Assembly (NCBI GenBank): GCA_020446505.1
Contig: JAGREN010000016.1
Span: forward strand, 1-63,722
Source: Novosphingobium sp.
Lineage (GTDB): Bacteria > Pseudomonadota > Alphaproteobacteria > Sphingomonadales > Sphingomonadaceae
DNA length: 63,722 bases
Reading direction: 5' to 3'
In this document: in pieces, positions 1 to 63,722 of the stretch
How positions within the stretch are numbered: position 1 is the stretch's first letter
Layout of the letters: the number at the start of each line of letters is the position of its first letter
Notes under the pieces: model-generated
What the model was told of the DNA's origin: nothing
The model's input: the letters and a program-made list of their open reading frames with translations, nothing else
Databases searched by the model: none
Translations under genes and position numbers: made by a program

Positions 1-28
1 CCTCTCCCGGGTCAACTCTCAGCGGAAA

Positions 29-868
29 TCAACAGGCTGTAGACCAGACTACGTCTCGCCAAGGGCCTCGATCTCCGGATGCGGGTATCGCTGCGAGCAT
101 GCCTTCAACAATACGGATATTTTCGGGCGTCTCGGGAATCCGGACTGGTTGGGGACTGGCGTTCGCAACGGATTGAGCGGACAGTTGCTCGCGGGCGGCA
201 AGGATCTGGCGACCGCGCGCCACGAATACGTCGACCGGAAGAGGGCGGCCAGTATTGTGCGCGATGAACGCGTCTTGCGCAGCGTGAGCCGGGCATGAAG
301 GTGCGTAAAATGCCTGCGACAATGGCCACGCATCCCGGTCCAGACAGCCACCGAGTTGTTCGTCCAGAGCTTCGAGTACTGGCTTATGTTCATCGGGTAG
401 GATGTCGCGGTCGGGCAGTATGGAGATGCGGTACTTGATCGCCCCGATGCCGGGCTCGTGCCAGTGTGTCGAATTGGCGATCCACTCAAAATCCCCAATG
501 AGAGGGCCGGTTACGTCGATGCTGGGTGCCGACCGAGTGACTTTGAGTAGCCGCCCGGTCCCCCCGTCCTTTTCACCCTTGCTGTCGATATCGAGTTGGA
601 TGATGCTCCGTGAACTGACGTACACGTCACTGCGATGTCCGACGTTCAGAGCATAACCACCAAGCATCGGGCCTGACTTTTCTTCGCGGATCGTATGTTG
701 CGAGTGCAGATCGACCATGTACTCCCATGGCTGAGTGCCGGACTTTACCGGCGTAGTGGAGCGCTCGTTTTCGAATATGGACAGCGAGACACGGCGAGTG
801 TGGCAGATCCTGGCGACACTTAATGGAGGCGGCGGCTTCATGCCGCTTGATGACGGCGAGTTCGTCAA
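29..868 (-). CDS. Primase-like replication protein of the island, truncated
   Basis: The 279-residue product resembles the archaeo-eukaryotic-type primases found in plasmids and integrated elements. A possible metal site is LDID near residue 92. It is followed by a region like the family's Thr-His-Trp and Tyr-Arg-Ile strands (residues about 134-149), and the chain ends with what looks like the start of a PriCT-2 domain (IRIVEGMLAAIP near residue 252). The reading frame stops after VVWSTAC, part-way through that domain, and all three frames on this strand close within about 25 bases. The protein is therefore probably shortened and has no attached helicase. It appears to start at TTG, overlapping the AlpA stop codon (TTGA), which suggests translational coupling. 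Family assignment is by recall of the pattern and is moderate. Confidence 0.5.
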   Translation of the reverse strand: MTNSPSSSGMKPPPPLSVARICHTRRVSLSIFENERSTTPVKSGTQPWEYMVDLHSQHTIREEKSGPMLGGYALNVGHRSDVYVSSRSIIQLDIDSKGEKDGGTGRLLKVTRSAPSIDVTGPLIGDFEWIANSTHWHEPGIGAIKYRISILPDRDILPDEHKPVLEALDEQLGGCLDRDAWPLSQAFYAPSCPAHAAQDAFIAHNTGRPLPVDVFVARGRQILAAREQLSAQSVANASPQPVRIPETPENIRIVEGMLAAIPASGDRGPWRDVVWSTAC

Positions 869-1146
869 TACCCAAACTCCCGTTTCTGGCCGTCAAGCTC
901 GGGTGTCCATGAGACGGTCGGCGCTGTGTCGGGAGGCCAGCTGGTCGGATCGGCGAGCCACGCGCGGATGTCGCCAATGCGCCAGCCGGAGGCGTGCTGC
1001 GTCAGCTTAATGGGCGCGGGGAAGCGATGTTCGGCCACCTTGGCGTAAACTGACGCCCGGCTGAGGCCCACAAGTGCGAGTACATCGGGGAGGCGGAGGA
1101 CTGCCTCAGGGGGCAGGCTCGAAAAGTCGCGATAGGGGATGTTCAT
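865..1146 (-). CDS. AlpA-family DNA-binding regulator / excisionase-like
   Basis: A 93-residue protein with the small winged-helix fold of AlpA/MerR-like phage regulators. LRLPDVLALVGLSRASVYAKV forms the helix-turn-helix, and SGWRIGDIRAWLA matches the C-terminal recognition part. AlpA-type proteins typically activate or assist excision by P4-like integrases. The ATG at 1146 was chosen over an upstream start because AAAGGA sits five bases before it. The gene lies downstream of int on the same strand and overlaps the primase-like gene by four bases. Two inverted repeats lie in its upstream region, so autoregulation is possible. Confidence 0.8.
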   Translation of the reverse strand: MNIPYRDFSSLPPEAVLRLPDVLALVGLSRASVYAKVAEHRFPAPIKLTQHASGWRIGDIRAWLADPTSWPPDTAPTVSWTPELDGQKREFGY

Positions 1147-1202
1147 CGGGGTCCTTTCGATCAGAAAGGACACCCTTCTATGCACAAATTTGACGCTGTC
1201 TA

Positions 1203-1256
1203 CACCCTGCCAGGCTGGACTAGGGTGCAGTCACACCACAACCCCTTATGGTGTGA
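1203..1256. promoter_or_regulatory. Two adjacent inverted repeats upstream of alpA
   Basis: CACCCT (1203-1208) pairs with AGGGTG (1222-1227). TCACACCA (1231-1238) pairs perfectly with TGGTGTGA (1249-1256). They fill the int-alpA gap just upstream of alpA and beside an AT-rich stretch. Candidate operators or directionality-factor sites. The second dyad followed by a T-rich run could also be a plus-strand terminator, but no plus-strand gene precedes it. Confidence 0.4.
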
Positions 1257-1308
1257 TTATCTTTTTTATTTAGTATTTTACGAAGGGGCATCACGCCTGA
1301 AAAAAATT

Positions 1309-2526
1309 TCATCCATATCGGTTTTTGAGCGGAATTACCTTCGCTCCATCGCGCAACGTGTCGAGATAATCGCTCCACCATTGCGACATTTCGACCCGCT
1401 CTTCCCAGTATTCGGCCCGGTTATAGGCCGCCCTGATCTTGTCGCGCTCGCCGTGTGCGAGGGCGCGTTCCACCACATCGGGCCGCCACTTGCCGGACTG
1501 GTTCAATAAGGTACTGGCCACCGACCGGAATCCATGAGCAGTCATCTCGTCTTTGGCATAGCCCATCCGCCTCAGGGCAGCGTTTAATGTGTTTTCACTC
1601 AAGGGACGACTGGCAGTTCGCAATCCCGGGAAAACCAACTTGCCCGTACCCGTTAGCAAATGCGCTCCGTGCAAGATTTCAATCGATTGCCGTGTCAACG
1701 GCACCAGATGGTCTCGCCTCATCTTGGTCTTCGAAGCTGGAATGGTCCACACAGACGCATCGAAGTCGATTTCAGACCACTCGGCATGGCGCAACTCACC
1801 AGGGCGAACGAAAACGTGAGGAGCTAGCTGCAGTGCCAGCCGTGTAGTGATCTGCCCATCGAAGGCATCGATGGCGCGAAGCAATGCCCCCACTTTCTCA
1901 GGCTCAAGGATAGCAGCGTGGTGCGTAACAGTTGGAGTAGTTAGAGCCCGAACTAGTGGTGAAGCGACATCATACTTGCAGCGTGTTGTAGCCACCCCGT
2001 AGCAGAATACGCGACTGGCAAAGGCACGTACCTGACGTGCGGATTCGAGACGGCCATTAGCCTCGATTTTGCGCAGCTCTGCCAGCAACTCAGCTGCCTC
2101 AATTTCGGAGATCGGTCGATGATGTAGACGCTTCAACAACTCAAGATGCCACCGCGCTTTCGTCAGTGTCGCCTCGGCCCTGCCTTCGCGCCCCTGCTTC
2201 TCGATATATTCCTCAGCCACCAGCTTGAATGTGTTACCGGCGCTCAACGCCGCTGTGATAGCCGCCTTTTTCTTTTCCTGACCGGGGTGCTTACCTTGAT
2301 CCAGCAGCCGTCGGGCAGCATCTCGCTTGGCGCGCGCCTCTTTCAGGCCGACATCCGGATAAGTGCCCAAACTGAGCAACTGCTCCTTGTTTTGAACGCG
2401 ATATTTGAACCGCCACAGCTTTCCGCCCGATGGGCGTACCAGCATCAGTAAGCCCCTCTCGTCGTAGAGCTTATATTGCTTGGCCTGCGGCTTTGCCGCT
2501 CGAATCGCTGTGTCAGTTAGCGCCAT
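1309..2526 (-). CDS. int: P4-type tyrosine site-specific integrase
   Basis: The 405-residue protein has the classic layout. The N-terminal DUF4102 arm-binding domain starts MALTDTAIRAAKP and carries YDERGLLMLVRPSGGK. A core-binding SAM-like domain covers about residues 90-190. The catalytic domain has Arg in RPGELRHAEW, HGFRS (the HxxR box), the second His in ALAHGE and the nucleophilic Tyr in RAAYNRAEY. All expected catalytic residues are present, so the enzyme looks intact. I start at 2526 because homologues begin with this motif; in-frame codons further upstream add an unrelated 34-residue tail. It is transcribed away from the adjacent tRNA-Gly gene, the usual orientation for this family. 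Confidence 0.93.
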   Translation of the reverse strand: MALTDTAIRAAKPQAKQYKLYDERGLLMLVRPSGGKLWRFKYRVQNKEQLLSLGTYPDVGLKEARAKRDAARRLLDQGKHPGQEKKKAAITAALSAGNTFKLVAEEYIEKQGREGRAEATLTKARWHLELLKRLHHRPISEIEAAELLAELRKIEANGRLESARQVRAFASRVFCYGVATTRCKYDVASPLVRALTTPTVTHHAAILEPEKVGALLRAIDAFDGQITTRLALQLAPHVFVRPGELRHAEWSEIDFDASVWTIPASKTKMRRDHLVPLTRQSIEILHGAHLLTGTGKLVFPGLRTASRPLSENTLNAALRRMGYAKDEMTAHGFRSVASTLLNQSGKWRPDVVERALAHGERDKIRAAYNRAEYWEERVEMSQWWSDYLDTLRDGAKVIPLKNRYG

Positions 2527-2692
2527 TTGGGGGTCACTCCCATCTGCTATCATCATGTGACCCCCAACGTGACCCCACTCTAGCGCTGGATCTGCGCAGA
2601 CGAGTATGGACGGCACTGGATGAGCCAACGCTTGAATCTAGCAGAAAACCGCCATTTTCCTAGATGTCGCTGGACGATTTTGGAAGGAGTTC

Positions 2693-2715
2693 TGGAGCGG
2701 GTAGCGGGAATCGAA
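2693..2715. other. Probable attachment site (attR) at the tRNA 3' end
   Basis: Inference from position only: the integrase gene is the nearest gene to the 3' end of tRNA-Gly. The matching direct repeat that would mark the other island boundary is not in the window, so exact limits cannot be set. Confidence 0.45.
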
Positions 2716-2766
2716 CCCGCATAACTAGCTTGGAAGGCTAGGGCTTTACCACTAAGCTATACCCGC
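2693..2766 (-). tRNA. tRNA-Gly (anticodon TCC)
   Basis: The 74-base gene folds as a cloverleaf. The acceptor arms are GCGGGTA and TACCCGC, the anticodon stem is CTAGC/GCTAG around loop CTTCCAA (anticodon TCC at 2732-2734), and the T-loop is GTTCGATTC. CCA is encoded at the 3' end (2693-2695). The gene abuts the integrase side of the island, and its 3' half is the likely integration target. It remains intact after integration, as expected for P4-type elements. Confidence 0.95.
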
Positions 2767-3231
2767 CCGGCAACGCAAAAGCGGTGGAGGTGCGCTTGCC
2801 ATTTCCGATGGGGCCGCGTCAATCCATTTAGTTCCACCCGCATGTCAAAATGGATGGGCGCGCACCTGCAACCCCAGGTTGATTGCCTTGGCAGGAGGCA
2901 CAAGTGAGACCATGGCACTTGCTCCCCATGCACGGAGTGTTGGCCAGCTTTTGCCGACGCTTGAGCTAGCTCGTCGCTTCCTTTCTCTGGCTTCAGCCCG
3001 GTTTCCTGCGCTCGGCGAGCAACTTGCGGGTCGCCCTCTGATGCAGGCGGTGATGACGTCTTGTGGCGACGGCGCGGCCTTGATCGGGTCGCGGATCACG
3101 CATCAATCGAGAGCGTATCTTGAGCCTGATTGGTTCGAGGTCACATCGATGGCCAGCCTGCCTTGCGTCGTTCGGCTGGCATTGCATGACAAATCATCTA
3201 CGCTCGGTCCGGAAATACGGGAGAACTATGG
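2767..3231. other. 465-base stretch with no convincing gene; nested inverted repeat
   Basis: This is the upstream side of tRNA-Gly. It holds a nested inverted repeat: outer arms AGGTGCGC (2788-2795) and GCGCACCT (2860-2867), inner arms ATCCATTT (2822-2829) and AAATGGAT (2848-2855). Open frames of 120 codons (plus, 2879-3241) and 84 codons (minus, 2845-3099) overlap each other. Neither shows a recognisable family or a good ribosome-binding site, so I do not call them. Confidence 0.4.
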
Positions 3232-3420
3232 ATGTTCGTGAAATTCACATGCACTGATCGGGTCGCAACAGTGGTCAACGCGGCGCAGATCACCTTCATT
3301 TCGCCGGTCGAGGATGGCACCCGTATCCGTTTCGGCGAAGGCAGGAGCGTCACGGTCGTCGAACCAATCGACGAAGTGATGGACAGGCTCGACCGAACGC
3401 AATCGTTCCCGCGCGAATAA
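3232..3420 (+). CDS. Small conserved-type hypothetical protein (62 aa)
   Basis: A short soluble protein with a compact alternating strand pattern, for example AAQITFISPVEDGTRIRFG followed by SVTVVEPIDEVMDRL. It resembles small uncharacterised proteins I associate with sphingomonads; no function is known to me. The start ATG has GGGAG about nine bases upstream. It stands alone between the tRNA and the nitronate monooxygenase gene, with no clear operon partner. Confidence 0.55.
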   Translation: MFVKFTCTDRVATVVNAAQITFISPVEDGTRIRFGEGRSVTVVEPIDEVMDRLDRTQSFPRE

Positions 3421-3627
3421 ACTCGCACCCGTTCATGCTGGTTACCGCGTGGCATTGAATTGACTGACGCTCAGGGCCTCAGCCTGCTGTGCATGTACGC
3501 TGCTTGATCAGGCGCCTGCCCCCGGCGACTGCATTGCGAAAGACATGATCAGTTGCGCGGAGCCGGTCGATAGGGGCGAAGCACCTTGCGCAGCCTGTTC
3601 ACGGTGCGCGAGCGTCAGAGCTGCCCG

Positions 3628-4695
3628 TTAAGGACCCTCAACTGCCTGACTCCAGAGTGCGCGCGCCAAATCTCCGGCTGGCAGCGCCTTTGCCAGTGCG
3701 GCGGATTGTCCGGCCCAGAGCTGCATTCGCTCAGCATCGCCTTGTCTGGCCGCATCATCCCGCATGGCAGCCGTGAGATCGCGTTGAAGCGGATAAGCCA
3801 TCGCCGTGGGTGCGTCCGGTCCATTCGCGGCGACCACGAAGGCATTGGCTACGCCGCGCGCCGCGCGACCAGTGAAGGCGCGCGTGACCGCGGTGTCTTC
3901 CGGCTTCGTCCGACCCAGTTGCTCTGCCCAGACAGGATGGAGTTTCGCCTCGGGACAGCGCAGGAAGCCCGTACCGATCTGGACGGCACTAGCCCCGAGA
4001 GCCAGCGCCGCGGTAATACCCCGTGCATCGGCGATACCCCCTGTCGCCACGACGGGAACATCCACTGCATCGACGACGGCCGGAAGCAAGGCGAAGAGGC
4101 CGACGAGCTGCCGCTCGGCCCGCTCGGGTTCGAATGCGCCGCGATGACCTCCCGCTTCGCTGCCTTGTGCGACAATCACGTCGGCCCCGGCTTCGACCGC
4201 TGCTCTCGCTTCGGCAACGGTCGTAACGGTAGCGAACCAGGCGACGCCCTTTGCCTTCAATTGGCGCACGAACGGTGCGGGATAGAGCCCCATGATCGAC
4301 GACACGACCGGAGCCTCGCAAGCCAGCAGGGCCTCGCATTGGGCGTCGAAGTCGAACTGTCCCGGTTCCGCCATATCCGCCGGCACATGCGGCCCCCAGC
4401 GCTCCAGGAAAGCGCGAAGGCGGGCCTCTCTTTCGGCATCGCGAACCGGGGGAAGATCCGGGATCCAGAGGTTCATCTGGAACGCGCCGTTACTGTGCGA
4501 CCTGACCTCCCGCGCCCAGTCCATGATGGCAACGGGCGTCATTCTCAGGGCTCCGCAGCCACCGAGCCCTCCGGCATTGGCGATGGCTATCGACAGCGAA
4601 GGCGGGCAGGAACCTGCCATCGGGGCGAGCAGGATCGGGATCTTGAGCCCGAACTGCTGGGCAAATTCCTCGGCACGCCTGAAGGCAGCATTCAT
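3628..4695 (-). CDS. Nitronate monooxygenase (2-nitropropane dioxygenase family)
   Basis: A 355-residue FMN-dependent TIM-barrel enzyme that oxidises nitronates to carbonyl compounds and nitrite. Supporting motifs are PILLAPMAG near the N-terminus, VAWFATVTTVAEARAAVEAG, the flavin-phosphate region VVATGGIADARGITAALALGA, and the AVQIGTGFLRC strand. QGSEAGGHRG contains the catalytic-type His of the class. It starts ten bases after nsrR on the same strand, so the two are probably co-transcribed. That links nitro-compound oxidation with the nitric oxide response. Cytoplasmic; the exact substrate cannot be told from sequence. Confidence 0.88.
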   Translation of the reverse strand: MNAAFRRAEEFAQQFGLKIPILLAPMAGSCPPSLSIAIANAGGLGGCGALRMTPVAIMDWAREVRSHSNGAFQMNLWIPDLPPVRDAEREARLRAFLERWGPHVPADMAEPGQFDFDAQCEALLACEAPVVSSIMGLYPAPFVRQLKAKGVAWFATVTTVAEARAAVEAGADVIVAQGSEAGGHRGAFEPERAERQLVGLFALLPAVVDAVDVPVVATGGIADARGITAALALGASAVQIGTGFLRCPEAKLHPVWAEQLGRTKPEDTAVTRAFTGRAARGVANAFVVAANGPDAPTAMAYPLQRDLTAAMRDDAARQGDAERMQLWAGQSAALAKALPAGDLARALWSQAVEGP

Positions 4696-4705
4696 CGGTC
4701 TGTCC

Positions 4706-5125
4706 TCACGACGCCAGCAGCAGTTTGCGGAAGTCGCCCTTACGCGCGATCACGTCGGCCAGTGAGTAGCTGTCCAGAACCGAGAGGAATGCTTGCAGTG
4801 CTTCATCCAGCACGCTGGTGACGCCGCACGCCTTGCCAATGATGCACGAGCCACAATCGACCAGGTCGAAATTGTCCTCGGTGTGCCGGATCAGTGCGCC
4901 CATATTGATTGCGCTTGCCGGACGGGCGAGCCTGATGCCGCCATTGCGCCCCCTCACGCTTTCCAGATAGCCCGCGTTCACGAGGTCATTCACCACCTTC
5001 ATCAGGTGATTCTGGGAAACCCCGTAACCCCTCGCGATCTCGGCAATCGAGCAAAGCCGCTCCGGCTCCTGCCCGAGGTAGAGCAGAACCCGCATGGCGT
5101 AATCGGTGTAGCGCGTCAGGCGCAT
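4706..5125 (-). CDS. nsrR: Rrf2-family regulator, NsrR (nitric-oxide-sensing repressor)
   Basis: A 139-residue winged-helix regulator beginning MRLTRYTDYAMRVLLYLG, the standard NsrR opening. The recognition helix region is GVSQNHLMKVVNDLV and the wing RGRNGGIRLAR. Three cysteines, in CGSC-(5)-C spacing near residues 92-101, can hold an iron-sulphur cluster that reacts with NO. The start at 5125 fits this family; an upstream in-frame ATG would add 24 unusual residues. It diverges from the haemoglobin-hmp operon, and two NsrR-type palindromes lie in the shared intergenic region. It therefore probably represses both directions. Identity as NsrR rather than IscR rests on sequence feel plus context. 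Confidence 0.87.
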   Translation of the reverse strand: MRLTRYTDYAMRVLLYLGQEPERLCSIAEIARGYGVSQNHLMKVVNDLVNAGYLESVRGRNGGIRLARPASAINMGALIRHTEDNFDLVDCGSCIIGKACGVTSVLDEALQAFLSVLDSYSLADVIARKGDFRKLLLAS

Positions 5126-5143
5126 GGGGCCGGAAAAATAATC

Positions 5144-5160
5144 ATGCATTTCTATTGCAT
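5144..5160. promoter_or_regulatory. NsrR-like operator 1 (nsrR-proximal)
   Basis: ATGCATTTCTATTGCAT has the ATGCA/TGCAT half-sites typical of NsrR boxes (consensus arms AAGATGCATTT). It lies 19 bases upstream of the nsrR start and is centred about 37 bases from the second box. Confidence 0.6.
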
Positions 5161-5180
5161 GTTTTTGTCGGCGCGTATAG

Positions 5181-5197
5181 ATGCATTGCAAATGCAT
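5181..5197. promoter_or_regulatory. NsrR-like operator 2 (haemoglobin-proximal)
   Basis: ATGCATTGCAAATGCAT is a perfect 7-base inverted repeat (ATGCATT/AATGCAT) with a 3-base spacer, closely matching the core of the NsrR consensus. It ends 17 bases before the trHb start codon, so repressor bound here would block the promoter or initiation region. Confidence 0.7.
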
Positions 5198-5214
5198 GAT
5201 TAGGAGATTCGCTC

Positions 5215-5616
5215 ATGACCGGCCTGCCGCTGACCGATGAAGCGCTCGAAGAGCTGGTCGCGGCCTTTTATGCGCGCGTCCGGGCCGATGCCGAGCTGGG
5301 GCCGATCTTCAATGACGCAATCGATGACTGGCCCGAGCATCTGGACAAGCTGGCGGCCTTCTGGTCGTCGGTGATGCTCACCACGGGTCGCTACAAGGGC
5401 CAGCCTGTGCCTGCCCATGCGAAGCACAGCAGCAGGATAACGCCTGAACTGTTCGATCGGTGGCTGGGCCTGTGGGCGCAGACCACGCATGAACTCATGG
5501 CGCCCGAAGCCGCATCCCAGCTTCAGGACAAGGCGGCGCGGATTGCAGAGAGCCTGAAACTTGCCCTGTTCTTTCGCATGCCAGAGCGCGGCGCGAAGGA
5601 CAGGGCGGCTGCCTGA
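5215..5616 (+). CDS. Group III truncated haemoglobin
   Basis: A 133-residue 2-over-2 globin. The C-terminal half reads AHAKHSSRITPELFDRWLGL, with His68 the probable proximal haem ligand, and FWSSVMLTTGRYKGQP is the family's E-helix region. It lacks the glycine motifs of groups I and II. Group III haemoglobins are often linked with NO or nitrite stress. AGGAG precedes the start within the NsrR-controlled region. It is the first gene of a three-gene unit with the DUF1971 protein (1-base gap) and flavohaemoglobin. The likely job is NO binding or scavenging in the cytoplasm. Confidence 0.9.
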   Translation: MTGLPLTDEALEELVAAFYARVRADAELGPIFNDAIDDWPEHLDKLAAFWSSVMLTTGRYKGQPVPAHAKHSSRITPELFDRWLGLWAQTTHELMAPEAASQLQDKAARIAESLKLALFFRMPERGAKDRAAA

Positions 5617-5617
5617 G

Positions 5618-5890
5618 ATGACCGGTTCCGCACCATATCGCTCAACGCCCGTCTTCGATCAGGATACCTTGCCTGCCGCCTTGCGTCGTCGCCATAACAC
5701 CAAGGCAGGTGTCTGGGGACTGATCCGCGTGCTCGAAGGACAGCTCACGCTGACCTACCTCGATCCGCCGTCCGAGGTCATTCTGACACCGGGAAATCCT
5801 GGACTCGTCGAGCCGCAACAGCCCCACTTCGTGACGCCGGACGGCCCCATGAAGATGCAGGTCGATTTCTACGATCATCCGCCCGGCTGA
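5618..5890 (+). CDS. DUF1971 / YeaR-TehB-like cupin protein
   Basis: A 90-residue single-domain protein: FDQDTLPAALRRRHNTKAGVWG, then GLVEPQQPHFV and the FYDHP ending typical of DUF1971. Known: E. coli YeaR belongs to this family, and yeaR-yoaG is induced by nitrate and nitric oxide through NarL and NsrR. That fits its place between two haemoglobin genes here. The biochemical role is unknown. I start at the ATG directly after the haemoglobin stop codon; an upstream in-frame start would overlap the haemoglobin gene by over 50 bases. Confidence 0.8.
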   Translation: MTGSAPYRSTPVFDQDTLPAALRRRHNTKAGVWGLIRVLEGQLTLTYLDPPSEVILTPGNPGLVEPQQPHFVTPDGPMKMQVDFYDHPPG

Positions 5891-5938
5891 TCGACACCCT
5901 GACACGCAATCTCCAATTCCAACCTTGAAGGAACTTCC

Positions 5939-7150
5939 ATGTCTCAGCCTCTGAGTGACACGACCATTGCGCTCGTCAAAGCGACAGTCCCGGCCCTTGA
6001 AGAACACGGACTGGACATCGTGCGCGAGATGTATTCGCGCATGTTCCGGAATCCGGAAATCCGCGACCTGTTCAACCAGTCGCACCATGGCGATGCCGGA
6101 TCGCAACCGCGCGCCCTGACGGGAGCCATTCTCGCCTATGCGAGCAATATCGACAATCTCGGCGCGCTGGCTCCGGCGGTGGAACGGATCGCGCAAAAGC
6201 ATGTCGGCCTGCAGATCCTGCCCGAGCATTACCCCTATGTCGGCGAAGCCCTGCTGGGCGCGATCAAGGCGGTGCTTGGCGACGCCGCGACCGAAGAGGT
6301 TCTGAGTGCCTGGGGCGAAGCCTATTGGTTCCTCGCAAATATCCTGATCGCCCGTGAAGACCGCATCTACACCGAGCAGTCGGAAGCCACAGGAGGCTGG
6401 AACGGCTGGCGCGACTTCTGCGTGGAAGACGTGATCCGGGAAAGCAGCGTAATCAGCTCTTTCATTCTGCGCCCTGCCGATGGCGGGCCGGTCATGGAGC
6501 ACAAGGCTGGTCAGTACCTGACATTCTGGTTCGAGATACCGGGGCAGCCGCCAGTGAAGCGCAACTATTCCATTTCGTCAGCACCGAACGGGCAGACCTA
6601 TCGCATTTCGGTAAAGCGGGAACCGCAAGGGCTTGCCTCGGGCTGGCTCCACGATCACGCGAAGGTCGGCACGGTTCTGAAAGTGGCTGCCCCTGCCGGC
6701 GAATTCTTCCTTGCCGAACATCCGGAGCGGCCGGTTGTGCTCCTGTCTGGCGGCGTCGGCCTGACGCCGATGGTCGCCATGCTTGAAACGCTGGTCGCTG
6801 CCGGGGGCCATGCTCCTGTCCAATACATTCACGGCACCCATGACCGGGAAACGCACGCCATGCGCGGTGTGGTTCGCGTGCTCGCCGAAAACGCCAGGTC
6901 AGTGCAGGTCGTCGATTTCCACCAGACGCCGCTTGCCGACGAGGTGAAGGGCCTGGACTATGACGAGGCAGGCATCATCACCGATGAATGGCTGCTGGCC
7001 AATACGCCCGTGGCCAGGGCCGACTACTACATTTGCGGACCGCGCCCGTTCCTGCGCCATGCGGTTTCCACGCTGTCGCTGGCCGGTGTCCCGTTAGAGC
7101 GCATTCACTACGAGTTTTTCGGCCCGGCCGACGAACTGCTGGCAGCCTGA
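5939..7150 (+). CDS. hmp: Flavohaemoglobin, nitric oxide dioxygenase
   Basis: A 403-residue fusion of a globin (about 1-137) with a ferredoxin-NADP reductase-like FAD/NAD module. Tyr32 in EMYSRMF matches the distal B10 Tyr, and His88 in RIAQKHVG the proximal haem ligand. RNYSISSAP (208-216) is the FAD site, LLSGGVGLTPMVAML the NAD site, and the chain ends with IHYEFFGP. It converts NO plus oxygen to nitrate using NAD(P)H in the cytoplasm. AAGGAA lies just before the ATG. It is last in the NsrR-controlled unit with trHb and the DUF1971 gene; the 48-base gap before it shows no terminator. Confidence 0.95.
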   Translation: MSQPLSDTTIALVKATVPALEEHGLDIVREMYSRMFRNPEIRDLFNQSHHGDAGSQPRALTGAILAYASNIDNLGALAPAVERIAQKHVGLQILPEHYPYVGEALLGAIKAVLGDAATEEVLSAWGEAYWFLANILIAREDRIYTEQSEATGGWNGWRDFCVEDVIRESSVISSFILRPADGGPVMEHKAGQYLTFWFEIPGQPPVKRNYSISSAPNGQTYRISVKREPQGLASGWLHDHAKVGTVLKVAAPAGEFFLAEHPERPVVLLSGGVGLTPMVAMLETLVAAGGHAPVQYIHGTHDRETHAMRGVVRVLAENARSVQVVDFHQTPLADEVKGLDYDEAGIITDEWLLANTPVARADYYICGPRPFLRHAVSTLSLAGVPLERIHYEFFGPADELLAA

Positions 7151-7506
7151 CCGGAAACTCCGGACGAAGCCTTGCCTGCTCGTTCCGCCTCGCGAAGCCG
7201 GTTCTCCTGCCGGACCAGCTCTTCCTGGTGACAGAGAGGAATGTCGGCGGCTTCCTCCGTTATTGAGGCGGCTGGTCCCGGATCGGGAGCGGTCATGACG
7301 AGTTCCCCGGTTGCGATCACTTCGAAACAGTCCCTGTCGATCCGTCTGACCTCCTCCCCGGTAGCCAGTTCCAGCCGGAATGCACCGGGACGGCGGCGAG
7401 GCCCATTGGGCGTCGCGACTGTTTCGGAGAACTGGAAGGTCACGACGGTCAATGGTCTTCCGTCACTCCCGCGACATGACACCTGTGCGAGTTCGCTCTT
7501 TTCCAT
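7108..7506 (-). CDS. Conserved hypothetical protein (132 aa)
   Basis: The N-terminal half is a compact beta-rich unit (LTVVTFQFSE, PGAFRLELATGEEVRRIDRD, CFEVIATGELV) that resembles an uncharacterised family I have seen in alphaproteobacteria. The C-terminal part is charged, probably helical (CHQEELVRQENRLREAERA), then a low-complexity tail. Its 3' end overlaps hmp tail-to-tail by 43 bases. The ATG at 7506 is preferred over the GTG three bases upstream. Function unknown; the coding call is moderate. Confidence 0.55.
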   Translation of the reverse strand: MEKSELAQVSCRGSDGRPLTVVTFQFSETVATPNGPRRRPGAFRLELATGEEVRRIDRDCFEVIATGELVMTAPDPGPAASITEEAADIPLCHQEELVRQENRLREAERAGKASSGVSGQAASSSSAGPKNS

Positions 7507-7649
7507 CACCGGATCGCCTCATCGCCTGGGTGTCTCAGTGGCTTCGACATCCCGATCGGCCTTTCGCCAGAGTAGAGACTATTGGCGCGCGAGGTAAAGG
7601 ACCGAACCAGCCGCGAATGCAACAGGCAGTCCGCGCCTGTGCAGCAGTC

Positions 7650-8651
7650 TCACCATAGCCGCGTGAGAAGGTAGAACAGCGCGCCTACTGTGGCGCTCGC
7701 TGGAATGGTTACGAACCAGGCGATGATGACGCGGCTGGCCACACTCCAGCGCACCGCACTTGCACGCCGTGCTGCGCCGGTTCCGACAACGGAGCCGGTG
7801 ATGGCATGGGTCGTCGAAATGGGGATCCCCATTGCACTTGCTCCGAACACCACGAACGATCCGGCAGTCGAGGCGCAAAAGCCCGAATGGTGATTGAGCT
7901 TGGTAAGTTTGCTGCCCATCGTCTTGATGATCCGCCAGCCGCCCGAAAGCGTGCCGAGTGCAATGGCCATATAGCAGGAGATGACCACCCATTCCGGAAC
8001 GTGGAATTCGCCTCCGAGATAGCCTGTAGAATAGAGCAGCACTGCTATGACACCCATTGTCTTCTGGGCATCGTTGCCGCCGTGGCTAATGGAATAGGCT
8101 GCCGAGGAGATCAGGTGCAGCCCCTTGAAGGTGGCATTGGCGGTGCGAGGCTGGACGCCCCGAAAACCCCAGCTGGTTATCAGCATGAGGAACATGGCAA
8201 TCCCGAAACCTATGATCGGCGACAGGAAAATGGCGACGACCGTTTTGATCGTACCCGAAGACTCGACCGCACCAAGACCGGCATGCGCCACGCCAGCGCC
8301 CAGCAATCCGCCGATCAATGCATGGCTCGACGAGGACGGAATTCCCTTGAGCCAGGTCACCACATTCCAGAACATCGCGCCGATCAAGGCGCCGAAAACG
8401 ACGGCCGGCGTGACCACATCCTTGTTGATGATGCCTTTCCCGACAGTCTCCGCGACGTGCAGGCCCACGATCCAGTAGGCAGCGAAATTGCCGAACGCGG
8501 CAAATGCGACGGCCTGGACCGGCGACAGCAGCCGCGTCGAGACGACTGTTGCAATCGCGTTGGCGGCATCATGCAACCCGTTGAGGAAATCGAACGCCAG
8601 GGCCAGCGCTACGAGACCAACCAGCAGGGGCAGGGCGAGACTGTGTTCCAT
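7650..8651 (-). CDS. pit: Low-affinity inorganic phosphate transporter, Pit family
   Basis: A 333-residue inner-membrane protein with about ten hydrophobic segments and the duplicated PHO4 signature: FLNGLHDAANAIATVV near residue 22 and ISHGGNDAQKTMGV in the second half. GIPSSSSHALIGG and GIPISTTHAITGS form the paired Ser-His loops. It carries metal-phosphate coupled to protons. It follows the Nudix-DUF47 gene by 14 bases on the same strand. That is the usual pairing of Pit with its DUF47 accessory protein and places it under the Pho box upstream. Confidence 0.94.
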   Translation of the reverse strand: MEHSLALPLLVGLVALALAFDFLNGLHDAANAIATVVSTRLLSPVQAVAFAAFGNFAAYWIVGLHVAETVGKGIINKDVVTPAVVFGALIGAMFWNVVTWLKGIPSSSSHALIGGLLGAGVAHAGLGAVESSGTIKTVVAIFLSPIIGFGIAMFLMLITSWGFRGVQPRTANATFKGLHLISSAAYSISHGGNDAQKTMGVIAVLLYSTGYLGGEFHVPEWVVISCYMAIALGTLSGGWRIIKTMGSKLTKLNHHSGFCASTAGSFVVFGASAMGIPISTTHAITGSVVGTGAARRASAVRWSVASRVIIAWFVTIPASATVGALFYLLTRLW

Positions 8652-8665
8652 CGGTCCCGCTCCGG

Positions 8666-9790
8666 TCAGGAATGATCGATAACGAGACCGTCAATCTCGT
8701 TGGCGACATCCTCGAAACGATCGACCACGCGCTCCATGCGCTTGAACATCTCCTGTCTGACAACGAACTGGAGCGGGTCTTTCTCGCCTATTTCCTTGAA
8801 AATGCGCTTGAGACCGGCGGCGTGGATTTCGTCCGCGTGACCTTCCATTCGCACGATGCGCTCTGTCAGTTCGTGAAGCCGCGCACCGTTGTCCGCAATC
8901 TTGCGCAAGAGAGGCATCGCTTCAGCCGTGAGCCTTGCCGCGTCAACTATGATCGCGGCGATGTCGCGCATCTCCGGCTCGAACTCCGAGATTTCATAGA
9001 GGTCGACGGCACCTGCCGTCTGCTGCATCTCGTCAATTGCATCGTCCATCCGTGCGATCAGATCGGTGATCGCAGCCCGGTCGAAGGGCGTGAGGAACGT
9101 CTTGCGCACGCTGTGCAGGACTTCGCGCGTGATATTGTCGGCTTCGTGTTCGCGCTCTTCAATTTCGCGAATGTGCTCGGCTTTGCCGGGACCGCCTTGC
9201 AGCAACCGTGCAAGGGCGTCTGCTCCCGCCACCAGCGTCCCCGCTTGCTTCTCGAACAGTTCGAAGAAGTTGCCCTGCTGCGGAAGCAGCCTCTGAAACC
9301 AGGCGAACATGGCATTGACCCCCGTTTTGTCTGCAACAACGTCCATGATGTTGGCGACCTGCGTAGCCGCCTTGAATTCCCTCGTGCCGAAACTGCCGAT
9401 CAGCGCGCGCAAATCCGGTTCGTCCACGGCTTGAGCTGCCTCGGCCAATGTGAACCAGCGGCGCTCCCGCTCGTGTTGTTCCTTCCAGCTATCCAGTTCT
9501 TCAGTCACCGCGAAGGGAAAGACCTCGACGTCGGTCCAGATGGACGCGCCCGATGAGCGGCGCTTGCGATAGCGATAGGAGCCGATCGACGTCGGACAAG
9601 CCGAACCAAGCACGCCCGCTTCCTCTTCTGCCTCGATGGCAGCGCTCGCATGCGGTGGCAGCTTTCCGATCGGCCTTCCCTTGGGGATGACCCATCTCCC
9701 GGTTCCGCGAGACGTGATCAGGAGGATGTAGATTTGAGAATCGGGAGCCGGTGAGGCCGCGCGATAGGGCAAAACAGCGATCTGCTGCAT
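8666..9790 (-). CDS. Nudix hydrolase fused to DUF47 (PhoU-like) Pit accessory protein
   Basis: One 374-residue frame contains two families. Residues 1-137 are a Nudix domain of the diphosphoinositol-polyphosphate-hydrolase-like type: WVIPKG, then the box from Gly38 to Val60. The box keeps Glu53, Glu56, Glu57 and Gly59, but has Leu44 and Ile52 where the strict consensus has Glu and Arg. Residues 161-374 (MFAWFQRLLPQQGNFFELFE onward) are a full-length DUF47 helical bundle, normally a separate protein of about 214 residues that controls Pit. The internal ATG at 9310 has GGGGG seven bases upstream, so free DUF47 might also be made. Co-transcribed with pit; a Pho box lies about 63 bases upstream. 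Confidence 0.88.
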   Translation of the reverse strand: MQQIAVLPYRAASPAPDSQIYILLITSRGTGRWVIPKGRPIGKLPPHASAAIEAEEEAGVLGSACPTSIGSYRYRKRRSSGASIWTDVEVFPFAVTEELDSWKEQHERERRWFTLAEAAQAVDEPDLRALIGSFGTREFKAATQVANIMDVVADKTGVNAMFAWFQRLLPQQGNFFELFEKQAGTLVAGADALARLLQGGPGKAEHIREIEEREHEADNITREVLHSVRKTFLTPFDRAAITDLIARMDDAIDEMQQTAGAVDLYEISEFEPEMRDIAAIIVDAARLTAEAMPLLRKIADNGARLHELTERIVRMEGHADEIHAAGLKRIFKEIGEKDPLQFVVRQEMFKRMERVVDRFEDVANEIDGLVIDHS

Positions 9791-10156
9791 GGCAATTGCG
9801 AACCTCCCCTTGTTGGCTGTCGTGATAAACCGGCTAGGAAATTTGCCGGTTCATGACAATTTTATGACAATCGTTTCCCACCGATTTGCCATGCCGATCC
9901 ATGAACCGGTTGCCGGGCCGCGCGGCAAGCGCCGAGCACTTTCATCCTTCGGAGCAAGGTCCGTTCACAGCCGTTCGAATGCTGCGGTCGGTCCACTCGG
10001 AATCTTCTTCGCGGCGCAATGACCGGCGGCGTCATGGACCTGCTCCGCGCGGCCTGTTGCCAATTGTGCGAAGACTTTCCTGCAAAATTTTTCCGGCTTT
10101 CAACTGCGGAGCCCGCCAGATGACGGCGTCGTTGCATCGAGACCATGGAGTTGTCG
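9791..10156. other. Divergent regulatory gap between phosphate operon and haemolysin-ligase operon
   Basis: 366 bases without a gene I can support. It carries the Pho box near its left end. The right half must hold the promoter of the haemolysin-AMP-ligase operon. An AT-rich patch (GCAAAATTTTTCC near 10081) is visible, but I see no confident sigma-70 or ECF-type promoter pair. Confidence 0.5.
9853..9871 (-). promoter_or_regulatory. Pho box (PhoB binding site)
   Basis: Read on the minus strand, TGTCATAAAATTGTCAT is two TGTCAT repeats 11 bases apart with an AT-rich spacer. This matches the E. coli Pho-box pattern almost exactly. It sits 63-81 bases upstream of the Nudix-DUF47 start, a normal distance for PhoB activation or repression, so phosphate limitation probably controls this operon. 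It could also affect the divergent operon starting near 10157. Confidence 0.75.
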
Positions 10157-10702
10157 ATGCAAACCAAGCCACCGAGCGACTTGATCCGCAGGAAATACCA
10201 GGAGGTGTTTGGTGCCGCCTTTCGTCCTTCGTTCGAAAGCTGGATGCATGCGGGCAATGGCGAGGGAGCAGCGCTTGGATACTGCCGGGCCGGAGCGCAG
10301 CCGCTCTATCTGGAAGGCTATCTGGACTGCCCGATCGAGGACATGGTGAGCGCGGCACTCGGTCGGCAGGTCGAGCGCAATTCGATCATAGAGATCGGCA
10401 ACCTCGCAGCCGATAGCGCACCCGGCATGGTGGAACTGTGGGGCCAGGCGGCCAACGACCTCGGCGGCAATGGCGAAGTCGCCGTCGCAACTCTCACGGC
10501 CAAAGTGAGGCGCATGTTTGCACGGATCGGCTTGCCGGTTACGGTGCTGGCGCCTGCCCGGCCTGAACGCCTTGGCACAGGTGCCGCCCAGTGGGGCAGC
10601 TACTACGAATCCGATCCGATGGTCTGCATGGGCGTCATTGCTGAAGGGCAGGCCGCACTCTCGGCTTTCCTGGCCCGCCGCAGCCGCAAGGCCGCGGCAT
10701 GA
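10157..10702 (+). CDS. Thermostable-haemolysin-family protein
   Basis: The 181-residue product matches the T_hemolysin family. YQEVFGAAFRPSFESWM opens it; LYLEGYLDCPIEDMVSAALG, then VERNSIIEIGNLA, IGLPVTVLAPARPERLG and WGSYYESDPMV follow in the family's order. The founding member is a Vibrio haemolysin. Family members look like cytoplasmic acyltransferase-fold proteins rather than pore formers, and this one has no signal peptide. I start at the ATG at 10157 because GGAG lies six bases upstream; another ATG exists at 10145. It overlaps the AMP-ligase by four bases (ATGA) and heads an eight-gene run. Its true activity is unknown; a role in making an acylated product is inference from the operon. 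Confidence 0.82.
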   Translation: MQTKPPSDLIRRKYQEVFGAAFRPSFESWMHAGNGEGAALGYCRAGAQPLYLEGYLDCPIEDMVSAALGRQVERNSIIEIGNLAADSAPGMVELWGQAANDLGGNGEVAVATLTAKVRRMFARIGLPVTVLAPARPERLGTGAAQWGSYYESDPMVCMGVIAEGQAALSAFLARRSRKAAA

Positions 10703-12759
10703 CCATCCTGTTCGATTCCCTGAAGCGCAACGCTGCAACGCAGCCGGAAGGCGTGGCGCTGGATGACACCGCCGGCCACACCGTGACGTGGGCGCAATTG
10801 CTCAGCTCCGTCGAGCGGATCGCCGCGCAACTTCGCAGCGATCACGATCCGCAGCGACCGGTTGCCCTGCGGCTCGATCATTCACCGGAGACAGTCGTTC
10901 TGGAACTGGCCCTGCTCGAAGCGGGCGTTCCGGTGCTGTCCCTTCCCTCATTCTTTACGGAGGGGCAAAGCGACCATGCCCTTTCCGTGTGCGGCGCCCG
11001 AGCCATTTTCGCTGTTAGCCCTCGCGAAAAAGCTCAAGACTGCCGTACCGCGCCGTCCCCGCTCCCCTACGGGACGGCGCGGATCACTTTCACCTCGGGA
11101 TCGACAGGTTCGCCCAAGGGCGTGTGCCTGTCTTCCGGGCACATGCTGACTGTCGCGCAAGCCGTTGTCGACGCCCTGGGCAACGAACATGCGGGGCGAC
11201 ATCTCGCGCTGCTGCCTCCCGGCATCCTGCTGGAAACAGTCGCCGGTCTCTTTGCCACTCTGCTGGCTGGCGGAACCTACGTTTGCCCGCCACAGGCAGA
11301 GGCCGGGCTGGCCAATCCGTTCCGCCCCGATTTCGGCAAGATGCTCTGGCTTGTCGCCAGCCAGTCGATCACCTCGCTGATCCTCGTACCCGAGTATCTC
11401 ACAGGTCTCGTCACGGCGATGGAAGAGACAGGGCTGCGCCTGCCGAAGCTGACGCTGGTCGCGGTCGGCGGTGCGCATACGTCACCCGAGCTGATTGCTC
11501 GCGCTCGCGCTCTCGGCTTGCCGGTCCGCCAAGGCTACGGCCTTACCGAATGCGCTTCGGTCGTCAGCCTCGAGCAGGCGGACAGCGATCTGCCCGGATC
11601 GGTGGGCAAGCCGCTCGCACACCTGAATGTCCGGATTTCGGACGACGGCGAGGTCGTGATCGACGGCCCGACCTGTCTCGGAACAGTCGGGGGCGAGCCT
11701 CATCCGGGACCGCTTCACACTGGCGACCTGGGCCGGATCGACGAACAGGGCCGCCTGTGGATCTCGGGCAGGAAATCGAACCTGATCGTCACCAGCTTCG
11801 GCCGCAACGTTTCGCCCGAATGGGTCGAGGCGGTGCTTCTCCAGCAGCCGGGGATTGCCCAGGCGATGGTCTTTGGCGACGGCGGTCCCGCGCCCCAGGC
11901 GCTTCTCGTGCCTTCACACCCGCGCGCCGATCTTGCCGCCGCCGTGGCAGCGGCCAACGCCTCTCTGCCAGCCTACGCGCAGCTCTCCGCCTGGCGCGAG
12001 GTTGCGCCCTTCACCCCGATGAACGGCATGCTGACCGGCAATGGTCGCCTGCGCCGCGATGCCATTGCGTCGACCTGGCTGGCTGACGGCCAGCCCGACT
12101 TTTTCACCGAGCTTGAAGCTGCGACCCTGCGCCAGCGCATGGCGTTCCTGAGCATTCCGCAGGTTCAGGCGGGCCTGACCGGCCAGATCGGCCTTCAAAC
12201 CTATCGCGACTACCTCGCGCAGGCCTGGCATCATGTGCGCCACACGGTGCCGCTGATGCAGGCCGCACGCGCCAGACTGCTGCATCGCCCCGAACTGGTT
12301 GCCGCGCTGGATGACTATATCGAAGAGGAAGACGGCCACGACGAGTGGATCCTTTCCGACATCGCAGCGGCAGGTGGCGACGCCGAAGCCATTCGCCGGA
12401 GCGAGCCTGCCCATGCCACCCGCGCCATGGTGCAGCACGCCTACGAATGCATCGGCAACGGCAACCCCGTTTCCTTCTTCGGCATGGTCTACGTGCTCGA
12501 GAGCGTCAGCGTAGCGCTGGCGCAGCGCGGCGCTTCTGCCGTGGCCGAGCGGCTGGGACTTCCGCCAAAGGCGTTCACCTACCTGACCTCGCACGGTGCG
12601 CTCGATCAGGATCACATGCGCTTTTTCGCCGAACTCGTGAACGGCCTTGCCGATCCGGCCGACCGCGAGACCATCGTCACGATGGCGCGCGACATGTTCG
12701 CGCTGTTCGGCGAGGTCTTCGCTTCCATCAGTCTGGAGACGCTCGATGTCGCTGCTTGA
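10699..12759 (+). CDS. AMP-dependent ligase fused to HDO-type di-iron oxidase domain
   Basis: 686 residues. The first 460 form an ANL adenylating enzyme: TFTSGSTGSPKG (130-141, P-loop), QGYGLTE (278-284), HTGDLG (340-345). The usual catalytic Lys near the end of the core is Arg450 in LTGNGRLRR. Residues about 490-680 are a haem-oxygenase-like helical domain with a complete metal set: E544xxH547, E601 and H632xxxD636xxH639, as in UndA-like oxidases and the iron-containing redox enzyme family. No carrier-protein domain is present. It is coupled by ATGA to the haemolysin-family gene and overlaps the SDR by 14 bases. Likely role: activation of an acyl or amino acid and its oxidation; the substrate is unknown. 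Confidence 0.88.
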   Translation: MTILFDSLKRNAATQPEGVALDDTAGHTVTWAQLLSSVERIAAQLRSDHDPQRPVALRLDHSPETVVLELALLEAGVPVLSLPSFFTEGQSDHALSVCGARAIFAVSPREKAQDCRTAPSPLPYGTARITFTSGSTGSPKGVCLSSGHMLTVAQAVVDALGNEHAGRHLALLPPGILLETVAGLFATLLAGGTYVCPPQAEAGLANPFRPDFGKMLWLVASQSITSLILVPEYLTGLVTAMEETGLRLPKLTLVAVGGAHTSPELIARARALGLPVRQGYGLTECASVVSLEQADSDLPGSVGKPLAHLNVRISDDGEVVIDGPTCLGTVGGEPHPGPLHTGDLGRIDEQGRLWISGRKSNLIVTSFGRNVSPEWVEAVLLQQPGIAQAMVFGDGGPAPQALLVPSHPRADLAAAVAAANASLPAYAQLSAWREVAPFTPMNGMLTGNGRLRRDAIASTWLADGQPDFFTELEAATLRQRMAFLSIPQVQAGLTGQIGLQTYRDYLAQAWHHVRHTVPLMQAARARLLHRPELVAALDDYIEEEDGHDEWILSDIAAAGGDAEAIRRSEPAHATRAMVQHAYECIGNGNPVSFFGMVYVLESVSVALAQRGASAVAERLGLPPKAFTYLTSHGALDQDHMRFFAELVNGLADPADRETIVTMARDMFALFGEVFASISLETLDVAA

Positions 12760-13501
12760 CGGCAAGACAGTTGCCATCACCGGCGCCGCTGGCGGACTGG
12801 GCGCGCCTGTTGCCCGGTTGCTTGCCGAAGCCGGTGCGCGCACGGTCGGCATCGACCGGGTGGATTGCCCTGCCTGCGACGAGAGCATCGTCACCGACCT
12901 GTCCGACGACGCGGCCCTCACCGCGCTCTCGGACAGGTTGGCGGGCGACGCGCCCGACGTGCTGGTCAATATCGCCGGGGTCATGCGCTTCGGACTGCAC
13001 GAGAGCCAGCCGGTCGAGGCTCTTGCCCTGTGCTACCGGGTCAACCTGCTGGTCCCTGCCGTGCTCGCGCGCGCCGTTGCCGCGCCGATGCGCAGGCGCG
13101 GGTCGGGACAGATCGCCAACATCGGTTCGGTGCTCGGCTCGATCCCCTATCCGTGGTTCGCGGCCTATTCGAGCAGCAAGGCGGGTCTTGCCGCGCTGTC
13201 GCAGGGCCTCCGCCGCGAGCTTCAGGGCACCGGCGTCACCGTCACGCACGTCAACCCGCGCGCCGCGCGCACCGCCTTCAACAATGCCGAGGTCAACCGC
13301 TTCCTCGACGTGACAGGCATGAATGCCGACGAGCCTGACTGGGTCGCGCGGCGCATCGCCCGCGCCATTCTCGCGCGTGAGGAAACCGTATCCATCGGTG
13401 CGATGGAACGTCTGTTCGCGGTCCTCAACGCCATTTCCCCGAGGCTGATCGACAACGGCCTCAAGTCGCAGAACCGGCGCGCACGCGCCGAATTTTCCTG
13501 A
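12746..13501 (+). CDS. Short-chain dehydrogenase/reductase (SDR) in the ligase operon
   Basis: 251 residues with the Rossmann glycine motif TGAAGGLG (12-19), NIAGVM (75-80), Ser128 and YSSSK (Tyr141, Lys145): a complete classical SDR. GIDRVD after the second strand hints at NAD(H) preference because of the acidic residue. Its start lies inside the 3' end of the AMP-ligase gene (14-base overlap), strong evidence for co-translation. It probably reduces or oxidises the product of the ligase-oxidase; no substrate can be assigned. Confidence 0.9.
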   Translation: MSLLDGKTVAITGAAGGLGAPVARLLAEAGARTVGIDRVDCPACDESIVTDLSDDAALTALSDRLAGDAPDVLVNIAGVMRFGLHESQPVEALALCYRVNLLVPAVLARAVAAPMRRRGSGQIANIGSVLGSIPYPWFAAYSSSKAGLAALSQGLRRELQGTGVTVTHVNPRAARTAFNNAEVNRFLDVTGMNADEPDWVARRIARAILAREETVSIGAMERLFAVLNAISPRLIDNGLKSQNRRARAEFS

Positions 13502-13520
13502 ACCAGACGGAGTACGAAAA

Positions 13521-14165
13521 TTGAAGAAGCGTTTCACTCTCGCAGCCAGCCTCGCCGCGGTCCTGATGGCGGCGACGCCCGGAGTGGCTTCCGCCGGAAT
13601 GACCGAAGACGTCAAGGCGATCAACGATGGCTGGGCACACATCACCTATGAGGTGAAGGGTTCCAGCACCCAGACCAAGGCGCTCGACAAGCTGGCCGGG
13701 CAGGCCGCTGCGCTGGTCGCCAGGTATCCCGGCAAGGCCGAACCGCTGCTGTGGCAGGGCATCGTCGTGAGCGAGCAGGCGAACCGCGCCAACATGTTCC
13801 ACAAGCTGGGCATCGCCAAGCGCGCCTTCTCGATCCTGTCGAAGGCCTATGCCATCGATCCCAGGGCAGCCAACGGCGGCGCGGCCATGAGCCTCGGCGT
13901 GCTCTACTACAAGGTGCCCGGCTCGCCGATCGGCTTCGGCGACGATGCCAAGGCGCTGCGACTGCTCAAGCAGGCGCTTGCGCTCGATCCCGATGGCCTC
14001 GACTCCAACTATTTCATGGGCGACTACCAGCTCGATCAGGGCGACAAGGCCGCTGCCCGCACCTATCTGACCAGAGCGCTGAAGGCGCCCCACGATGCCA
14101 GCCGTCCGGCATGGGACGCCGGACGTCGCCGCGAAGTGAGGGCTCTGCTCGCCAAGGCTGCCTGA
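13521..14165 (+). CDS. Secreted TPR-like helical repeat protein
   Basis: 214 residues. KKRFTLAASLAAVLMAATPGVASA is a clear signal peptide. The mature part is alpha-helical with TPR-like repeats (AEPLLWQGIVVSEQAN, AFSILSKAYAIDPRA, ALRLLKQALALDPDG, YFMGDYQLDQGDKAAARTYL). Such proteins act as binding scaffolds, here probably in the periplasm. It starts at TTG with GGAG eight bases upstream, and its stop overlaps the methyltransferase start (TGATG). Being the only exported protein among the presumed biosynthetic genes, it may link product assembly or export to the membrane. No family name beyond the repeat is recognised. Confidence 0.82.
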   Translation: MKKRFTLAASLAAVLMAATPGVASAGMTEDVKAINDGWAHITYEVKGSSTQTKALDKLAGQAAALVARYPGKAEPLLWQGIVVSEQANRANMFHKLGIAKRAFSILSKAYAIDPRAANGGAAMSLGVLYYKVPGSPIGFGDDAKALRLLKQALALDPDGLDSNYFMGDYQLDQGDKAAARTYLTRALKAPHDASRPAWDAGRRREVRALLAKAA

Positions 14166-14785
14166 TGGGCCTCGCCCGCCGGTTCGCCGAGCAACTTGCG
14201 CGACCAGAAGGGTTCGCTGGCAAGTTGCTCGGCAATGCCATGGATGTTGCCAATCGCCGCCCGACCCGTCTCGCGCTCGATCTGCTCGGCGCGCGGGACG
14301 GCGAGCGCGTTCTCGATGCAGGCTGCGGAACGGGCGCGACCCTCGACGTTCTCCTCGACAGGGCAATGGTCGACGCATGGGGCATAGACCCGTCGCCGAC
14401 CATGATCGCGCAGGCACGAGCGCGGCTCGGTGACCGGGCGCGGCTCGAAAAATGCCTGATCGAGGACATGTGGTTCGGCGACGACACCTTCGATGCGGTG
14501 CTCGCGTTGAACGTGCTGTACTTCGCAAGGCCGGATGGCAGCACCTTGCGGCAGATCCATCGCGTGCTGCGCCCCGGCGGCAGGCTGGTCGCCTATGTCA
14601 CGCACCGCGAAAGCATGGAGAACTGGCCGTTCGCCCGGCAGGGCGTCCACCGGCTGTTCGATACAAATGAACTTGTTGACGAACTGATCGCAGGCGGATT
14701 TGCGCGAGCAGGGATTTCAGTGCAGGAACACGCCATCACCGGGTCGGTGGATGGCCTGCTGGCCTGTGCAACGAAGGAATCCTGA
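14165..14785 (+). CDS. Class I SAM-dependent methyltransferase
   Basis: 206 residues. Motif I is VLDAGCGTGATL (49-60), the acidic residue after strand 2 is in WGIDPSPTMI, motif IV is FDAVLALNVLYFA, and VLRPGGRLVAYV follows. This is the UbiE/COQ5-like small-molecule methyltransferase group. It overlaps the TPR gene by one base and ends 12 bases before the sigma factor gene, so biosynthetic and signalling genes seem to share one transcript. The substrate is unknown; N-, O- and C-methylation are all possible. Confidence 0.88.
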   Translation: MGLARRFAEQLARPEGFAGKLLGNAMDVANRRPTRLALDLLGARDGERVLDAGCGTGATLDVLLDRAMVDAWGIDPSPTMIAQARARLGDRARLEKCLIEDMWFGDDTFDAVLALNVLYFARPDGSTLRQIHRVLRPGGRLVAYVTHRESMENWPFARQGVHRLFDTNELVDELIAGGFARAGISVQEHAITGSVDGLLACATKES

Positions 14786-14797
14786 GCGGGACAAGGT

Positions 14798-15418
14798 GTG
14801 AGGGCTGACGAAGAAGACCAAAGCCGCCCTGCCGGCCTTGCCGCCCTGTTCGAGCACCATCGCAAGGAGCTGCTGCGCTTTCTGGCGGCTCGCTGCGGCG
14901 ATTCCGATCTTGCGCAAGACCTGCTTCAGGACATGTGGTTCAAGGTTTCCGGCGCTCCGGGCGGACCGATCGGTAACGGGCGCGCCTATCTCTTTCGCAT
15001 GGCAAACAACCTCGTGCTCGACTTTCGCCGGTCCCGCCAGCGCGCGATGCGGCGCGACTACGGGTGGCTGGACGAGGATGGCGGCGGCTCGTCCCTGCCG
15101 GAGGAGCGGCCCGACCCTTCGCCAGCCGCCGACGATCAGCTTGCGCGGCAGCAGGAAGCAGAGATGCTCCACCGGGTCATCGCCGGACTGCCACCGGGAG
15201 CACAGCGCGCGCTGCGGCTCCACCGGCTGGAAGGTCATCCACAGGCCGAGGTGGCTGAAATCATGGGAATCAGCCGTAGCGGCGTTGAAAAGCACCTCGC
15301 CGTCGCCATGAAACATCTCAAAAATGCACTTGCCGACTGCGGATACTTATCCACGGCGGCGTCACAGCAACAAGGGCTTCCAGGCGGGCAGGGTCCGCAA
15401 CCGGAATCAAGACGATGA
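14798..15418 (+). CDS. ECF RNA polymerase sigma factor, FecI-like
   Basis: 206 residues with region 2 (LFEHHRKELLRFLAARCGDSDLAQDLLQDMWF, AYLFRMANNLVLDFRR) and region 4 (EVAEIMGISRSGVEKHLAVAMKHL). FecI-type sigma factors are released when a TonB receptor with a signalling domain signals through FecR. GTG start; its stop overlaps the fecR start (ATGA). The C-terminal tail of about 25 residues is low-complexity. It probably drives this operon or the receptor in response to an external ligand. Confidence 0.92.
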   Translation: MRADEEDQSRPAGLAALFEHHRKELLRFLAARCGDSDLAQDLLQDMWFKVSGAPGGPIGNGRAYLFRMANNLVLDFRRSRQRAMRRDYGWLDEDGGGSSLPEERPDPSPAADDQLARQQEAEMLHRVIAGLPPGAQRALRLHRLEGHPQAEVAEIMGISRSGVEKHLAVAMKHLKNALADCGYLSTAASQQQGLPGGQGPQPESRR

Positions 15419-16365
15419 ACAGGGACGACGAGATCATATTCGCCGAGGCGCTGCGCTGGCATGCGGCCTCAGACAGCGACAGCATGGACTGGGACGGGTT
15501 CACCGACTGGCTCGAGGCCGACTCGCGCCATCGCGATGCCTATGACAGCGTCGCGCTGGGCGATGCAATGTTTGCGGACCACGGCGCTGACCTGCTCGAA
15601 GCCTTTCCCGCCGTCGCCAACGACCAGGGCGAGGCAACCGTCGTTCCATTGCGCACGAATCGCGGCTGGATGCGCTGGGCCGGCATGGCGGTTGCCGCAT
15701 CGCTCGTGGCGATGCTGGCGCTTCCGCAGGTGTTGACGCCATCCCCGCAACGCTTCGAAGCTGGCGCGCAGAGCCGCACGATTGCGCTCGACGACGGGTC
15801 CACGGTAATCCTCGCTCCGCGCAGCACGCTTGAAGTGGCAGGCCGCCATCAGGAGCGCATGGCGCTTAGCGGAGGTGCCTGGTTCGATGTGCGTCACGAT
15901 CCTTCGCGCGCGCTGACGATCGAGGCCGACGGGGTCCAGATCTCCGACATCGGCACGCAGTTCGACGTGCAGGCCGCTGGCGGTCAGGTGCGCGTCGAAG
16001 TTGCCGAGGGCAAGGTCGAGGTCCGCTCCGATGCGATGGCGCAACCGGTGCGCCTGACCCAGGGCCGCAGCCTCAGCTACGATCCGAAGCAGGGCACGGC
16101 ACTCGTCAGGCCGGTTGCGAACAATGACATCGGCGAATGGCGCTCGGGTCGCCTGTCTTTCGATATGGCACCCTTGACGCTGGTCGCGGCCGATCTCAGC
16201 CGCTATGCGGGCGTCGAAGTGACGGTTGACGAGAGTCTTCGCAGCCGGGCGTTTTCGGGGACTCTGGTCATTAACAATGGCGATGCGGCAGTGCGTGATC
16301 TCACCCAGCTCATGGGCCTTGGCCTCGCTGGCTCCGCTGGCGATTATCGCATCGAGCCCCGCTGA
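15415..16365 (+). CDS. FecR-family anti-sigma / transmembrane signal transducer
   Basis: 316 residues. A cytoplasmic N-terminal DUF4880-like region (ALRWHAASDSDSMDWDGFTDWLEAD) would bind the sigma factor. One membrane span lies at about 87-105 (WAGMAVAASLVAMLALPQVL). The periplasmic FecR domain includes ALDDGSTVILAPRSTLEV and ISDIGTQFDVQ, and a C-terminal DUF4974/STN-like domain starts around PLTLVAADLSRYAGVEV. It would carry the receptor signal across the inner membrane. Its last 83 bases overlap the predicted receptor signal peptide in another frame. Confidence 0.92.
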   Translation: MNRDDEIIFAEALRWHAASDSDSMDWDGFTDWLEADSRHRDAYDSVALGDAMFADHGADLLEAFPAVANDQGEATVVPLRTNRGWMRWAGMAVAASLVAMLALPQVLTPSPQRFEAGAQSRTIALDDGSTVILAPRSTLEVAGRHQERMALSGGAWFDVRHDPSRALTIEADGVQISDIGTQFDVQAAGGQVRVEVAEGKVEVRSDAMAQPVRLTQGRSLSYDPKQGTALVRPVANNDIGEWRSGRLSFDMAPLTLVAADLSRYAGVEVTVDESLRSRAFSGTLVINNGDAAVRDLTQLMGLGLAGSAGDYRIEPR

Positions 16366-18649
16366 GGCGCGCGACGCCAGCTATCAGATCGACATTCCCG
16401 CCAGCACCCTGCCAGAGGCGCTGGCTGTCCTGTCCCGGCAGACCGGCGTTTCGATAGGCACCGATGGCGCATTGCCGCATCGCGCCACGCCCGCCCTGCG
16501 CGGCAGGATGAGCGTCGCAAGCGCGCTGCAACGCCTGCTTTCGGGAAGCGGACTGGTGGCACGCAAGGTCGGCGCAACGGCATGGCGGGTCGAGCGCGGC
16601 AGGTCTCCGTCGCTGGCCGAACAAGGACCCCGCACGCCCTCGAAAGCGACTGCTCCCACCCCGGTGGACGCTCCCGAAAACGAGACGATTGTCGTTACGG
16701 CAGCCAAGCGATCCGCCGCACTCGATACCCTGCCGATGGCGGTATCGGTGGTCACGCTCGACGAAAGTCAGCAAAGCTCGGCCCAGAACGGCACGTCGCT
16801 TGTCGCCCAGCGCAGCGAAGGACTGGCGATGACCTCGCTGGGTCCGGGGCGCAATCGCCTGTTCCTGCGCGGGGTCGCCGACAGTCCCTTCACGGGCGAG
16901 AGCCAGTCGACGGTGGCCGTGGTGTTCGACGAAGCGCGGCTGACCTATGCCGCGCCCGATCCCGACATCCGCCTTGTCGACGTCGAGCGGGCCGAAGTTC
17001 TCAAGGGGCCGCAGGGCTCGCTTTACGGCACCGGAGCGCTCGGCGGAATCTATCACATCGTGCCGCGCAGGGCCAACCTCGAAGAGACGACGCTCGCTGT
17101 TTCGCTAGCGGGCGATACGATTGCGCACGGCAGGCTCGGGTGGAGCGGGTCTGCTATCGCCAACCTGCCGCTGGCGCGCGACACCATCGGCGTGCGGCTG
17201 GTCGGCTATTCGGAGCGAGAGTCGGGCTGGATCGACACTGGCGACCGGGATGACAGCAACAGTTCGCGGCTGCTGGGCGCGCGCGCCAATCTCGGAATTG
17301 CGGCTGGCGGCAGCTGGCGTATCGATCTTTCCGGCCTGGTCCAGCTGCTTGAATCGCGTGACAGCCGCTACGTCTACGAACCGGGTGCGCGGGTGCGCCC
17401 CGCGCAGATGCCGGAACCGCACGACAATGACATGCGCCATGTCTCCGCACGCCTCGCGCGCGAGGGTGGCGGGGTCGACATTACCCTGTCATCGGGCATG
17501 TCCTGGCACGAAGTCGGCGATACGCTCGACGCCACGATCGGCGCGGAAAGTTTCGGCCTCGCCCAGCCAAGCGAACTCGAAGACAGCAAGTACTACAAGG
17601 TGTGGGACAGCGAAGCGCGCATTTCCGGTCACGCTGGCGGCCTGCGTTGGCTCGCCGGGCTCAGCCATGTCGAAGCCCGGCAATCCGTGCTCTGGACCCT
17701 GAACTCGTTCACGGACGCATCGATGATTATCGACGACGATCGCCGCAATACGTCGGACACCGCGCTGTTCGGCGACCTGACCTTGCCACTCGGCGGCAAG
17801 TTCACTGTCGATGCGGGAGCGCGACTCTACCACTCGAAGGTCGTGGAGACGCGGAAGCTGGCCACTGAGATGGTGACGCGCCATCAGCAGCGGACCGGTG
17901 TCACGCCCAGTCTCGCTTTTTCATGGCGACCGGGTCCGGGGCAGATCGTTTACCTGCGATATGGATCGGCATTCCGGCAGGGCGGATCGGATATCGGCGC
18001 GGACGGCTCGATCGAAACGCTCAAGGGCGACGAGTTGCAGACGCTGGAAGCAGGATGGCGGCGCCAGATCGGACGAGGCGGCCGGATCGACATAGGCATT
18101 TTTGCCTCGCGTTGGCAGAACCTTCAGTCGGACATGCTCCAGCCCAACGGCCTGATCGAGAGCGCGAACGCCGGGGACGCCAGGATCAAGGGGGCAGAAG
18201 CGACCTTCGACCTGCCGATTGCAGACCGGCTGCGGATCGAAGGCGGCGCGAATTTCACGGACGCGCGCCTTACGCGCAACATGCTCGGCGCGAGGCTGGA
18301 CGATCGCCGGCTGCCGGTGGTGCCGCGCTACACCGCGCGGATCGGCTTCCAGCACGATCTTGCGATCCGCGGTGTCGATGTGACCTTGCGCGCGAATGTC
18401 CGCTATGTCGGGCCTCAACGCCTCAGTTTCGACCCGGCAGTCGACCGGCCGATGGGTTCCTATTTCGAGAACGCGATCGAAGTGCAGGCAAGGCTGGGCG
18501 CGGCGCACCTGGCGCTGTCCGCCGAGAACCTGTTCGGCTCGGCCGACGACAGCTTCGCATTCGGCAATGCCCTGCGCTTTGCAACCGGCCGTCAATATAC
18601 CCCGCAAAAGCCGGCCAGCCTGTCCATGCGGATTGGCATGGACTTCTGA
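16283..18649 (+). CDS. TonB-dependent outer-membrane receptor with STN signalling domain
   Basis: About 788 residues. Signal peptide MRQCVISPSSWALASLAPLA to about residue 30; STN (secretin/TonB N-terminal) domain YQIDIPASTLPEALAVLSRQ; TonB box-like ETIVVTAAKR; plug domain with LFLRGVADSPFTGES and VLKGPQGSLYGTGALGG; then the beta barrel ending RIGMDF with the terminal aromatic. The STN domain predicts dialogue with FecR. Start uncertain: the ATG at 16283 lacks a good ribosome site, and any start leaving a signal peptide overlaps fecR. The ligand is unknown and could be the product of the upstream genes. Confidence 0.9.
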   Translation: MRQCVISPSSWALASLAPLAIIASSPAEARDASYQIDIPASTLPEALAVLSRQTGVSIGTDGALPHRATPALRGRMSVASALQRLLSGSGLVARKVGATAWRVERGRSPSLAEQGPRTPSKATAPTPVDAPENETIVVTAAKRSAALDTLPMAVSVVTLDESQQSSAQNGTSLVAQRSEGLAMTSLGPGRNRLFLRGVADSPFTGESQSTVAVVFDEARLTYAAPDPDIRLVDVERAEVLKGPQGSLYGTGALGGIYHIVPRRANLEETTLAVSLAGDTIAHGRLGWSGSAIANLPLARDTIGVRLVGYSERESGWIDTGDRDDSNSSRLLGARANLGIAAGGSWRIDLSGLVQLLESRDSRYVYEPGARVRPAQMPEPHDNDMRHVSARLAREGGGVDITLSSGMSWHEVGDTLDATIGAESFGLAQPSELEDSKYYKVWDSEARISGHAGGLRWLAGLSHVEARQSVLWTLNSFTDASMIIDDDRRNTSDTALFGDLTLPLGGKFTVDAGARLYHSKVVETRKLATEMVTRHQQRTGVTPSLAFSWRPGPGQIVYLRYGSAFRQGGSDIGADGSIETLKGDELQTLEAGWRRQIGRGGRIDIGIFASRWQNLQSDMLQPNGLIESANAGDARIKGAEATFDLPIADRLRIEGGANFTDARLTRNMLGARLDDRRLPVVPRYTARIGFQHDLAIRGVDVTLRANVRYVGPQRLSFDPAVDRPMGSYFENAIEVQARLGAAHLALSAENLFGSADDSFAFGNALRFATGRQYTPQKPASLSMRIGMDF

Positions 18650-18688
18650 CGCAGGCATCGTCTGCCATGAAGGCGATAGATGCGATGG

Positions 18689-19324
18689 TCACTGTTGAAA
18701 GGGAACGGGAAGATCACCCGGCGTCCACGGCTTCACCCGAAGCATGATTGCATTGAACAGGTCAGATGCGAGGTGATCGGCCAGCCACACCTTGAGATGC
18801 GGCAGATCCTGAGCATCGAACCACTCGCGGTCCACTGACGCAAACTGCCGTACAAAAGGCATGATCGCAGCATCGGCCAAACCCCGCGCACCTCCGCAAA
18901 GCTGGCTCTGGCCAGCCAGCCGGCCATCGAGGTCGCGCAGAAACGCCAGCCCTCTCTCGCGATGCACGAGCGCGTCGGAAGCGTGCCGTTCGGGATACTT
19001 GTAGCGGTCGAGGTCGTGCTTGAACGGACCGTCATTGGCTGCAATCAGCGCCGGATCGTCGCGCTCCAGCCAGCCTTCGGGATCGCACGATGCGAGAGCC
19101 CGGCGCATGATGTCGAGGCTCTCGTCGATCACCGTGCCGTCTGTCTCGACAAGCATGGGCACGGTTCCCTTGGGGGAAGCGGCCAGCATGTCCTGCGGCT
19201 TTGCCGAAAGTTTGACTTCGCGCAGTTCGCAGCGCGTGCCGCTGACCGCCAGAGCCATCCGCGCCCGCATGGCATAGGGGCAGCGGCGAAAGCTGTAGAG
19301 AACGGGATCAGTCGGCGCGGTCAT
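18689..19324 (-). CDS. Glutathione S-transferase-like protein
   Basis: 211 residues. The thioredoxin-fold N-terminus has [17 protein letters not shown] and the cis-Pro segment [21 protein letters not shown]; the C-terminal half is the helical GST domain. The CPYA sequence resembles glutaredoxin/omega-type GSTs, where Cys rather than Ser or Tyr is the active residue. It begins inside the 3' end of trhO (17-base overlap) on the same strand, so the two are coupled. A redox or deglutathionylation role is likely; the substrate is unknown. Confidence 0.88.
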
Positions 19325-20282
19325 CGGCCCTCCCGGTGAACACGGCGCCGACATGCGCGCGCCCCTGCGCGGCGGCTAGCTCTTCCTGTCGTTGACGTTC
19401 GCGATAGGACGCCCGCTGCTCTTCGGTCCGTTCGGAATGGCAGCTTGGGCAGCTTACGCCCGGTTCGAACAGCGGCGAATTCTGGTCGTCGGCACTGACT
19501 GGTCGGCGGCAGGCGTGGCATAGCGCGTAACTACCCTCCACGAGCCCGTGGCCGATAGTCACGCGCTGGTCGAAAACGAAGCACTCACCGCGCCACAGGC
19601 TTTGTTGCTCGGGCACCGTTTCGAGATATTTCAGGATTCCGCCCTTGAGGTGGTAGACGTCCTCGATGCCCTCCCGCTTGAGGAAGGCAGTCGATTTTTC
19701 GCAGCGGATGCCGCCGGTGCAGAACATCGCGACCCTGGGTGTCTTGCCGGCTTGCAGCAAACTCTCGCGTTCACGGCCGAACCACTCGGGGAATTCCCGG
19801 AAGCTCGCGGTCTTGGGATCAATCGCGCCCTCGAAGGTGCCCACCGCGACTTCGTAGTCATTGCGCGTGTCGATGACGATGGTGTCGGGATCGGTGATCA
19901 GCGCGTTCCAGTCCTGCGGCTCGACATAGGTGCCGACGCTGGTTCGTGGATCGAGGTCGGGTTGGCCCATAGTGACGATCTCGCGCTTGAGCCGCACTTT
20001 CATGCGATGGAATGGCATGGCGGAGGCGCTCGACAGCTTGACGTCGAGATCGGCACAGTCGGGCAGGGCGCGAATATAATCTAGCACTCTCGCAATGCCC
20101 TCATGCGGTCCTGCAATCGTACCGTTGATGCCCTCCGCTGCCAGCAGCAAGGTGCCGCGAATTCCCTGCTCTCGGCACAGGCGCTCGAGCGGTGCGCGCA
20201 GGCTCGCGCAATCCCCGAAGCGCGTGAAGCGGTACAGGGCTGCCACGCACACGGGCTCAGAGGATTGGCTTTCAGGTTGCAT
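19308..20282 (-). CDS. trhO: tRNA uridine(34) hydroxylase, rhodanese-type (TrhO/YceA)
   Basis: 324 residues: an N-terminal acylphosphatase-like domain ([14 protein letters not shown]), a rhodanese domain with active-site loop [11 protein letters not shown], and a C-terminal cysteine cluster (CHACRRP then CPSC) that could bind zinc. TrhO uses oxygen to form 5-hydroxyuridine at the wobble position of tRNAs. Motif order and length fit the family (UPF0176). It is the first gene of a two-gene unit with the GST-like gene. Start ATG at 20282; no strong ribosome site seen. Confidence 0.93.
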
Positions 20283-20422
20283 GGCGACCCTATAGCGCCA
20301 AGCCGCGCGCGCGTCAGCATGCGTGCGGCAGCGCCTAGTTAAGCCACGCCATCAATCGCGTTCCTACCCTGACCAATTTGGCAGGTTCTTCGGTTCTCCC
20401 CCGCAATCCGGCATAAGTCCTG

Positions 20423-20447
20423 CTCGCAGACTTCTATCGTCTGCGAG
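20423..20447. promoter_or_regulatory. Perfect 9-base inverted repeat, probable operator
   Basis: CTCGCAGAC (20423-20431), seven spacer bases, GTCTGCGAG (20439-20447). It ends 36 bases before the ATG of the D-threonine-aldolase-like gene, where a repressor or activator would act. The symmetry suggests a dimeric helix-turn-helix regulator (for example GntR or LacI type); no regulator gene is adjacent. Confidence 0.55.
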
Positions 20448-20483
20448 GAAATGCGCGATTTCGATCGGCCTGCGGTGAGTTCG

Positions 20484-21665
20484 ATGACCAACATGACAAT
20501 CGAAAAGGAAGTGGCGGATTCAGGCGGCAAGACCCTGATGACTCTCTCCACCCCGGCGCTCGTGCTCGATCTGGACAGGATGGACCGCAATCTCGCGCGC
20601 CTGACTGCATTGATGGACGGGTTTGGTGTCGTGTTGCGCCCCCATCTCAAGACCGCCAAATCCATCGACGTGGCCCGCCGCATTCACCCAGAAGGTCCTG
20701 GTCCAATTACCGTCTCCACTCTGGCCGAAGCGGAATATTTCGCTCGCGAGGGCGGCTATACTGACATCACCTATGCCGTCGGGCTCGATCCCTACATGGC
20801 ACCGCGCGCGCTGGCGCTCTGTGCGACTGGCGTCGAGTTGAAAGTCACGCTCGACACGGCGGCGCAGGCAGAGTCACTGGGACAGGCGGCCGCAGGCCAC
20901 ACAAGCAAGCCGTCGGTCATGATCGAGATAGATTGCGACGGACATCGCGGCGGTCTTGTGCCGGACGATCCGAAGCTTGTGGACGTTGCGCGAGCCGTGG
21001 TGGATGCGGGGCTGACGCTGGCGGGCGTGCTCACCCATGCTGGCGCATCCTACGATCTTCATGATCCGATGGCCCTCGCAGACGCCGCCGAAAACGAGCG
21101 GGCGTCTGCGGTGCGTGCAGCAGAGAGGCTGCGGGCAGCAGGGTTCGATTGTCCGGTCGTCTCCGTCGGCTCAACGCCGACTTCGCACTTCGCCCGCGAC
21201 CTGACCGGCGTGACGGAAGTGCGCGCCGGGGTGTTCATGTTCTTCGATCTCGTGATGCATGGCATCGGCGTTTGCCAGATCGACGACATTGCCGTGTCGG
21301 TCCTGACGACGGTGATCGGGACCAAGCCGGACAAGGGCTGGATCCTCGTCGATGCGGGGTGGATGGCCATGTCGCGCGACCGGGGGACCAGCAAGCAGGC
21401 AGTCGATCAGGGCTACGGGCTGGTGTGTGACGTTCACGGCAAACCTCTCGATGACCTCATAGTCGATCAGGCCAATCAGGAGCATGGGATCATAGCCTTG
21501 CGACCCGGCAGCAAGGCAGCGCTGCCCGATCTGCCAGTCGGCACCCGGCTGCGCGTGCTGCCGAACCATGCCTGTGCCACCGGAGCGCAGCACGACGCCT
21601 ACCATGTAGTCGCTGGCAACGCCGACGATGTCGTTGCAGTCTGGCCCCGCATGAGGGGATGGTAG
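20484..21665 (+). CDS. DSD1-family PLP enzyme (D-threonine aldolase / D-serine dehydratase-like)
   Basis: 393 residues in fold type III. The N-terminal alanine-racemase-like barrel has LRPHLKTAKS, with Lys56 the probable PLP lysine. The C-terminal domain carries the metal-binding His-x-Cys pair in LPNHACATG. Known relatives cleave D-threonine-type beta-hydroxy amino acids or dehydrate D-serine and need a divalent metal. A ridA remnant follows two bases after the stop, then an aldehyde dehydrogenase. This suggests a pathway in which a beta-hydroxy-D-amino acid is split to glycine and an aldehyde that is then oxidised. A strong dyad lies upstream. Confidence 0.88.
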   Translation: MTNMTIEKEVADSGGKTLMTLSTPALVLDLDRMDRNLARLTALMDGFGVVLRPHLKTAKSIDVARRIHPEGPGPITVSTLAEAEYFAREGGYTDITYAVGLDPYMAPRALALCATGVELKVTLDTAAQAESLGQAAAGHTSKPSVMIEIDCDGHRGGLVPDDPKLVDVARAVVDAGLTLAGVLTHAGASYDLHDPMALADAAENERASAVRAAERLRAAGFDCPVVSVGSTPTSHFARDLTGVTEVRAGVFMFFDLVMHGIGVCQIDDIAVSVLTTVIGTKPDKGWILVDAGWMAMSRDRGTSKQAVDQGYGLVCDVHGKPLDDLIVDQANQEHGIIALRPGSKAALPDLPVGTRLRVLPNHACATGAQHDAYHVVAGNADDVVAVWPRMRGW

Positions 21666-21666
21666 G

Positions 21667-21797
21667 ATGAGCAGCGGTCAACCCATCATCGTCCCCGATG
21701 CGCCGCCGCCTGCCGGGCATTACAGCGCGGGCGTCAAGCATGATTGCATCACGGCTATCTGGTCGAGATCGAGGCAATCGCGGCGTGCGCGGCATGA
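21667..21797 (+). pseudogene. ridA remnant with internal deletion and frame shift
   Basis: The frame from ATG 21667 gives MSSGQPIIVPDAPPPAGHYS and then AGVKHD, the N-terminus of a RidA-type imine deaminase. After about 26 codons the family sequence breaks. In a different frame the bases just before the aldehyde dehydrogenase read HGYLVEIEAIAACAA then stop, which matches the RidA C-terminus. Around 85-90 central codons are missing. The surviving stop overlaps the next gene's ATG (ATGA), so the intact gene was coupled to it. RidA removes reactive enamine/imine by-products of PLP enzymes, consistent with its place after a PLP enzyme gene. Confidence 0.8.
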
Positions 21798-23263
21798 CTG
21801 ATCCGGTCAGCCACCTTCGCGATGCGGGCCGCCTCGATCGCATGTTCGTCGATTGCGAATGGCGGGTGCCATCGGGTCAGGACCGGAGCGATGTCGTCAA
21901 TCCGGCCACGGAACAGGTGATTGCCAAGGTGGCGATGGCTGACCGCAGCGACGTCGATGCTGCCGTGCTGGCCGCAAGAGCGGCTTTCGAGCAATGGTCG
22001 GCGACAACGCCGGGCGAACGGGCCGACCTGCTCGACAGGCTGAGGGACATCCTGCTCGATAGGGCCGAACTGTTTGCACAGGCGATCTCGGTCGAGATGG
22101 GCGCGGCGATCACCTGGGCGCGCACAGCACAGGTGCCGCTCGCGATTGAGCATGTCCGGGTGGCAGCAGAGAATGTGAGAGCATTTGACTTCCTCAAGAT
22201 GCGCGGGACGACGGCAATCGCGCGTGAAGCCATCGGCGTCTGCGCTCTTATCACGCCGTGGAACTGGCCGCTTTACCAGATCACGGCAAAGGTCGCCCCG
22301 GCGCTGGCGGCGGGATGCACCGTGATCCTTAAGCCCAGCGAACTGTCGCCGCTCGATGCCTTGCTCTTTGCCGAAGTGGTGGAAGAGGCTGGCGTGCCGC
22401 CCGGCGTGTTCAACCTCGTGATCGGCAGCGGCGAGGTGGTCGGCGATGCCCTGTCTCGCCATCCCGAAGTCGACATGGTCTCGATCACCGGATCGACGCG
22501 CGCGGGCGTGCTCGTATCGAAGGCCGCCGCCGACACGGTGAAGCGGGTCGCGCTGGAACTGGGCGGCAAGTCTCCCAACATCGTCCTGCCCGATGCAGAC
22601 CTTGAGAGCGCCATCGGTCCGGGGATCGGCGCTTGCTTCCGCAATGTCGGGCAATCCTGCAGCGCACCGACTCGAATGATCGTGCCGCGCGGAAGGCTTG
22701 CGGAAATCGAGGGGCTTGCGGCGCGCGCGGTCAGCCAGATGATGGTCGGCGATCCTGCCAGAGACAGCACCAGCCACGGCCCCATCGCAAATCGCGCCCA
22801 GTTCGAGCGGGTGCAGGCGATGATCCGCACCGGCATCGACGAAGGTGCGCGGCTCGTCTGCGGCGGTCCGGGAAAGCCCGACGGGCTGGACACGGGCTAT
22901 TTCGCGCGACCGACGATCTTTTCCGACGTCACACCCGACATGACCATCGCGCGCGAGGAGATCTTCGGGCCGGTGCTGGTGATCCTGCCTTACGACACGG
23001 TCGACGAAGCGATGCGGATCGCCAACGACACGGTCTACGGCCTCGGCGCCCATGTGCAGGGCAAGGACATGGAACTGGCCCGAAAAGTCGCCCGGCGCAT
23101 CCGCAGCGGACAGGTTCTCATCAACTACCCGGCCTGGGACCCGCAGGCGCCATTCGGCGGCTACAAGCAATCGGGCAACGGTCGCGAATATGGTCCGGAA
23201 GGGATCGAGGAGTTCCTCGAGGTCAAGTCCATCGTCGGTTACGACACACCCGCAGCAGCATGA
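21794..23263 (+). CDS. NAD(P)-dependent aldehyde dehydrogenase
   Basis: 489 residues of the ALDH superfamily. Motifs: ITPWNWPLYQITAKVAPALA, the cofactor loop FNLVIGSGEVVG, ITGSTRAG, the general-base Glu in VALELGGKSPNIVL, the catalytic Cys in NVGQSCSAPTRM, and EEIFGPVLVI with FGGYKQSGNGREYG. All catalytic residues are present. The start overlaps the ridA remnant's stop codon, so it depended on coupling from a gene that is now mostly deleted. It probably oxidises an aldehyde produced by the PLP enzyme or one delivered by the neighbouring SDR. Confidence 0.94.
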   Translation: MTDPVSHLRDAGRLDRMFVDCEWRVPSGQDRSDVVNPATEQVIAKVAMADRSDVDAAVLAARAAFEQWSATTPGERADLLDRLRDILLDRAELFAQAISVEMGAAITWARTAQVPLAIEHVRVAAENVRAFDFLKMRGTTAIAREAIGVCALITPWNWPLYQITAKVAPALAAGCTVILKPSELSPLDALLFAEVVEEAGVPPGVFNLVIGSGEVVGDALSRHPEVDMVSITGSTRAGVLVSKAAADTVKRVALELGGKSPNIVLPDADLESAIGPGIGACFRNVGQSCSAPTRMIVPRGRLAEIEGLAARAVSQMMVGDPARDSTSHGPIANRAQFERVQAMIRTGIDEGARLVCGGPGKPDGLDTGYFARPTIFSDVTPDMTIAREEIFGPVLVILPYDTVDEAMRIANDTVYGLGAHVQGKDMELARKVARRIRSGQVLINYPAWDPQAPFGGYKQSGNGREYGPEGIEEFLEVKSIVGYDTPAAA

Positions 23264-23527
23264 TCGGACAACAGTTCGCGCCGCATGAGGCAGGACTGCA
23301 AGGCCGTTCCGCATTGCCACAACGGGCACTGCAGAAATCCGGTTCGCACCCGGTTTGCCATGAATATCGAACCGCGCACGCCATCGTCCCCGTGAAACGC
23401 CCCCAAGGCGATGCGCCCTTGCCTCGATGGCGTCCGCAAACTTGCAACGGCGCGACTTATCGGCTTTCCAGAATTGCCGGATCGATCCACACATTGACTC
23501 GTGCGGCAAATGCATCGGGGGAGGAAT

Positions 23528-24316
23528 ATGACCATGGAATTCGCTGACCGTTACGGCCCGATGGCAGTGATCGCCGGCGGTTCTGAAGGCGTCGGCGCTG
23601 CCTATGCCATGGAACTCGCGGAGCGCGGCCTCGATCTTGCACTCATCGCGCGCAATCCCGGCCCGCTGGACGCGACGGCCGATCAGGTGCGCAAGGCGTT
23701 TCCCGAACGCAGTGTACTCACGCTGACAGTCGACCTCTCGGCGCCCGATGCCGCCGACCGGGTCGTTGCCCTCACTGCCGGGAACGAGGTTGGCCTCCTG
23801 ATCTACAATGCCGGCGCAAGCAGCCGGTCAGGCAATTTCCTCGATGGCGACCTCGAATTTCCGCAGAGCCTGCTCGCGGTGAACGCTGCGACCATGATGG
23901 CGCTCGTCCATGCCTATGGCAGGCCGATGAAGGCGCGCGGTCGCGGCGGCATCGTCGTGATGAGTTCGATGGCCTATCTCGTCGGGAATCCGGGTCTTGC
24001 CGCCTATAGCGGATCGAAGGCTTTCTCGACCCTGTTTTGCGAGGCGCTGTGGCATGAGCTGCGCCCGCATGGCGTGCATGTCCTGTCCCATGTTCTGGGC
24101 ATGACCGACACGCCTGCCAATGCACGCAACTATCCGGGCATGGGCGGCATGGGGGACAAGCCGGAAGACATTGTGCAGCAGGCTCTGGCCGCTCTGGACA
24201 AGGGGCCGGTCCTGCGTGCCACGGGCGGAGACGAAACAGCGCAATACCTCGGCTCGCTTTCACGCGATGCGGCCGTAGCGACCATGTACGAGATGGGCGC
24301 AGCGTTCAGGGACTGA
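23528..24316 (+). CDS. Short-chain dehydrogenase/reductase (SDR)
   Basis: 262 residues: AVIAGGSEGVGAAYAMELAE (nucleotide motif), LIYNAGA (the NAG motif), Ser in VMSSMAYL, and YSGSK catalytic Tyr-Lys. The second-strand end LIARN suggests NADP(H) use. A strong GGAGGA lies a few bases before the ATG, and the 264-base gap upstream suggests its own promoter. Substrate unknown; it resembles the ketoacyl-reductase-like SDRs common in sphingomonad catabolic regions. Confidence 0.9.
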   Translation: MTMEFADRYGPMAVIAGGSEGVGAAYAMELAERGLDLALIARNPGPLDATADQVRKAFPERSVLTLTVDLSAPDAADRVVALTAGNEVGLLIYNAGASSRSGNFLDGDLEFPQSLLAVNAATMMALVHAYGRPMKARGRGGIVVMSSMAYLVGNPGLAAYSGSKAFSTLFCEALWHELRPHGVHVLSHVLGMTDTPANARNYPGMGGMGDKPEDIVQQALAALDKGPVLRATGGDETAQYLGSLSRDAAVATMYEMGAAFRD

Positions 24317-24338
24317 CCGGTAGCTGAAGCACCTGCGC

Positions 24339-24367
24339 CCTGATCGGCCAGACTGCGACCGATCAGG
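24339..24367. terminator. Hairpin between convergent genes, possible bidirectional terminator
   Basis: CCTGATCGG (24339-24347) and CCGATCAGG (24359-24367) form a perfect 9-base stem with an 11-base loop, between the convergent SDR and hupE-like genes. There is no T-run, so simple Rho-independent termination is uncertain. The repeat overlaps the RTX-like remnant. Confidence 0.4.
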
Positions 24368-24438
24368 TTCTCGATGCTGGACAGGGTGTCGGTGCCGCTC
24401 CCGCCGGCAAGCGTATCGTCATCCGCGCTGGCTTTCAT
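24352..24438 (-). pseudogene. Fragment of an RTX-type calcium-binding repeat protein
   Basis: Read on the minus strand, about 29 codons give DDDTLAGGSGTDTLSSIENL followed by IGRS. This is the nonapeptide-repeat and linker signature typical of haemolysin-type calcium-binding proteins. No other repeats, secretion signal or RTX gene surround it; downstream the frame runs antisense into the SDR gene. It looks like a decayed relic of a larger secreted protein. A short chance match is possible but unlikely given the length. Confidence 0.5.
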
Positions 24439-24498
24439 TCGGGGAGTCTCGGCTGATGCAGGATGCTTTGCGCTTGCCATAAGCGCGCGGCGCGCGTG

Positions 24499-25494
24499 CT
24501 AGATCAGCCTTTCGATAAGCCAGTAGCTCGCGACCGAGCCAATGCCATAGCTCGCCATCTTCGTGGCTGGAGCGAGCGCGGCGACAGATATGCGCCGCAG
24601 TGCCTGGAGCGCGCCGAGGCATGCGATGACGATCAGCAACTGGCCTGCTTCGACGCCGATGTTGAACGAGAGCAGCGCGGTCGGCACGTCGCCTTCCGGC
24701 AGGCCGATTTCATGTAGCGCGCCGGCAAAGCCGAATCCGTGCAGCAAGCCGAACACGAAGGCGACGATCCAGGGCGCGCGCTCGGCAAGGCCGATCCGGC
24801 CCTCGCCCGACTTCACGATCTCGACGGCGAGAAAAATGATCGACAAGGCAATCAAAGCCTCGACCGGCTCTTGCGGCAGGCCGAACAGGCCGAGCGTCGT
24901 CCCGATCAGCGTCAGCGAATGCGCGACGGTGAAGGCCGTGACTGCCTTGGTGACGGTCCAGGCCCCTCGCAGCAACAGCACCAGGGCAATGACGAACAGC
25001 AAGTGGTCGTAGCCGAACAGGATGTGTTCGACCCCGGTCACGAAATAGGTGCGGGCGACCTGCCAGAAACCGGGCCTCGAACGGATTTCGGCACTCGGCT
25101 CGGCAGCAGTCAGACGATAGACCTGAACCGGGCGGTCCAGCGGGGCGACACGAACGAGAACATCGGTCTCTGCCGCACCGAAATTGGCAAGGCCAATCCG
25201 TTTGCCGGCGACACTGTCCTTGCAGGCGACCGCATAGCGCAAGACCAGCGCCCGTTCGGCCATGTCGCGCTGCGGCTCGCCTGATGCCTTGCACCCGGAT
25301 GGCAGGACGGGCCTGGCCTCGAACGCAATCCCAGCAGCAACCGGCACCTTCCAGATCAGGGCCCAGTTTTCGGCATTCCGCTGCGTAAATTCCAGGTAGC
25401 CCGGCCGCAGGTCGTCAGCGGCTACCGGGAAGGAAAACGCCAAGGCTAGCGATGAAAGCAGCAGGGCCAGAACGCGCTTCGCAAACCGGGTCAC
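24499..25494 (-). CDS. HupE/UreJ-family membrane protein
   Basis: 331 residues. Signal peptide (FAKRVLALLLSSLALAFSFPVAADD), then an exported domain of about 130 residues, then five to six membrane helices with the HupE/UreJ-2 signatures GVEHILFGYDHLLFVIALVL and FGLLHGFGFAGAL. Family members near hydrogenase or urease genes are thought to move nickel or cobalt; the role of this subgroup is not known. The His/Asp membrane motif could bind metal. The GTG start overlaps the parvulin stop (GTGA), third in the DUF3604-parvulin-hupE operon. Confidence 0.85.
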   Translation of the reverse strand: MTRFAKRVLALLLSSLALAFSFPVAADDLRPGYLEFTQRNAENWALIWKVPVAAGIAFEARPVLPSGCKASGEPQRDMAERALVLRYAVACKDSVAGKRIGLANFGAAETDVLVRVAPLDRPVQVYRLTAAEPSAEIRSRPGFWQVARTYFVTGVEHILFGYDHLLFVIALVLLLRGAWTVTKAVTAFTVAHSLTLIGTTLGLFGLPQEPVEALIALSIIFLAVEIVKSGEGRIGLAERAPWIVAFVFGLLHGFGFAGALHEIGLPEGDVPTALLSFNIGVEAGQLLIVIACLGALQALRRISVAALAPATKMASYGIGSVASYWLIERLI

Positions 25495-26339
25495 GGTTTC
25501 TCGATCCTGACCGTGTAGCCATCGAGCAGCGCCTGATAGGCGGCCTTCTCGCGCACATCGATGGTTTCGGCGCGCCAGTCGTTTTCCACGCGCTGCCGCA
25601 CGTCGGCGAGCTTCGGCGCCTGCGGCGTTACGACCTTGCGCAGACGCACCAGATGCGCTCCGTATCCCGAGACAACAGGTCCGTGCCACTGGTCGGGAGA
25701 ACCGGCAGCCAGAGCGACCAATCCATCAACAAACCTGTCGCCGAACTGGCGCTCGATATCGGATCGCGTCGCCTGCTCCATCGATCCCGGCACCGAGAGC
25801 GGCTCCCCCACATCGTGCCAGTCGGCACCGCCTGCAAGCCTTACGCGTGCCGCCCTGGCCCCTGCTTCAACCTGCTCGGGATCGCCCTGGCCGAGATAGA
25901 CCTGATCGAAGCTGTAGACTGCGCCGTCGCTGTACCTGGCCGGATTGGCATCTAGCAGCTTCTGCAATTGAGCCTCGCCCGGTTGCTCGCTTTCGACGCT
26001 GGACCGCGCGAGATACTCCATCTTCTGACGCAAGCGCTGGCGGATCACACTGTCGTCCTGATCGAGGCCGAGCCGACGCGCCTCGCGGTTGTAGACCTCT
26101 TCCTTGACGTAGTCGCGGATCAACCCGTCGATCTCGTCGGGGTCGGGCGGGCGGCGATAGGTCTGGGCGAATTGTTCCGCGAGGCGTTCGACTTGGCCCT
26201 TCTCGATCACGATGGTGCGGCTGGCGGGGTCTGCCTCGGTCCCGCGCCAGGCGAAGAACAGGAAGATCGCAAGCCCGCCGAGCAGGAAATGCACCAGCGG
26301 TTCGCGGCCCAGACCGCGCAGCCTTTCCTTCACTGTCAC
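25491..26339 (-). CDS. Membrane-anchored parvulin-type peptidyl-prolyl isomerase
   Basis: 282 residues. One N-terminal membrane helix (PLVHFLLGGLAIFLFFAW), a helical SurA/PpiC-like chaperone segment (IDGLIRDYVKEEVYNREARRLGL), and a C-terminal rotamase domain (YSFDQVYLG, HGPVVSGYGAHLVRL). It faces the periplasm. It starts six bases after the DUF3604 lipoprotein gene and overlaps hupE, suggesting it helps fold or mount one of those two exported proteins. The same trio co-occurs in other genomes from memory, but its purpose is unknown. Confidence 0.86.
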   Translation of the reverse strand: MTVKERLRGLGREPLVHFLLGGLAIFLFFAWRGTEADPASRTIVIEKGQVERLAEQFAQTYRRPPDPDEIDGLIRDYVKEEVYNREARRLGLDQDDSVIRQRLRQKMEYLARSSVESEQPGEAQLQKLLDANPARYSDGAVYSFDQVYLGQGDPEQVEAGARAARVRLAGGADWHDVGEPLSVPGSMEQATRSDIERQFGDRFVDGLVALAAGSPDQWHGPVVSGYGAHLVRLRKVVTPQAPKLADVRQRVENDWRAETIDVREKAAYQALLDGYTVRIEKP

Positions 26340-26345
26340 GCCTGC

Positions 26346-28241
26346 TCAGCCTGCCGGGCGATACCAGATCGGCGAGGTATAGGCGCGCTCCTGATGGACC
26401 TTCTCGATGTCCGGACCGAGCTTCGCGCCGTAGCGCAGGGCATCGTAGAGCACCCAGCGCGGCGTCGGGATTTCGAGCACGCGGACATAGTAGAAGGCGC
26501 TCTGGTTGGCGTCGAATTCGGGATCGCGCCATACCGTGGTGAGTTCTGCCGCGCCGATCGAATTGCTGTAGCTGGCCGTGGCTTCTTTCACCGTGTTACC
26601 GACGGCAGGCACCTTGCCGTTTGCGCCGCGCTGGCGCCTGGTCATGTCGCTCCAGACGACGTCGAAGACCTTCTCGTGCGTCTTGCCGGTTGCATCGACC
26701 CAGCCCTTGACGATCTGGACGCGATCGAGGTTCGCGCCGATCGGGTCCTTGACCGCCGAGACGATGAAGCTCGGCGCGCCGCGCGCTCCCTTTCTGAGGT
26801 CGCCGCCCATAGGCACGCCGCGTGCGTAGCCGCTCTTGACCCAGTCGCTCTTGAGATCGGCAGCGGAGAAATCCCAGCCACCGAACAGCCGCACCTTCAT
26901 GCGCGGGCCGGTGGTCGCATAGACCTCGCGGCGCATCATCGCATCGAACAGCGCCTCGCGCGTGTTGGCTGTCGCCCAGACCGCGGCATAGCCGCTGGCA
27001 AGGAAGTTCCAGCCGATACGCCTGCCCTTGCCGCCAAGGTCCATGGTTTCCATGGCGCGGATGGCATTCGGCTCGTTGCCGGTATGCTTGCCGAAGAAAT
27101 TGTCGTCGTCGGCTGTCGCGAGCGAGGTGTGGCTGTCGGTCGAGCCGATCATGCCCAGCTTGTAGGGGTTCACCCCGGTGCGTGCCTCTACGGCAAGGCC
27201 ACGCTTCAGGGCTTCGCGGACATATTCGCCAGCGAGCATTCCCGGCTGCTTGGCGATGGTGAAGGGCAGGTTGCCCTGATCCCATCCCGCCACGCCATAT
27301 CCGGCGAATTCGTCGTTCGGCGAGAGGAAGGGATGGGCTTCGCTATCGCCCTTGATCTGGGTTGCCTCTACCAGCGGCTCATGCGCCACGCGCCGCCGCG
27401 CATAGTCCGCCGTCATGGGGCCGCCGTCCGGTCCGACCAGTTCGAACATGAGTCCGTTGGAAACGTTGCTGTTGTGCGGAATGGCAAGCACCCTGCCGCC
27501 CGTCGTCTGCTCGTAGCGGTCCATGTAATCCCACAATTTTTCAGGATCCGCATTGCCCTGCCGCGAGGAGAAGGGGAGCACCTGATCGGCCCTGTCCTTG
27601 CCGTCACGGAAGATCACGACGCGGTGCAGGTTGTTTCCGTTCGGCTGCAATGAATATTCAAAGCCCATGAAAGCCGTGAACTTGCTAGGCTCGTTGTAGC
27701 GTTCGACGATGCCGGTGTGTTCGGTCCAGATGCTGTGCGTCGTTTCCTCGCTGCTGAGCTCTTCATAGGCCTTGGGAAGTCCGCCTTTCGCGCCAAGCAC
27801 CATCATTTCGCCGATGATTTTCTGCGATTCGCGTGGTCCGGCCTTCATCAGGTCCTGCCAGTGCCGCAGCACCGGATCGGTCACTTGCGAGGGAGGCATT
27901 TCATAAAGCCTGCGCGTCACGCCAAGGCTGTCGCTGTGATCGGCCACGACGAGGAAATCGAGCGGCCGGGAAAGCTGGGCTGCGATGCCCGTCGTCGAAG
28001 TGACTTTCTCGCCCCTCGCAAACCGCAGGGCCTGTTCGGGGCCGAGACGGTTGCCGAAGGCGAAGGCATCGAGCGAGTTCGCCGTGTGCAGGTGCGTGTC
28101 GCCCCAGTAGACCTGCTCGGGATAGGGTGCCTGCGCAACCTGCCTGTCGGCGCTGCCTTGCTGCATGGCCGCAGTCCCGTCCTGATCTGTGCATGACGCC
28201 AGTGCCGCAATGGCCACCACGGCCCCAGCAAGTCTTCTCAT
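26346..28241 (-). CDS. DUF3604 lipoprotein (PHP-like putative metallohydrolase)
   Basis: 631 residues. Lipoprotein signal MRRLAGAVVAIAALASC; metal-site-like motifs typical of DUF3604/PHP folds: YWGDTHLHTANSLDAF, VVADHSDSLG, AIPHNSN and GSTDSHTSL. These His/Asp clusters resemble PHP metallo-phosphoesterases, but no DUF3604 reaction is known to me. The only cysteine is the lipobox Cys. First gene of the operon with the parvulin and HupE-like genes; a paralogue starts 133 bases away on the opposite strand, so the two share a promoter region. Confidence 0.9.
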   Translation of the reverse strand: MRRLAGAVVAIAALASCTDQDGTAAMQQGSADRQVAQAPYPEQVYWGDTHLHTANSLDAFAFGNRLGPEQALRFARGEKVTSTTGIAAQLSRPLDFLVVADHSDSLGVTRRLYEMPPSQVTDPVLRHWQDLMKAGPRESQKIIGEMMVLGAKGGLPKAYEELSSEETTHSIWTEHTGIVERYNEPSKFTAFMGFEYSLQPNGNNLHRVVIFRDGKDRADQVLPFSSRQGNADPEKLWDYMDRYEQTTGGRVLAIPHNSNVSNGLMFELVGPDGGPMTADYARRRVAHEPLVEATQIKGDSEAHPFLSPNDEFAGYGVAGWDQGNLPFTIAKQPGMLAGEYVREALKRGLAVEARTGVNPYKLGMIGSTDSHTSLATADDDNFFGKHTGNEPNAIRAMETMDLGGKGRRIGWNFLASGYAAVWATANTREALFDAMMRREVYATTGPRMKVRLFGGWDFSAADLKSDWVKSGYARGVPMGGDLRKGARGAPSFIVSAVKDPIGANLDRVQIVKGWVDATGKTHEKVFDVVWSDMTRRQRGANGKVPAVGNTVKEATASYSNSIGAAELTTVWRDPEFDANQSAFYYVRVLEIPTPRWVLYDALRYGAKLGPDIEKVHQERAYTSPIWYRPAG

Positions 28242-28374
28242 CCCCGTTCTCCCAATTCGCGGTGACTATCGCGCGAGACTGCAGAACTGTCCATGCCCCG
28301 ATCGCGCGTTGACCCGCAGCCAATGTCGTGCACAATCGCCGCCGGAGCCAATGGGCCGGAGAGAGGAGAGGCAG

Positions 28375-30324
28375 GTGAAAGCATTGCCAGTTATCGCGGC
28401 GACAGGCGGTGCTGCACTGCTCGCCATTGCCGCAAGCATGCAGGTGGCAGGCGATCCGGCCAGCGCTGCGGTGGCCGAACAGCCCGACTGGGACAGCGCG
28501 GAAGCGGCTGTTCCGGCCGATCCGCTCAAACAGGCCTGGTTCGGCGAACTTCACATCCACACCAACAATTCGTTCGACAGCTTCATCTTCGGCAATCCGA
28601 TCGGGCCGAACGAGGCCTATCGCTTCGCGCAAGGGGAACCGGTTGGGTTCTACGGCGGAGTGACGCGGCGGCTGGACCGGCCGCTCGATTTCGTGGCGAT
28701 CACCGACCACGCCGAATTCCTGGGTGAACTCAACCTGTGCACCACGCCGGGTTCAGAGACCTACGACACGGAAATGTGCGCATCGATGCGGGCGAACAAC
28801 ATGTCCGCCTTCGCCAAGCTCGCCACCAGTGTGACCGCGCGCATCCGCATGGCTGACGTCTGCGGCGAAAACGGGCAACGCTGTGTCGACAAGGCAAACA
28901 CGCTGTGGTCGCAGGTCCGCACCAATGCCAACCGGCACTACAAGCCCGGCAAGTTCACGACGCTGATCGGATACGAGTTCTCGGCCAACACCCCATCGGC
29001 GAAATTCTCGGACATGAGCGGGGCGAGGCCGAGCGTGCCGGGCATGCTCCATCGCAATGTCATCTTCCGCAGCGACCACGTCCCTTCCAGGGCATTCAGC
29101 GCCTATGACGGCAGCGGCGAGGACATGCACAAGTGGATGGAGGAGAACTGCACCGGCAAGTGCCGCGTCCTCGCGATCCCGCACAACATCAACTACTCGT
29201 GGGGACGCTTCTTTTGGGACGGCAAGAACTCGGACGGCTCGGCCTGGACAAGGGAAGTGCTTGAGCGCCGCGCGCGGGTCGAACCGCTGGTCGAGATATT
29301 CCAGATCAAGGGTTCGTCCGAATGCATGGCCGGCGTCGGCCTCTCCGACGAGGAATGCGGCTTTGAAAATGCCGTCCCTGCCTGCCCGCCCGGCGAGGAA
29401 GACAGCTGCGCGAGCGGCAATGCCTTCGTCCGCAACGGGCTGGTGAAGGGTCTGAAGATCGAAGACGAGATGGGGGTCAATCCCTTCAAGTACGGAATCA
29501 TCGCGGCCACCGATACGCACAACGGCAATCCCGGCAACACCAGTGAAAGCAATTATGTCGGCCACCTCGGCCAGCAGGATTCCACGCCGGGCAAGCGGAT
29601 CGGCTATGCCGATGTTCCCAGACCTGACGGCACCCGCGCGAAGAACAAGCGGTTTTCGCTCACCATGTACAACCCCGGCGGACTTGCCGGGGTCTGGGCG
29701 CCGAAGAACACGCGCAGCGCGATCTGGGACGCACTGCACAACCGCGAGACATTCGGCACCTCTGGCACGCGGATCAAGGTGCGCTTCTTCGGCTCGTTCG
29801 GCTATCCCGCCGATCTCCACCGCCGCAAGGACATGCTCGCACAAGCCTATGCCAGGGGTGTGCCGATGGGCGGCGATCTCAAGGGCGCGGGGAAGGGCAA
29901 TGTGCCTCGCTTCGTGGTGCAGGCAACCCGCGATCCGGAAAGCGCGCCCTTGCAGAAGATCCAGATCGTGAAGGGCTGGGTGGAAAGCGGCCAGCTTCGC
30001 TCGCGCACTTTCGATGTCGTCTGCTCGGACGGTATCCGGCCGGACCGCAAGACCGGCATGTGCGCCGACAATGGCGCGAAGGTCGATCTGAAGACCTGCG
30101 AGCCGACCACCGGCAAGGGCGCGGCACAGCTTGCCGCCACATGGAGCGATCCGCAGTTCGATCCTTCGATCCGGGCCGTCTACTATGTGCGTGTGCTCGA
30201 AAACCCGACCTGCCGCTGGAGCACGCGGGACGCGCTCGCGCTGGGCGTGCCATTCGATCCGAATTTCGAAACCACCGTCAAGGAGCGGGCTTGGACCTCG
30301 CCCATCTGGTATTCGCCCCGCTGA
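28375..30324 (+). CDS. DUF3604 paralogue, secreted and cysteine-rich
   Basis: 649 residues starting at GTG with AGGAGAGG just upstream; an in-frame ATG at 28351 is an alternative. N-terminal signal (ALPVIAATGGAALLAIAASM). Motifs parallel the divergent neighbour: WFGELHIHTNNSFDSF, AITDHAEFLG, AIPHNINYSWG, AATDTHNGNPG. It contains 14 cysteines, clustered in family-variable loops, against one in the neighbour, implying disulphides in the periplasm. A Rieske oxygenase gene starts 19 bases downstream, so it may belong to a catabolic transcript. Reaction unknown. Confidence 0.9.
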   Translation: MKALPVIAATGGAALLAIAASMQVAGDPASAAVAEQPDWDSAEAAVPADPLKQAWFGELHIHTNNSFDSFIFGNPIGPNEAYRFAQGEPVGFYGGVTRRLDRPLDFVAITDHAEFLGELNLCTTPGSETYDTEMCASMRANNMSAFAKLATSVTARIRMADVCGENGQRCVDKANTLWSQVRTNANRHYKPGKFTTLIGYEFSANTPSAKFSDMSGARPSVPGMLHRNVIFRSDHVPSRAFSAYDGSGEDMHKWMEENCTGKCRVLAIPHNINYSWGRFFWDGKNSDGSAWTREVLERRARVEPLVEIFQIKGSSECMAGVGLSDEECGFENAVPACPPGEEDSCASGNAFVRNGLVKGLKIEDEMGVNPFKYGIIAATDTHNGNPGNTSESNYVGHLGQQDSTPGKRIGYADVPRPDGTRAKNKRFSLTMYNPGGLAGVWAPKNTRSAIWDALHNRETFGTSGTRIKVRFFGSFGYPADLHRRKDMLAQAYARGVPMGGDLKGAGKGNVPRFVVQATRDPESAPLQKIQIVKGWVESGQLRSRTFDVVCSDGIRPDRKTGMCADNGAKVDLKTCEPTTGKGAAQLAATWSDPQFDPSIRAVYYVRVLENPTCRWSTRDALALGVPFDPNFETTVKERAWTSPIWYSPR

Positions 30325-30343
30325 CCCGAAGAGGAGAAAAACA

Positions 30344-31570
30344 ATGCTGACCGAAGAACAGAACCGGCTCCTCACCGAAGTGGAAGGCGACGCGCCCTTC
30401 GGGCAGATGATGCGCGAACGCTTCTGGATACCCTGCGCACGCAGCGCCGCGCTCGTCGCCGATGGCGCGCCCCAGCACATCCGCCTGCTCGGCGACAACT
30501 TCGTGGCGTTTCGCGCCACCGATGGCCGCATCGGCTTCTTCGACGAAGCCTGCCCCCATCGCGGCGCCTCGCTGGTGCTGGCTCATAACAGCGACTGCGC
30601 GCTTCGCTGCCTCTACCATGCCTGGAAGATCGACGTTTCCGGGCAGGTCGTCGACGTACCCTCGGAAGGCACGCGCGCATCGACCTTTGGCAAGAACATC
30701 AAGGTCAACACCTACCCCACGTTCGAGGGTGGCGGCCTGCTTTGGGTCTATCTCGGCAAGGGCGATCCGCCGCCGCGCCCGCCGATCCCGTTCCTCGACC
30801 TCGACGAGAGCCGCATGTGGGTGAGCCGCAGCGTTTCGCCCAGCAACTGGTTCCAGGGAGTCGAAGGCACGATCGATTCGGTCCACGTCGGCACGCTGCA
30901 CCAGAGCTGGATCGGCGGAAACTACGCGAAGGACGACAGCCCGAACCCTTCGATCGCGCTCACGCTCGACAGTCATCCGCGCTACGAGGTGGAAGATACG
31001 CCCTACGGCATGAAGGCCGCAGCGATCCGCGACCTCGCCGATGGTCGCCAGTATCTGCGAGTCACGACCTATGTCATGCCCTTCGTCTCGCTCGTGCCTG
31101 CCGGGAATACCGACCGCGAAGGCACGGTGTTCATCGCGGTGCCGCGCGACAATCACGAGCACATGCTGTTCTGGGGCCTGTGGAACGAGGACGGCCCGCG
31201 TTCCGACGCAGAGAAATACCTCACAACCGGCGAGCGCGATCCCGACAACTTCGTCACTATCAATGAGGGACCGAACCGGACCTGGGGTCAGGACCGCGAC
31301 GCCATGGCAAAGGGCCATTTCAGCGGCTTTACCGGCACGCTGGTCGATGAGGATCTCATCATCCAGGCCAGCCAGGGCGTGATCCAGGACCGCACCAGGG
31401 AGCACCTTTGCTCGTCGGACGTCGGCATCGGCAGGCTGCGCCGCCGCCTGCTCGACGAGATCGCGGCATGGCAGAACGGCCTGCTCGCGCATGACGGAGA
31501 GGTGCCGGACAAGGTGCGCCCGCTCGACATCATTGCCGAGGCCGGGGCGTCCTGGCGCGAAATGGTTTAG
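30344..31570 (+). CDS. Rieske non-haem iron oxygenase, terminal component
   Basis: 408 residues. Rieske cluster site CPHRGA and CLYHAWK (Cys-x-His pairs), and mononuclear iron site DSVHVGTLH (the His-x4-His pair). The mid-section resembles ring-hydroxylating and demethylase-type phthalate-family (PobA/VanA-like) oxygenases. GAGGAG precedes the ATG. No ferredoxin or reductase gene is adjacent, so electron partners lie elsewhere. It is followed by an aldo/keto reductase (21-base gap) and a convergent P450, suggesting a hydroxylation or O-demethylation pathway. Substrate unknown. Confidence 0.92.
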   Translation: MLTEEQNRLLTEVEGDAPFGQMMRERFWIPCARSAALVADGAPQHIRLLGDNFVAFRATDGRIGFFDEACPHRGASLVLAHNSDCALRCLYHAWKIDVSGQVVDVPSEGTRASTFGKNIKVNTYPTFEGGGLLWVYLGKGDPPPRPPIPFLDLDESRMWVSRSVSPSNWFQGVEGTIDSVHVGTLHQSWIGGNYAKDDSPNPSIALTLDSHPRYEVEDTPYGMKAAAIRDLADGRQYLRVTTYVMPFVSLVPAGNTDREGTVFIAVPRDNHEHMLFWGLWNEDGPRSDAEKYLTTGERDPDNFVTINEGPNRTWGQDRDAMAKGHFSGFTGTLVDEDLIIQASQGVIQDRTREHLCSSDVGIGRLRRRLLDEIAAWQNGLLAHDGEVPDKVRPLDIIAEAGASWREMV

Positions 31571-31591
31571 GCTGCGGCAGGGCGCTTGAGG

Positions 31592-32611
31592 ATGAAATAC
31601 CGGCAGCTCGGCAGGACGGGCGCATTCGTTTCCGAACTTGCCCTTGGCGCAGGCACCTTCGGCGGGACCATGGAACAGGGCGAGGTCGACGCCATGGTCC
31701 GCGCCGCGCTCGATCACGGCGTCAATTTCTTCGATACCGCCGACGCCTATCTGGCCGGACAGTCGGAGACCATGCTGGGGCAGGCCTTCCGCAATCTCGG
31801 CCTGTCGCGTTCGGACCTGTTCGTATCGAGCAAGGTCCAGAACCCGATGGGCCCCGGTCCCAACGATCGCGGCGCCTCACGCATTCACATCATGGACGGC
31901 GTGAAGAAGAGCCTCGAAAGGCTCGGCCTCGACTATCTCGACCTCTACCAGATCCACTCGACCGACCCGGCAACGCCGCTCGACGAAACCATGCGCGCGC
32001 TCGACGATCTCGTCTCACAGGGGCTGGTGCGCTATCTCGGCGCGTCGAACTGGATGGCATGGCGGCTGAGCAAGGCGCTCGGCATCTGCGACAAGCGGGG
32101 CTGGTCGGGCTTTGCGACGACGCAGGCTTACTATTGCCTCTCCGCCCGAGAGATCGAACGCGAACTCGTTTCTTGCTGCTCCGAGGAGGGCATCGGCATC
32201 CTCGCGTGGTCGCCGCTCGACGGCGGATTCCTGACCGGCAAGTTCCCGCGCGACGGTACCATGGTGGCAGGCACGCGCCAGTCGATGCTGCAGGGCTATC
32301 CGCCGGTCAACAGGGAGCGGGCGTGGGACTGCGTCGACGTGATGCGCGAGATCGCGGCCGAAATGGACGGGGTGACGATCCCGCAGATCGCCATCGCCTG
32401 GGTTCTGGCGCGACCTGGCATTGCCAGCGTGCTGCTCGGCGCGCGCAAGCTCGACCAGCTCGTCGATACGCTGGGCGCGGTGAATGTGGTGCTGACTGGC
32501 GAGCACATGGCGCGCCTCGATAAGGTAAGCGCGCTGCCAAGCGAATACCCGGAATGGATACTGACAAGGCAGGCGCCCTCACGCTATCCCGGGCCGTTCG
32601 TTCCTGAGTAG
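31592..32611 (+). CDS. Aldo/keto reductase
   Basis: 339 residues, NADP(H)-dependent TIM barrel. MKYRQLGRTGAFVSELALG opens it; FFDTADAYLAGQSE holds the catalytic Asp/Tyr, SSKVQNP the Lys, DYLDLYQIH the His; VLLGARKLDQLVDTLGAV is the cofactor-phosphate region. A YajO/IolS-like group of sugar or aldehyde reductases. Start uncertain between the TTG at 31586 and the ATG at 31592. Same strand and close to the Rieske gene, so probably co-transcribed. Confidence 0.92.
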   Translation: MKYRQLGRTGAFVSELALGAGTFGGTMEQGEVDAMVRAALDHGVNFFDTADAYLAGQSETMLGQAFRNLGLSRSDLFVSSKVQNPMGPGPNDRGASRIHIMDGVKKSLERLGLDYLDLYQIHSTDPATPLDETMRALDDLVSQGLVRYLGASNWMAWRLSKALGICDKRGWSGFATTQAYYCLSAREIERELVSCCSEEGIGILAWSPLDGGFLTGKFPRDGTMVAGTRQSMLQGYPPVNRERAWDCVDVMREIAAEMDGVTIPQIAIAWVLARPGIASVLLGARKLDQLVDTLGAVNVVLTGEHMARLDKVSALPSEYPEWILTRQAPSRYPGPFVPE

Positions 32612-32637
32612 CAAGCCTTCTTCCACAGCCACAAAAC

Positions 32638-33867
32638 TCATGCCGACTCCAGTTTCAGCGGCAGTCGATCCACGCCCCAGGTGATGCCGGTACGGTACTG
32701 GACCCCGGACGGGTCCGAGAGGCTGATGTCCGCAAAACGCTCCAGCATCTGCGTGTACACGATCCGCAGTTCGCGGCGCGCCAGATGCATGCCGACGCAG
32801 GTATGGATGCCCGATCCGAAAGTCAGGCCAGACTTGTCCCTGCGATCCGGGTCGATCAGGTGCGGATTGTCGAAATGGCGCGGATCGCGACCGGCGAGCG
32901 GTGTCGGCAACAGGACCTGATCGCCTGCCTTCATCGCCACGCCGCGAAATTCACAATCCACGCTAACGGTGCGGCGCATCACCACGACGCCATGAGCGCG
33001 CAGGAATTCATCGACAGCCTTGCCGATGAGATCGGGGTTCTCGCGCAGCCGCTGTTGCAGCGGCTTATTGATCGCGAGATGCCACATGGAAAATCCCATG
33101 ACGCTCATGACCGTGTCGAGGCCGCCCAGAAACAGCGAATAGCAATAGCCGATGATCTCGTCGTGTGTGATCGGCCGACCTTCGAATTCGGCCTGCGTGA
33201 TGGCAGAGATCAGGTCGTCTCCGGGTTGTTCCCGGCGCTCTGCGATGAGCTCTTCGAGATAGTCGCGGATCTTGCGAGCGCCGGCCAGCCGGACCATCAC
33301 GTCATCGGTCCACAGCGTCTCGCGTTCCCAGTCGAGGAATTGCTCGACCTTGTCCCTGGGCATGCCCATGACTTCGAGGAAAATATAGGACGGGAGCAGT
33401 TGCGCGAATTCGGTGATGAATTCGCACGAGCCGCGCGTGGCGAACGCGTCGATCAGCCTTGCGCAGGTCCGTTCGACGAGTTCGACCCGCTTGTTCACCG
33501 CGGATGGCGAGAACAGCGGGTTGATGAATTTGCGGTACATCCGCTGGTCCGGCAGGTCGAACTCGATTGGCACCTGGCTCCATTCCACGCCGAGCAGGGC
33601 CTGCGTCCCGGCGCTGCCCACGCTGGAGAAGCGTTCGCAATCGGTGAAAGCCTCGCGCATAGCCTCGAAGCTCACCACCATCCAGGCGCCCTGCTCGCCG
33701 CGATAGCCGTGAGTCGACCAGACCAGTTCGGGGCCCTGGTGAAGCCGGGCCCCCGCGACATAGGGATCATCGAGTTCCATCGTGAACCTGCCGATCTCGT
33801 CGTCCCACACCAGCGAGGCCGGAACATGCGGAGGTATCGTCACACTGCTGGCGAGAACGTCGCTCAC
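32638..33867 (-). CDS. Cytochrome P450 monooxygenase
   Basis: 409 residues, soluble bacterial class. I-helix oxygen-binding motif LFLGGLDTVMS, ExxR in DEFLRAH, and haem-ligand loop FGSGIHTCVGMHLARRE. I start at GTG 33867 because AGGAGAGG lies nine bases upstream; an in-frame codon 30 bases earlier is less supported. No ferredoxin gene adjoins it. A TetR gene lies 125 bases upstream on the same strand. Together with the Rieske oxygenase and reductases it suggests oxidation of hydrophobic or plant-derived compounds, but the substrate is not predictable. Confidence 0.94.
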   Translation of the reverse strand: MSDVLASSVTIPPHVPASLVWDDEIGRFTMELDDPYVAGARLHQGPELVWSTHGYRGEQGAWMVVSFEAMREAFTDCERFSSVGSAGTQALLGVEWSQVPIEFDLPDQRMYRKFINPLFSPSAVNKRVELVERTCARLIDAFATRGSCEFITEFAQLLPSYIFLEVMGMPRDKVEQFLDWERETLWTDDVMVRLAGARKIRDYLEELIAERREQPGDDLISAITQAEFEGRPITHDEIIGYCYSLFLGGLDTVMSVMGFSMWHLAINKPLQQRLRENPDLIGKAVDEFLRAHGVVVMRRTVSVDCEFRGVAMKAGDQVLLPTPLAGRDPRHFDNPHLIDPDRRDKSGLTFGSGIHTCVGMHLARRELRIVYTQMLERFADISLSDPSGVQYRTGITWGVDRLPLKLESA

Positions 33868-33992
33868 GGCGGTTTTCCTCTCCTGTGCCCGAAACAACCG
33901 GGCGACCCTCTTTTGAAGTGTTTACTACATAGAAAATTGCCCGCAGGCAAGGACGCATGGCAACAGCGCCGGTCTTGCATGCAAACGCAGGA

Positions 33993-34619
33993 TCAGCGCG
34001 GCCAGAGCGCCTGGGTGCTCATGGCAGCGAGCGTGTCGCGGATTTCGTCGGAAGAGGCGTCGCTTCCGGAAAACAGGAGCGAGCGCAAAAGGACGGCCGA
34101 CGCAGCCATTCCAAAGCTCAATCGAACGGCGATGTTGATGTCGAAAGGCGGTTCGATACCCTTGCGCGCATAGGCCTGCGAAATCTCGTCGGTCGCGAGC
34201 CGGAACGTATCCTCGATGCCTTCCAGTCGCACCGGGACGTTGCCATCGAATGCAGCCGAGCCGAGCACGAGCGCGCTGAACACCTCGCGGTTGTCTTCGA
34301 AGAAATCGAAAAGCTCGCCGATCTGCTTGCGTGAGTTGGGACCTTCCGCGCTGCTTTCCATCGCCTCGCGCTGATCGTCGTGGAAGGTCTCCATGATCTT
34401 GAGGAACGGCGCGGAAACGACAGCGTCATAGAGCTTTGCCTTGCCGCCGAAATGCCGGAACAGGAGTGTTTCGCTGACATCGGCATTGCGGGCGATTTCC
34501 TGCGTCGTCGCCCCTGCATAGCCGCGCTCGGCAAAGAGCTGCAACGCCGATGCCCGTATCAGGTTCAGCACGTCATCCCGGCTTCGGCGCTGACGTCTGC
34601 GACGCTTGGGTTCGGACAA
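33993..34619 (-). CDS. TetR/AcrR-family transcriptional regulator
   Basis: 208 residues. Helix-turn-helix in ALQLFAERGYAGATTQEIAR and ADVSETLLFRHFGGKAKLYD; the variable C-terminal half would bind a ligand. A basic N-terminal tail (KRRRRQRR) may add DNA contacts. It lies upstream of the P450 gene on the same strand and could control it, the divergent ChrA gene, or both. No clean palindrome is visible in either gap. Confidence 0.92.
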   Translation of the reverse strand: MSEPKRRRRQRRSRDDVLNLIRASALQLFAERGYAGATTQEIARNADVSETLLFRHFGGKAKLYDAVVSAPFLKIMETFHDDQREAMESSAEGPNSRKQIGELFDFFEDNREVFSALVLGSAAFDGNVPVRLEGIEDTFRLATDEISQAYARKGIEPPFDINIAVRLSFGMAASAVLLRSLLFSGSDASSDEIRDTLAAMSTQALWPR

Positions 34620-34831
34620 TGCGGGACCTTTCAGGAAGTGCGTCGGGGCGTTTCACCTCACCGTAGAGAATATTCGCTCGAGCGCAAAATCGCGACTGAA
34701 GTACTGGTTCTTGCCAGCTACCGGCTTGTCCAATATGTCTTTCACGAGCGGGAACAGCAACCTCCCGGACAGGCGATTGCCCAAGCGTTGCCTTCACGCC
34801 CCGCCGGGGTGGATAAGGAGGCCTGCGCAAA

Positions 34832-36148
34832 GTGAATACTCACTTCGACAACCCACCAACGCTCGGCCAACTGACGCGCGCCTCCGCAAGGATCGGCTTC
34901 CTGAGTTTCGGCGGTCCGGCGGGTCAGATCGCGCTCATGCACCGCGAACTGGTCGAGGAGCGCGGGTGGCTCGGCGAGCAGGACTACCTGCAGGCGCTCA
35001 ACTTATGCCATCTCCTGCCCGGTCCCGAGGCGCAGCAACTCGCCACATGGATCGGCTGGAAGCTCCACGGCTGGAAAGGCGGGATCATCGCGGGCGGGCT
35101 TTTCGTCCTGCCCGGCGCTGCGGTGATGCTCGCCCTGTCGATGCTCTATGGCCTTGCTGCCAATCTGGAATGGTTCGCCGCGCTGTTCCTCGGAATAAAG
35201 GCAGCCGTGCTTGCCATCATCGCGCAAGCACTGGTGCGGGTAGCGGGCCGCGCCCTGAAAACCGGAACTCAGAAAATACTCGCGGCGCTGGCCTTCACGG
35301 CGCTGTTCCTGTTCGACGTACCATTTCCGGCAGTAGTCGTAGCGGCCCTGTTGCTTGGCGCGATCATCGGCAAGCTGCGACCTTCGATGCTTGCCCTGGC
35401 ACACCGGGAACCAGCCAGCACATCGATCTTCCAGCCATGGGCGGCGAGCATCGGGGCAGTGCTCGTCTGGGGCGTGATCTGGGCTGCACCGATGGTGGTC
35501 ATTGCGATAACGCTCGGCCCCGATCACCGGCTCTGGAAAATCGGCGCCTTCTTCTCGCAGCTTGCGGTCGTTACTTTCGGCGGCGCCTATGCCGTCCTGT
35601 CCTACATGGCGCAGGAAGCCGTGGCGGGTTACGGCTGGCTCGCGCCGGGCGAGATGGCAGACGGGCTGGGGCTTGCCGAAACGACGCCGGGGCCGCTCAT
35701 CATGGTGACGCAGTTCGTGGGCTATCTCGCTGCCTTGCGCGCGCCTGAGCCGTTCAGCCCGCTGGTGGCCGGGCTGCTTGGCGCGGGGCTGACGACATGG
35801 GTGACCTTTGCCCCCTGTTTCCTGTGGATCTTCGCGCTGGCGCCCTGGATGGAGCACCTTCAGCGCCTGCGCTCGCTTCAGGGTGGACTTGCAGCGGTTA
35901 CCGCGGCTGTCGTCGGGGTGATCGCGAACCTTGCCGTATGGTTCGCGCTGCATGTGCTGTTCAGACGGGTTGCCAGCGTTCAGGCTGGCCCGCTGCACCT
36001 GCAAGTGCCCGATCCGGCGACCCTGGACTGGCGAGCCGCCGTCATTGCCGGGTTCGCGGCCTGGCTCATCTTCAGGCTCGGGCGCGGGATCGCGTTTTCG
36101 CTTGCGCTTTGCGCGCTTGCCGGTCTGGCGCTTGGACGGGTAGGCTGA
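34832..36148 (+). CDS. chrA: Chromate transporter ChrA (two-domain form)
   Basis: 438 residues with about 12 membrane segments in two homologous halves: FLSFGGPAGQIALMHRELVEE, LCHLLPGPEAQQLATWIG, then VTFGGAYAVLSYMAQEAV and LGLAETTPGPLIMVTQFVGY. This is the long CHR family that exports chromate from the cytoplasm, although the true substrate may be sulphate-like anions. GTG start with AAGGAGG about ten bases upstream. Divergent from the TetR gene over a 212-base gap. No other metal-resistance gene is nearby. Confidence 0.93.
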   Translation: MNTHFDNPPTLGQLTRASARIGFLSFGGPAGQIALMHRELVEERGWLGEQDYLQALNLCHLLPGPEAQQLATWIGWKLHGWKGGIIAGGLFVLPGAAVMLALSMLYGLAANLEWFAALFLGIKAAVLAIIAQALVRVAGRALKTGTQKILAALAFTALFLFDVPFPAVVVAALLLGAIIGKLRPSMLALAHREPASTSIFQPWAASIGAVLVWGVIWAAPMVVIAITLGPDHRLWKIGAFFSQLAVVTFGGAYAVLSYMAQEAVAGYGWLAPGEMADGLGLAETTPGPLIMVTQFVGYLAALRAPEPFSPLVAGLLGAGLTTWVTFAPCFLWIFALAPWMEHLQRLRSLQGGLAAVTAAVVGVIANLAVWFALHVLFRRVASVQAGPLHLQVPDPATLDWRAAVIAGFAAWLIFRLGRGIAFSLALCALAGLALGRVG

Positions 36149-36234
36149 GTCGAAACGCTTTCCTTCACGCCTAGCGGTTTTCCCATAGCCCCACTTTCAG
36201 TGAAGCTTCGCAGCCTCCGCCTAAACGCGCGTTC

Positions 36235-38160
36235 ATGCGCAGTGCTTCCGCTCCGTCGCCTGACCGGCCGGCCAGATCGCTACCTCGCCACGAGGGGGGC
36301 AATGTCGCGGTCATGACGGCCGTGGCGATGATCCCGATGCTCGCGATGGTCGGCGGCGGCATCGACATGGGTCGGGCCTACATGGCGCGGACCCAGCTAC
36401 AGTCAGCCTGTGACGCGGGCGTTCTGGCAGGTCGCCGCGCCATGAGCGGCTCCGGCACATACGGCGATGCCGACAAGGCCAAGGCGCGCGCCATGTTCGA
36501 CGCCAATTTCGCTGCGCATGCCGTGGAAGCGAGCGGTGTCGCTTTCGAAACCAGGGCCAACGACGAAGGGCAGGTCGAAGGCGAGGCCAGTGCAATCGTG
36601 CCTACCGCAGTGATGTACATATTCGGCAAGAAGGACTTCGACCTGAAGACCGACTGCATGGCCGAACTCCAGATCGCCAATGCCGACATCATGTTCGTGC
36701 TCGACACGACCGGCTCGATGGGCGGAACCCGGATCGCCGGACTTCGCGATGCGGTGCGCGACTTTCATCGCACGCTCAACGAGGCGATCAAGGACGAGAA
36801 CACCCGAATCCGCTACGGCTTCGTGCCCTATTCGATGACGGTAAACGCAGGCGAACTGGTGTCGAGCGGCGCCATGCCCACATCCTATTTCCGGGACAGC
36901 GCGCCCTACGAGACGCGCGAGGCGCAGTTCAACACGCCGGTCTATGTCCCCGATGCCAGCGTCAATGCAGGAACGACCTACGAAACCTATCCCTATACGC
37001 TCTCGAGCAGCGACTGCAGCAATTACGGGATCAACCGATACCCTGGTTACGGCAGCAATCCGGCCAGCTCGGGTTCGCCTCCGGGCAAGGTTACGCAGCG
37101 CACCTATTCGTTTCAGTCATGGTCGGGGAGCGGCTCCAGGCGCACCTGCACGCGCCGCGTGGACGCCATCGAGACATCCTACAAGACCAAATACGCATTC
37201 ACCAACTGGCGCTACAAGCAGTCCACGCTCGACACCTCGGCCTTCAAGACAGGCGCGGCGGTTCAGATCGGCACCAGCGTTGTTACCGCCAGCTCCGGCT
37301 CGGTGATCGACCCGGCCCATCACAGCTACGCGGACCAGGCAGGCTATTACGACATGGTCTCGCTCGCCAAGAAGAACGGCTCGATGCTGCACAATATCGG
37401 GCTGACCAATTCGGTCTGGAACGGTTGCCTGGAAGAACGCGACACGGTCGACGCGAGCGACTGGGACCCGATCCCCGATGGCGCGCTCGACCTCGATCTC
37501 GACCTTGCGCCCGACTCCGATGAATCGCGCTGGCGGCCGCTGTGGAACGACCTGGTCTACCTGCGAAACTACTACACCTACGAGGACACGACCTACGACC
37601 GCAGCCCGGCCTATTCGGTCTGTCCCTCGCCCATGAAACTGTTCACCGAGGTGGAGATGTCGAGCGACCCGAACGATGTTCCGGCCTGGCTGGAAAGCTA
37701 TCTCTCCGGGCTGGTCGCCACCGGCAACACCTATCACGACATCGGCATGATCTGGGGCGGACGGCTATCCAGTCCGCGCGGGATATTCGCGGCCAACGTC
37801 AACAAGGACGACAAGGCCGTCACCCGCCACCTGCTGTTCATGACCGACGGGCGGATGGAACCCTATATCTGGGGCAACGACGCCTATGGCATCGAGATCC
37901 TGTCGAACCGGGTCGCGCCGAGAGGCAGCGGTACATCCGACCTGACCCAGAGGCACACGGCGCGGTTTCTCGCCACCTGCGAGGCGATCAAGGATCAGGG
38001 CATCACCGTCTGGGTGATCGCCTTCGGCACCAGCCTGACAAGCGACATGGTAACCTGTTCGAGCGACGGTCGCGCCTACCAGTCGTCCGACACGTCCGCC
38101 TTGCGCGAACGTTTCAAGTTCATCGCCTCGCAAGTCGCCAACCTCCGGCTCGGAAACTGA
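36235..38160 (+). CDS. TadG-like pilus-associated protein with vWA domain
   Basis: 641 residues. A TadE/TadG N-terminal segment (GGNVAVMTAVAMIPMLAMVGGGIDMGRAY) acts as membrane anchor. A von Willebrand A domain has MIDAS motif DTTGSMGG and a second Asp in FMTDGRMEPY. A Tyr/Ser-rich insertion fills about residues 240-300. TadG proteins accompany Flp/Tad pili and are thought to anchor or cap the pilus. First of a tight group with two TadE-like genes, with a 2-base gap to the next. No Tad motor or secretin gene is in the window. Confidence 0.9.
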   Translation: MRSASAPSPDRPARSLPRHEGGNVAVMTAVAMIPMLAMVGGGIDMGRAYMARTQLQSACDAGVLAGRRAMSGSGTYGDADKAKARAMFDANFAAHAVEASGVAFETRANDEGQVEGEASAIVPTAVMYIFGKKDFDLKTDCMAELQIANADIMFVLDTTGSMGGTRIAGLRDAVRDFHRTLNEAIKDENTRIRYGFVPYSMTVNAGELVSSGAMPTSYFRDSAPYETREAQFNTPVYVPDASVNAGTTYETYPYTLSSSDCSNYGINRYPGYGSNPASSGSPPGKVTQRTYSFQSWSGSGSRRTCTRRVDAIETSYKTKYAFTNWRYKQSTLDTSAFKTGAAVQIGTSVVTASSGSVIDPAHHSYADQAGYYDMVSLAKKNGSMLHNIGLTNSVWNGCLEERDTVDASDWDPIPDGALDLDLDLAPDSDESRWRPLWNDLVYLRNYYTYEDTTYDRSPAYSVCPSPMKLFTEVEMSSDPNDVPAWLESYLSGLVATGNTYHDIGMIWGGRLSSPRGIFAANVNKDDKAVTRHLLFMTDGRMEPYIWGNDAYGIEILSNRVAPRGSGTSDLTQRHTARFLATCEAIKDQGITVWVIAFGTSLTSDMVTCSSDGRAYQSSDTSALRERFKFIASQVANLRLGN

Positions 38161-38162
38161 CC

Positions 38163-38750
38163 GTGTCGACGCTCGCTCGCCTGCGCGACGACAGTTCCGG
38201 AGCGGCACTGGTGGAATTCGCCATCGTCGCGCCGATCTTCCTCGTCCTGATGTTCGGCGTCTTCGAACTTGGTCACATGGCCTATGTCCAGACCGTGCTG
38301 CACGGCGCGGTGCAGGACGCGGGGCGAAACGGCGGCCTGGAATCGGGCCGGACGAACATGCAGTCGATCGATGATCGCGTTCTCGAACAGGTCAGCCACA
38401 TTGCGCCACATGGCACTATCGTCGCGACGCGCAGGAACTACCGCACCTTCTTCGACGTCGCCAAGCCGGAGGATTTCACCGACGCCAACGGCAACGGTGT
38501 CTACGATTCAGGCGAATGCTTCATGGATGCGAACGGCAGCGGAAGCTGGGATGCGGACCGCGCCAAGAGCGGGCTCGGCGGCGCTGACGACGTCGTCGTC
38601 TATACCGCAACCCTCACCTACGAGCGGATCGTGCCGCTCTGGAAATTTCTGGGCTGGGACAAGGAAGTCTCGCTGTCTGCCTCGACGACGCTGCGCAACC
38701 AGCCCTTTGCCGATCAGGACGCACGGCCGGAGACGCTGATATGTCCGTGA
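38163..38750 (+). CDS. TadE-like pseudopilin with Asp/Asn-rich loop
   Basis: 195 residues from a GTG start. The TadE motif DDSSGAALVEFAIVAPIFLVL gives the charged-then-hydrophobic N-terminal helix with the conserved Glu. Residues about 102-124 (DANGNGVYDSGECF, DANGSGSWDAD) repeat a calcium-binding, dockerin/EF-hand-like pattern. It follows TadG by two bases and overlaps the next TadE by ten. Probably a minor pseudopilin at the cell surface. Confidence 0.88.
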   Translation: MSTLARLRDDSSGAALVEFAIVAPIFLVLMFGVFELGHMAYVQTVLHGAVQDAGRNGGLESGRTNMQSIDDRVLEQVSHIAPHGTIVATRRNYRTFFDVAKPEDFTDANGNGVYDSGECFMDANGSGSWDADRAKSGLGGADDVVVYTATLTYERIVPLWKFLGWDKEVSLSASTTLRNQPFADQDARPETLICP

Positions 38751-39391
38751 CCGCCTTCCCTCTCCTGCTGCGTCCGCTGCTCTCGAAGCTGAAGCGCGAA
38801 ACTGGCGGGCTCGCCGTGATCGAGCTTGCCTACACCATGCCACTGTTTCTCATCCTGCTGGGAGGCGGGGTGGAACTGACCAACTATGCGACGACGCACA
38901 TGCGCGTGAGCCAGATCGCCGTGTCGCTCGCCGACAATGCCTCGCGCGCCAAACAGGACGTGGTTTCCGGCGTACCGCGGATGCGCGAGGTCGATGTCAA
39001 CGAAAGCTTCGCCGCCGCGCAGATGCAGTCAGGCGGACTCGACCTGAAGGCGCACGGACGGGTTATCCTCTCCAGCCTCGAGCGCAACGGTTCGGGCCAG
39101 CAATGGATCCACTGGCAGCGGTGCTTCGGCGATGCAGACTATGCCTCCAGCTACGGAGTGCAAGGCCAGACGATGACCGCGATGGGGCCTGCCGGACGGC
39201 AGATCGCAGCTGAGGAAGGCACCGCGATCATGTTCGTCGAGGTGGTCTACGACTACGACACGGTCATGTTCGGCGACTATTTCAAGCGCGGCGCGATCCG
39301 CAAGACGGCAGCCATGTACGTTCGCGACGAACGCGACCTGTCCGGCATTTACAATCCCTCGCCGCAGGTCGAAGTCCATGATTGCGGCTAG
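38741..39391 (+). CDS. TadE-like pseudopilin (second)
   Basis: 216 residues. The N-terminal helix GGLAVIELAYTMPLFLILLGG has the Glu of TadE-type minor pilins. The rest is a soluble domain with a Cys pair (WQRCFGD and the terminal HDCG) and a periodic TyrAsp segment (EVVYDYDTVMF). It overlaps the first TadE gene by ten bases and the next small gene by fourteen, so the four are translated as a coupled unit. Confidence 0.87.
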   Translation: MSVTAFPLLLRPLLSKLKRETGGLAVIELAYTMPLFLILLGGGVELTNYATTHMRVSQIAVSLADNASRAKQDVVSGVPRMREVDVNESFAAAQMQSGGLDLKAHGRVILSSLERNGSGQQWIHWQRCFGDADYASSYGVQGQTMTAMGPAGRQIAAEEGTAIMFVEVVYDYDTVMFGDYFKRGAIRKTAAMYVRDERDLSGIYNPSPQVEVHDCG

Positions 39392-39740
39392 AGAGGTCGT
39401 TGCGCGGTTCTGGCCCGCGCCCGTCCTTCTCCTGATCGGCCTGATCGCCGCGGAATCGGCCTTCGAGGATCGCGAGGGCTCGGGCAACATCGCCGATATC
39501 CAGCACCACGCTCAACATTCGCCGCCCCGGCTTGCGCGCGCGCCGGCCAGTCCCGACAGCTTTGCCGGGGATGAGGACGAACCGGCCTGGTTCAGCAAGG
39601 ACGGTCCGGACAACGCCGCAGCGATAGGTCAGCCCGAAATTGCGCAGACAATCGAACCCCATGACCTGCTCGACCGCGGCGGCGGGCGGATACCCATGCC
39701 CGAGCAGGAACTGGTCGAACGTGCGTCATCGTCCATCTGA
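39378..39740 (+). CDS. Small hypothetical protein of the Tad-like group (120 aa)
   Basis: One N-terminal hydrophobic stretch (FWPAPVLLLIGLIAA) and then a polar, acidic, Pro-rich region with no recognised domain. Its start overlaps the second TadE gene by 14 bases in another frame, which supports translational coupling, but no homologue comes to mind. A competing minus-strand frame exists over the same bases and looks less protein-like. Confidence 0.5.
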   Translation: MIAAREVVARFWPAPVLLLIGLIAAESAFEDREGSGNIADIQHHAQHSPPRLARAPASPDSFAGDEDEPAWFSKDGPDNAAAIGQPEIAQTIEPHDLLDRGGGRIPMPEQELVERASSSI

Positions 39741-39752
39741 CCCGCTCCCCGA

Positions 39753-39787
39753 TTGACGCGGGCACAATCTCCCCTAGGGTCGCGACC
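39753..39787 (+). promoter_or_regulatory. Possible promoter and palindrome before the SDR cluster
   Basis: TTGACG (39753-39758) and TAGGGT (39775-39780) are 16 bases apart, resembling a weak sigma-70 promoter. The second box overlaps GGTCGCGACC (39778-39787), a perfect 10-base palindrome that could be an operator. The three-SDR operon begins 30 bases downstream. Confidence 0.3.
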
Positions 39788-39816
39788 GGAAAAGCGATCT
39801 AGTCAGGGGAGAAGGC

Positions 39817-40617
39817 ATGACTGCAATGGATTATTCAGGCAAGCACGTCGTGGTCACGGGCGGCGCAACAGGCGTCGGCGCTGGGCTGCTCGAGGTGCTG
39901 GCCGAACTGGGTGCGCCCGAGGTCACCGTCCTCGACCTTCGCGAGCCGACAGGTACGCACACGACCTTTATCGAAACCAACCTGTCGCAGCGCGATGCCA
40001 TCGATGCCGCCGTTGCAAGGATCAACGGACCGATCGCGGCCCTGTTCAACAATGCGGGCGTCGCCGACACCAGCCAGCGCGACATCGTGCTCGCCGTGAA
40101 CCTGCTCGCGCCGATCTATCTCACAGACGCTTTGCTTCCCAGGATCGAAAAGGGCGGCGCGGTTGTTACCACGGCCTCGATTGCGGGCATGGCCTGGCCA
40201 CAGCGCCTGCCCCAGCACCTCGAACTGCTTGCGCAGGAAGGCTGGGACGCCAAGGCCAAGTGGCTCGACGGGCGCGATCTCGGTACCGAGACCTATTCCT
40301 TCACCAAGGAGTCGATGCAGGTCTGGACAATGCGCGACGCCGCTCGCCTGCGCGGTCATGAAGTGCGCATCAACAGCGTGTGCCCCTCGCCGATCGACAC
40401 CCCGCTGGTGAAGGACTTTTTCGAGACCATGGGCGATGACGCCATGAACTTCTCCATCGATACGGCAGGACGCATGGTCACCGGGCGCGAAGTCGCCATG
40501 CTGCTGGCCTATCTCGGCAGCCCCGCCGCGACCTTCGTCAGCGGCCAGAACATCGATATCGACAACGGCATGGTCGCTTCGCTCAAGACGGGCACGGCCT
40601 CGTTCAAGAAGGCCTGA
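39817..40617 (+). CDS. SDR family oxidoreductase 1 of 3
   Basis: 266 residues: VVTGGATGVGAGLLE nucleotide motif, ALFNNAGVAD, and catalytic YSFTK (Tyr-x3-Lys). The Asp at VLDLRE suggests NAD. A 40-residue insertion between the Ser and Tyr motifs (PQHLELLAQEGWDAKAKWLD) recalls 3-alpha-hydroxysteroid dehydrogenase/carbonyl reductase-type SDRs. GGGGAG lies nine bases before the ATG. It is followed by SDR 2 after 14 bases. Confidence 0.9.
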   Translation: MTAMDYSGKHVVVTGGATGVGAGLLEVLAELGAPEVTVLDLREPTGTHTTFIETNLSQRDAIDAAVARINGPIAALFNNAGVADTSQRDIVLAVNLLAPIYLTDALLPRIEKGGAVVTTASIAGMAWPQRLPQHLELLAQEGWDAKAKWLDGRDLGTETYSFTKESMQVWTMRDAARLRGHEVRINSVCPSPIDTPLVKDFFETMGDDAMNFSIDTAGRMVTGREVAMLLAYLGSPAATFVSGQNIDIDNGMVASLKTGTASFKKA

Positions 40618-40631
40618 GGAGAGACAGCGCA

Positions 40632-41465
40632 ATGGACGGCAAATCGCTTGAAGGCCGCTCGGTCATCGTCACTGGCGGCGGCACCGGCATCGGCGCGGCC
40701 TGCGCCGTGCTTGCTGCGACAGAAGGCGCGAAAGTCACGATCTGCGGTCGCAGGCGCGAGCCGCTGGAGAACACCGCGGAAAAGATCGGCGATGCGGGCG
40801 GCGCAGTTCTCATTTCGACCGGCGACGTGACCTCTGAAGACGATGTCACTCGGATCGTCGCCGAAGCGGTGGAGTTCGGCGGCGGATTGCATGGCTTCGT
40901 CGCCAATGCCGGCGGCGGTGGCATGCTCGCCCCCTGGCACCTTCAGGACACCGAAACCTTCATCCGCGTGCTGCACCTGAACGTGCTTTCGACGATGCTT
41001 TGCGTGAAGCATTCGGTGAAGCACATGGCAGAGGCGGGTGGCGGCTCCTTCGTCGGCATGTCCTCCATCGCCGGTCACGTCACCCACCCGTTCTTCGGCG
41101 CCTACACAGTCGGCAAGGCAGGCATCGAGGAAATGATGCGCAATGCGGCCGACGAATACGGCCGCGCCAGGGTGCGCTTCAACGCGATCCGCCCCGGCTT
41201 CATCGAGACCGAGGTGATGGAAGGCCTGCCGCGCGAGGGCGAGGTCGTGGCCAGCTATATCAGCCAGACGCCGATGCACGGGCTGGGCCAGCCAGAGGAC
41301 ATCGCCATGGCCGCACGCTTCCTGCTTTCCGAGGAATCGCGCTGGATCACCGGCCAGATGATCTCTGTCGATGGCGGCAACTTCCTGCGACGCGGGCCGG
41401 ATTACTCTTCAACGGTGGCCCGGATTCACAAGCCGGAAGACATTTTGCCCGCGCAGGTCAGCTGA
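40632..41465 (+). CDS. SDR family oxidoreductase 2 of 3
   Basis: 277 residues: VIVTGGGTGIGAACAV, CGRRREPLENTAEKI (Arg after strand 2, NADP-type), VANAGG, Ser in VGMSSIAG, and YTVGK. C-terminal ITGQMISVDGGNFLRRG is the typical closing segment. Its last base is the first base of SDR 3 (TGATG), indicating coupled translation. Related to enoyl-(trans-2) reductase or dienoyl-type SDRs, but the reaction is not certain. Confidence 0.9.
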   Translation: MDGKSLEGRSVIVTGGGTGIGAACAVLAATEGAKVTICGRRREPLENTAEKIGDAGGAVLISTGDVTSEDDVTRIVAEAVEFGGGLHGFVANAGGGGMLAPWHLQDTETFIRVLHLNVLSTMLCVKHSVKHMAEAGGGSFVGMSSIAGHVTHPFFGAYTVGKAGIEEMMRNAADEYGRARVRFNAIRPGFIETEVMEGLPREGEVVASYISQTPMHGLGQPEDIAMAARFLLSEESRWITGQMISVDGGNFLRRGPDYSSTVARIHKPEDILPAQVS

Positions 41466-42244
41466 TGGGACGGCTTGACGGCGAGGTCGCGATCATCACC
41501 GGGGCCAGCACCGGCTGCGGTCCGGTAATGGCAAAGCTGTTCGTGGAACAGGGCGCCAAAGTGCTGATGTCGGCGCGGCGAGTCGAACTGGTGGAAGAAG
41601 CGGCGCGAGACATTGGTCCGCAGGCGATTGCCATGCGCTGCGACGTTACCAGCGAAGACGACGTCAGGGCCATGGTCGCACGCGCCATGGACGAGTTCGG
41701 CCAGATCGACATTCTGCTCAATAACGCCGCGGCGCCGGGGCAAGACAAATGGGTCTGGGAACAGACGGTCGAGAATTTCAACGCGACGCTCGCCATCGAC
41801 CTGACCGCCGCGATGCTGTGCAGCCGCGAAGTGCTCAACGCCTCGATGCTGGAGCGCAAGCGCGGCTCCATCGTCAACTTCTCGTCGACTGCCGGCTGGA
41901 CCGGCATTCCGCGCAAGACGCATTACACGTCTGCCAAGGCGGCGCTCAGGGCGCTGACCAAGACCATTGCGCTCGAAGTCGGCCCGCACGGCATCCGCTG
42001 CAATTGCCTCGTGCCCGGTGCGATCGAAACCGAGCTGTGGGTCAACTACGGCAAGCGCATGGCAGGCGAACAGGGCATCACGTTCGAGCAATGGCGCGAG
42101 AAGGCGCTGGAGGGCGTGCCACTGCGCACCATTTCGCAGCCCATCGACATCGCCAATCTCGCGCTGTTTCTCGCCAGCGACGAGAGCCGCACGATCACCG
42201 GCCAGTCGATCAACTGCGACGCGGGCGGATATATGGTCGGCTAG
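41465..42244 (+). CDS. SDR family oxidoreductase 3 of 3
   Basis: 259 residues: AIITGASTGCGPVMAK, SARRVELVEE (Arg, NADP-type), LLNNAAAPG, FSSTAGW and YTSAK; closing segment ITGQSINCDAGGYMVG. All catalytic residues are present. Last gene of the operon; a hairpin lies just after it and a convergent MaoC-like gene beyond. Three tandem SDRs with a hydratase-like neighbour suggest stepwise oxidation of a side chain or ring, as in steroid, terpene or lignin-derived compound breakdown (inference). Confidence 0.9.
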   Translation: MGRLDGEVAIITGASTGCGPVMAKLFVEQGAKVLMSARRVELVEEAARDIGPQAIAMRCDVTSEDDVRAMVARAMDEFGQIDILLNNAAAPGQDKWVWEQTVENFNATLAIDLTAAMLCSREVLNASMLERKRGSIVNFSSTAGWTGIPRKTHYTSAKAALRALTKTIALEVGPHGIRCNCLVPGAIETELWVNYGKRMAGEQGITFEQWREKALEGVPLRTISQPIDIANLALFLASDESRTITGQSINCDAGGYMVG

Positions 42245-42252
42245 TGCGTTTT

Positions 42253-42276
42253 TGCGTTCAAGCTGGCGCGAACGCA
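42253..42276. terminator. Hairpin between convergent SDR and MaoC-like genes
   Basis: TGCGTTC (42253-42259) pairs with GAACGCA (42270-42276) around a 10-base loop. A T-run precedes it on the plus strand, which equals an A-stretch before and a T-run after it on the minus-strand transcript (GAACGCAAAAA). It may therefore be a weak bidirectional terminator. Confidence 0.35.
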
Positions 42277-42345
42277 AAGGTGACGCTCAAGCGCCGCGCG
42301 GGCTTGTCGCGGTGCCCGATCCGGACTGATCGGAAACCGCTCTGA

Positions 42346-43179
42346 TCAAGTCGTCGTGACGCTCGCCGTCATGTTCTTCTTGCCGTCCTGTTCGGTCCAG
42401 ACAGACGCGCCATCCTCGCTCGCCTCGCCGCAGACATGCAGCGGCGCTCCGGCAAAGGCTGGCTGCTGGCCACGGAACGAGAACTTCGCAATCGGCTTGC
42501 CCAGCTTGCGCGCAGCAAGATCGATCAGCAGGCTAGCCTGCAGAGGACCGTGGACGACCAGCGCATGGTAGGCTTCCTCGTCCATCGCATAGGGCAGGTC
42601 ATAATGGATTCGGTGGCCGTTCATGGTCAGCGCCGAATAGCGGAACAGCAGCACCGTGTCGGGATTGATGCTTTCGCACCATGGTGCTTCGGGAGCGGGA
42701 CCGTCGCCAGTTGGAGCCATGATCGACCCCGGTGCGGCAGGCTCGCGATAGACGAGATCCTGTTCCTCGACGATCGCGAGCCCGTTCTCGCCGCTCAGCC
42801 GGTGCTCGACCGTGACGAAGACCAGCCGCCCGGTCTTGCCGGTCTTTTCCTGAACATCGAGGATCTTCGAGACCTTGTTCACGCGCTCGCCCAGTCTGAT
42901 CGGCTTGACGAACTCGACACGCCCGCCTGCCCACATGCGGCGCGGCAGCGGCACCGGCGGCAGGAAGCCGCCCTTGGCCGGGTGTCCGTCTTCGCCTAGC
43001 CCGGCAGGCGGCACGACGTTCCAGAAGTAGAGCCAGTGATGCAGCAGTGGCATGGCATCGCCTGCCTGCAAGGGTGCCGGATCGCCCAGCGCCGCGCGCA
43101 AGGCATTGCTGCGCGCCGGCTCGATCACGTCGACCAGTTCCTCGCTCCGCCCGATCCAGTCTGAAAATTCGCTGCTCAT
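42346..43179 (-). CDS. MaoC / FAS1-like hot-dog dehydratase (mesaconyl-CoA hydratase-like)
   Basis: 277 residues, double hot-dog. The N-terminal half has PLLHHWLYFWN, PPVPLPRRMWAGGRVEF and VEHRLSGENGLAIVEEQDLVYR. The C-terminal half has LLFRYSALTMNGHRIHYDLPYA and VVHGPLQASLLIDLA, the FAS1-dehydratase and mesaconyl-C4-CoA hydratase pattern. It would hydrate an enoyl- or mesaconyl-type thioester. Convergent with the SDR trio and divergent from the PQQ dehydrogenase pair; no clear operon partner. Confidence 0.87.
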   Translation of the reverse strand: MSSEFSDWIGRSEELVDVIEPARSNALRAALGDPAPLQAGDAMPLLHHWLYFWNVVPPAGLGEDGHPAKGGFLPPVPLPRRMWAGGRVEFVKPIRLGERVNKVSKILDVQEKTGKTGRLVFVTVEHRLSGENGLAIVEEQDLVYREPAAPGSIMAPTGDGPAPEAPWCESINPDTVLLFRYSALTMNGHRIHYDLPYAMDEEAYHALVVHGPLQASLLIDLAARKLGKPIAKFSFRGQQPAFAGAPLHVCGEASEDGASVWTEQDGKKNMTASVTTT

Positions 43180-43309
43180 TGCCTCGCCCGCGCTCCTGAT
43201 GTGACCTGTTGCCGGTCCCTAGAACGGCGCGAGCAATAAGGGAACCGGCTTGCCTGCCTCGGCGCATGCTGCAACAATCCCTGCACAAAAGAGGGGGGAG
43301 AGCTGGCCG

Positions 43310-45640
43310 ATGAAAGCCGGAAACCTGTTTGGCCGGATCGCGGCTATTGTGTTCGGACTGATACTGCTCGCAATCGGCGCCGTCATGGCATGGTGGGGCG
43401 GCGAGCTGATCGGCCTCGGTGGCTCGTTCTACTACCTGCCTGCAGGGCTTGCTGCCGCGGCATCCGGCATTGCGGTCATGCTTGGTCGCTGGCGGCTCGG
43501 TTTCTGGATCTTCATGGCCTTGCTGGCTTTGACTGCCGTCTGGTCCTTTGCCGAAGCGGGCCTCGACGGATGGGCGCTGATGCCACGCCTCGCCTCGCCA
43601 TTCGTGCTGGCCCTGCCGTTCCTGATCCATGCACTCGTCAAGGGGCCGCGTGCTCCCCGCCTCGCCAGCATGGCCGTGATCGCTCTTGCTGCGGTACTCG
43701 CGATCACTCTGGCCGCCCGCTCGGGCTACCAGGCGCCGGAGCCCAAGGCGCGCGCACCGCTCGCCACCACCGCCGATCCAGACGGCGACTGGACGCATTT
43801 CGGCGGCACCAGCCAGGGCCGCCATTTCTCCGAGCTAAAGCAGATCGACCGCGGCAATGTCGGCAAGCTGGAGAAGGTCTGGTCGATCCCGTTCGGCCCC
43901 TATCCCGCCATGCCGATGGCGCAATTGCAGACCGTCGGCCTCAAGGCAGGCGACCTGCTCTACAACTGCACGCCGCACAGCGACGTAATCGCCACCGTGC
44001 CAGAGACGGGCAAGGCCGCATGGACCTATAAGGCGAAGTCCGACACCAGCGGCCACTTCCTCACCAAGTGCCGCGGCGTTGGCTACTACGAGGTGCCGGG
44101 CGCCGAGGGCCAATGCGCGAAACGCATCTATGTCGCGGCGACGGACGGCAGACTGATCGCGCTCGATGCCCTCGACGGAAAGCCGTGCGAGGGATTTGGC
44201 GAAGCGGGCATCGTCGATCTCAAGCGCGGCATCGTGCAGCGCAATCCCGGCTTCTTCCGCCAGACCTCCGCGCCTACGATCGTGCGCGGCAAGATCGTTC
44301 TGGGAAGCGCCGTGGCAGACGGCCAGTATGCAGGCGAGCCATCCGGCGTGATCCGCGCTTACGACGCTGTAACCGGCAAACTCGCATGGGCATGGGACGT
44401 CGACAATCCGGACAAGCGCGGCGAGCCGGGCGAAGGCGAGACCTATTCGCAGGGCACGCCCAATGCATGGGGCCCGCTCAGCGCCGACGAGGAGCTTGGC
44501 ATGGTCTATGCCCCGCTCGGCAACGCCACGCCCGACTATTACGGCGGGCACCGCTCGGAAGGCAGCAACAAATATGCAAGTTCGGTCATCGCTCTCGATG
44601 CCGAAACGGGCGCGCTCAAGTGGAACTTCCAGACAGTCCACTACGACGTGTGGGACTACGACATCGCCTCGCAGCCTGTTCTGTTCGACTGGAAAGGCCC
44701 GGACGGCAAGGTCGTACCTGCCCTGCTCCAGCCGACCAAGCGCGGCCAGACCTTCGTGTTCGACCGGCGCGACGGCACGCCGCTGTTCCCGATCGAGGAA
44801 CGCCCCTCTCCGCAACAGGGCGGCGTCGAAAAGATGGCCCCGACGCAGCCGTGGTCAACCGGCTTCGCCCGGCTCGACCGCCCGCTGCTTACCGAGAGCG
44901 AGATGTGGGGGATCAGCGCGCTCGACCAGTTGTGGTGCCGGGTCCATTTCCGCAAGGCGCGCTACGATGGCTATTTCACCCCGCCGGGGCTGACGCCCAG
45001 CATTGCCGACCCCGGCTATACCGGCGGCACGAACTGGGGCAGCTTCTCGATCGACACCGCACGCCAGCTGGGCTTCACCCTGTCGTTCCAGATGGTAAAC
45101 TACATCCGCCTGATCGACCGCAACGATCCCGAGGCCAAGGCGCTCAAGGCCAATTCGCGCGGCAACCTTGGCGGCCCGGTGGCGCAGGAAGGCACGCCCT
45201 ATGCGGCAAGCATCTCGCCCTTCGTCTCCCCGCTCGGCATTCCCTGCCAGGAGCCGCCCTTCGGCATGATCAACGCCATCGACCTGTCGACCGGCAAGAT
45301 GGTCTGGCGGCGGCCGATCGGATCGGCTCGCGACCTTGGCCCGATGCGCATGGCGATGCATGTTCCTTTCACCATCGGCACGCCGGTTTTCGGCGGCACC
45401 ATGGCGACTGCCGGCGGTCTTGTCTTTACCGGTGGCTCGCAGGACCACGCTTTCCGCGCCTATGACAGCGAGACCGGCAAGCTGCTGTTCGAGGCGGACC
45501 TGCCCGGCTCTTCCGCTACCCGGCCGATGACCTTCATGGGCAGGGACGGACGCCAGTATGTCGTGGTAGCGTCGGATGCGCCGATGACGAATGGCATGCA
45601 GAACGGCATGATAACCGCCTATGCCCTGCCCAGGAGTTGA
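43310..45640 (+). CDS. Membrane-bound PQQ-dependent dehydrogenase (glucose-dehydrogenase type)
   Basis: 776 residues. About five N-terminal membrane helices (to residue about 140) would pass electrons to ubiquinone. The periplasmic eight-bladed propeller starts DWTHFGGTSQGRHFSEL and carries the PQQ-family repeats GKLAWAWDVDNPD, ALKWNFQTVHYDVWDYDIAS and GKMVWRRPIG. VHYDVWDYD matches the membrane GDH active-site region. Known enzymes oxidise aldoses, quinate or polyols; substrate not assignable. GAGGGGGGAG precedes the chosen ATG. The second PQQ gene starts three bases later. Confidence 0.92.
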   Translation: MKAGNLFGRIAAIVFGLILLAIGAVMAWWGGELIGLGGSFYYLPAGLAAAASGIAVMLGRWRLGFWIFMALLALTAVWSFAEAGLDGWALMPRLASPFVLALPFLIHALVKGPRAPRLASMAVIALAAVLAITLAARSGYQAPEPKARAPLATTADPDGDWTHFGGTSQGRHFSELKQIDRGNVGKLEKVWSIPFGPYPAMPMAQLQTVGLKAGDLLYNCTPHSDVIATVPETGKAAWTYKAKSDTSGHFLTKCRGVGYYEVPGAEGQCAKRIYVAATDGRLIALDALDGKPCEGFGEAGIVDLKRGIVQRNPGFFRQTSAPTIVRGKIVLGSAVADGQYAGEPSGVIRAYDAVTGKLAWAWDVDNPDKRGEPGEGETYSQGTPNAWGPLSADEELGMVYAPLGNATPDYYGGHRSEGSNKYASSVIALDAETGALKWNFQTVHYDVWDYDIASQPVLFDWKGPDGKVVPALLQPTKRGQTFVFDRRDGTPLFPIEERPSPQQGGVEKMAPTQPWSTGFARLDRPLLTESEMWGISALDQLWCRVHFRKARYDGYFTPPGLTPSIADPGYTGGTNWGSFSIDTARQLGFTLSFQMVNYIRLIDRNDPEAKALKANSRGNLGGPVAQEGTPYAASISPFVSPLGIPCQEPPFGMINAIDLSTGKMVWRRPIGSARDLGPMRMAMHVPFTIGTPVFGGTMATAGGLVFTGGSQDHAFRAYDSETGKLLFEADLPGSSATRPMTFMGRDGRQYVVVASDAPMTNGMQNGMITAYALPRS

Positions 45641-45643
45641 GTT

Positions 45644-47734
45644 GTGAAGTCACGGTACCTGCTCGCCCTTGCCGCCATTGCCTCGTTCTCGCTGGCGGGA
45701 TGCAATCTGTCGGGTGCCGGTAGCGAAAAGGCGGATGAACCCAAGGCCTCCGCATCTCCCGACGAATGGCACAACTTCGGCAACGGCGGCGACGAGCGCC
45801 ACTATAGCCCGCTCGACCAGATCAATACCGACACCGTCCCGAAGCTGAAACTGGCCTGGTTCGCCGACCTGCCGCAAGGCAACAGCGCCACCGGCCCGGT
45901 CATGGCCGAAGGCAAGGTCTTCGTCACGACCGGACACGGCCATGTCCGCGCCTTCGATGCCGTCACCGGCCAAGCGCTGTGGGACTATGACAGCCACGCG
46001 CGTGAAGCATCGAAGGGTGTGCAATTGCGCCTAGGCTGGGGTCCGAAAGGCCTCGCCTACGAAAACGGCCGGGTATTTCTCGGCACGCATGACGGCAGGG
46101 TCATCGCGCTCAATGCCACGGATGGCAAACTCCTCTGGGAGCAGCGCGAATTTCCCGCTGGCGACATGCGCTACATCAATGGCCCGGTGCGGGTGTTCGG
46201 CGGCAAGGTGATCGTAGGGCACGGCGGCGCGGACTTCACACCGCTGCGTGCCTATGTCACCGCCTACGACGCAGCGAGCGGCAAGCGGCTATGGCGCTTC
46301 TATACCGTTCCGGGCGAAGAGCCGAACGCGGGCGGAGCGAAAGCCGATGGCCTGATGAAGGCATCCTGGCCGGGCGGCTGGACCAATCCGGACGGCTCGC
46401 GTCGCGGCGGCGGCGGCACGGCATGGAACGCTTTTTCCTACGATCCCGACCTCGACCTGATCTACATCGGCGTCGGCAACGGCTTTCCCTACAACCAGTC
46501 CGTGCGCAGCCCCGCGGGCGGCGACAACCTGTTCCTCTCCTCCATCGTCGCCGTGCGGGCCAGGACCGGCAAATATGTCTGGCACTATCAGGTTTGCCCC
46601 GCCGAACAGTGGGACTGCACCGCCACGCAGGATATGAGCCTTGCCACGCTCGAAATCGGAGGAAAGCCGCGCAAGGTGCTGATTCAGGCGCCCAAGAACG
46701 GTTTCGTCTACGTCCTGGATCGCGCGAGCGGGGAACTGCTCTCGACCGGCCAGTATGCCGACAAGGTGACCTGGGCCGAACGGATCGACGAAAAGACAGG
46801 CCGCCCGGTCGAGAATCCGGGCCTTCGCTATCACGGCAAGCCGGGTCAGTTCGAACTGTGGCCGGGCGTGCGCGGCGCGCACTCGTGGCTGCCGCAGAGC
46901 TTCAGTCCGCGCACCGGCCTCGTCTATATTCCCGTGATCGAGGGCGCGTCGCTGATCGGCGACGAGGGCCTCGACCTCGATAATCTGCCGCCTGCTCTTG
47001 GCTCGGGAGTCGTGATGGACCCCGATCCCGAACGTCCCGAAGCGCGCAAGTCGTTCCTGAAGGCATGGGATCCGGTTACGCAGAAAGAGCGCTGGCGCGT
47101 GGAGCTGCCCGGAAACTGGCCCGGAGGCGTGCTCTCCACGGCGGGCGATCTGGTATTCCAGGGCCGCCTGGACGGCTACCTCGTCGCCTACGATGCTCGG
47201 GACGGCAAGGAACTGTGGCGCTTCGCGACAGGTGCTCCCGTAGTGGCTCCACCAATCTCGTACCGGGTTGGCGAAACGCAATATGTCACCGTTTTGACCG
47301 GCAACGGCGCAGGCGGAGGTGGCCTCTTCTCATCGGGCAATTCGAAAGTCCTGGCCGACTATTTCATGCCGCGCCGGGTTCTGACCTTTGCTCTGGCAGG
47401 CAAGGCGAAATTGCCGCCGAACGACACGAGTGCGATCAGGCCGCCGCTCAGGGATCCCGGCTTCGTGCCCGACCCCGCGCTGGCAGAAGCTGGTGGACGC
47501 GCTTTCGGGCAGTGCATGGTCTGTCACGGCTTCAACGCGCTAGGTGCCGGATCGGCACCGGACCTGCGCACCTCGCCGCTGATCCTCGATGCCGATGCCT
47601 TCCGGCAGGTAGTGAAAGAGGGCGCGCTCGTGCCAGCCGGCATGCCAGCCTTCCCCGAGATCGACGACACGACGCTGGAAGCGATCCGCCACTATCTTCG
47701 TGTGCGTGCGATGGAAAACCGGACCAGTAAATAG
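45644..47734 (+). CDS. PQQ-dependent alcohol dehydrogenase with C-terminal cytochrome c, lipoprotein
   Basis: 696 residues. GTG start with AGGAG seven bases upstream; lipobox LAGC. Propeller motifs of quinohaemoprotein (type II) alcohol dehydrogenases: YVTAYDAASGKRLWRFYTVPG-like segment, GGGTAWNAFSYDPDLDLIY, and catalytic Asp in EQWDCTATQ. The C-terminal haem-c domain has CMVCH and a Met in MPAFPEI. The residue two after the catalytic Asp is Thr, so it is calcium-type, not lanthanide-type. The adjacent Cys-Cys pair normally present is missing. Paired with the membrane GDH-like gene; oxidises alcohols in the periplasm. Confidence 0.9.
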   Translation: MKSRYLLALAAIASFSLAGCNLSGAGSEKADEPKASASPDEWHNFGNGGDERHYSPLDQINTDTVPKLKLAWFADLPQGNSATGPVMAEGKVFVTTGHGHVRAFDAVTGQALWDYDSHAREASKGVQLRLGWGPKGLAYENGRVFLGTHDGRVIALNATDGKLLWEQREFPAGDMRYINGPVRVFGGKVIVGHGGADFTPLRAYVTAYDAASGKRLWRFYTVPGEEPNAGGAKADGLMKASWPGGWTNPDGSRRGGGGTAWNAFSYDPDLDLIYIGVGNGFPYNQSVRSPAGGDNLFLSSIVAVRARTGKYVWHYQVCPAEQWDCTATQDMSLATLEIGGKPRKVLIQAPKNGFVYVLDRASGELLSTGQYADKVTWAERIDEKTGRPVENPGLRYHGKPGQFELWPGVRGAHSWLPQSFSPRTGLVYIPVIEGASLIGDEGLDLDNLPPALGSGVVMDPDPERPEARKSFLKAWDPVTQKERWRVELPGNWPGGVLSTAGDLVFQGRLDGYLVAYDARDGKELWRFATGAPVVAPPISYRVGETQYVTVLTGNGAGGGGLFSSGNSKVLADYFMPRRVLTFALAGKAKLPPNDTSAIRPPLRDPGFVPDPALAEAGGRAFGQCMVCHGFNALGAGSAPDLRTSPLILDADAFRQVVKEGALVPAGMPAFPEIDDTTLEAIRHYLRVRAMENRTSK

Positions 47735-48769
47735 CTAGGCGACGACCGCTTCGAGAATCTCGAGAGTGCCCTTGTCAGCATCGATCCGTACTTCTGCCCC
47801 GACAGGAAGGCAGATCGTGTCCGAGATGTGGCCAAAGCGCAGGCCTTGGAAGGCTGGCACTCCGAGCGGTTTGAAGTGGTGGTCGAGCACCTCGTAGATC
47901 GTATAGTTCGAATAGGGTGCTCCGGGATTGGAGCAATTGGTGCATTGGCCGAAGACCACGCCCGCCAGCTTCTTCAACTCACCTGCCTGCGCAAGCTGGG
48001 TGAGCATCCGGTCGATCCGGTATTCGGCCTCGTTGGTGTCTTCGAGGAACAGGATCGCCCCTGAAAGATCAGGCAGCCACGGCGTTCCCACCAAGGCCGA
48101 AAGCACCGAGAGATTGCCGCCGAGCAAGCGCCCAGTCGCAATGCCGCTGCCGAAAGTGCGGACCCTGTCTCCGCGTGGCGAGAGGCCCGGTCCCTGCCAC
48201 TTCGGCACTGCATGGCTGGTCTTTGCGCCATCGAAGGCAAGCGCGCGGAAATCTGCCCAGACCTCTGGTGGCCAGGAATGCGTGGCGTTCGGCCCGTGAA
48301 TGCCGAAGAGCCCGGCCTTGCCCCAGTTGGCCAGGAGCAGCGCGGTAATGTCGCTCGAGCCGACCAGCAGCTTCGGATTGGCCCTGACGAGGTCGAAATC
48401 GATGTGCGGCAGCAGGCGCTGGCAGCCCCAGCCGCCACGCACCGCGAAAATCGCGCGCACGCTCTTGTCGGCAAACATGGCGTTGATGTCGGAAGCGCGC
48501 TCCTCGTCCGTCCCTGCCAGATAGCCTTCCCGCGCCAGCAGGTATTTGGCCGGTTTGGGGACCAGACCCATCGCACGCACTGTCTGCGAAACCTCATCGA
48601 CGCCGAAGCGGTCCCCCACGAAGCCAGCCGGACAGACCAGTCCCACTGTGTCGCCGGGACGCAGTCGCGTGCCCCGTGTGAGCGGAGGTGATCCGCCGAC
48701 GGCGCGCGGCAGGGCGCCCAGCATTGCCGATGCACCAATCCCGCCCAGAACCGTCCTTCGATCCGCCAT
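47735..48769 (-). CDS. Muramoyltetrapeptide (LD-) carboxypeptidase, S66 family
   Basis: 344 residues. N-terminal ADRRTVLGGIGASAML resembles a twin-arginine signal, so it is probably periplasmic. S66 motifs: GDTVGLVCPAGF, RGGWGCQRLLPHIDFDLV, nucleophile region VGSSDITALL, then the Glu in LFLEDTNE and His in FGHISDTI. It trims D-Ala from murein tetrapeptides during recycling. Divergent from the LOG gene over about 60 bases. Confidence 0.9.
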   Translation of the reverse strand: MADRRTVLGGIGASAMLGALPRAVGGSPPLTRGTRLRPGDTVGLVCPAGFVGDRFGVDEVSQTVRAMGLVPKPAKYLLAREGYLAGTDEERASDINAMFADKSVRAIFAVRGGWGCQRLLPHIDFDLVRANPKLLVGSSDITALLLANWGKAGLFGIHGPNATHSWPPEVWADFRALAFDGAKTSHAVPKWQGPGLSPRGDRVRTFGSGIATGRLLGGNLSVLSALVGTPWLPDLSGAILFLEDTNEAEYRIDRMLTQLAQAGELKKLAGVVFGQCTNCSNPGAPYSNYTIYEVLDHHFKPLGVPAFQGLRFGHISDTICLPVGAEVRIDADKGTLEILEAVVA

Positions 48770-48831
48770 GGCGCATGACTAACCCCATTGCCGCCTTGTC
48801 GCGACCCAAAACTAACGCCAAGGAAGCGCCC

Positions 48832-49707
48832 ATGACTGAAGAAGAGAAAAAGCTGACCGACCGGCGGTTCTACAAGGCCGAACAGGAAGCCTCGTTCGAG
48901 GATGCCCGTTCGCACGAGACGCCTCAAACCAGCAATGCTGCCTATCGGCTCGCCTTCCGCGACACCGATTTCCTGCTTCGCGAGGAGTTGCGCCCCGTAC
49001 GCTTCCAGCTGGAATTGCTGAAGCCCGAGATGCTTCTGGAAGAAGCGAACATCGGCTCGACCATCGTGTTTTACGGTTCGGCGCGAATCCCCGCGCCTGA
49101 CGACTGCGACGTCTTGCTTGCCGCCGCCACGACGCCGGAGCGCAAGGCCGTGGCCGAGCGGCTCGTCGCCAAGTCGAAATACTACGAGGAAGCGCGAAAG
49201 CTGGCCCATACCGCCAGTTCCTGCGCGGTGGTCGAGGAAGGGATGCGGCAATTCGTCGTGTGCTCGGGCGGCGGTCCTTCGATCATGGAGGCCGCCAACC
49301 GGGGTGCGGCGGAAGTCGGCGCGGAGACCATCGGTCTCAACATCGTCCTGCCGCACGAGCAGGCGCCCAACCGCTATGTCACCCCCCGGCTTGCCTTCCA
49401 GTTCCACTACTTCGCGCTCAGGAAAATGCACTTCCTGCTGCGCGCCCGTGCGCTCGCCGTGTTCCCCGGAGGCTACGGCACTTTCGACGAATTTTTCGAG
49501 GCGCTCTGCCTGATCCAGACCGGCAAGATGAAGCCGATCCCGATCCTGCTCTATGGCAAGGAATTCTGGGCGAGAGTCGTCGATTTCGAGGCGCTGGCCG
49601 AGGAAGGGGTCATCAATCCCGAAGACATCGGCCTGTTCCATCTGGTCGAAACCGCAGAGGAAGGCTGGCAGGTCATCACCGACTTTTATGGACTGAATTG
49701 CGGTTAG
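48832..49707 (+). CDS. LOG-family nucleotide phosphoribohydrolase-like protein
   Basis: 291 residues. Rossmann core with VFYGSARI, VCSGGGPSIMEAANRGA and the diagnostic PGGYGTFDEFFE (PGGxGTxxE). Longer than plant LOG, matching the long bacterial PpnN-like or DUF3412-less group. These hydrolyse nucleoside monophosphates to base plus ribose-5-phosphate. The ATG at 48832 has AAGGAA seven bases upstream; earlier in-frame starts lie inside the divergent gene. Its stop overlaps the convergent thiD stop by four bases. Confidence 0.88.
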   Translation: MTEEEKKLTDRRFYKAEQEASFEDARSHETPQTSNAAYRLAFRDTDFLLREELRPVRFQLELLKPEMLLEEANIGSTIVFYGSARIPAPDDCDVLLAAATTPERKAVAERLVAKSKYYEEARKLAHTASSCAVVEEGMRQFVVCSGGGPSIMEAANRGAAEVGAETIGLNIVLPHEQAPNRYVTPRLAFQFHYFALRKMHFLLRARALAVFPGGYGTFDEFFEALCLIQTGKMKPIPILLYGKEFWARVVDFEALAEEGVINPEDIGLFHLVETAEEGWQVITDFYGLNCG

Positions 49708-50570
49708 AGATCGCGGACGGCCTGATGACCCATGGGGCCATGACCTGAGCCGAAACCCGGTGCCGCTTCCAGCGCGGCACGAACGAATTGTCGCGCCTTG
49801 TCGATGGCCTCGGTGAGTTCGACACCCATGCCCAGATAGGTCGCGATGGCGCTCGACAAGGTGCAGCCGGTGCCGTGGGTGTGCCGCGTGTGGATGCGTA
49901 AACTGTCCCAATTCCTCTCCGACCAAAAACCTTGGGGCGAAATCTCGTAGAGAAAATCGAAGACGCGTGAGCTGTTGTCATAGCGAAATGCGTTGCCTTC
50001 AGGATCGACCCCATATGTCTCGCCTTTTAAAATGAGGTGACCTCCTTTCGCGAGGATAGCGGAAGCGCCGGTACGCGCCATCACAGTGCCTGCAGCATCT
50101 CCTTGCTCAGTTTCATTCGTCACCTGCGAGCCGGAAAGCGAGGCAAGCTCTTCCGTATTCGGAGTAGTCAGCGTCGCCAGTGCCATCAGGCGTTCGAATG
50201 CCGCTATAGTGGCCTCGTCCGCCAGAACGGAACCGCTCGTCGCCACCATGACCGGATCGAACACGATCGGGACACACATCCCTACCAGCCGGTCCGCAAC
50301 CGCATCGGCAATTCCCGCAGAACCCAGCATCCCGATTTTGACCGCATCGACGCCGATGTCCGAGACGCAGGCATCGATCTGAGCCGCCACCATGTCCGGC
50401 GACAGCACCTTCACTGCCGTCACGCCCTGCGTATTTTGCGCGGTCACCGCGGTGATCGCAGTCATGGCATAACCGCCAAGCATGGTGATCGTCTTGATGT
50501 CGGCCTGAATCCCGGCGCCACCGCTTGAATCCGACCCGGCGATGGAAAGGATGCGGGGCGGCGCGCTCAC
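49704..50570 (-). CDS. thiD: Hydroxymethylpyrimidine (phosphate) kinase ThiD
   Basis: 288 residues of the ribokinase fold: [46 protein letters not shown], and [14 protein letters not shown] with the anion-hole GTGC. It phosphorylates HMP and HMP-P for thiamine synthesis. About 20 residues longer than usual, with an insertion around [20 protein letters not shown]. That segment is locally low in GC (57 G+C in 120 bases at 49921-50040). GTG start overlaps the glmM stop (GTGA), so glmM-thiD form an operon. Confidence 0.94.
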
Positions 50571-51907
50571 GCCGCTGCCTTCTCCACGGCTGCGCAGATG
50601 CTGGCGACGGCCGCCTCGACTTCGCCCGCATCGTCGCCTTCGGCCATGACGCGGATTACCGGCTCGGTACCGGAAGGACGAATCACCAGCCGGCCCCTCC
50701 CGTCTAGGCTCGCTTCGGCATCTGCAATCGCTGCCTTGACCGAGGCATCGTCCAACGGCTTGCCGCCTGCAAAGCGCACGTTGCGCAGCAGTTGCGGGAC
50801 CGGATCGAACAGGTGGAGCAGTTCGCTCGCCCGCTTGCCCGACTGTACCAGCGCGGCGAGAACCTGCAGCGCGGCGATGGTGCCGTCGCCCGTGGTCGCA
50901 TGGTCGAGCAGGATCATGTGACCGGACTGTTCACCGCCGACGTTGTAGCCACCCGCCTTCATCGCCTCGAGCACATATCGATCGCCGACCTTGCTGCGCA
51001 CGAGCTGAAGCCCCTGGCCTCCAAGGAACCGCTCCAGCCCGAGGTTCGACATGACCGTGGCGACCACGCCGCCGCCCTTGAGCTCGCCGCGTGCGGCAAG
51101 CTGGCTGCCGATCAGCGCCATGATCTGGTCGCCGTCGACCGTCTTGCCCTTTTCGTCGACCACGATCAGCCGGTCGGCATCGCCATCGAGAGCGATGCCA
51201 ATGTCTGCCCCGCTCTCGATCACTTTCTGCGCAATCAACTCAGGATGCGTAGAACCGCAACCAAGATTGATATTCTTGCCGTTGGGCTCGACGCCCACCG
51301 CCTCGATCTCCGCGCCAAGCTCCCAGAAGGCGGAAGGGGCGACCTGATAGGCCGCGCCATTGGCGCAATCGACAGCGATCTTGAGCCCATCGAGACGCAG
51401 GTTGTCAGGCAGCGAAGCCTTGACCGCATGGATATAGCGACCGCGCGCATCGTCGATGCGGCGAGCACGGCCAATGTCTTCCGATGCAGCGAGCGGTTGC
51501 GCAGTCCCGAGCATCGCCTCGATCGCCAGTTCGTCTTCGTCCGACAACTTGAAGCCATCGGGACCGAACAGCTTGATTCCGTTGTCCTCGTAAGGGTTGT
51601 GGCTCGCCGAGATCATCACGCCGACGTCGGCGCGCAGTTCGCGCGTCAGCAGGGCCACGGCAGGTGTCGGCATCGGGCCGAGCAGCACCACGTCCATGCC
51701 GACGCTGGTGAACCCCGCCACCATCGCGTTTTCGAGCATGTAGCCCGAAAGGCGCGTGTCCTTGCCGATCACGACGCGATGCCTGTGAGCGCCGCGCAGA
51801 AAGCGCGTGCCTGCGGCTTGCCCGACACGCATCGCGATGTCGGCGGTCATCGATCCGGCGTTGGTGCGGCCGCGAATGCCGTCGGTTCCGAAATATTGCC
51901 TGCTCAT
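50567..51907 (-). CDS. glmM: Phosphoglucosamine mutase
   Basis: 446 residues. [11 protein letters not shown] opens the family; the active-site phosphoserine is in [16 protein letters not shown]; metal loop [13 protein letters not shown]; sugar loop GGEQSGHMI; phosphate loop [14 protein letters not shown]. It makes glucosamine-1-phosphate for peptidoglycan and LPS. First gene of the operon with thiD; complete and normal in length. Confidence 0.97.
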
Positions 51908-51965
51908 GGTCCGGGCCTGTTAACCTAGAAATCCTGACAAATTGCTATGTCGTGCGGGCACGGTA

Positions 51966-53288
51966 ATGTCATCCCTTCAATCGACGGGGCAGGCACAGCG
52001 CATGACGGCAAACGATGCTGACAAGCAGGCAGGCAAGGCTGGCGCACTGCCCGAGATCAAGGTTCCGGCTCTGCTGACCTTCGCGGGGTTGGTCGCCGGG
52101 ATTGTCGCGGGCCTCGTCTTGCCGCGCGGACCATTTCACGATGCCCTGCTCGCAGTGGCCGGGCCGCTGGGGACGTTGTGGCTGAAAGCCCTCAAGATGA
52201 CGATCGTCCCGCTCGTCGCAGGCCTGCTGTTCACGGGAGTCCTGCAGGCAATCGAAGCCGCGCGCGCGGGACCGATGGCACGCCGCACCATGACGCTGTT
52301 CGTCGCAACGCTCGCCGCCAGTGCAGTGACAGGGCTGCTTGCCGCCCCGACGCTGCTTGCCCTGTTTCCGATCCCGCTGGGCGCCGCGCAAGCGCTTGCT
52401 TCATCCGGCGGCACGGATATCCCTGCCCCAGTCGGAGCAGGCGAATTCATTGCCGGCCTCGTTCCCGAGAACGTGTTCGCAGCGGCATCTGGTGGCGCGA
52501 TGGTCCCGCTTGTGGTGTTCATCGTGCTGTTCGCGCTGGCTACGGGCAAGCTGGACGAAGCGCGTCGTCAAACGCTCGGCCGCCTGTTCGAGGCTCTCGC
52601 GGCAGCCATGATGGTCGTGATCGGCTGGGTTCTGGCTGTAGCGCCGATTGGCGTTTTCTCTCTCGCTCTTGGCATGACGAGCGCAAGCGGCAGCGCCGTG
52701 ATTGCGACTCTGGCGCACTATATCGCGATCGTTTCTTCGGTCGGATTGCTGGTTACGCTCGGCGCCTATTTTCTCGCGTGGTTGGCAGGCGGGCAGCCCT
52801 TGTCTCGCTTCGCCCGCGCCCTCTTGCCGTCCCAGACCGTAGCCGTCTCGACCCAATCCTCGCTCGCCAGCCTGCCCGCGATGATCGTCTCTTGTCGCAG
52901 GCTTGGCCTAAAGGATGCGAGCGACGAATTCGTCCTGCCTCTCGCCGTTGCGCTCTACAAGGCGACGAGTCCGGCAATGAACCTTGCCGTCATTTACTAC
53001 ATTGCGAGGCTGTCCGGCCTCGATCCGGATCTGCCGACGATGCTGGCGGCGGGCGCGCTGGCCGTCTTGTGTTCAATCGGGATTGCTGGCGTAGCCTCGG
53101 CGGCGAGCTTCTTCGTCACGCTCGTGCCGATCTCGCTGGCAATGGGCGCTCCTCTCGCGCCGCTCGGCGTGCTGATCGCTGTCGAGATGCTGCCCGACAT
53201 CGTGCGCACGCTCGGCAACGTGACCATGAATGTTGCTGTCACATCCGTGATCGATCGCAGGGCGAACCTGCCGGAAGATCAGAAGTAG
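51966..53288 (+). CDS. Dicarboxylate/amino-acid:cation symporter (SLC1/DAACS family)
   Basis: 440 residues (or 428 from the ATG at 52002). About eight membrane helices and two re-entrant loops: hairpin 1 with QTVAVSTQSSLASLPAM (Ser-rich), the transport-domain helix ALYKATSPAMNLAVIYY, where other family members have the NMDGT-type motif, and the C-terminal VEMLPDIVRTLGNVTMNVA. The NMDGT equivalent is altered (KATSPAMN), so substrate preference may differ from DctA or GltP. Its 3' end overlaps the Slam gene tail-to-tail by ten bases. Confidence 0.9.
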   Translation: MSSLQSTGQAQRMTANDADKQAGKAGALPEIKVPALLTFAGLVAGIVAGLVLPRGPFHDALLAVAGPLGTLWLKALKMTIVPLVAGLLFTGVLQAIEAARAGPMARRTMTLFVATLAASAVTGLLAAPTLLALFPIPLGAAQALASSGGTDIPAPVGAGEFIAGLVPENVFAAASGGAMVPLVVFIVLFALATGKLDEARRQTLGRLFEALAAAMMVVIGWVLAVAPIGVFSLALGMTSASGSAVIATLAHYIAIVSSVGLLVTLGAYFLAWLAGGQPLSRFARALLPSQTVAVSTQSSLASLPAMIVSCRRLGLKDASDEFVLPLAVALYKATSPAMNLAVIYYIARLSGLDPDLPTMLAAGALAVLCSIGIAGVASAASFFVTLVPISLAMGAPLAPLGVLIAVEMLPDIVRTLGNVTMNVAVTSVIDRRANLPEDQK

Positions 53289-54685
53289 CGCGCCAGCTTG
53301 AAGTGGAAGCGGTGGCGGTCTGACCGGTAGAGGTCGTAGTTCGAATCGACCTTCATGAACTGGTACTCGATCGAAGGTGAAAACCCGGCGATCCGGAACT
53401 GACGCAGGCCGGCATAGGCGCGCGCCTGATAGCGCCAGTCCTGACGGCGCTCGGTCGAGAACACGAGCTGCGGATCGTCGTATTTGGACCAGGTCACGCC
53501 GCCCGAAAGGCCTGCGTTGATGCCCCAGGGCAGTTCGGCGCCGACACCGACGTTCACGCCGACAGTCTTGCTCGAATAGTAATCGGCCTTCATCGAGTCG
53601 CGCCGCGCCAGCACCGAGGCCGACAGGATCGCCGAGCGACCAAGCACCTGCTCGAAGGTGGCGTTCGCGCCCAGCTGCCAACCCGCGTAGCCCGGATTGA
53701 GATCGGAATCGTTGTGACGGGTATCAACCTGAAACGCGATCCGCTGGCTATTGCTCAGGTCGTGCTGGAGAGTCAGCTTCGCGCCGAACTGCTTTGCGGC
53801 GACCTTGCCGCCGTACCAGCGATAGAGGCCGATGCCCTGCAGCCTGACGTCGGTACGATCCGAAAGCGCGAGTTCGGGGCCAGCGGCCATCTGCAGCGAA
53901 TAGTCGCTGAAATCGCTGTCCTGATAGGTGACGGTATCGGCATCGAAATCGGTAACCAGCGACATTGCGCCGCCAACTGGAAGCCGTGCGCCTGCATAGA
54001 AACTTGCCGTCGCTCCCATGCCCGAGCGCCTGCGTGCATTGTCGTCGAGCGAGATGGGGATGCGGTCCGGGCCGAAATTGATGTCGACCGTCTCGGCAGC
54101 CGTCGCCGAATTGATGTTGGTGTCAGGCGCGATGCCGAAGTCGAAGCCGAACCGGAACTTGCGCTTGGCGCGGATGACGCTGCGCGCATTGCCGATCATG
54201 CGCGAGATGTCTTCGGGAAGTCCCTCGTCGTTCTGGGCAAGCCGCAGGTGATAGTCGGCACCGTCGAACTTGCCCTGCATCATCAGCGCCTTGGCAAGCT
54301 CGAGCCTTACGCGGGTCTGGTCCGGATTGTCTTTCAGGATCGTGCGGAACCGCTTGGTCGCGGTTTCCGCATCGCCCGTGTTCATGGCAATGATGCCGTC
54401 GAGGAAATTGTAGGGGATCGCCATGCCGGGCGCAGCCTGGAGCGCGGCCACGAGCGGGCGCGCCTCATCAAACTTGCCATCGCCGACCATCTTTTCCGCA
54501 AGCACGAGAAGCTGCGCGGGTGTGAGGCTGTAACTGCAGCGTCCAGCGGCACATTCGCCCTGCACACCTGGCTTTGCCGCGCTGGCTGCGGGGGCCGCAG
54601 CATCGTCGGCGCGTGCCGACTGGGCGACCAGCATCGCCGCCACCGCCGTGGCGGTGGCGAGGCCATGCTTCGTGATGGCTGACAT
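53279..54685 (-). CDS. Slam-family outer-membrane translocator (surface lipoprotein assembly modulator; DUF560)
   Basis: 468 residues. Signal peptide (GLATATAVAAMLVAQSARA), an N-terminal TPR-type domain of about 130 residues (FLDGIIAMNTGDAETATKRF, LELAKALMMQGKFDGADYHL), then a beta barrel beginning KFRFGFDFGIAPDTNINSAT and ending HFHFKLARYF with terminal Phe. This is the Slam (type XI secretion) architecture known from Neisseria, which flips lipoproteins or haemophilins to the surface. It overlaps the TbpB-like lipoprotein gene (TAATG), its probable client. Confidence 0.87.
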   Translation of the reverse strand: MSAITKHGLATATAVAAMLVAQSARADDAAAPAASAAKPGVQGECAAGRCSYSLTPAQLLVLAEKMVGDGKFDEARPLVAALQAAPGMAIPYNFLDGIIAMNTGDAETATKRFRTILKDNPDQTRVRLELAKALMMQGKFDGADYHLRLAQNDEGLPEDISRMIGNARSVIRAKRKFRFGFDFGIAPDTNINSATAAETVDINFGPDRIPISLDDNARRRSGMGATASFYAGARLPVGGAMSLVTDFDADTVTYQDSDFSDYSLQMAAGPELALSDRTDVRLQGIGLYRWYGGKVAAKQFGAKLTLQHDLSNSQRIAFQVDTRHNDSDLNPGYAGWQLGANATFEQVLGRSAILSASVLARRDSMKADYYSSKTVGVNVGVGAELPWGINAGLSGGVTWSKYDDPQLVFSTERRQDWRYQARAYAGLRQFRIAGFSPSIEYQFMKVDSNYDLYRSDRHRFHFKLARYF

Positions 54686-55938
54686 TATTTCTTGCCGATG
54701 AAGGCGCCGAGGATATCCACGCGCTCGTCGGGGTTGCCACCGACGATGCGGAAGCCGCCGCCGACTTCCTCGGCCTTGGGACCATAGAACGCGCCATCGA
54801 TGGTCGAACCTTCGATGTTCACGTTGCGCAGGCCGTCAGTCGAGGTCAGGCTGGCACTTTCGAAGAAGCCCTTGAAGCCGCCGAAATTGACGAGGTTGAT
54901 GTCGCCCTTGCCCGCTGCGGTAAACGTCGATCCCTCAGGCACGACGTTGATGTGCGGTTCGGTCCAGTAGTCGTAGAACGGCTTGGTGACCGTGCCATTG
55001 AGCGAGAGATTGAACGAGCTCGCTGCAAAATCGACGTTCAGGTTGGCCGTGCCCTCGATCCACTGGAAATAGGTCGGCAGATCGGTCAGCCCGGAGATGT
55101 CCTGGCCGTCGATCGTCGGGTTATAAACCATCGTCGCCAGCATCGACCCGGAGAACGAACCGGTCCCTGTTGTCGGCACGCTGTCGATGGCGGTGTTTTC
55201 GCCAAAGGCAAATGCGCCACGCTCGAGGTCGAACTTCGCCTGGGCGTGCGGAACCGGATCGCCGACAAGCGTGAATTCCGTGAAGCTGAGCGCGTTGCGG
55301 ACATAACCGGCGTAGGTCACATACTGCGTTTCGGTGCCGGGCTTCAGGAAAAACAGGCTGGTCGCCTGATAGGAACTGCCAGCAGAGCCAGTCGGCGCGT
55401 TCTGGTTGTCACCGGCGTTGATAAAGCCGGTGCCGCTCTTGCGGTAGGGCGAAAGCGGATCGCCATCGCCGGCCTGCAGGTACTTGACGTTCGGATTGGA
55501 AAGTTCGGGCGTGCCCCACTGCGGTTCGACGGCGCCGCCGAAGTCGGTGCGGCTGGCCGGATCCTGGAAGCGCGTCTGGGTAGAGGCTCCGGTCAGGGCA
55601 TCGCTGACGACCAGCGTGTAAACCGCATCCGCAGGATCGTAGGAAACCGAGATCGACGAATTGCGCGCCGTGGTCGTGTTACCGGCGTAAAGTTCGCCCT
55701 GCTGGTTACGGGTCGGCAGGCGATCGTCGACGTTGTAGACGTAGGTGTGGTTACCGCCAATGCCCTTGTAGGTCTTGGCTTCCTTCGGATTGGCAAAGGT
55801 ATGCGTGGTATTGGCAGTACCGCCGCCAGTCGTTCCACCGCCAGTCGCCGGAGGAGGCGTGCTCGAAACACTCGATGGGCCGCCGCCGCCGCACGCGGCA
55901 AGCATGGAAGTGCTGGCAAGCAAGACAAGAAGACGCAT
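54685..55938 (-). CDS. Transferrin-binding-protein-B-like surface lipoprotein (Slam substrate)
   Basis: 417 residues from the ATG at 55938, giving lipoprotein signal MRLLVLLASTSMLAAC followed by a Gly/Ser/Thr linker. An upstream in-frame ATG exists. The C-terminal part is a small eight-strand-barrel type domain: STIDGAFYGPKAEEVGGGFRIVG is the signature of TbpB/factor-H-binding-like lipoproteins. ANLNVDFAASSFNLSLNGTV is an amphipathic strand region. It is translated just ahead of the Slam gene with one-base overlap. The ligand is unknown; in a free-living bacterium an iron, haem or vitamin carrier is only a guess. Confidence 0.84.
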   Translation of the reverse strand: MRLLVLLASTSMLAACGGGGPSSVSSTPPPATGGGTTGGGTANTTHTFANPKEAKTYKGIGGNHTYVYNVDDRLPTRNQQGELYAGNTTTARNSSISVSYDPADAVYTLVVSDALTGASTQTRFQDPASRTDFGGAVEPQWGTPELSNPNVKYLQAGDGDPLSPYRKSGTGFINAGDNQNAPTGSAGSSYQATSLFFLKPGTETQYVTYAGYVRNALSFTEFTLVGDPVPHAQAKFDLERGAFAFGENTAIDSVPTTGTGSFSGSMLATMVYNPTIDGQDISGLTDLPTYFQWIEGTANLNVDFAASSFNLSLNGTVTKPFYDYWTEPHINVVPEGSTFTAAGKGDINLVNFGGFKGFFESASLTSTDGLRNVNIEGSTIDGAFYGPKAEEVGGGFRIVGGNPDERVDILGAFIGKK

Positions 55939-56038
55939 TGGTAAGCCCCCGGAATTAACCTTCATGTCCAGGGGATAGGAGTGTTCGGTTAATATCGGGT
56001 AAAGGGATCGGCTCTGCCGACCGCAATCGCCGGACGAA

Positions 56039-56647
56039 CTAGGCTTCCAGTTCGACGTCCCAATAGAGCCAGTCACGCCATGTTTCGTGCAGGTAATTCG
56101 GCGGAAATGCCTTCCCGCGCTCCTGCAGTTGCCAGTTCGTCGGGCGGATCGGCTTCACGATCGGCGGCATCCGCGCCTGTTCGGGCGTTCGTCCGCCCTT
56201 CTTCATGTTGCATGGTGCGCAGGCAGTAAGGATGTTCTCCCAGCTCGTCCTGCCGCCCAGCCGCCGCGGGACGACGTGATCGAAGGTAAGGTGCCGGGGC
56301 GATCCGCAATACTGGCAGGAAAACCTGTCGCGCAGGAACACGTTAAAGCGCGTAAAGGCAGGAAACTCCGAAGGCTTCACATATTGCCTGAGCGCGATGA
56401 CCGAGGGGATCTGCATGGTCCAGCTCGGCGAATGGACCGCTCGGTCATAGCATTCGAGGATATCCACGCGTTCGAGGACCACTGCCTTGATCGTCGTCTG
56501 CCAGGGCCACAGGCTCAGCGGATAATAGGAAAGTGGCGTGTAATCGGCATTGAGAACGAGGGCAGGACACTCGGCGAGGTTGCGGGAGGGATCCCCCTCG
56601 GCGCTGCGGAACCGGGCCGCGCGCTCTATCAGCTCCGACTTGAGCAT
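56039..56647 (-). CDS. HNH endonuclease-domain protein
   Basis: 202 residues from the ATG at 56647 (AGGAGG close before it); an in-frame ATG at 56707 is possible. Two CxxC-type zinc pairs (CQYCG and CAPCNMKKG) flank the His-His of LTFDHVVPRRLGG. ALVLNADYTPLSYYPLSLWPW is conserved in this widespread alphaproteobacterial HNH group. No restriction or phage gene adjoins it, so a housekeeping nuclease role is more likely. Function not established. Confidence 0.9.
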   Translation of the reverse strand: MLKSELIERAARFRSAEGDPSRNLAECPALVLNADYTPLSYYPLSLWPWQTTIKAVVLERVDILECYDRAVHSPSWTMQIPSVIALRQYVKPSEFPAFTRFNVFLRDRFSCQYCGSPRHLTFDHVVPRRLGGRTSWENILTACAPCNMKKGGRTPEQARMPPIVKPIRPTNWQLQERGKAFPPNYLHETWRDWLYWDVELEA

Positions 56648-56824
56648 GGCCTCCTGTCGCAGGACATCGTTGCGGTTTGATGGCAGCGCATGGCGGTTTA
56701 AGAGCATGGGCGCGACTCGCGGTCAACCCCCGCTTCCGGGCCGAATCCACACCTGTTTGCTGGCAGGCCGCGTGGTCATGCCCCGCTTGCTCCCGGCGCA
56801 TCGCAGCGACTAGATGCAAGGACA

Positions 56825-57661
56825 ATGATCCGCACCCGCTTCGCCCCAAGCCCGAACGGCCCGCTGCACCTTGGTCATGCCTTTTCGGCCATCGTGTCGC
56901 ACGACCGGGCCCGGTCGTCGGGCGGCGAATTCCTCGTGCGGATCGAGGACATCGACGGGGCGCGAAGCAGACAGGAGTTTGTCGACCAGGCGCTGGAGGA
57001 TCTGGCTTGGCTGGGGCTTGAGTGGGATGCCGTGCCAGTTCGCCAGTCTGCGCGCCTCGCCGCCTATGCCGATGCGGAGCAGCGCCTGCGCGCCATGGGC
57101 CTGCTCTATCCCTGCCGCTGCACACGCGCCGAGATTGCCACGGCAGCAACGGAACAAGGGCCAGACGGTCCGATCTATCCCGGCACCTGCAAGCACCGGG
57201 ACATCGATCCGGCAGGCGCGGCATGGCGGCTCGACGTGAATGCGGCCATGGCGCAGGTCGGGCCGCTCGAATGGGTGGACGAGATCGCCGGGTCCCAGAC
57301 TGCCCGTCCCGACCGTTTCGGCGACGTGGTGCTGGTGCGCAAGGACGATCCGGCAAGCTATCACCTCGCCGTCACGCTCGACGACGCGGCGGACGGTATC
57401 ACCGTGGTCACGCGCGGTCGCGACCTGTTCGAGGCAAGCCACGTCCATCGACTGTTGCAGGCCCTGCTCGATCTGCCCGTGCCGGTCTGGCACCACCACC
57501 CGCTGCTGGTCGAGCCGGATGCCAGGGGAAATCGGGTCAAACTCGCCAAGCGGCGCGGCTCGCCTTCGCTGGCGGACCGGCGCAAGAGCGGCGAGGATGG
57601 GATCGCACTTGCCACTGCCCTGAGGGACAGGCGACTGCCCGCTGGCATTTCGCTGGAATAG
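56825..57661 (+). CDS. gluQ: Glutamyl-Q tRNA(Asp) synthetase
   Basis: 278 residues. The HIGH-equivalent is FAPSPNGPLHLGHAF; zinc ligands are in YPCRCTRAE and YPGTCKH; the KMSKS-equivalent is VKLAKRRGSPSL. Lacks the anticodon-binding domain of GluRS, as expected. It attaches glutamate to queuosine in tRNA-Asp. Plus strand, followed at 15 bases by the HIG1 gene. Confidence 0.94.
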   Translation: MIRTRFAPSPNGPLHLGHAFSAIVSHDRARSSGGEFLVRIEDIDGARSRQEFVDQALEDLAWLGLEWDAVPVRQSARLAAYADAEQRLRAMGLLYPCRCTRAEIATAATEQGPDGPIYPGTCKHRDIDPAGAAWRLDVNAAMAQVGPLEWVDEIAGSQTARPDRFGDVVLVRKDDPASYHLAVTLDDAADGITVVTRGRDLFEASHVHRLLQALLDLPVPVWHHHPLLVEPDARGNRVKLAKRRGSPSLADRRKSGEDGIALATALRDRRLPAGISLE

Positions 57662-57676
57662 GCCTAATTAGGGACC

Positions 57677-57907
57677 ATGAACTACATCCTCATCCCAATC
57701 CTCCTCGTCCTGATGGTCATGGTCGTGGTCAGCCTCGTGCGCGGTGTCGCTGCCTTCCTGCAGAGCACCAAGCTCGATCTCGAACGCGACGAAGGTGCGG
57801 GCGCCACCGAGATGCAGCTTCGCCAGAACAAGATGATGTTCGCACGCATCAAGTATCAGGCGGCAGCGATCATCGTGGTGGCGCTCATCGTCATGGCCAG
57901 CCGCTGA
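57677..57907 (+). CDS. HIG1-domain / twin-helix membrane protein
   Basis: 76 residues with two membrane helices (NYILIPILLVLMVMVVVSLV and AAAIIVVALIVMAS) joined by a charged loop ending LRQNKMMFARIKYQ. That motif is typical of HIG1 proteins, which assist respiratory complexes. It sits between gluQ and the adenosyltransferase gene on the same strand; gaps are short, so co-transcription is likely. Confidence 0.9.
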   Translation: MNYILIPILLVLMVMVVVSLVRGVAAFLQSTKLDLERDEGAGATEMQLRQNKMMFARIKYQAAAIIVVALIVMASR

Positions 57908-57917
57908 GGCTTCAGGC

Positions 57918-58505
57918 TTGGTCAAGCTGAACCGGATCTACACCGGCACGGGCGACGATGGCACCACGGGCCTCGTCGACGGCTTGCGCCTGCCCAAACA
58001 TGCCGCGCGCATGGAAGCGATCGGCACGGTCGATGAAGCCAACAGCGCCATCGGCCTTGCGATCTGCGCGATGGCAGACAGCCCGCATGCCGCGACGCTG
58101 ACCCGAATCCAGAACGACCTGTTCGACCTCGGCGCCGACCTAGCCACGCCCCTTGGTTCATTGGGGGGCGAGGATTTCGCGCCATCAGAAATGGTGCTGC
58201 GGATCGTACCGACTCAGGGCGATTGGCTCGAACAGGCGATCGACGCCGCCACGGCCCTGCTCGAACCGTTGACCAGCTTCGTCCTGCCCGGCGGCAGCGA
58301 GGCGGCGGCCCGGCTTCACGTTGCGCGCGCTTCGGTGCGCGCAGCCGAACGGGCGATGAGCGCGCTCGCGACGAGCGAGCCAGTCAATCCCGCCGCGCTC
58401 GTCTATATCAATCGCCTTTCGGACCTGCTGTTCGTGCTGGCGCGAGCGATGAACGACAATGGCAGGGCGGACGTTCTCTGGGTGCCGGGCGCAAGCCGCG
58501 GATAA
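57918..58505 (+). CDS. PduO-type cob(I)alamin adenosyltransferase
   Basis: 195 residues. The N-terminal ATP site is IYTGTGDDGTTGL; VDEANSAIGLA and the C-terminal VYINRLSDLLFVLARAMN complete the PduO signature. It forms adenosylcobalamin for enzymes such as methylmalonyl-CoA mutase. Starts at TTG ten bases after the HIG1 gene. Confidence 0.94.
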   Translation: MVKLNRIYTGTGDDGTTGLVDGLRLPKHAARMEAIGTVDEANSAIGLAICAMADSPHAATLTRIQNDLFDLGADLATPLGSLGGEDFAPSEMVLRIVPTQGDWLEQAIDAATALLEPLTSFVLPGGSEAAARLHVARASVRAAERAMSALATSEPVNPAALVYINRLSDLLFVLARAMNDNGRADVLWVPGASRG

Positions 58506-58572
58506 CTAGCCAAGTCAGCGCCTGCCCGCTAGGCAGGCTTCATTCCACCACACTTCTTCAAGAGGGTTCGAC

Positions 58573-59442
58573 ATGCAGACAATCGCGGTGATCGGCGCGG
58601 GCCAGATGGGCTCAGGCATTGCCCAGACGGCAGCAGCAAGCGGAAGGAAGGTCCTGCTCTCCGATATCAAGCTGGAACTGGCCGAAGGCGCCAAGGCCAA
58701 GATCGGGGCGACTCTCGAAAAGCTCGTCGCCAAGGAAAAGATCGCCAGGGCCGATGCCGATGCGACCATGGCCAATATCGTGCCGATTGCCGATTACGAG
58801 CCGATGACCGAAGCCGAGTTCATAATCGAGGCGGCGACCGAGCGCGAGGAGATCAAGCTCAAGATCTTCGAAGCTGCCGGCAAGGTGCTCGGGGCAAACT
58901 CCATTATGGCCTCGAACACCAGCTCGATCCCGATCACCCGCATGGCGCGCAGCTCGCCCGATCCGAAGCGTTTCATCGGCATGCACTTCTTCAATCCGGT
59001 GCCGCTGATGAAACTGGTCGAGGTCATTCCCGGCCTCGCCACCGACCCGGACACGACCGCGCGCACCCGCGCCCTGGCCGAGAGCATGGGCAAGGAAGTG
59101 ATTATTGCCGGCGACGAGCCGGGCTTCGTCGTCAACCGCCTCGCCGTGCCGCTGCTCAACGAGGCGTGCTTTGTGCTCGGTTCGGGCGCGGGCACGGTCG
59201 AGGACATCGACAAGGGCGTGATGCTGGGCCTTAATCACCCGATGGGACCGCTCACTTTGGGCGATTTCGTCGGGCTCGACACGGTCCTCGAAATTCTCAA
59301 GGTCCTGCAGGAAACGACCGGCGATCCCAAGTATCGCCCCGCACCGCTGCTGGTGAAATATGTCGAGGCAGGCTGGTACGGCGTGAAGGCCGGTCGCGGA
59401 TTCTACGACTATTCCGGTCCGGAGCCCGTTCCGACGCGCTAG
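58573..59442 (+). CDS. 3-hydroxybutyryl-CoA dehydrogenase
   Basis: 289 residues: IAVIGAGQMGSGIAQ (NAD-binding), NTSSIPIT, IGMHFFNPVPLMKLVE (signature with catalytic His), EPGFVVNRLAVPLLNEA, and C-terminal GWYGVKAGRGFYDY. Normal length and intact. Works in polyhydroxybutyrate/butanoyl-CoA and beta-oxidation metabolism in the cytoplasm. The 67-base gap before it and AGAGGG suggest its own start signals. Confidence 0.95.
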   Translation: MQTIAVIGAGQMGSGIAQTAAASGRKVLLSDIKLELAEGAKAKIGATLEKLVAKEKIARADADATMANIVPIADYEPMTEAEFIIEAATEREEIKLKIFEAAGKVLGANSIMASNTSSIPITRMARSSPDPKRFIGMHFFNPVPLMKLVEVIPGLATDPDTTARTRALAESMGKEVIIAGDEPGFVVNRLAVPLLNEACFVLGSGAGTVEDIDKGVMLGLNHPMGPLTLGDFVGLDTVLEILKVLQETTGDPKYRPAPLLVKYVEAGWYGVKAGRGFYDYSGPEPVPTR

Positions 59443-59452
59443 GCGTCCGCGA

Positions 59453-59662
59453 CTAGGGACTTGCCTTGGCCCACGGATTTGCGTGGTGTTCGGGAGTTTT
59501 CTGGTGCTGGTTCGCGGCAGCAACCAGCGCGGCAACCTGCTCGGCATCGCTTTGTTCGTTTTCTGCCGGAACCGAGCAATAGGCGGTGAGCAGCACGCTG
59601 CTCGCCCAGAACAGTGCGTGCCAGCGACTCTTGAAAACCGTGGTGATCTTCGGTCCGAACAT
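59453..59662 (-). CDS. Small membrane protein, conserved-type (69 aa)
   Basis: One hydrophobic segment (WHALFWASSVLLTAYCSVP) after a short basic start MFGPKITTVFKSR, then a polar tail ending ANPWAKASP. I recall similar short sphingomonad proteins with the FKSRW-LFWA and NPWA elements. Function unknown. It lies just downstream of, and convergent with, the dehydrogenase gene, and is followed on the same strand side by mutS upstream. Confidence 0.65.
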   Translation of the reverse strand: MFGPKITTVFKSRWHALFWASSVLLTAYCSVPAENEQSDAEQVAALVAAANQHQKTPEHHANPWAKASP

Positions 59663-59685
59663 GGGCCGATGATCGCACGGTACGG

Positions 59686-62313
59686 TTAAGGTTCCGTGCC
59701 TGCCTCGCGTTTCATTTCGTAGAGCAGGTCCAGCGCGTCTCGCGGCGTCAGCGCGTCGATGTCGAGCGCCTGCAGGCGATCACGCAAGGTATCGCACTGC
59801 TCTTCCTCGTGCCGCGCGGCAGCGGCAAACAGCGGCAGTTCGCCTAGCCCCGCAGCGAGGCCGCCCGTCTCGGCCCGGCCCTTTTCAAGCATGGCAAGCA
59901 CGGCCTTGGCGCGCGCCAGAACCTGCGGCGAAACGCCAGCCAGTTTGGCGACGGCAAGGCCATAGGAGCGATCCGCCGGTCCCTCGGCCAGCTCGTGCAG
60001 CAGGACCAGATCGCCCTTCCATTCGCGGGCGCGGACATGATGGAGCGAGAGAGCGTCACAGCTTTCCGCAAGCCGCGCCAGTTCGTGGTAATGAGTCGCG
60101 AACAGGCAGCGGCTGCGATTGACCTCGTGGACCGCCTCGACCACCGCCCAGGCGAGTGCCAGCCCGTCATAGGTCGAAGTTCCACGCCCGACCTCGTCGA
60201 GAATGACGAAGCTGCGCTCGGTCGCTTGCGACAGGATCGCGGCCGTTTCGACCATTTCGACCATGAAGGTCGAACGCCCGCGCGCGAGGTTGTCCGACGC
60301 GCCGACGCGGCTGAAGAGCCGATCGACCAGACCGATCCGCGCGCTGGTCGCAGGTACGAAGCCACCTGCCTGCGCCATCAGGACGATCAGCGCGTGCTGG
60401 CGCAGAAAGGTGGACTTGCCACCCATGTTCGGCCCGCCGATGAGCCACAGGCGGTTGTCCGTTCGCAATGCGCAATCATTGGCGACGAAACGCTCACCCT
60501 GCGCCGCCAGCGCCTGCTCGACCACCGGGTGGCGACCACCCTCGATCGCGAGGCTTGGATCCTCGACGATAGCAGGACGCGACCAGCCGCCTTCCGCCGC
60601 GCGCTCGGCCTGCCCGGCGGCGACGTCAATGCGAGCCAGAGCCGACGCGGTGGCGGCAATGGCATGGCGCTGCTCCACCGCGAGCGCCACCAGCTCCTCG
60701 AAATGCGCATCCTCGGCGGCCTGCGCATGAGCGCCAGCCTCGGCAATGCGCGTGGCTTCCTCGTGCAGCGCGATCGCGTTGAAGCGCACTGCGCCCGCCA
60801 TGGTCTGGCGGTGCGTAAAACCGCTGTCGGGCGCCATCAGCGCGTCGCCGTGGCGGGCGGGAACCTCGATGAAATAGCCCAGCACGTTGTTGTGCTTGAT
60901 CTTGAGCGCAGCCACCCCGGTCCGCTCGCGATAGTCCGCTTCCAGCGCGGCAATGGCGCGGCGGGCGTTGCCAGCAGTCTCTCGCAGGACATCAAGGCCG
61001 GCGTCGTAGCCGGGGGCGATGTAGCCGCCTTGCCCGCGCTCGGTCGGCGGCGAAGGTACCAGCGCGCGCGACAGGGTGTCGATCAGCGCACCATGGCCGC
61101 GCAGCGAGGGCAGAATATCGCTCAGCAGTTCGGGCACGCCGTCGTGCGCTGCCAGCAGGTCGGCGATGCGCCATGCCTCGCCAAGTCCGTCGCGAAGCTG
61201 GCCCAGATCGCGCGGACTGCCTCGTCCTGCCACGATCCGGCCAAGCGCACGACCTATGTCTGGCAGACCGCGCAGCAGGCTGCGCAAGTCCTCGCGAAGG
61301 AAATTGCCGTCAAGCAACCAGTCAACGGCTTCCAGCCGCCGCTCGATTGCAGCCATGTCGCGCAAGGGCGCGGCAAGATCCTCGGCCAGTTGCCGCGCCC
61401 CAGCGCCGGTCACGCAGCGGTCGAGGCAGGCAATCAGGCTGCCAGACCGACCTCCCTGCTGCGACACAAGCACTTCGAGGCTTGCCCGTGTCGCCTCGTC
61501 CATCGCGAGGTGCGCATCGCCGTCGCGCGCCACCGGAGGCAACAGCAGGGGCAGGGTGCCGCGCCCGACATGGTCGAGATAGGCGATCAGCCCGCCAGCC
61601 GCCGCCAACATCGCCCTGCTGAACTGGCCGAACCCGTCGAGCGTCGCGACCTGGTGAATTGCCTTGAGCCGTTCATCGCCCTTGTCGCTGTCGAATCCGC
61701 CAGCCGGGCTCTCGATGACGTCCGATATCACTTCGGACAGATCGCGCCCGCCGGGAGCCACGACTTCGCTCGCCCCGATCCGCGCCAGAGCCGCGCCAAG
61801 GCGGTCCGGCGCACATTCTTCCAGCTCCATGCGCCCGGTCGATATGTCGCACGAGGCGATACCGACAAGGCCTCGCACTTCGCACAGGGCAGCCAGCACG
61901 TTGGCCCGGCGCGGTTCGAGCAGCGCCTCTTCGGTGAGCGTGCCTGCGGTCACGAAGCGCACGATATCGCGCGCGACCAATGCCTTGGATACGGCAGAGC
62001 CTTCCGCCTTGGCTCGCTCTTTCGCCTCCGCCGGTGTCTCGGTCTGCTCGGCGATGGCGACCCGGCACCCGGCCTTTATGAGCCGGGCGAGGTAGCCCTC
62101 TGCAGCATGGACCGGCACGCCGCACATCGGCACGGGCTCACCGCCGTGCTCGCCCCTGCTGGTGAGCGCAATGTCGAGGATTTGAGCGGCTTTTCGCGCA
62201 TCGTCGAAAAACATCTCGAAGAAGTCGCCCATGCGATAGAACAGCAGACAGTCCCCCGCCTTCTGCTTGAGGGCGAGATACTGGGCCATCATCGGGGTGG
62301 GCGCGGCGGTCAT
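59686..62313 (-). CDS. mutS: DNA mismatch repair protein MutS
   Basis: 875 residues. The mismatch-binding Phe-x-Glu is in YRMGDFFEMFFDDA; connector, lever and clamp domains follow; ATPase with Walker A GGPNMGGKSTF, Walker B-type FVILDEVGRGTSTYDG and the conserved FATHYHEL. Full length and intact. Recognises mismatches in the cytoplasm; mutL is not nearby, which is common in this group. A long antisense frame over it is an artefact of GC-rich codon use. Confidence 0.98.
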   Translation of the reverse strand: MTAAPTPMMAQYLALKQKAGDCLLFYRMGDFFEMFFDDARKAAQILDIALTSRGEHGGEPVPMCGVPVHAAEGYLARLIKAGCRVAIAEQTETPAEAKERAKAEGSAVSKALVARDIVRFVTAGTLTEEALLEPRRANVLAALCEVRGLVGIASCDISTGRMELEECAPDRLGAALARIGASEVVAPGGRDLSEVISDVIESPAGGFDSDKGDERLKAIHQVATLDGFGQFSRAMLAAAGGLIAYLDHVGRGTLPLLLPPVARDGDAHLAMDEATRASLEVLVSQQGGRSGSLIACLDRCVTGAGARQLAEDLAAPLRDMAAIERRLEAVDWLLDGNFLREDLRSLLRGLPDIGRALGRIVAGRGSPRDLGQLRDGLGEAWRIADLLAAHDGVPELLSDILPSLRGHGALIDTLSRALVPSPPTERGQGGYIAPGYDAGLDVLRETAGNARRAIAALEADYRERTGVAALKIKHNNVLGYFIEVPARHGDALMAPDSGFTHRQTMAGAVRFNAIALHEEATRIAEAGAHAQAAEDAHFEELVALAVEQRHAIAATASALARIDVAAGQAERAAEGGWSRPAIVEDPSLAIEGGRHPVVEQALAAQGERFVANDCALRTDNRLWLIGGPNMGGKSTFLRQHALIVLMAQAGGFVPATSARIGLVDRLFSRVGASDNLARGRSTFMVEMVETAAILSQATERSFVILDEVGRGTSTYDGLALAWAVVEAVHEVNRSRCLFATHYHELARLAESCDALSLHHVRAREWKGDLVLLHELAEGPADRSYGLAVAKLAGVSPQVLARAKAVLAMLEKGRAETGGLAAGLGELPLFAAAARHEEEQCDTLRDRLQALDIDALTPRDALDLLYEMKREAGTEP

Positions 62314-62430
62314 CCAATGGGATTAACCGGGGTGCCGACGATTCGGGAAGTGATGTTCCGATCATTTCCCCTGTCCATTCGCGCCGTGCGAAGTTAGAGG
62401 GGAGGCACCGGCAACCTGATCCTGGTGCGA

Positions 62431-63174
62431 ATGCTACAGCCGCGCGGTCGCTTATCTTTCATTGCCATCCTGTTGGCTTCGATGCCGGGCGTCGCGCTCG
62501 CAGGACCGCCTTTCCTGACAGACGATCCTGAGCCGACCGAGACCGGCCACTGGGAGATCTATGCTCCGCTGGTCGAGACAGAAGGCCGTGGCAAGGAATT
62601 CGAAGGCTCGGCCGGGGTCGAGGTCAATTACGGCGCAGCACCGGACGTGCAGCTAACTTTCGCCTTGCCTCTAGCCTACTCCCACGACGCGTCGGGCTGG
62701 GCTGCGGGGGCAGGCGATCTTGAAGTTGCGGCAAAATATCGCTTTTTTCACGACGAACACGCCGGATTGTCGATAGCCGCCTTCCCCGGAGCAACCCTCC
62801 CGACGGCTAGCAACGGCATGGGTGCTGACCGGGTCACGGCATTCCTTCCCGTCTGGGCGCAGAAGGATTTTGGTCCCTGGTCGATATTCGGCGGTGGCGG
62901 CTATGCGATCAATCCCGGTCCGGGCAACCGCGACTATTGGACAGGCGGTCTGGCCCTGACCCGGCAGATGAACGATTGGCTGCAACTCGGGATCGAGATC
63001 GACCGCCAGGGCGCGGATGCTGTCGGCGGCTCGGCTTCGACAAGCCTCGGGCTCGGCACGACAATTCAGCTGAAAACTCCGTTCCGGCTGCTCGCTTCTG
63101 GTGGGCCGACTTTCGATGACTCAGGCGGAAGAGCCGGCTTTCATGCCTTCGTAGCGCTGGGGCTCGATCTCTGA
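62431..63174 (+). CDS. Outer-membrane beta-barrel protein, putative transporter
   Basis: 247 residues. Signal peptide (GRLSFIAILLASMPGVALA), then PPFLTDDPEPTETGHWEIY, the typical opening of a family of uncharacterised outer-membrane barrels related to MetA-pathway/phenol-degradation porins. Alternating hydrophobic strands run to the end. A GTG at 62425 is an alternative start. Stands alone between mutS and the malic enzyme gene; substrate unknown. Confidence 0.8.
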   Translation: MLQPRGRLSFIAILLASMPGVALAGPPFLTDDPEPTETGHWEIYAPLVETEGRGKEFEGSAGVEVNYGAAPDVQLTFALPLAYSHDASGWAAGAGDLEVAAKYRFFHDEHAGLSIAAFPGATLPTASNGMGADRVTAFLPVWAQKDFGPWSIFGGGGYAINPGPGNRDYWTGGLALTRQMNDWLQLGIEIDRQGADAVGGSASTSLGLGTTIQLKTPFRLLASGGPTFDDSGGRAGFHAFVALGLDL

Positions 63175-63309
63175 CGGTACTCGCCGATTCCCGACGATGA
63201 CGTCGCGTCGCCCGGACTGGCGGCGATTCGCAAAACGCTGCGACGCAACATTTCCCCTATCGCGTCGGCGTCTGGTTGGGCTATTCGCGTGTCCGACAGG
63301 AGATCAGCA

Positions 63310-63722
63310 TTGTCCGAAGATAATAACGTCAGTTTCACCGACCGCGAGGCGCTGTTCTACCACAAGACCATTCGCCCCGGTAAGATCGAGATCATCGCCA
63401 GCAAGCCGATGGCAAGCCAGCGCGACCTTTCCCTCGCCTACTCGCCTGGCGTTGCCGTTCCGGTACAGGCCATCGCCGACGATCCGGCGACAGCATACGA
63501 CTATACGGCCAAGGGCAACCTCGTCGCCGTGGTTTCGAACGGCACCGCAATTCTCGGCATGGGCAACCTCGGCGCACTGGCCTCCAAGCCGGTGATGGAA
63601 GGCAAGGCCGTGCTGTTCAAGCGCTTCGCCGACGTCGATTCTATCGACATCGAACTGGCCAGCGAGGACACCGAAGCCCTGATCGAAGCCATCGCGATGA
63701 TGGAGCCGAGCTTCGGCGGCAT
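63310..63722 (+). CDS. maeB: NADP-type malic enzyme, N-terminal part (runs off the window)
   Basis: 137 codons visible. TTG start with AGGAG seven bases upstream. Motifs: ALFYHKTIRPGKIEII, RDLSLAYSPGVAVPVQAI (with the catalytic Tyr region), YTAKGNLVAVVSNGTAILG, GNLGALASKPVMEGKAVLFK, and DSIDIELAS. This is the bacterial MaeB type, which usually carries a C-terminal phosphotransacetylase-like domain outside the window. It converts malate to pyruvate and CO2. Confidence 0.93.
   Translation, partial: MSEDNNVSFTDREALFYHKTIRPGKIEIIASKPMASQRDLSLAYSPGVAVPVQAIADDPATAYDYTAKGNLVAVVSNGTAILGMGNLGALASKPVMEGKAVLFKRFADVDSIDIELASEDTEALIEAIAMMEPSFGG

What the first reader, a model, noticed from the sequence alone, without database searches (positions are those of the whole stretch)
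10157..18649. Eight-gene biosynthesis-plus-signalling module: haemolysin-family protein, ligase-oxidase, SDR, TPR, methyltransferase, FecI/FecR/TonB receptor
Seen: all genes are on one strand, with overlaps or gaps of at most 19 bases from the haemolysin-family gene to the STN-type receptor. Known: FecI/FecR/STN receptors sense an external ligand; ANL ligases activate carboxylates; HDO domains oxidise acids and amines; T_hemolysin proteins have no clear enzyme role. Inference: the first five genes make a small acylated or amino-acid-derived molecule, possibly a metallophore or signal. The receptor then senses and imports that molecule or its metal complex. I know of no described pathway with this set.
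Basis: partly seen in the sequence, partly recalled or inferred. Interest (0 to 1): 0.85.

Follow-up and report, generated by a model that had tools for sequence, protein, structure and literature searches.

The report
Self-regulated acyl-molecule operon with envelope sensor
A Novosphingobium operon pairs enzymes that probably build a modified fatty-acyl molecule, led by a protein called a haemolysin but folded like a bacterial signal-making enzyme, with a receptor relay that probably switches the same operon on; other bacteria keep the enzymes but use a different sensor and switch.

The parts
10103..10130 (+). Putative ECF-type promoter of the enzyme operon (ACTGCGG-N17-CGTC)
   Evidence: motif before TH in 33 of 41 upstream regions, 53-56 bases from the start in 29 of the 33. 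The window copy misses one letter of the refined motif (A for G).
10157..10702 (+). T_hemolysin (TH): predicted LuxI/FeeM-fold N-acyltransferase
   Evidence: PF12261 125.9 bits; AlphaFold pLDDT 90.8; VIA top nine rows AHL synthases and FeeM; E79 invariant in 86.
10699..12759 (+). ANL adenylate-forming ligase fused to HDO (haem-oxygenase-like oxidase)
   Evidence: PF00501 and PF14518; six putative iron ligands invariant, A10 Lys mostly Arg.
12746..13501 (+). Short-chain dehydrogenase/reductase (SDR)
   Evidence: PF00106 108.8 bits; S128, Y141, K145 invariant in 86.
13521..14165 (+). TPR-repeat protein with a signal-like N-terminus, probably periplasmic
   Evidence: TPR Pfam hits; translation; part of the conserved core.
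14162..14785 (+). Class I SAM methyltransferase
   Evidence: PF08241 72.7 bits; in 40 of 42 Sphingomonadaceae loci.
14798..15418 (+). ECF sigma factor (FecI-like)
   Evidence: Sigma70_r2 and r4_2; homologues of 54-69% identity in most of 41 module genomes.
15336..15363 (+). Second ECF-type promoter, before fecR, inside the 3' end of the sigma gene (ACTGCGG-N17-CGTC)
   Evidence: 32 loci carry it before FecR, 76-79 bases from the projected start in 28; Gly codon at the site GGA in 29 of 32 against 11.5%.
15415..16365 (+). FecR-type sigma regulator
   Evidence: PF04773 62.9 bits.
16277..18649 (+). TonB-dependent receptor with weak STN signalling domain
   Evidence: PF00593, PF07715 over cut-off; PF07660 24.0 of 28.4 bits.

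Best explanation
The operon makes an amphiphilic N-acyl molecule and controls itself through a sensor of the cell surface. TH, a LuxI/FeeM-fold transferase, joins a fatty acyl group (from acyl-ACP or acyl-CoA) to an amino acid or amine. The ANL ligase activates a carboxylate of this intermediate; the HDO fused to it oxidises it with O2; the SDR reduces or oxidises it; in sphingomonads the methyltransferase caps it. The TPR protein helps it through the periplasm. At or outside the outer membrane the product, or a cue tied to it, occupies the TonB-dependent receptor; FecR passes this to the ECF sigma factor, which starts transcription at two promoters (before TH and before fecR) and at envelope genes elsewhere. 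In Gamma- and Betaproteobacteria a PmrA/QseB-like two-component system does the same job through a TTAA-N7-TTAA box. Shown here at sequence level: the conserved unit, the predicted TH fold, the two motif sets and their exchange. Inferred: substrates, order of steps, product, receptor ligand, sigma-motif recognition, direction of feedback.
Against: No chemistry or expression data. TH mostly has Asn, not Arg, three residues after the conserved Glu (N 68 of 86), so its acceptor may differ from that of AHL or glycine enzymes. ANL has Arg for the A10 Lys in 74 of 85, so adenylation may be weakened. No exporter gene among the eight. The motif was found on the loci it was counted in, and these are related; in the whole own genome the loose pattern is rarer than its reversed control (6 against 18), so the evidence is positional. 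No relative of the window's receptor was found in the two-component loci (simple gene caller), so the product need not be the receptor's ligand. 10 of 42 loci are incomplete. G662 has no sigma at E 1e-25 yet one refined match and a near-variant before TH.
Confidence: 0.5

Rival explanations
1. Envelope-stress lipid module: the enzymes make a membrane-resident acyl-amino lipid that alters the outer membrane; the receptor or two-component system senses an external stress cue (metal, cationic peptide, host polymer), not the product.
For: PmrA/QseB-like regulators, below curated cut-offs, and PmrA-type boxes; ECF-type motif before glycosyltransferase/DUF2334/DUF2141 clusters in 9 of 20 chosen extra regions and, in the own genome, about 155 bases before an MlaA gene; cupredoxin and FTR1-like genes beside 15 of 80 loci.
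Against: A dedicated TonB-dependent receptor with FecR points to uptake or surface sensing of a specific ligand; the LuxI-like fold does not predict membrane retention.
Confidence: 0.3
2. Metallophore pathway: product chelates iron or copper and returns through the receptor.
For: FecI/FecR/receptor architecture; the receptor's best NCBIfam row is TonB-siderophor, below cut-off (99.6 of 223.5); neighbours annotated FTR1 iron permease and cupredoxin, and in Alteromonas pBGP9 a TonB-dependent siderophore receptor about 4 kb downstream; cupredoxin/FTR1 in 15 of 80 loci.
Against: No siderophore-specific enzyme family over cut-off in the rows shown for the eight proteins; no relative of the window's receptor in the two-component loci; no exporter gene among the eight.
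Confidence: 0.12
3. TH is a true pore-forming or lytic protein and the other genes modify or secrete it.
For: Family name; haemolytic activity reported for delta-VPH of Vibrio cholerae as quoted in PMC4046660 (passage seen).
Against: Predicted GNAT fold with AHL synthases/FeeM on top; no signal-like N-terminus in its translation; nearly fixed linkage with ANL/HDO/SDR; ChoA precedent, where purified protein did not lyse cells but its lipid product did (PMC5643525).
Confidence: 0.03

Closest known systems
Pseudoalteromonas cluster PCAR9_p0005-p0014 (QseBC, putative iron transporter, two acyl-CoA synthetase genes, thermostable hemolysin; PMC6262041, passage seen)
   Same: TH with ligase-type genes beside a QseBC-type two-component system and an iron transporter, as in loci L074, L076 and others
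   Different: The passage names no sigma/FecR/receptor, HDO or methyltransferase; it reads the cluster as virulence-related and proposes no enzyme role for TH
Serratia 39006 operon or1352-or1355 (TauD, AMP ligase, delta-VPH-like, Bcr/CflA transporter; PMC4046660, passage seen)
   Same: TH + AMP ligase + an iron-dependent oxygenase in one putative operon
   Different: TauD-type oxygenase instead of HDO; transporter; no sensor genes named
FeeM and LuxI-type synthases (2g0b, 1ro5, 3p2f)
   Same: Whole-domain fold match; conserved Glu in register with LuxI
   Different: No Pfam match to Autoind_synth or FeeM; Arg of the motif mostly Asn; product unknown
ChoA N-acyl glycine synthase (PMC5643525, passages seen)
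   Same: N-acyltransferase annotated as haemolysin whose lipid product lyses red cells
   Different: Its Pfam family (PF13444) and the match of its E136/R139 to the TH motif are my recall and inference; no ANL/HDO/SDR partners named in the passages
FecI/FecR/FecA cell-surface signalling (recalled)
   Same: ECF sigma, FecR, TonB-dependent receptor, promoter motif before fecR
   Different: A second copy of the same motif stands before a linked biosynthetic operon; STN domain weak

Membership tests
LuxI/FeeM-type N-acyltransferases | GNAT fold closest to AHL synthases/FeeM over the whole domain | tested here: met
LuxI/FeeM-type N-acyltransferases | Sequence match to the Pfam families (PF00765, PF21926) | tested here: not met
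   One search lists only PF12261 at E up to 0.1; profile-profile LuxI E 0.0038 is suggestive
LuxI/FeeM-type N-acyltransferases | Catalytic Glu and Arg of the E-x-x-R type motif (recalled; ChoA E136/R139) | tested here: inconclusive
   Glu 86 of 86; Arg position is Asn in 68 of 86; register
LuxI/FeeM-type N-acyltransferases | Acyl transfer from acyl-ACP or acyl-CoA | not testable with these tools
   needs enzyme assay
FecI/FecR/FecA cell-surface signalling | ECF sigma + FecR + TonB-dependent receptor in one operon | tested here: met
   (gene order; transcription not tested)
FecI/FecR/FecA cell-surface signalling | Receptor with N-terminal signalling (STN) domain | tested here: inconclusive
   PF07660 24.0 bits, cut-off 28.4
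FecI/FecR/FecA cell-surface signalling | Shared sigma-type promoter motif before the target genes | tested here: met
   at sequence level only
HDO diiron oxidases | Three His and three carboxylate ligands | tested here: met
   E67, H70, E124, H155, D159, H162 (numbered from base 12130) invariant in 86-87 rows; set compared by eye with MboA in PMC13185094 (passages); the D-to-H spacing differs (3 here, 5 in MboA)
ANL adenylate-forming enzymes | TSGSTGxPKG- and YGLTE-type motifs | tested here: met
   (in relatives mostly YGLSE)
ANL adenylate-forming enzymes | A10 catalytic lysine (recalled) | tested here: not met
   Arg in window; R 74, K 9, T 1, L 1, gap 1 of 86
Siderophore biosynthesis clusters | NRPS/NIS synthetase or another siderophore-specific enzyme over a curated cut-off | tested here: not met
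   Eight window proteins, rows shown (best 25 per protein); a few siderophore-type rows appear far below cut-off

The most novel reading that the evidence does not exclude
A so far unrecognised acyl-signal circuit: T_hemolysin proteins are LuxI-fold synthases of a tailored N-acyl signal (ANL-HDO-SDR finished) that bacteria sense from outside, not with a cytoplasmic LuxR protein but through exchangeable envelope relays: a PmrA/QseB-like two-component system in Gamma/Betaproteobacteria, a TonB receptor-FecR-ECF sigma relay in sphingomonads.
Probability: 0.2. Interest if true: 0.92.

Novelty: new variant of a known kind. Interest (0 to 1): 0.72.

Why it matters
T_hemolysin genes are counted as virulence genes in genome papers (e.g. 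PMC5592226 and PMC6262041, passages seen). If they encode N-acyltransferases, such annotations need rereading, and the haemolysis credited to the protein may come from a lipid, as with ChoA. A widespread Proteobacterial enzyme set for which I found no described product becomes testable in environmental Novosphingobium strains. The matched exchange of regulator and DNA site around one enzyme set would also be a clean natural case of regulatory replacement, and says where to look for the inducing ligand.

Tried and rejected
Pore-forming toxin reading of TH: rejected as main reading (fold). Metallophore: kept as a minor rival. PDB by sequence with TH alone or as a profile gave only weak matches to unrelated molecules. 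Profile comparison alone was weak: LuxI E 0.0038 stood out, FeeM (0.11) and Acetyltransf_5 (0.17) did not beat the nulls. The loose promoter pattern is not enriched in the window with one mismatch (8 found, 6.72 expected) nor in the whole own genome (6 against 18 reversed); I rely on position, the second site, conserved columns that were not searched for, and the sigma-less genomes. A protein-level explanation of the fecR-promoter motif (sigma C-terminus D-C-G) was considered; the GGA codon bias (29 of 32 against 11.5%) speaks against it. Foldseek 'pdb' was never accepted, so the fold evidence is the VIA second look only. Seven library searches aimed at this cluster gave no product; the underscore made the term T_hemolysin useless; the library lacks most subscription papers and all preprints.

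Rows left out: of the HDO-positive family genomes I did not fetch G659, G710 and G741. In one search L071 and L123 (contig begins at HDO) are not among the 84 upstream regions; the 84 include six plasmid loci (L044-L049), one of them alphaproteobacterial (Paracoccus, no box). L198 has no TH and is not among the 41 sphingomonad upstream regions; L175's upstream stretch is short (contig end) and counts as a miss. The simple gene caller missed genes and was replaced. One search used 126 ANL rows; stretches under 330 residues were dropped.

Full report
1. What is there. The window lies in a genome of the genus Novosphingobium: G393 and G404, 'same genus' as the window's own genome, give hits at the same coordinates as N. 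pentaromativorans US6-1 plasmid pLA3 and Novosphingobium sp. PP1Y. Junctions are -4, -14, +19, -4, +12, -4 and about -89 bases. I place the receptor start at 16277.

2. How conserved the unit is. In the genus 25 of 195 genomes have the HDO at E <= 1e-20, in the family 20 of 249 drawn (both counts include the own genome). I compared 42 loci from 41 genomes (window, L043, L175-L214; three family genomes with a match, G659, G710 and G741, were not fetched). All nine parts (ANL and HDO counted apart) are on one strand and in order in 32 of 42. The ten others: sigma, FecR and receptor missing in L175, L191, L192, L195, L212; receptor not recognised in L201 (a long ORF does follow FecR there); SDR in L211; methyltransferase in L214; L213 has FecR and receptor upstream of TH instead, and its sigma (48% identical) lies just beyond the stretch I fetched; L198 has ANL-HDO directly before sigma-FecR-receptor, without TH, SDR, TPR and methyltransferase.

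3. The core is far wider than the sphingomonad version. A scan of one genome per species with an HDO alignment kept 80 named loci, of Gamma- and Betaproteobacteria (at least 556 stretches encode a relative). On the same strand within 7 kb of the HDO: TH 78, ANL 78, SDR 78, TPR 75, response regulator 64, histidine kinase 63, and a cupredoxin, an FTR1-like permease and an unknown protein in 15 each. The two loci without TH and ANL and the two without SDR end at the contig border there. As a check not chosen by HDO, I read 20 of the 69 TH matches found in 299 genomes of the phylum, chosen by me to spread over genera: ANL 19, HDO 18, TauD-type oxygenase 1, SDR 17, TPR 17, two-component genes 6 of 20. 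The one without ANL (L019) lies on a 3.4-kb contig with 1.3 kb left downstream of TH. The regulator is closest to PmrA/QseB and the kinase to QseC, all below the curated cut-offs (one to two representatives). On the ANL tree the label fused/split changes five times (sphingomonads, Marinobacter, Marinomonas, Photobacterium, Ketobacter); the 42 sphingomonad rows form one side of a branch with support 100 (quick method). TauD-type genes stand where HDO is missing in Paracoccus pAK1 and L348 and in a Serratia operon described in print (PMC4046660, passage seen), so an iron-dependent oxygenase may be the fixed requirement.

5. The other enzymes. HDO keeps six residues like the ligands described for MboA (E, H, E, H, D, H). 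The SDR keeps Ser, Tyr, Lys. The ANL keeps its nucleotide motifs, but the A10 lysine is Arg in 74, Lys in 9 of 86; its activity may be unusual. One plausible order is acylation by TH, activation by ANL, oxidation by HDO, reduction by SDR, methylation; this is inference.

6. One motif stands before both halves. CTG-N-GG, 12-19 bases, CGTC occurs within 120 bases before TH in 33 of 41 loci (0.6% in mononucleotide shuffles). I read the eight misses by eye: six (L180, L193, L204, L206, L208, L212) look like variants, L191 keeps only the CGTC half, L175 is a contig end. With the spacer fixed at 17, 81 matches lie in 644,498 bases of the 42 loci on both strands: 33 before TH (29 of them 53-56 bases from the start), 32 before FecR (28 of them 76-79 bases from the projected start), 1 before the ANL of L198, 15 elsewhere. 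The FecR site was not used to find the motif. Columns not used in the search agree between both sets: mostly A after GG, and G-Y-G before the CGTC. The FecR site lies inside the sigma gene; the Gly codon there is GGA in 29 of 32, against 11.5% of Gly codons in compared stretches of sigma, fecR, SDR and ANL. These loci are related, so the counts are not independent.

7. Genome-wide checks. In 41 module genomes the refined motif occurs 119 times against 31 for the reversed control; in 41 Novosphingobium genomes without a listed HDO match against 23. G368 and G424, whose module lacks a linked sigma but keeps the TH motif, have a 60% and 59% identical sigma elsewhere; G406, whose TH upstream region lacks the first half, has no sigma better than 39% and no refined motif. 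Less tidy: G662 has no sigma at E 1e-25 but one refined match and a near-variant before TH; G562 and G634 have a linked sigma of about 40% identity and no refined match, which I read as joint divergence; the window's own TH site misses one refined letter. Of 20 extra regions that I chose for motif hits outside the module, nine (L310-L314, L323-L326) show the motif before members of a DUF2334 / glycosyltransferase / DUF2141 cluster (domain names from L310; the others by similarity); three (L315, L316, L320) before a gene without Pfam match that in L316 stands beside a polysaccharide-flippase-type gene; two (L316, L329) before an Exo_endo_phos gene; one (L317) is a second sigma-FecR-receptor copy; six show nothing clear. 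In the window's own genome the one refined match outside the module begins about 155 bases before an MlaA gene (PF04333, 190.3 bits). That the same sigma reads these sites is inference.

8. The exchange. Before TH in the other loci stands a direct repeat TTAA-N7-TTAA, like the PmrA box as I recall it: 62 of 84 loci (78 and six plasmid loci), 0.92 expected from block shuffles; 71 of 111 such boxes in 1,614,757 bases lie in these 350-base stretches. With a two-component system downstream 49 of 60 loci have it; without any nearby 5 of 14. Sphingomonads: 0 of 41. ECF-type motif: 33 of 41 against 0 of 84. The enzymes thus kept their partners while sensor, regulator and control site changed together, as expected if the operon must answer to something sensed at the envelope.

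9. Reading. I favour an amphiphilic N-acyl product that acts at or outside the envelope and feeds back through the receptor (0.5). A membrane lipid under envelope-stress control is close behind (0.3), helped by the PmrA-like control and by the glycosyltransferase and MlaA sites. A metallophore (0.12) keeps some support from FTR1/cupredoxin neighbours and from a siderophore-type receptor annotated about 4 kb downstream in Alteromonas pBGP9. The boldest reading, an acyl signal circuit without LuxR, is not excluded.

10. Known or new. The core cluster was noted in 24 Pseudoalteromonas genomes and read as virulence-related (PMC6262041, passage seen). I found no paper on the sphingomonad version, its promoters or an enzyme role of TH in seven library searches. 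In a US6-1 transcriptome paper (PMC6163740, passages seen) the terms hemolysin and FecR do not occur in the main text.

Noticed in passing
window 8666-9790 (-): One ORF whose N-terminus reads like a NUDIX hydrolase and whose C-terminus reads like PhoU-like DUF47, beside a PiT-type phosphate permease (7650-8651). Read from the translation only; no family search was run.
   Followed up: no
window 5939-7150 (+): Flavohaemoglobin-like gene 3 kb before the module; a similar gene lies beside a motif hit in L319 (G640). Read from translations only; may be coincidence.
   Followed up: no
L198 (G412) 3382-9893: ANL-HDO directly followed by sigma, FecR and receptor with both promoter motifs but without TH, SDR, TPR and methyltransferase (coordinates on the reverse complement of the locus).
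   Followed up: partly
L317 (G737) 10884-14914: Second sigma-FecR-receptor set with the motif before sigma and before FecR, away from the enzymes.
   Followed up: partly
L348 (G190) and L049 (Paracoccus pAK1): TH-ANL with a TauD-type dioxygenase and no HDO found; pAK1 also has a DUF6134 gene next to it.
   Followed up: partly
L074, L076, L086 and 12 more of L050-L129: Cupredoxin, FTR1-like permease and an unknown exported protein of about 250 residues after the two-component genes; the L074 copies of the permease and the unknown protein have no Pfam match at E 0.1, the FTR1 name comes from the plasmid annotation.
   Followed up: partly
G005:C1:1547769 and 1548783: Motif pair nearly identical to the DUF2334/glycosyltransferase sites of G424, in a genome without a listed HDO match.
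   Followed up: no
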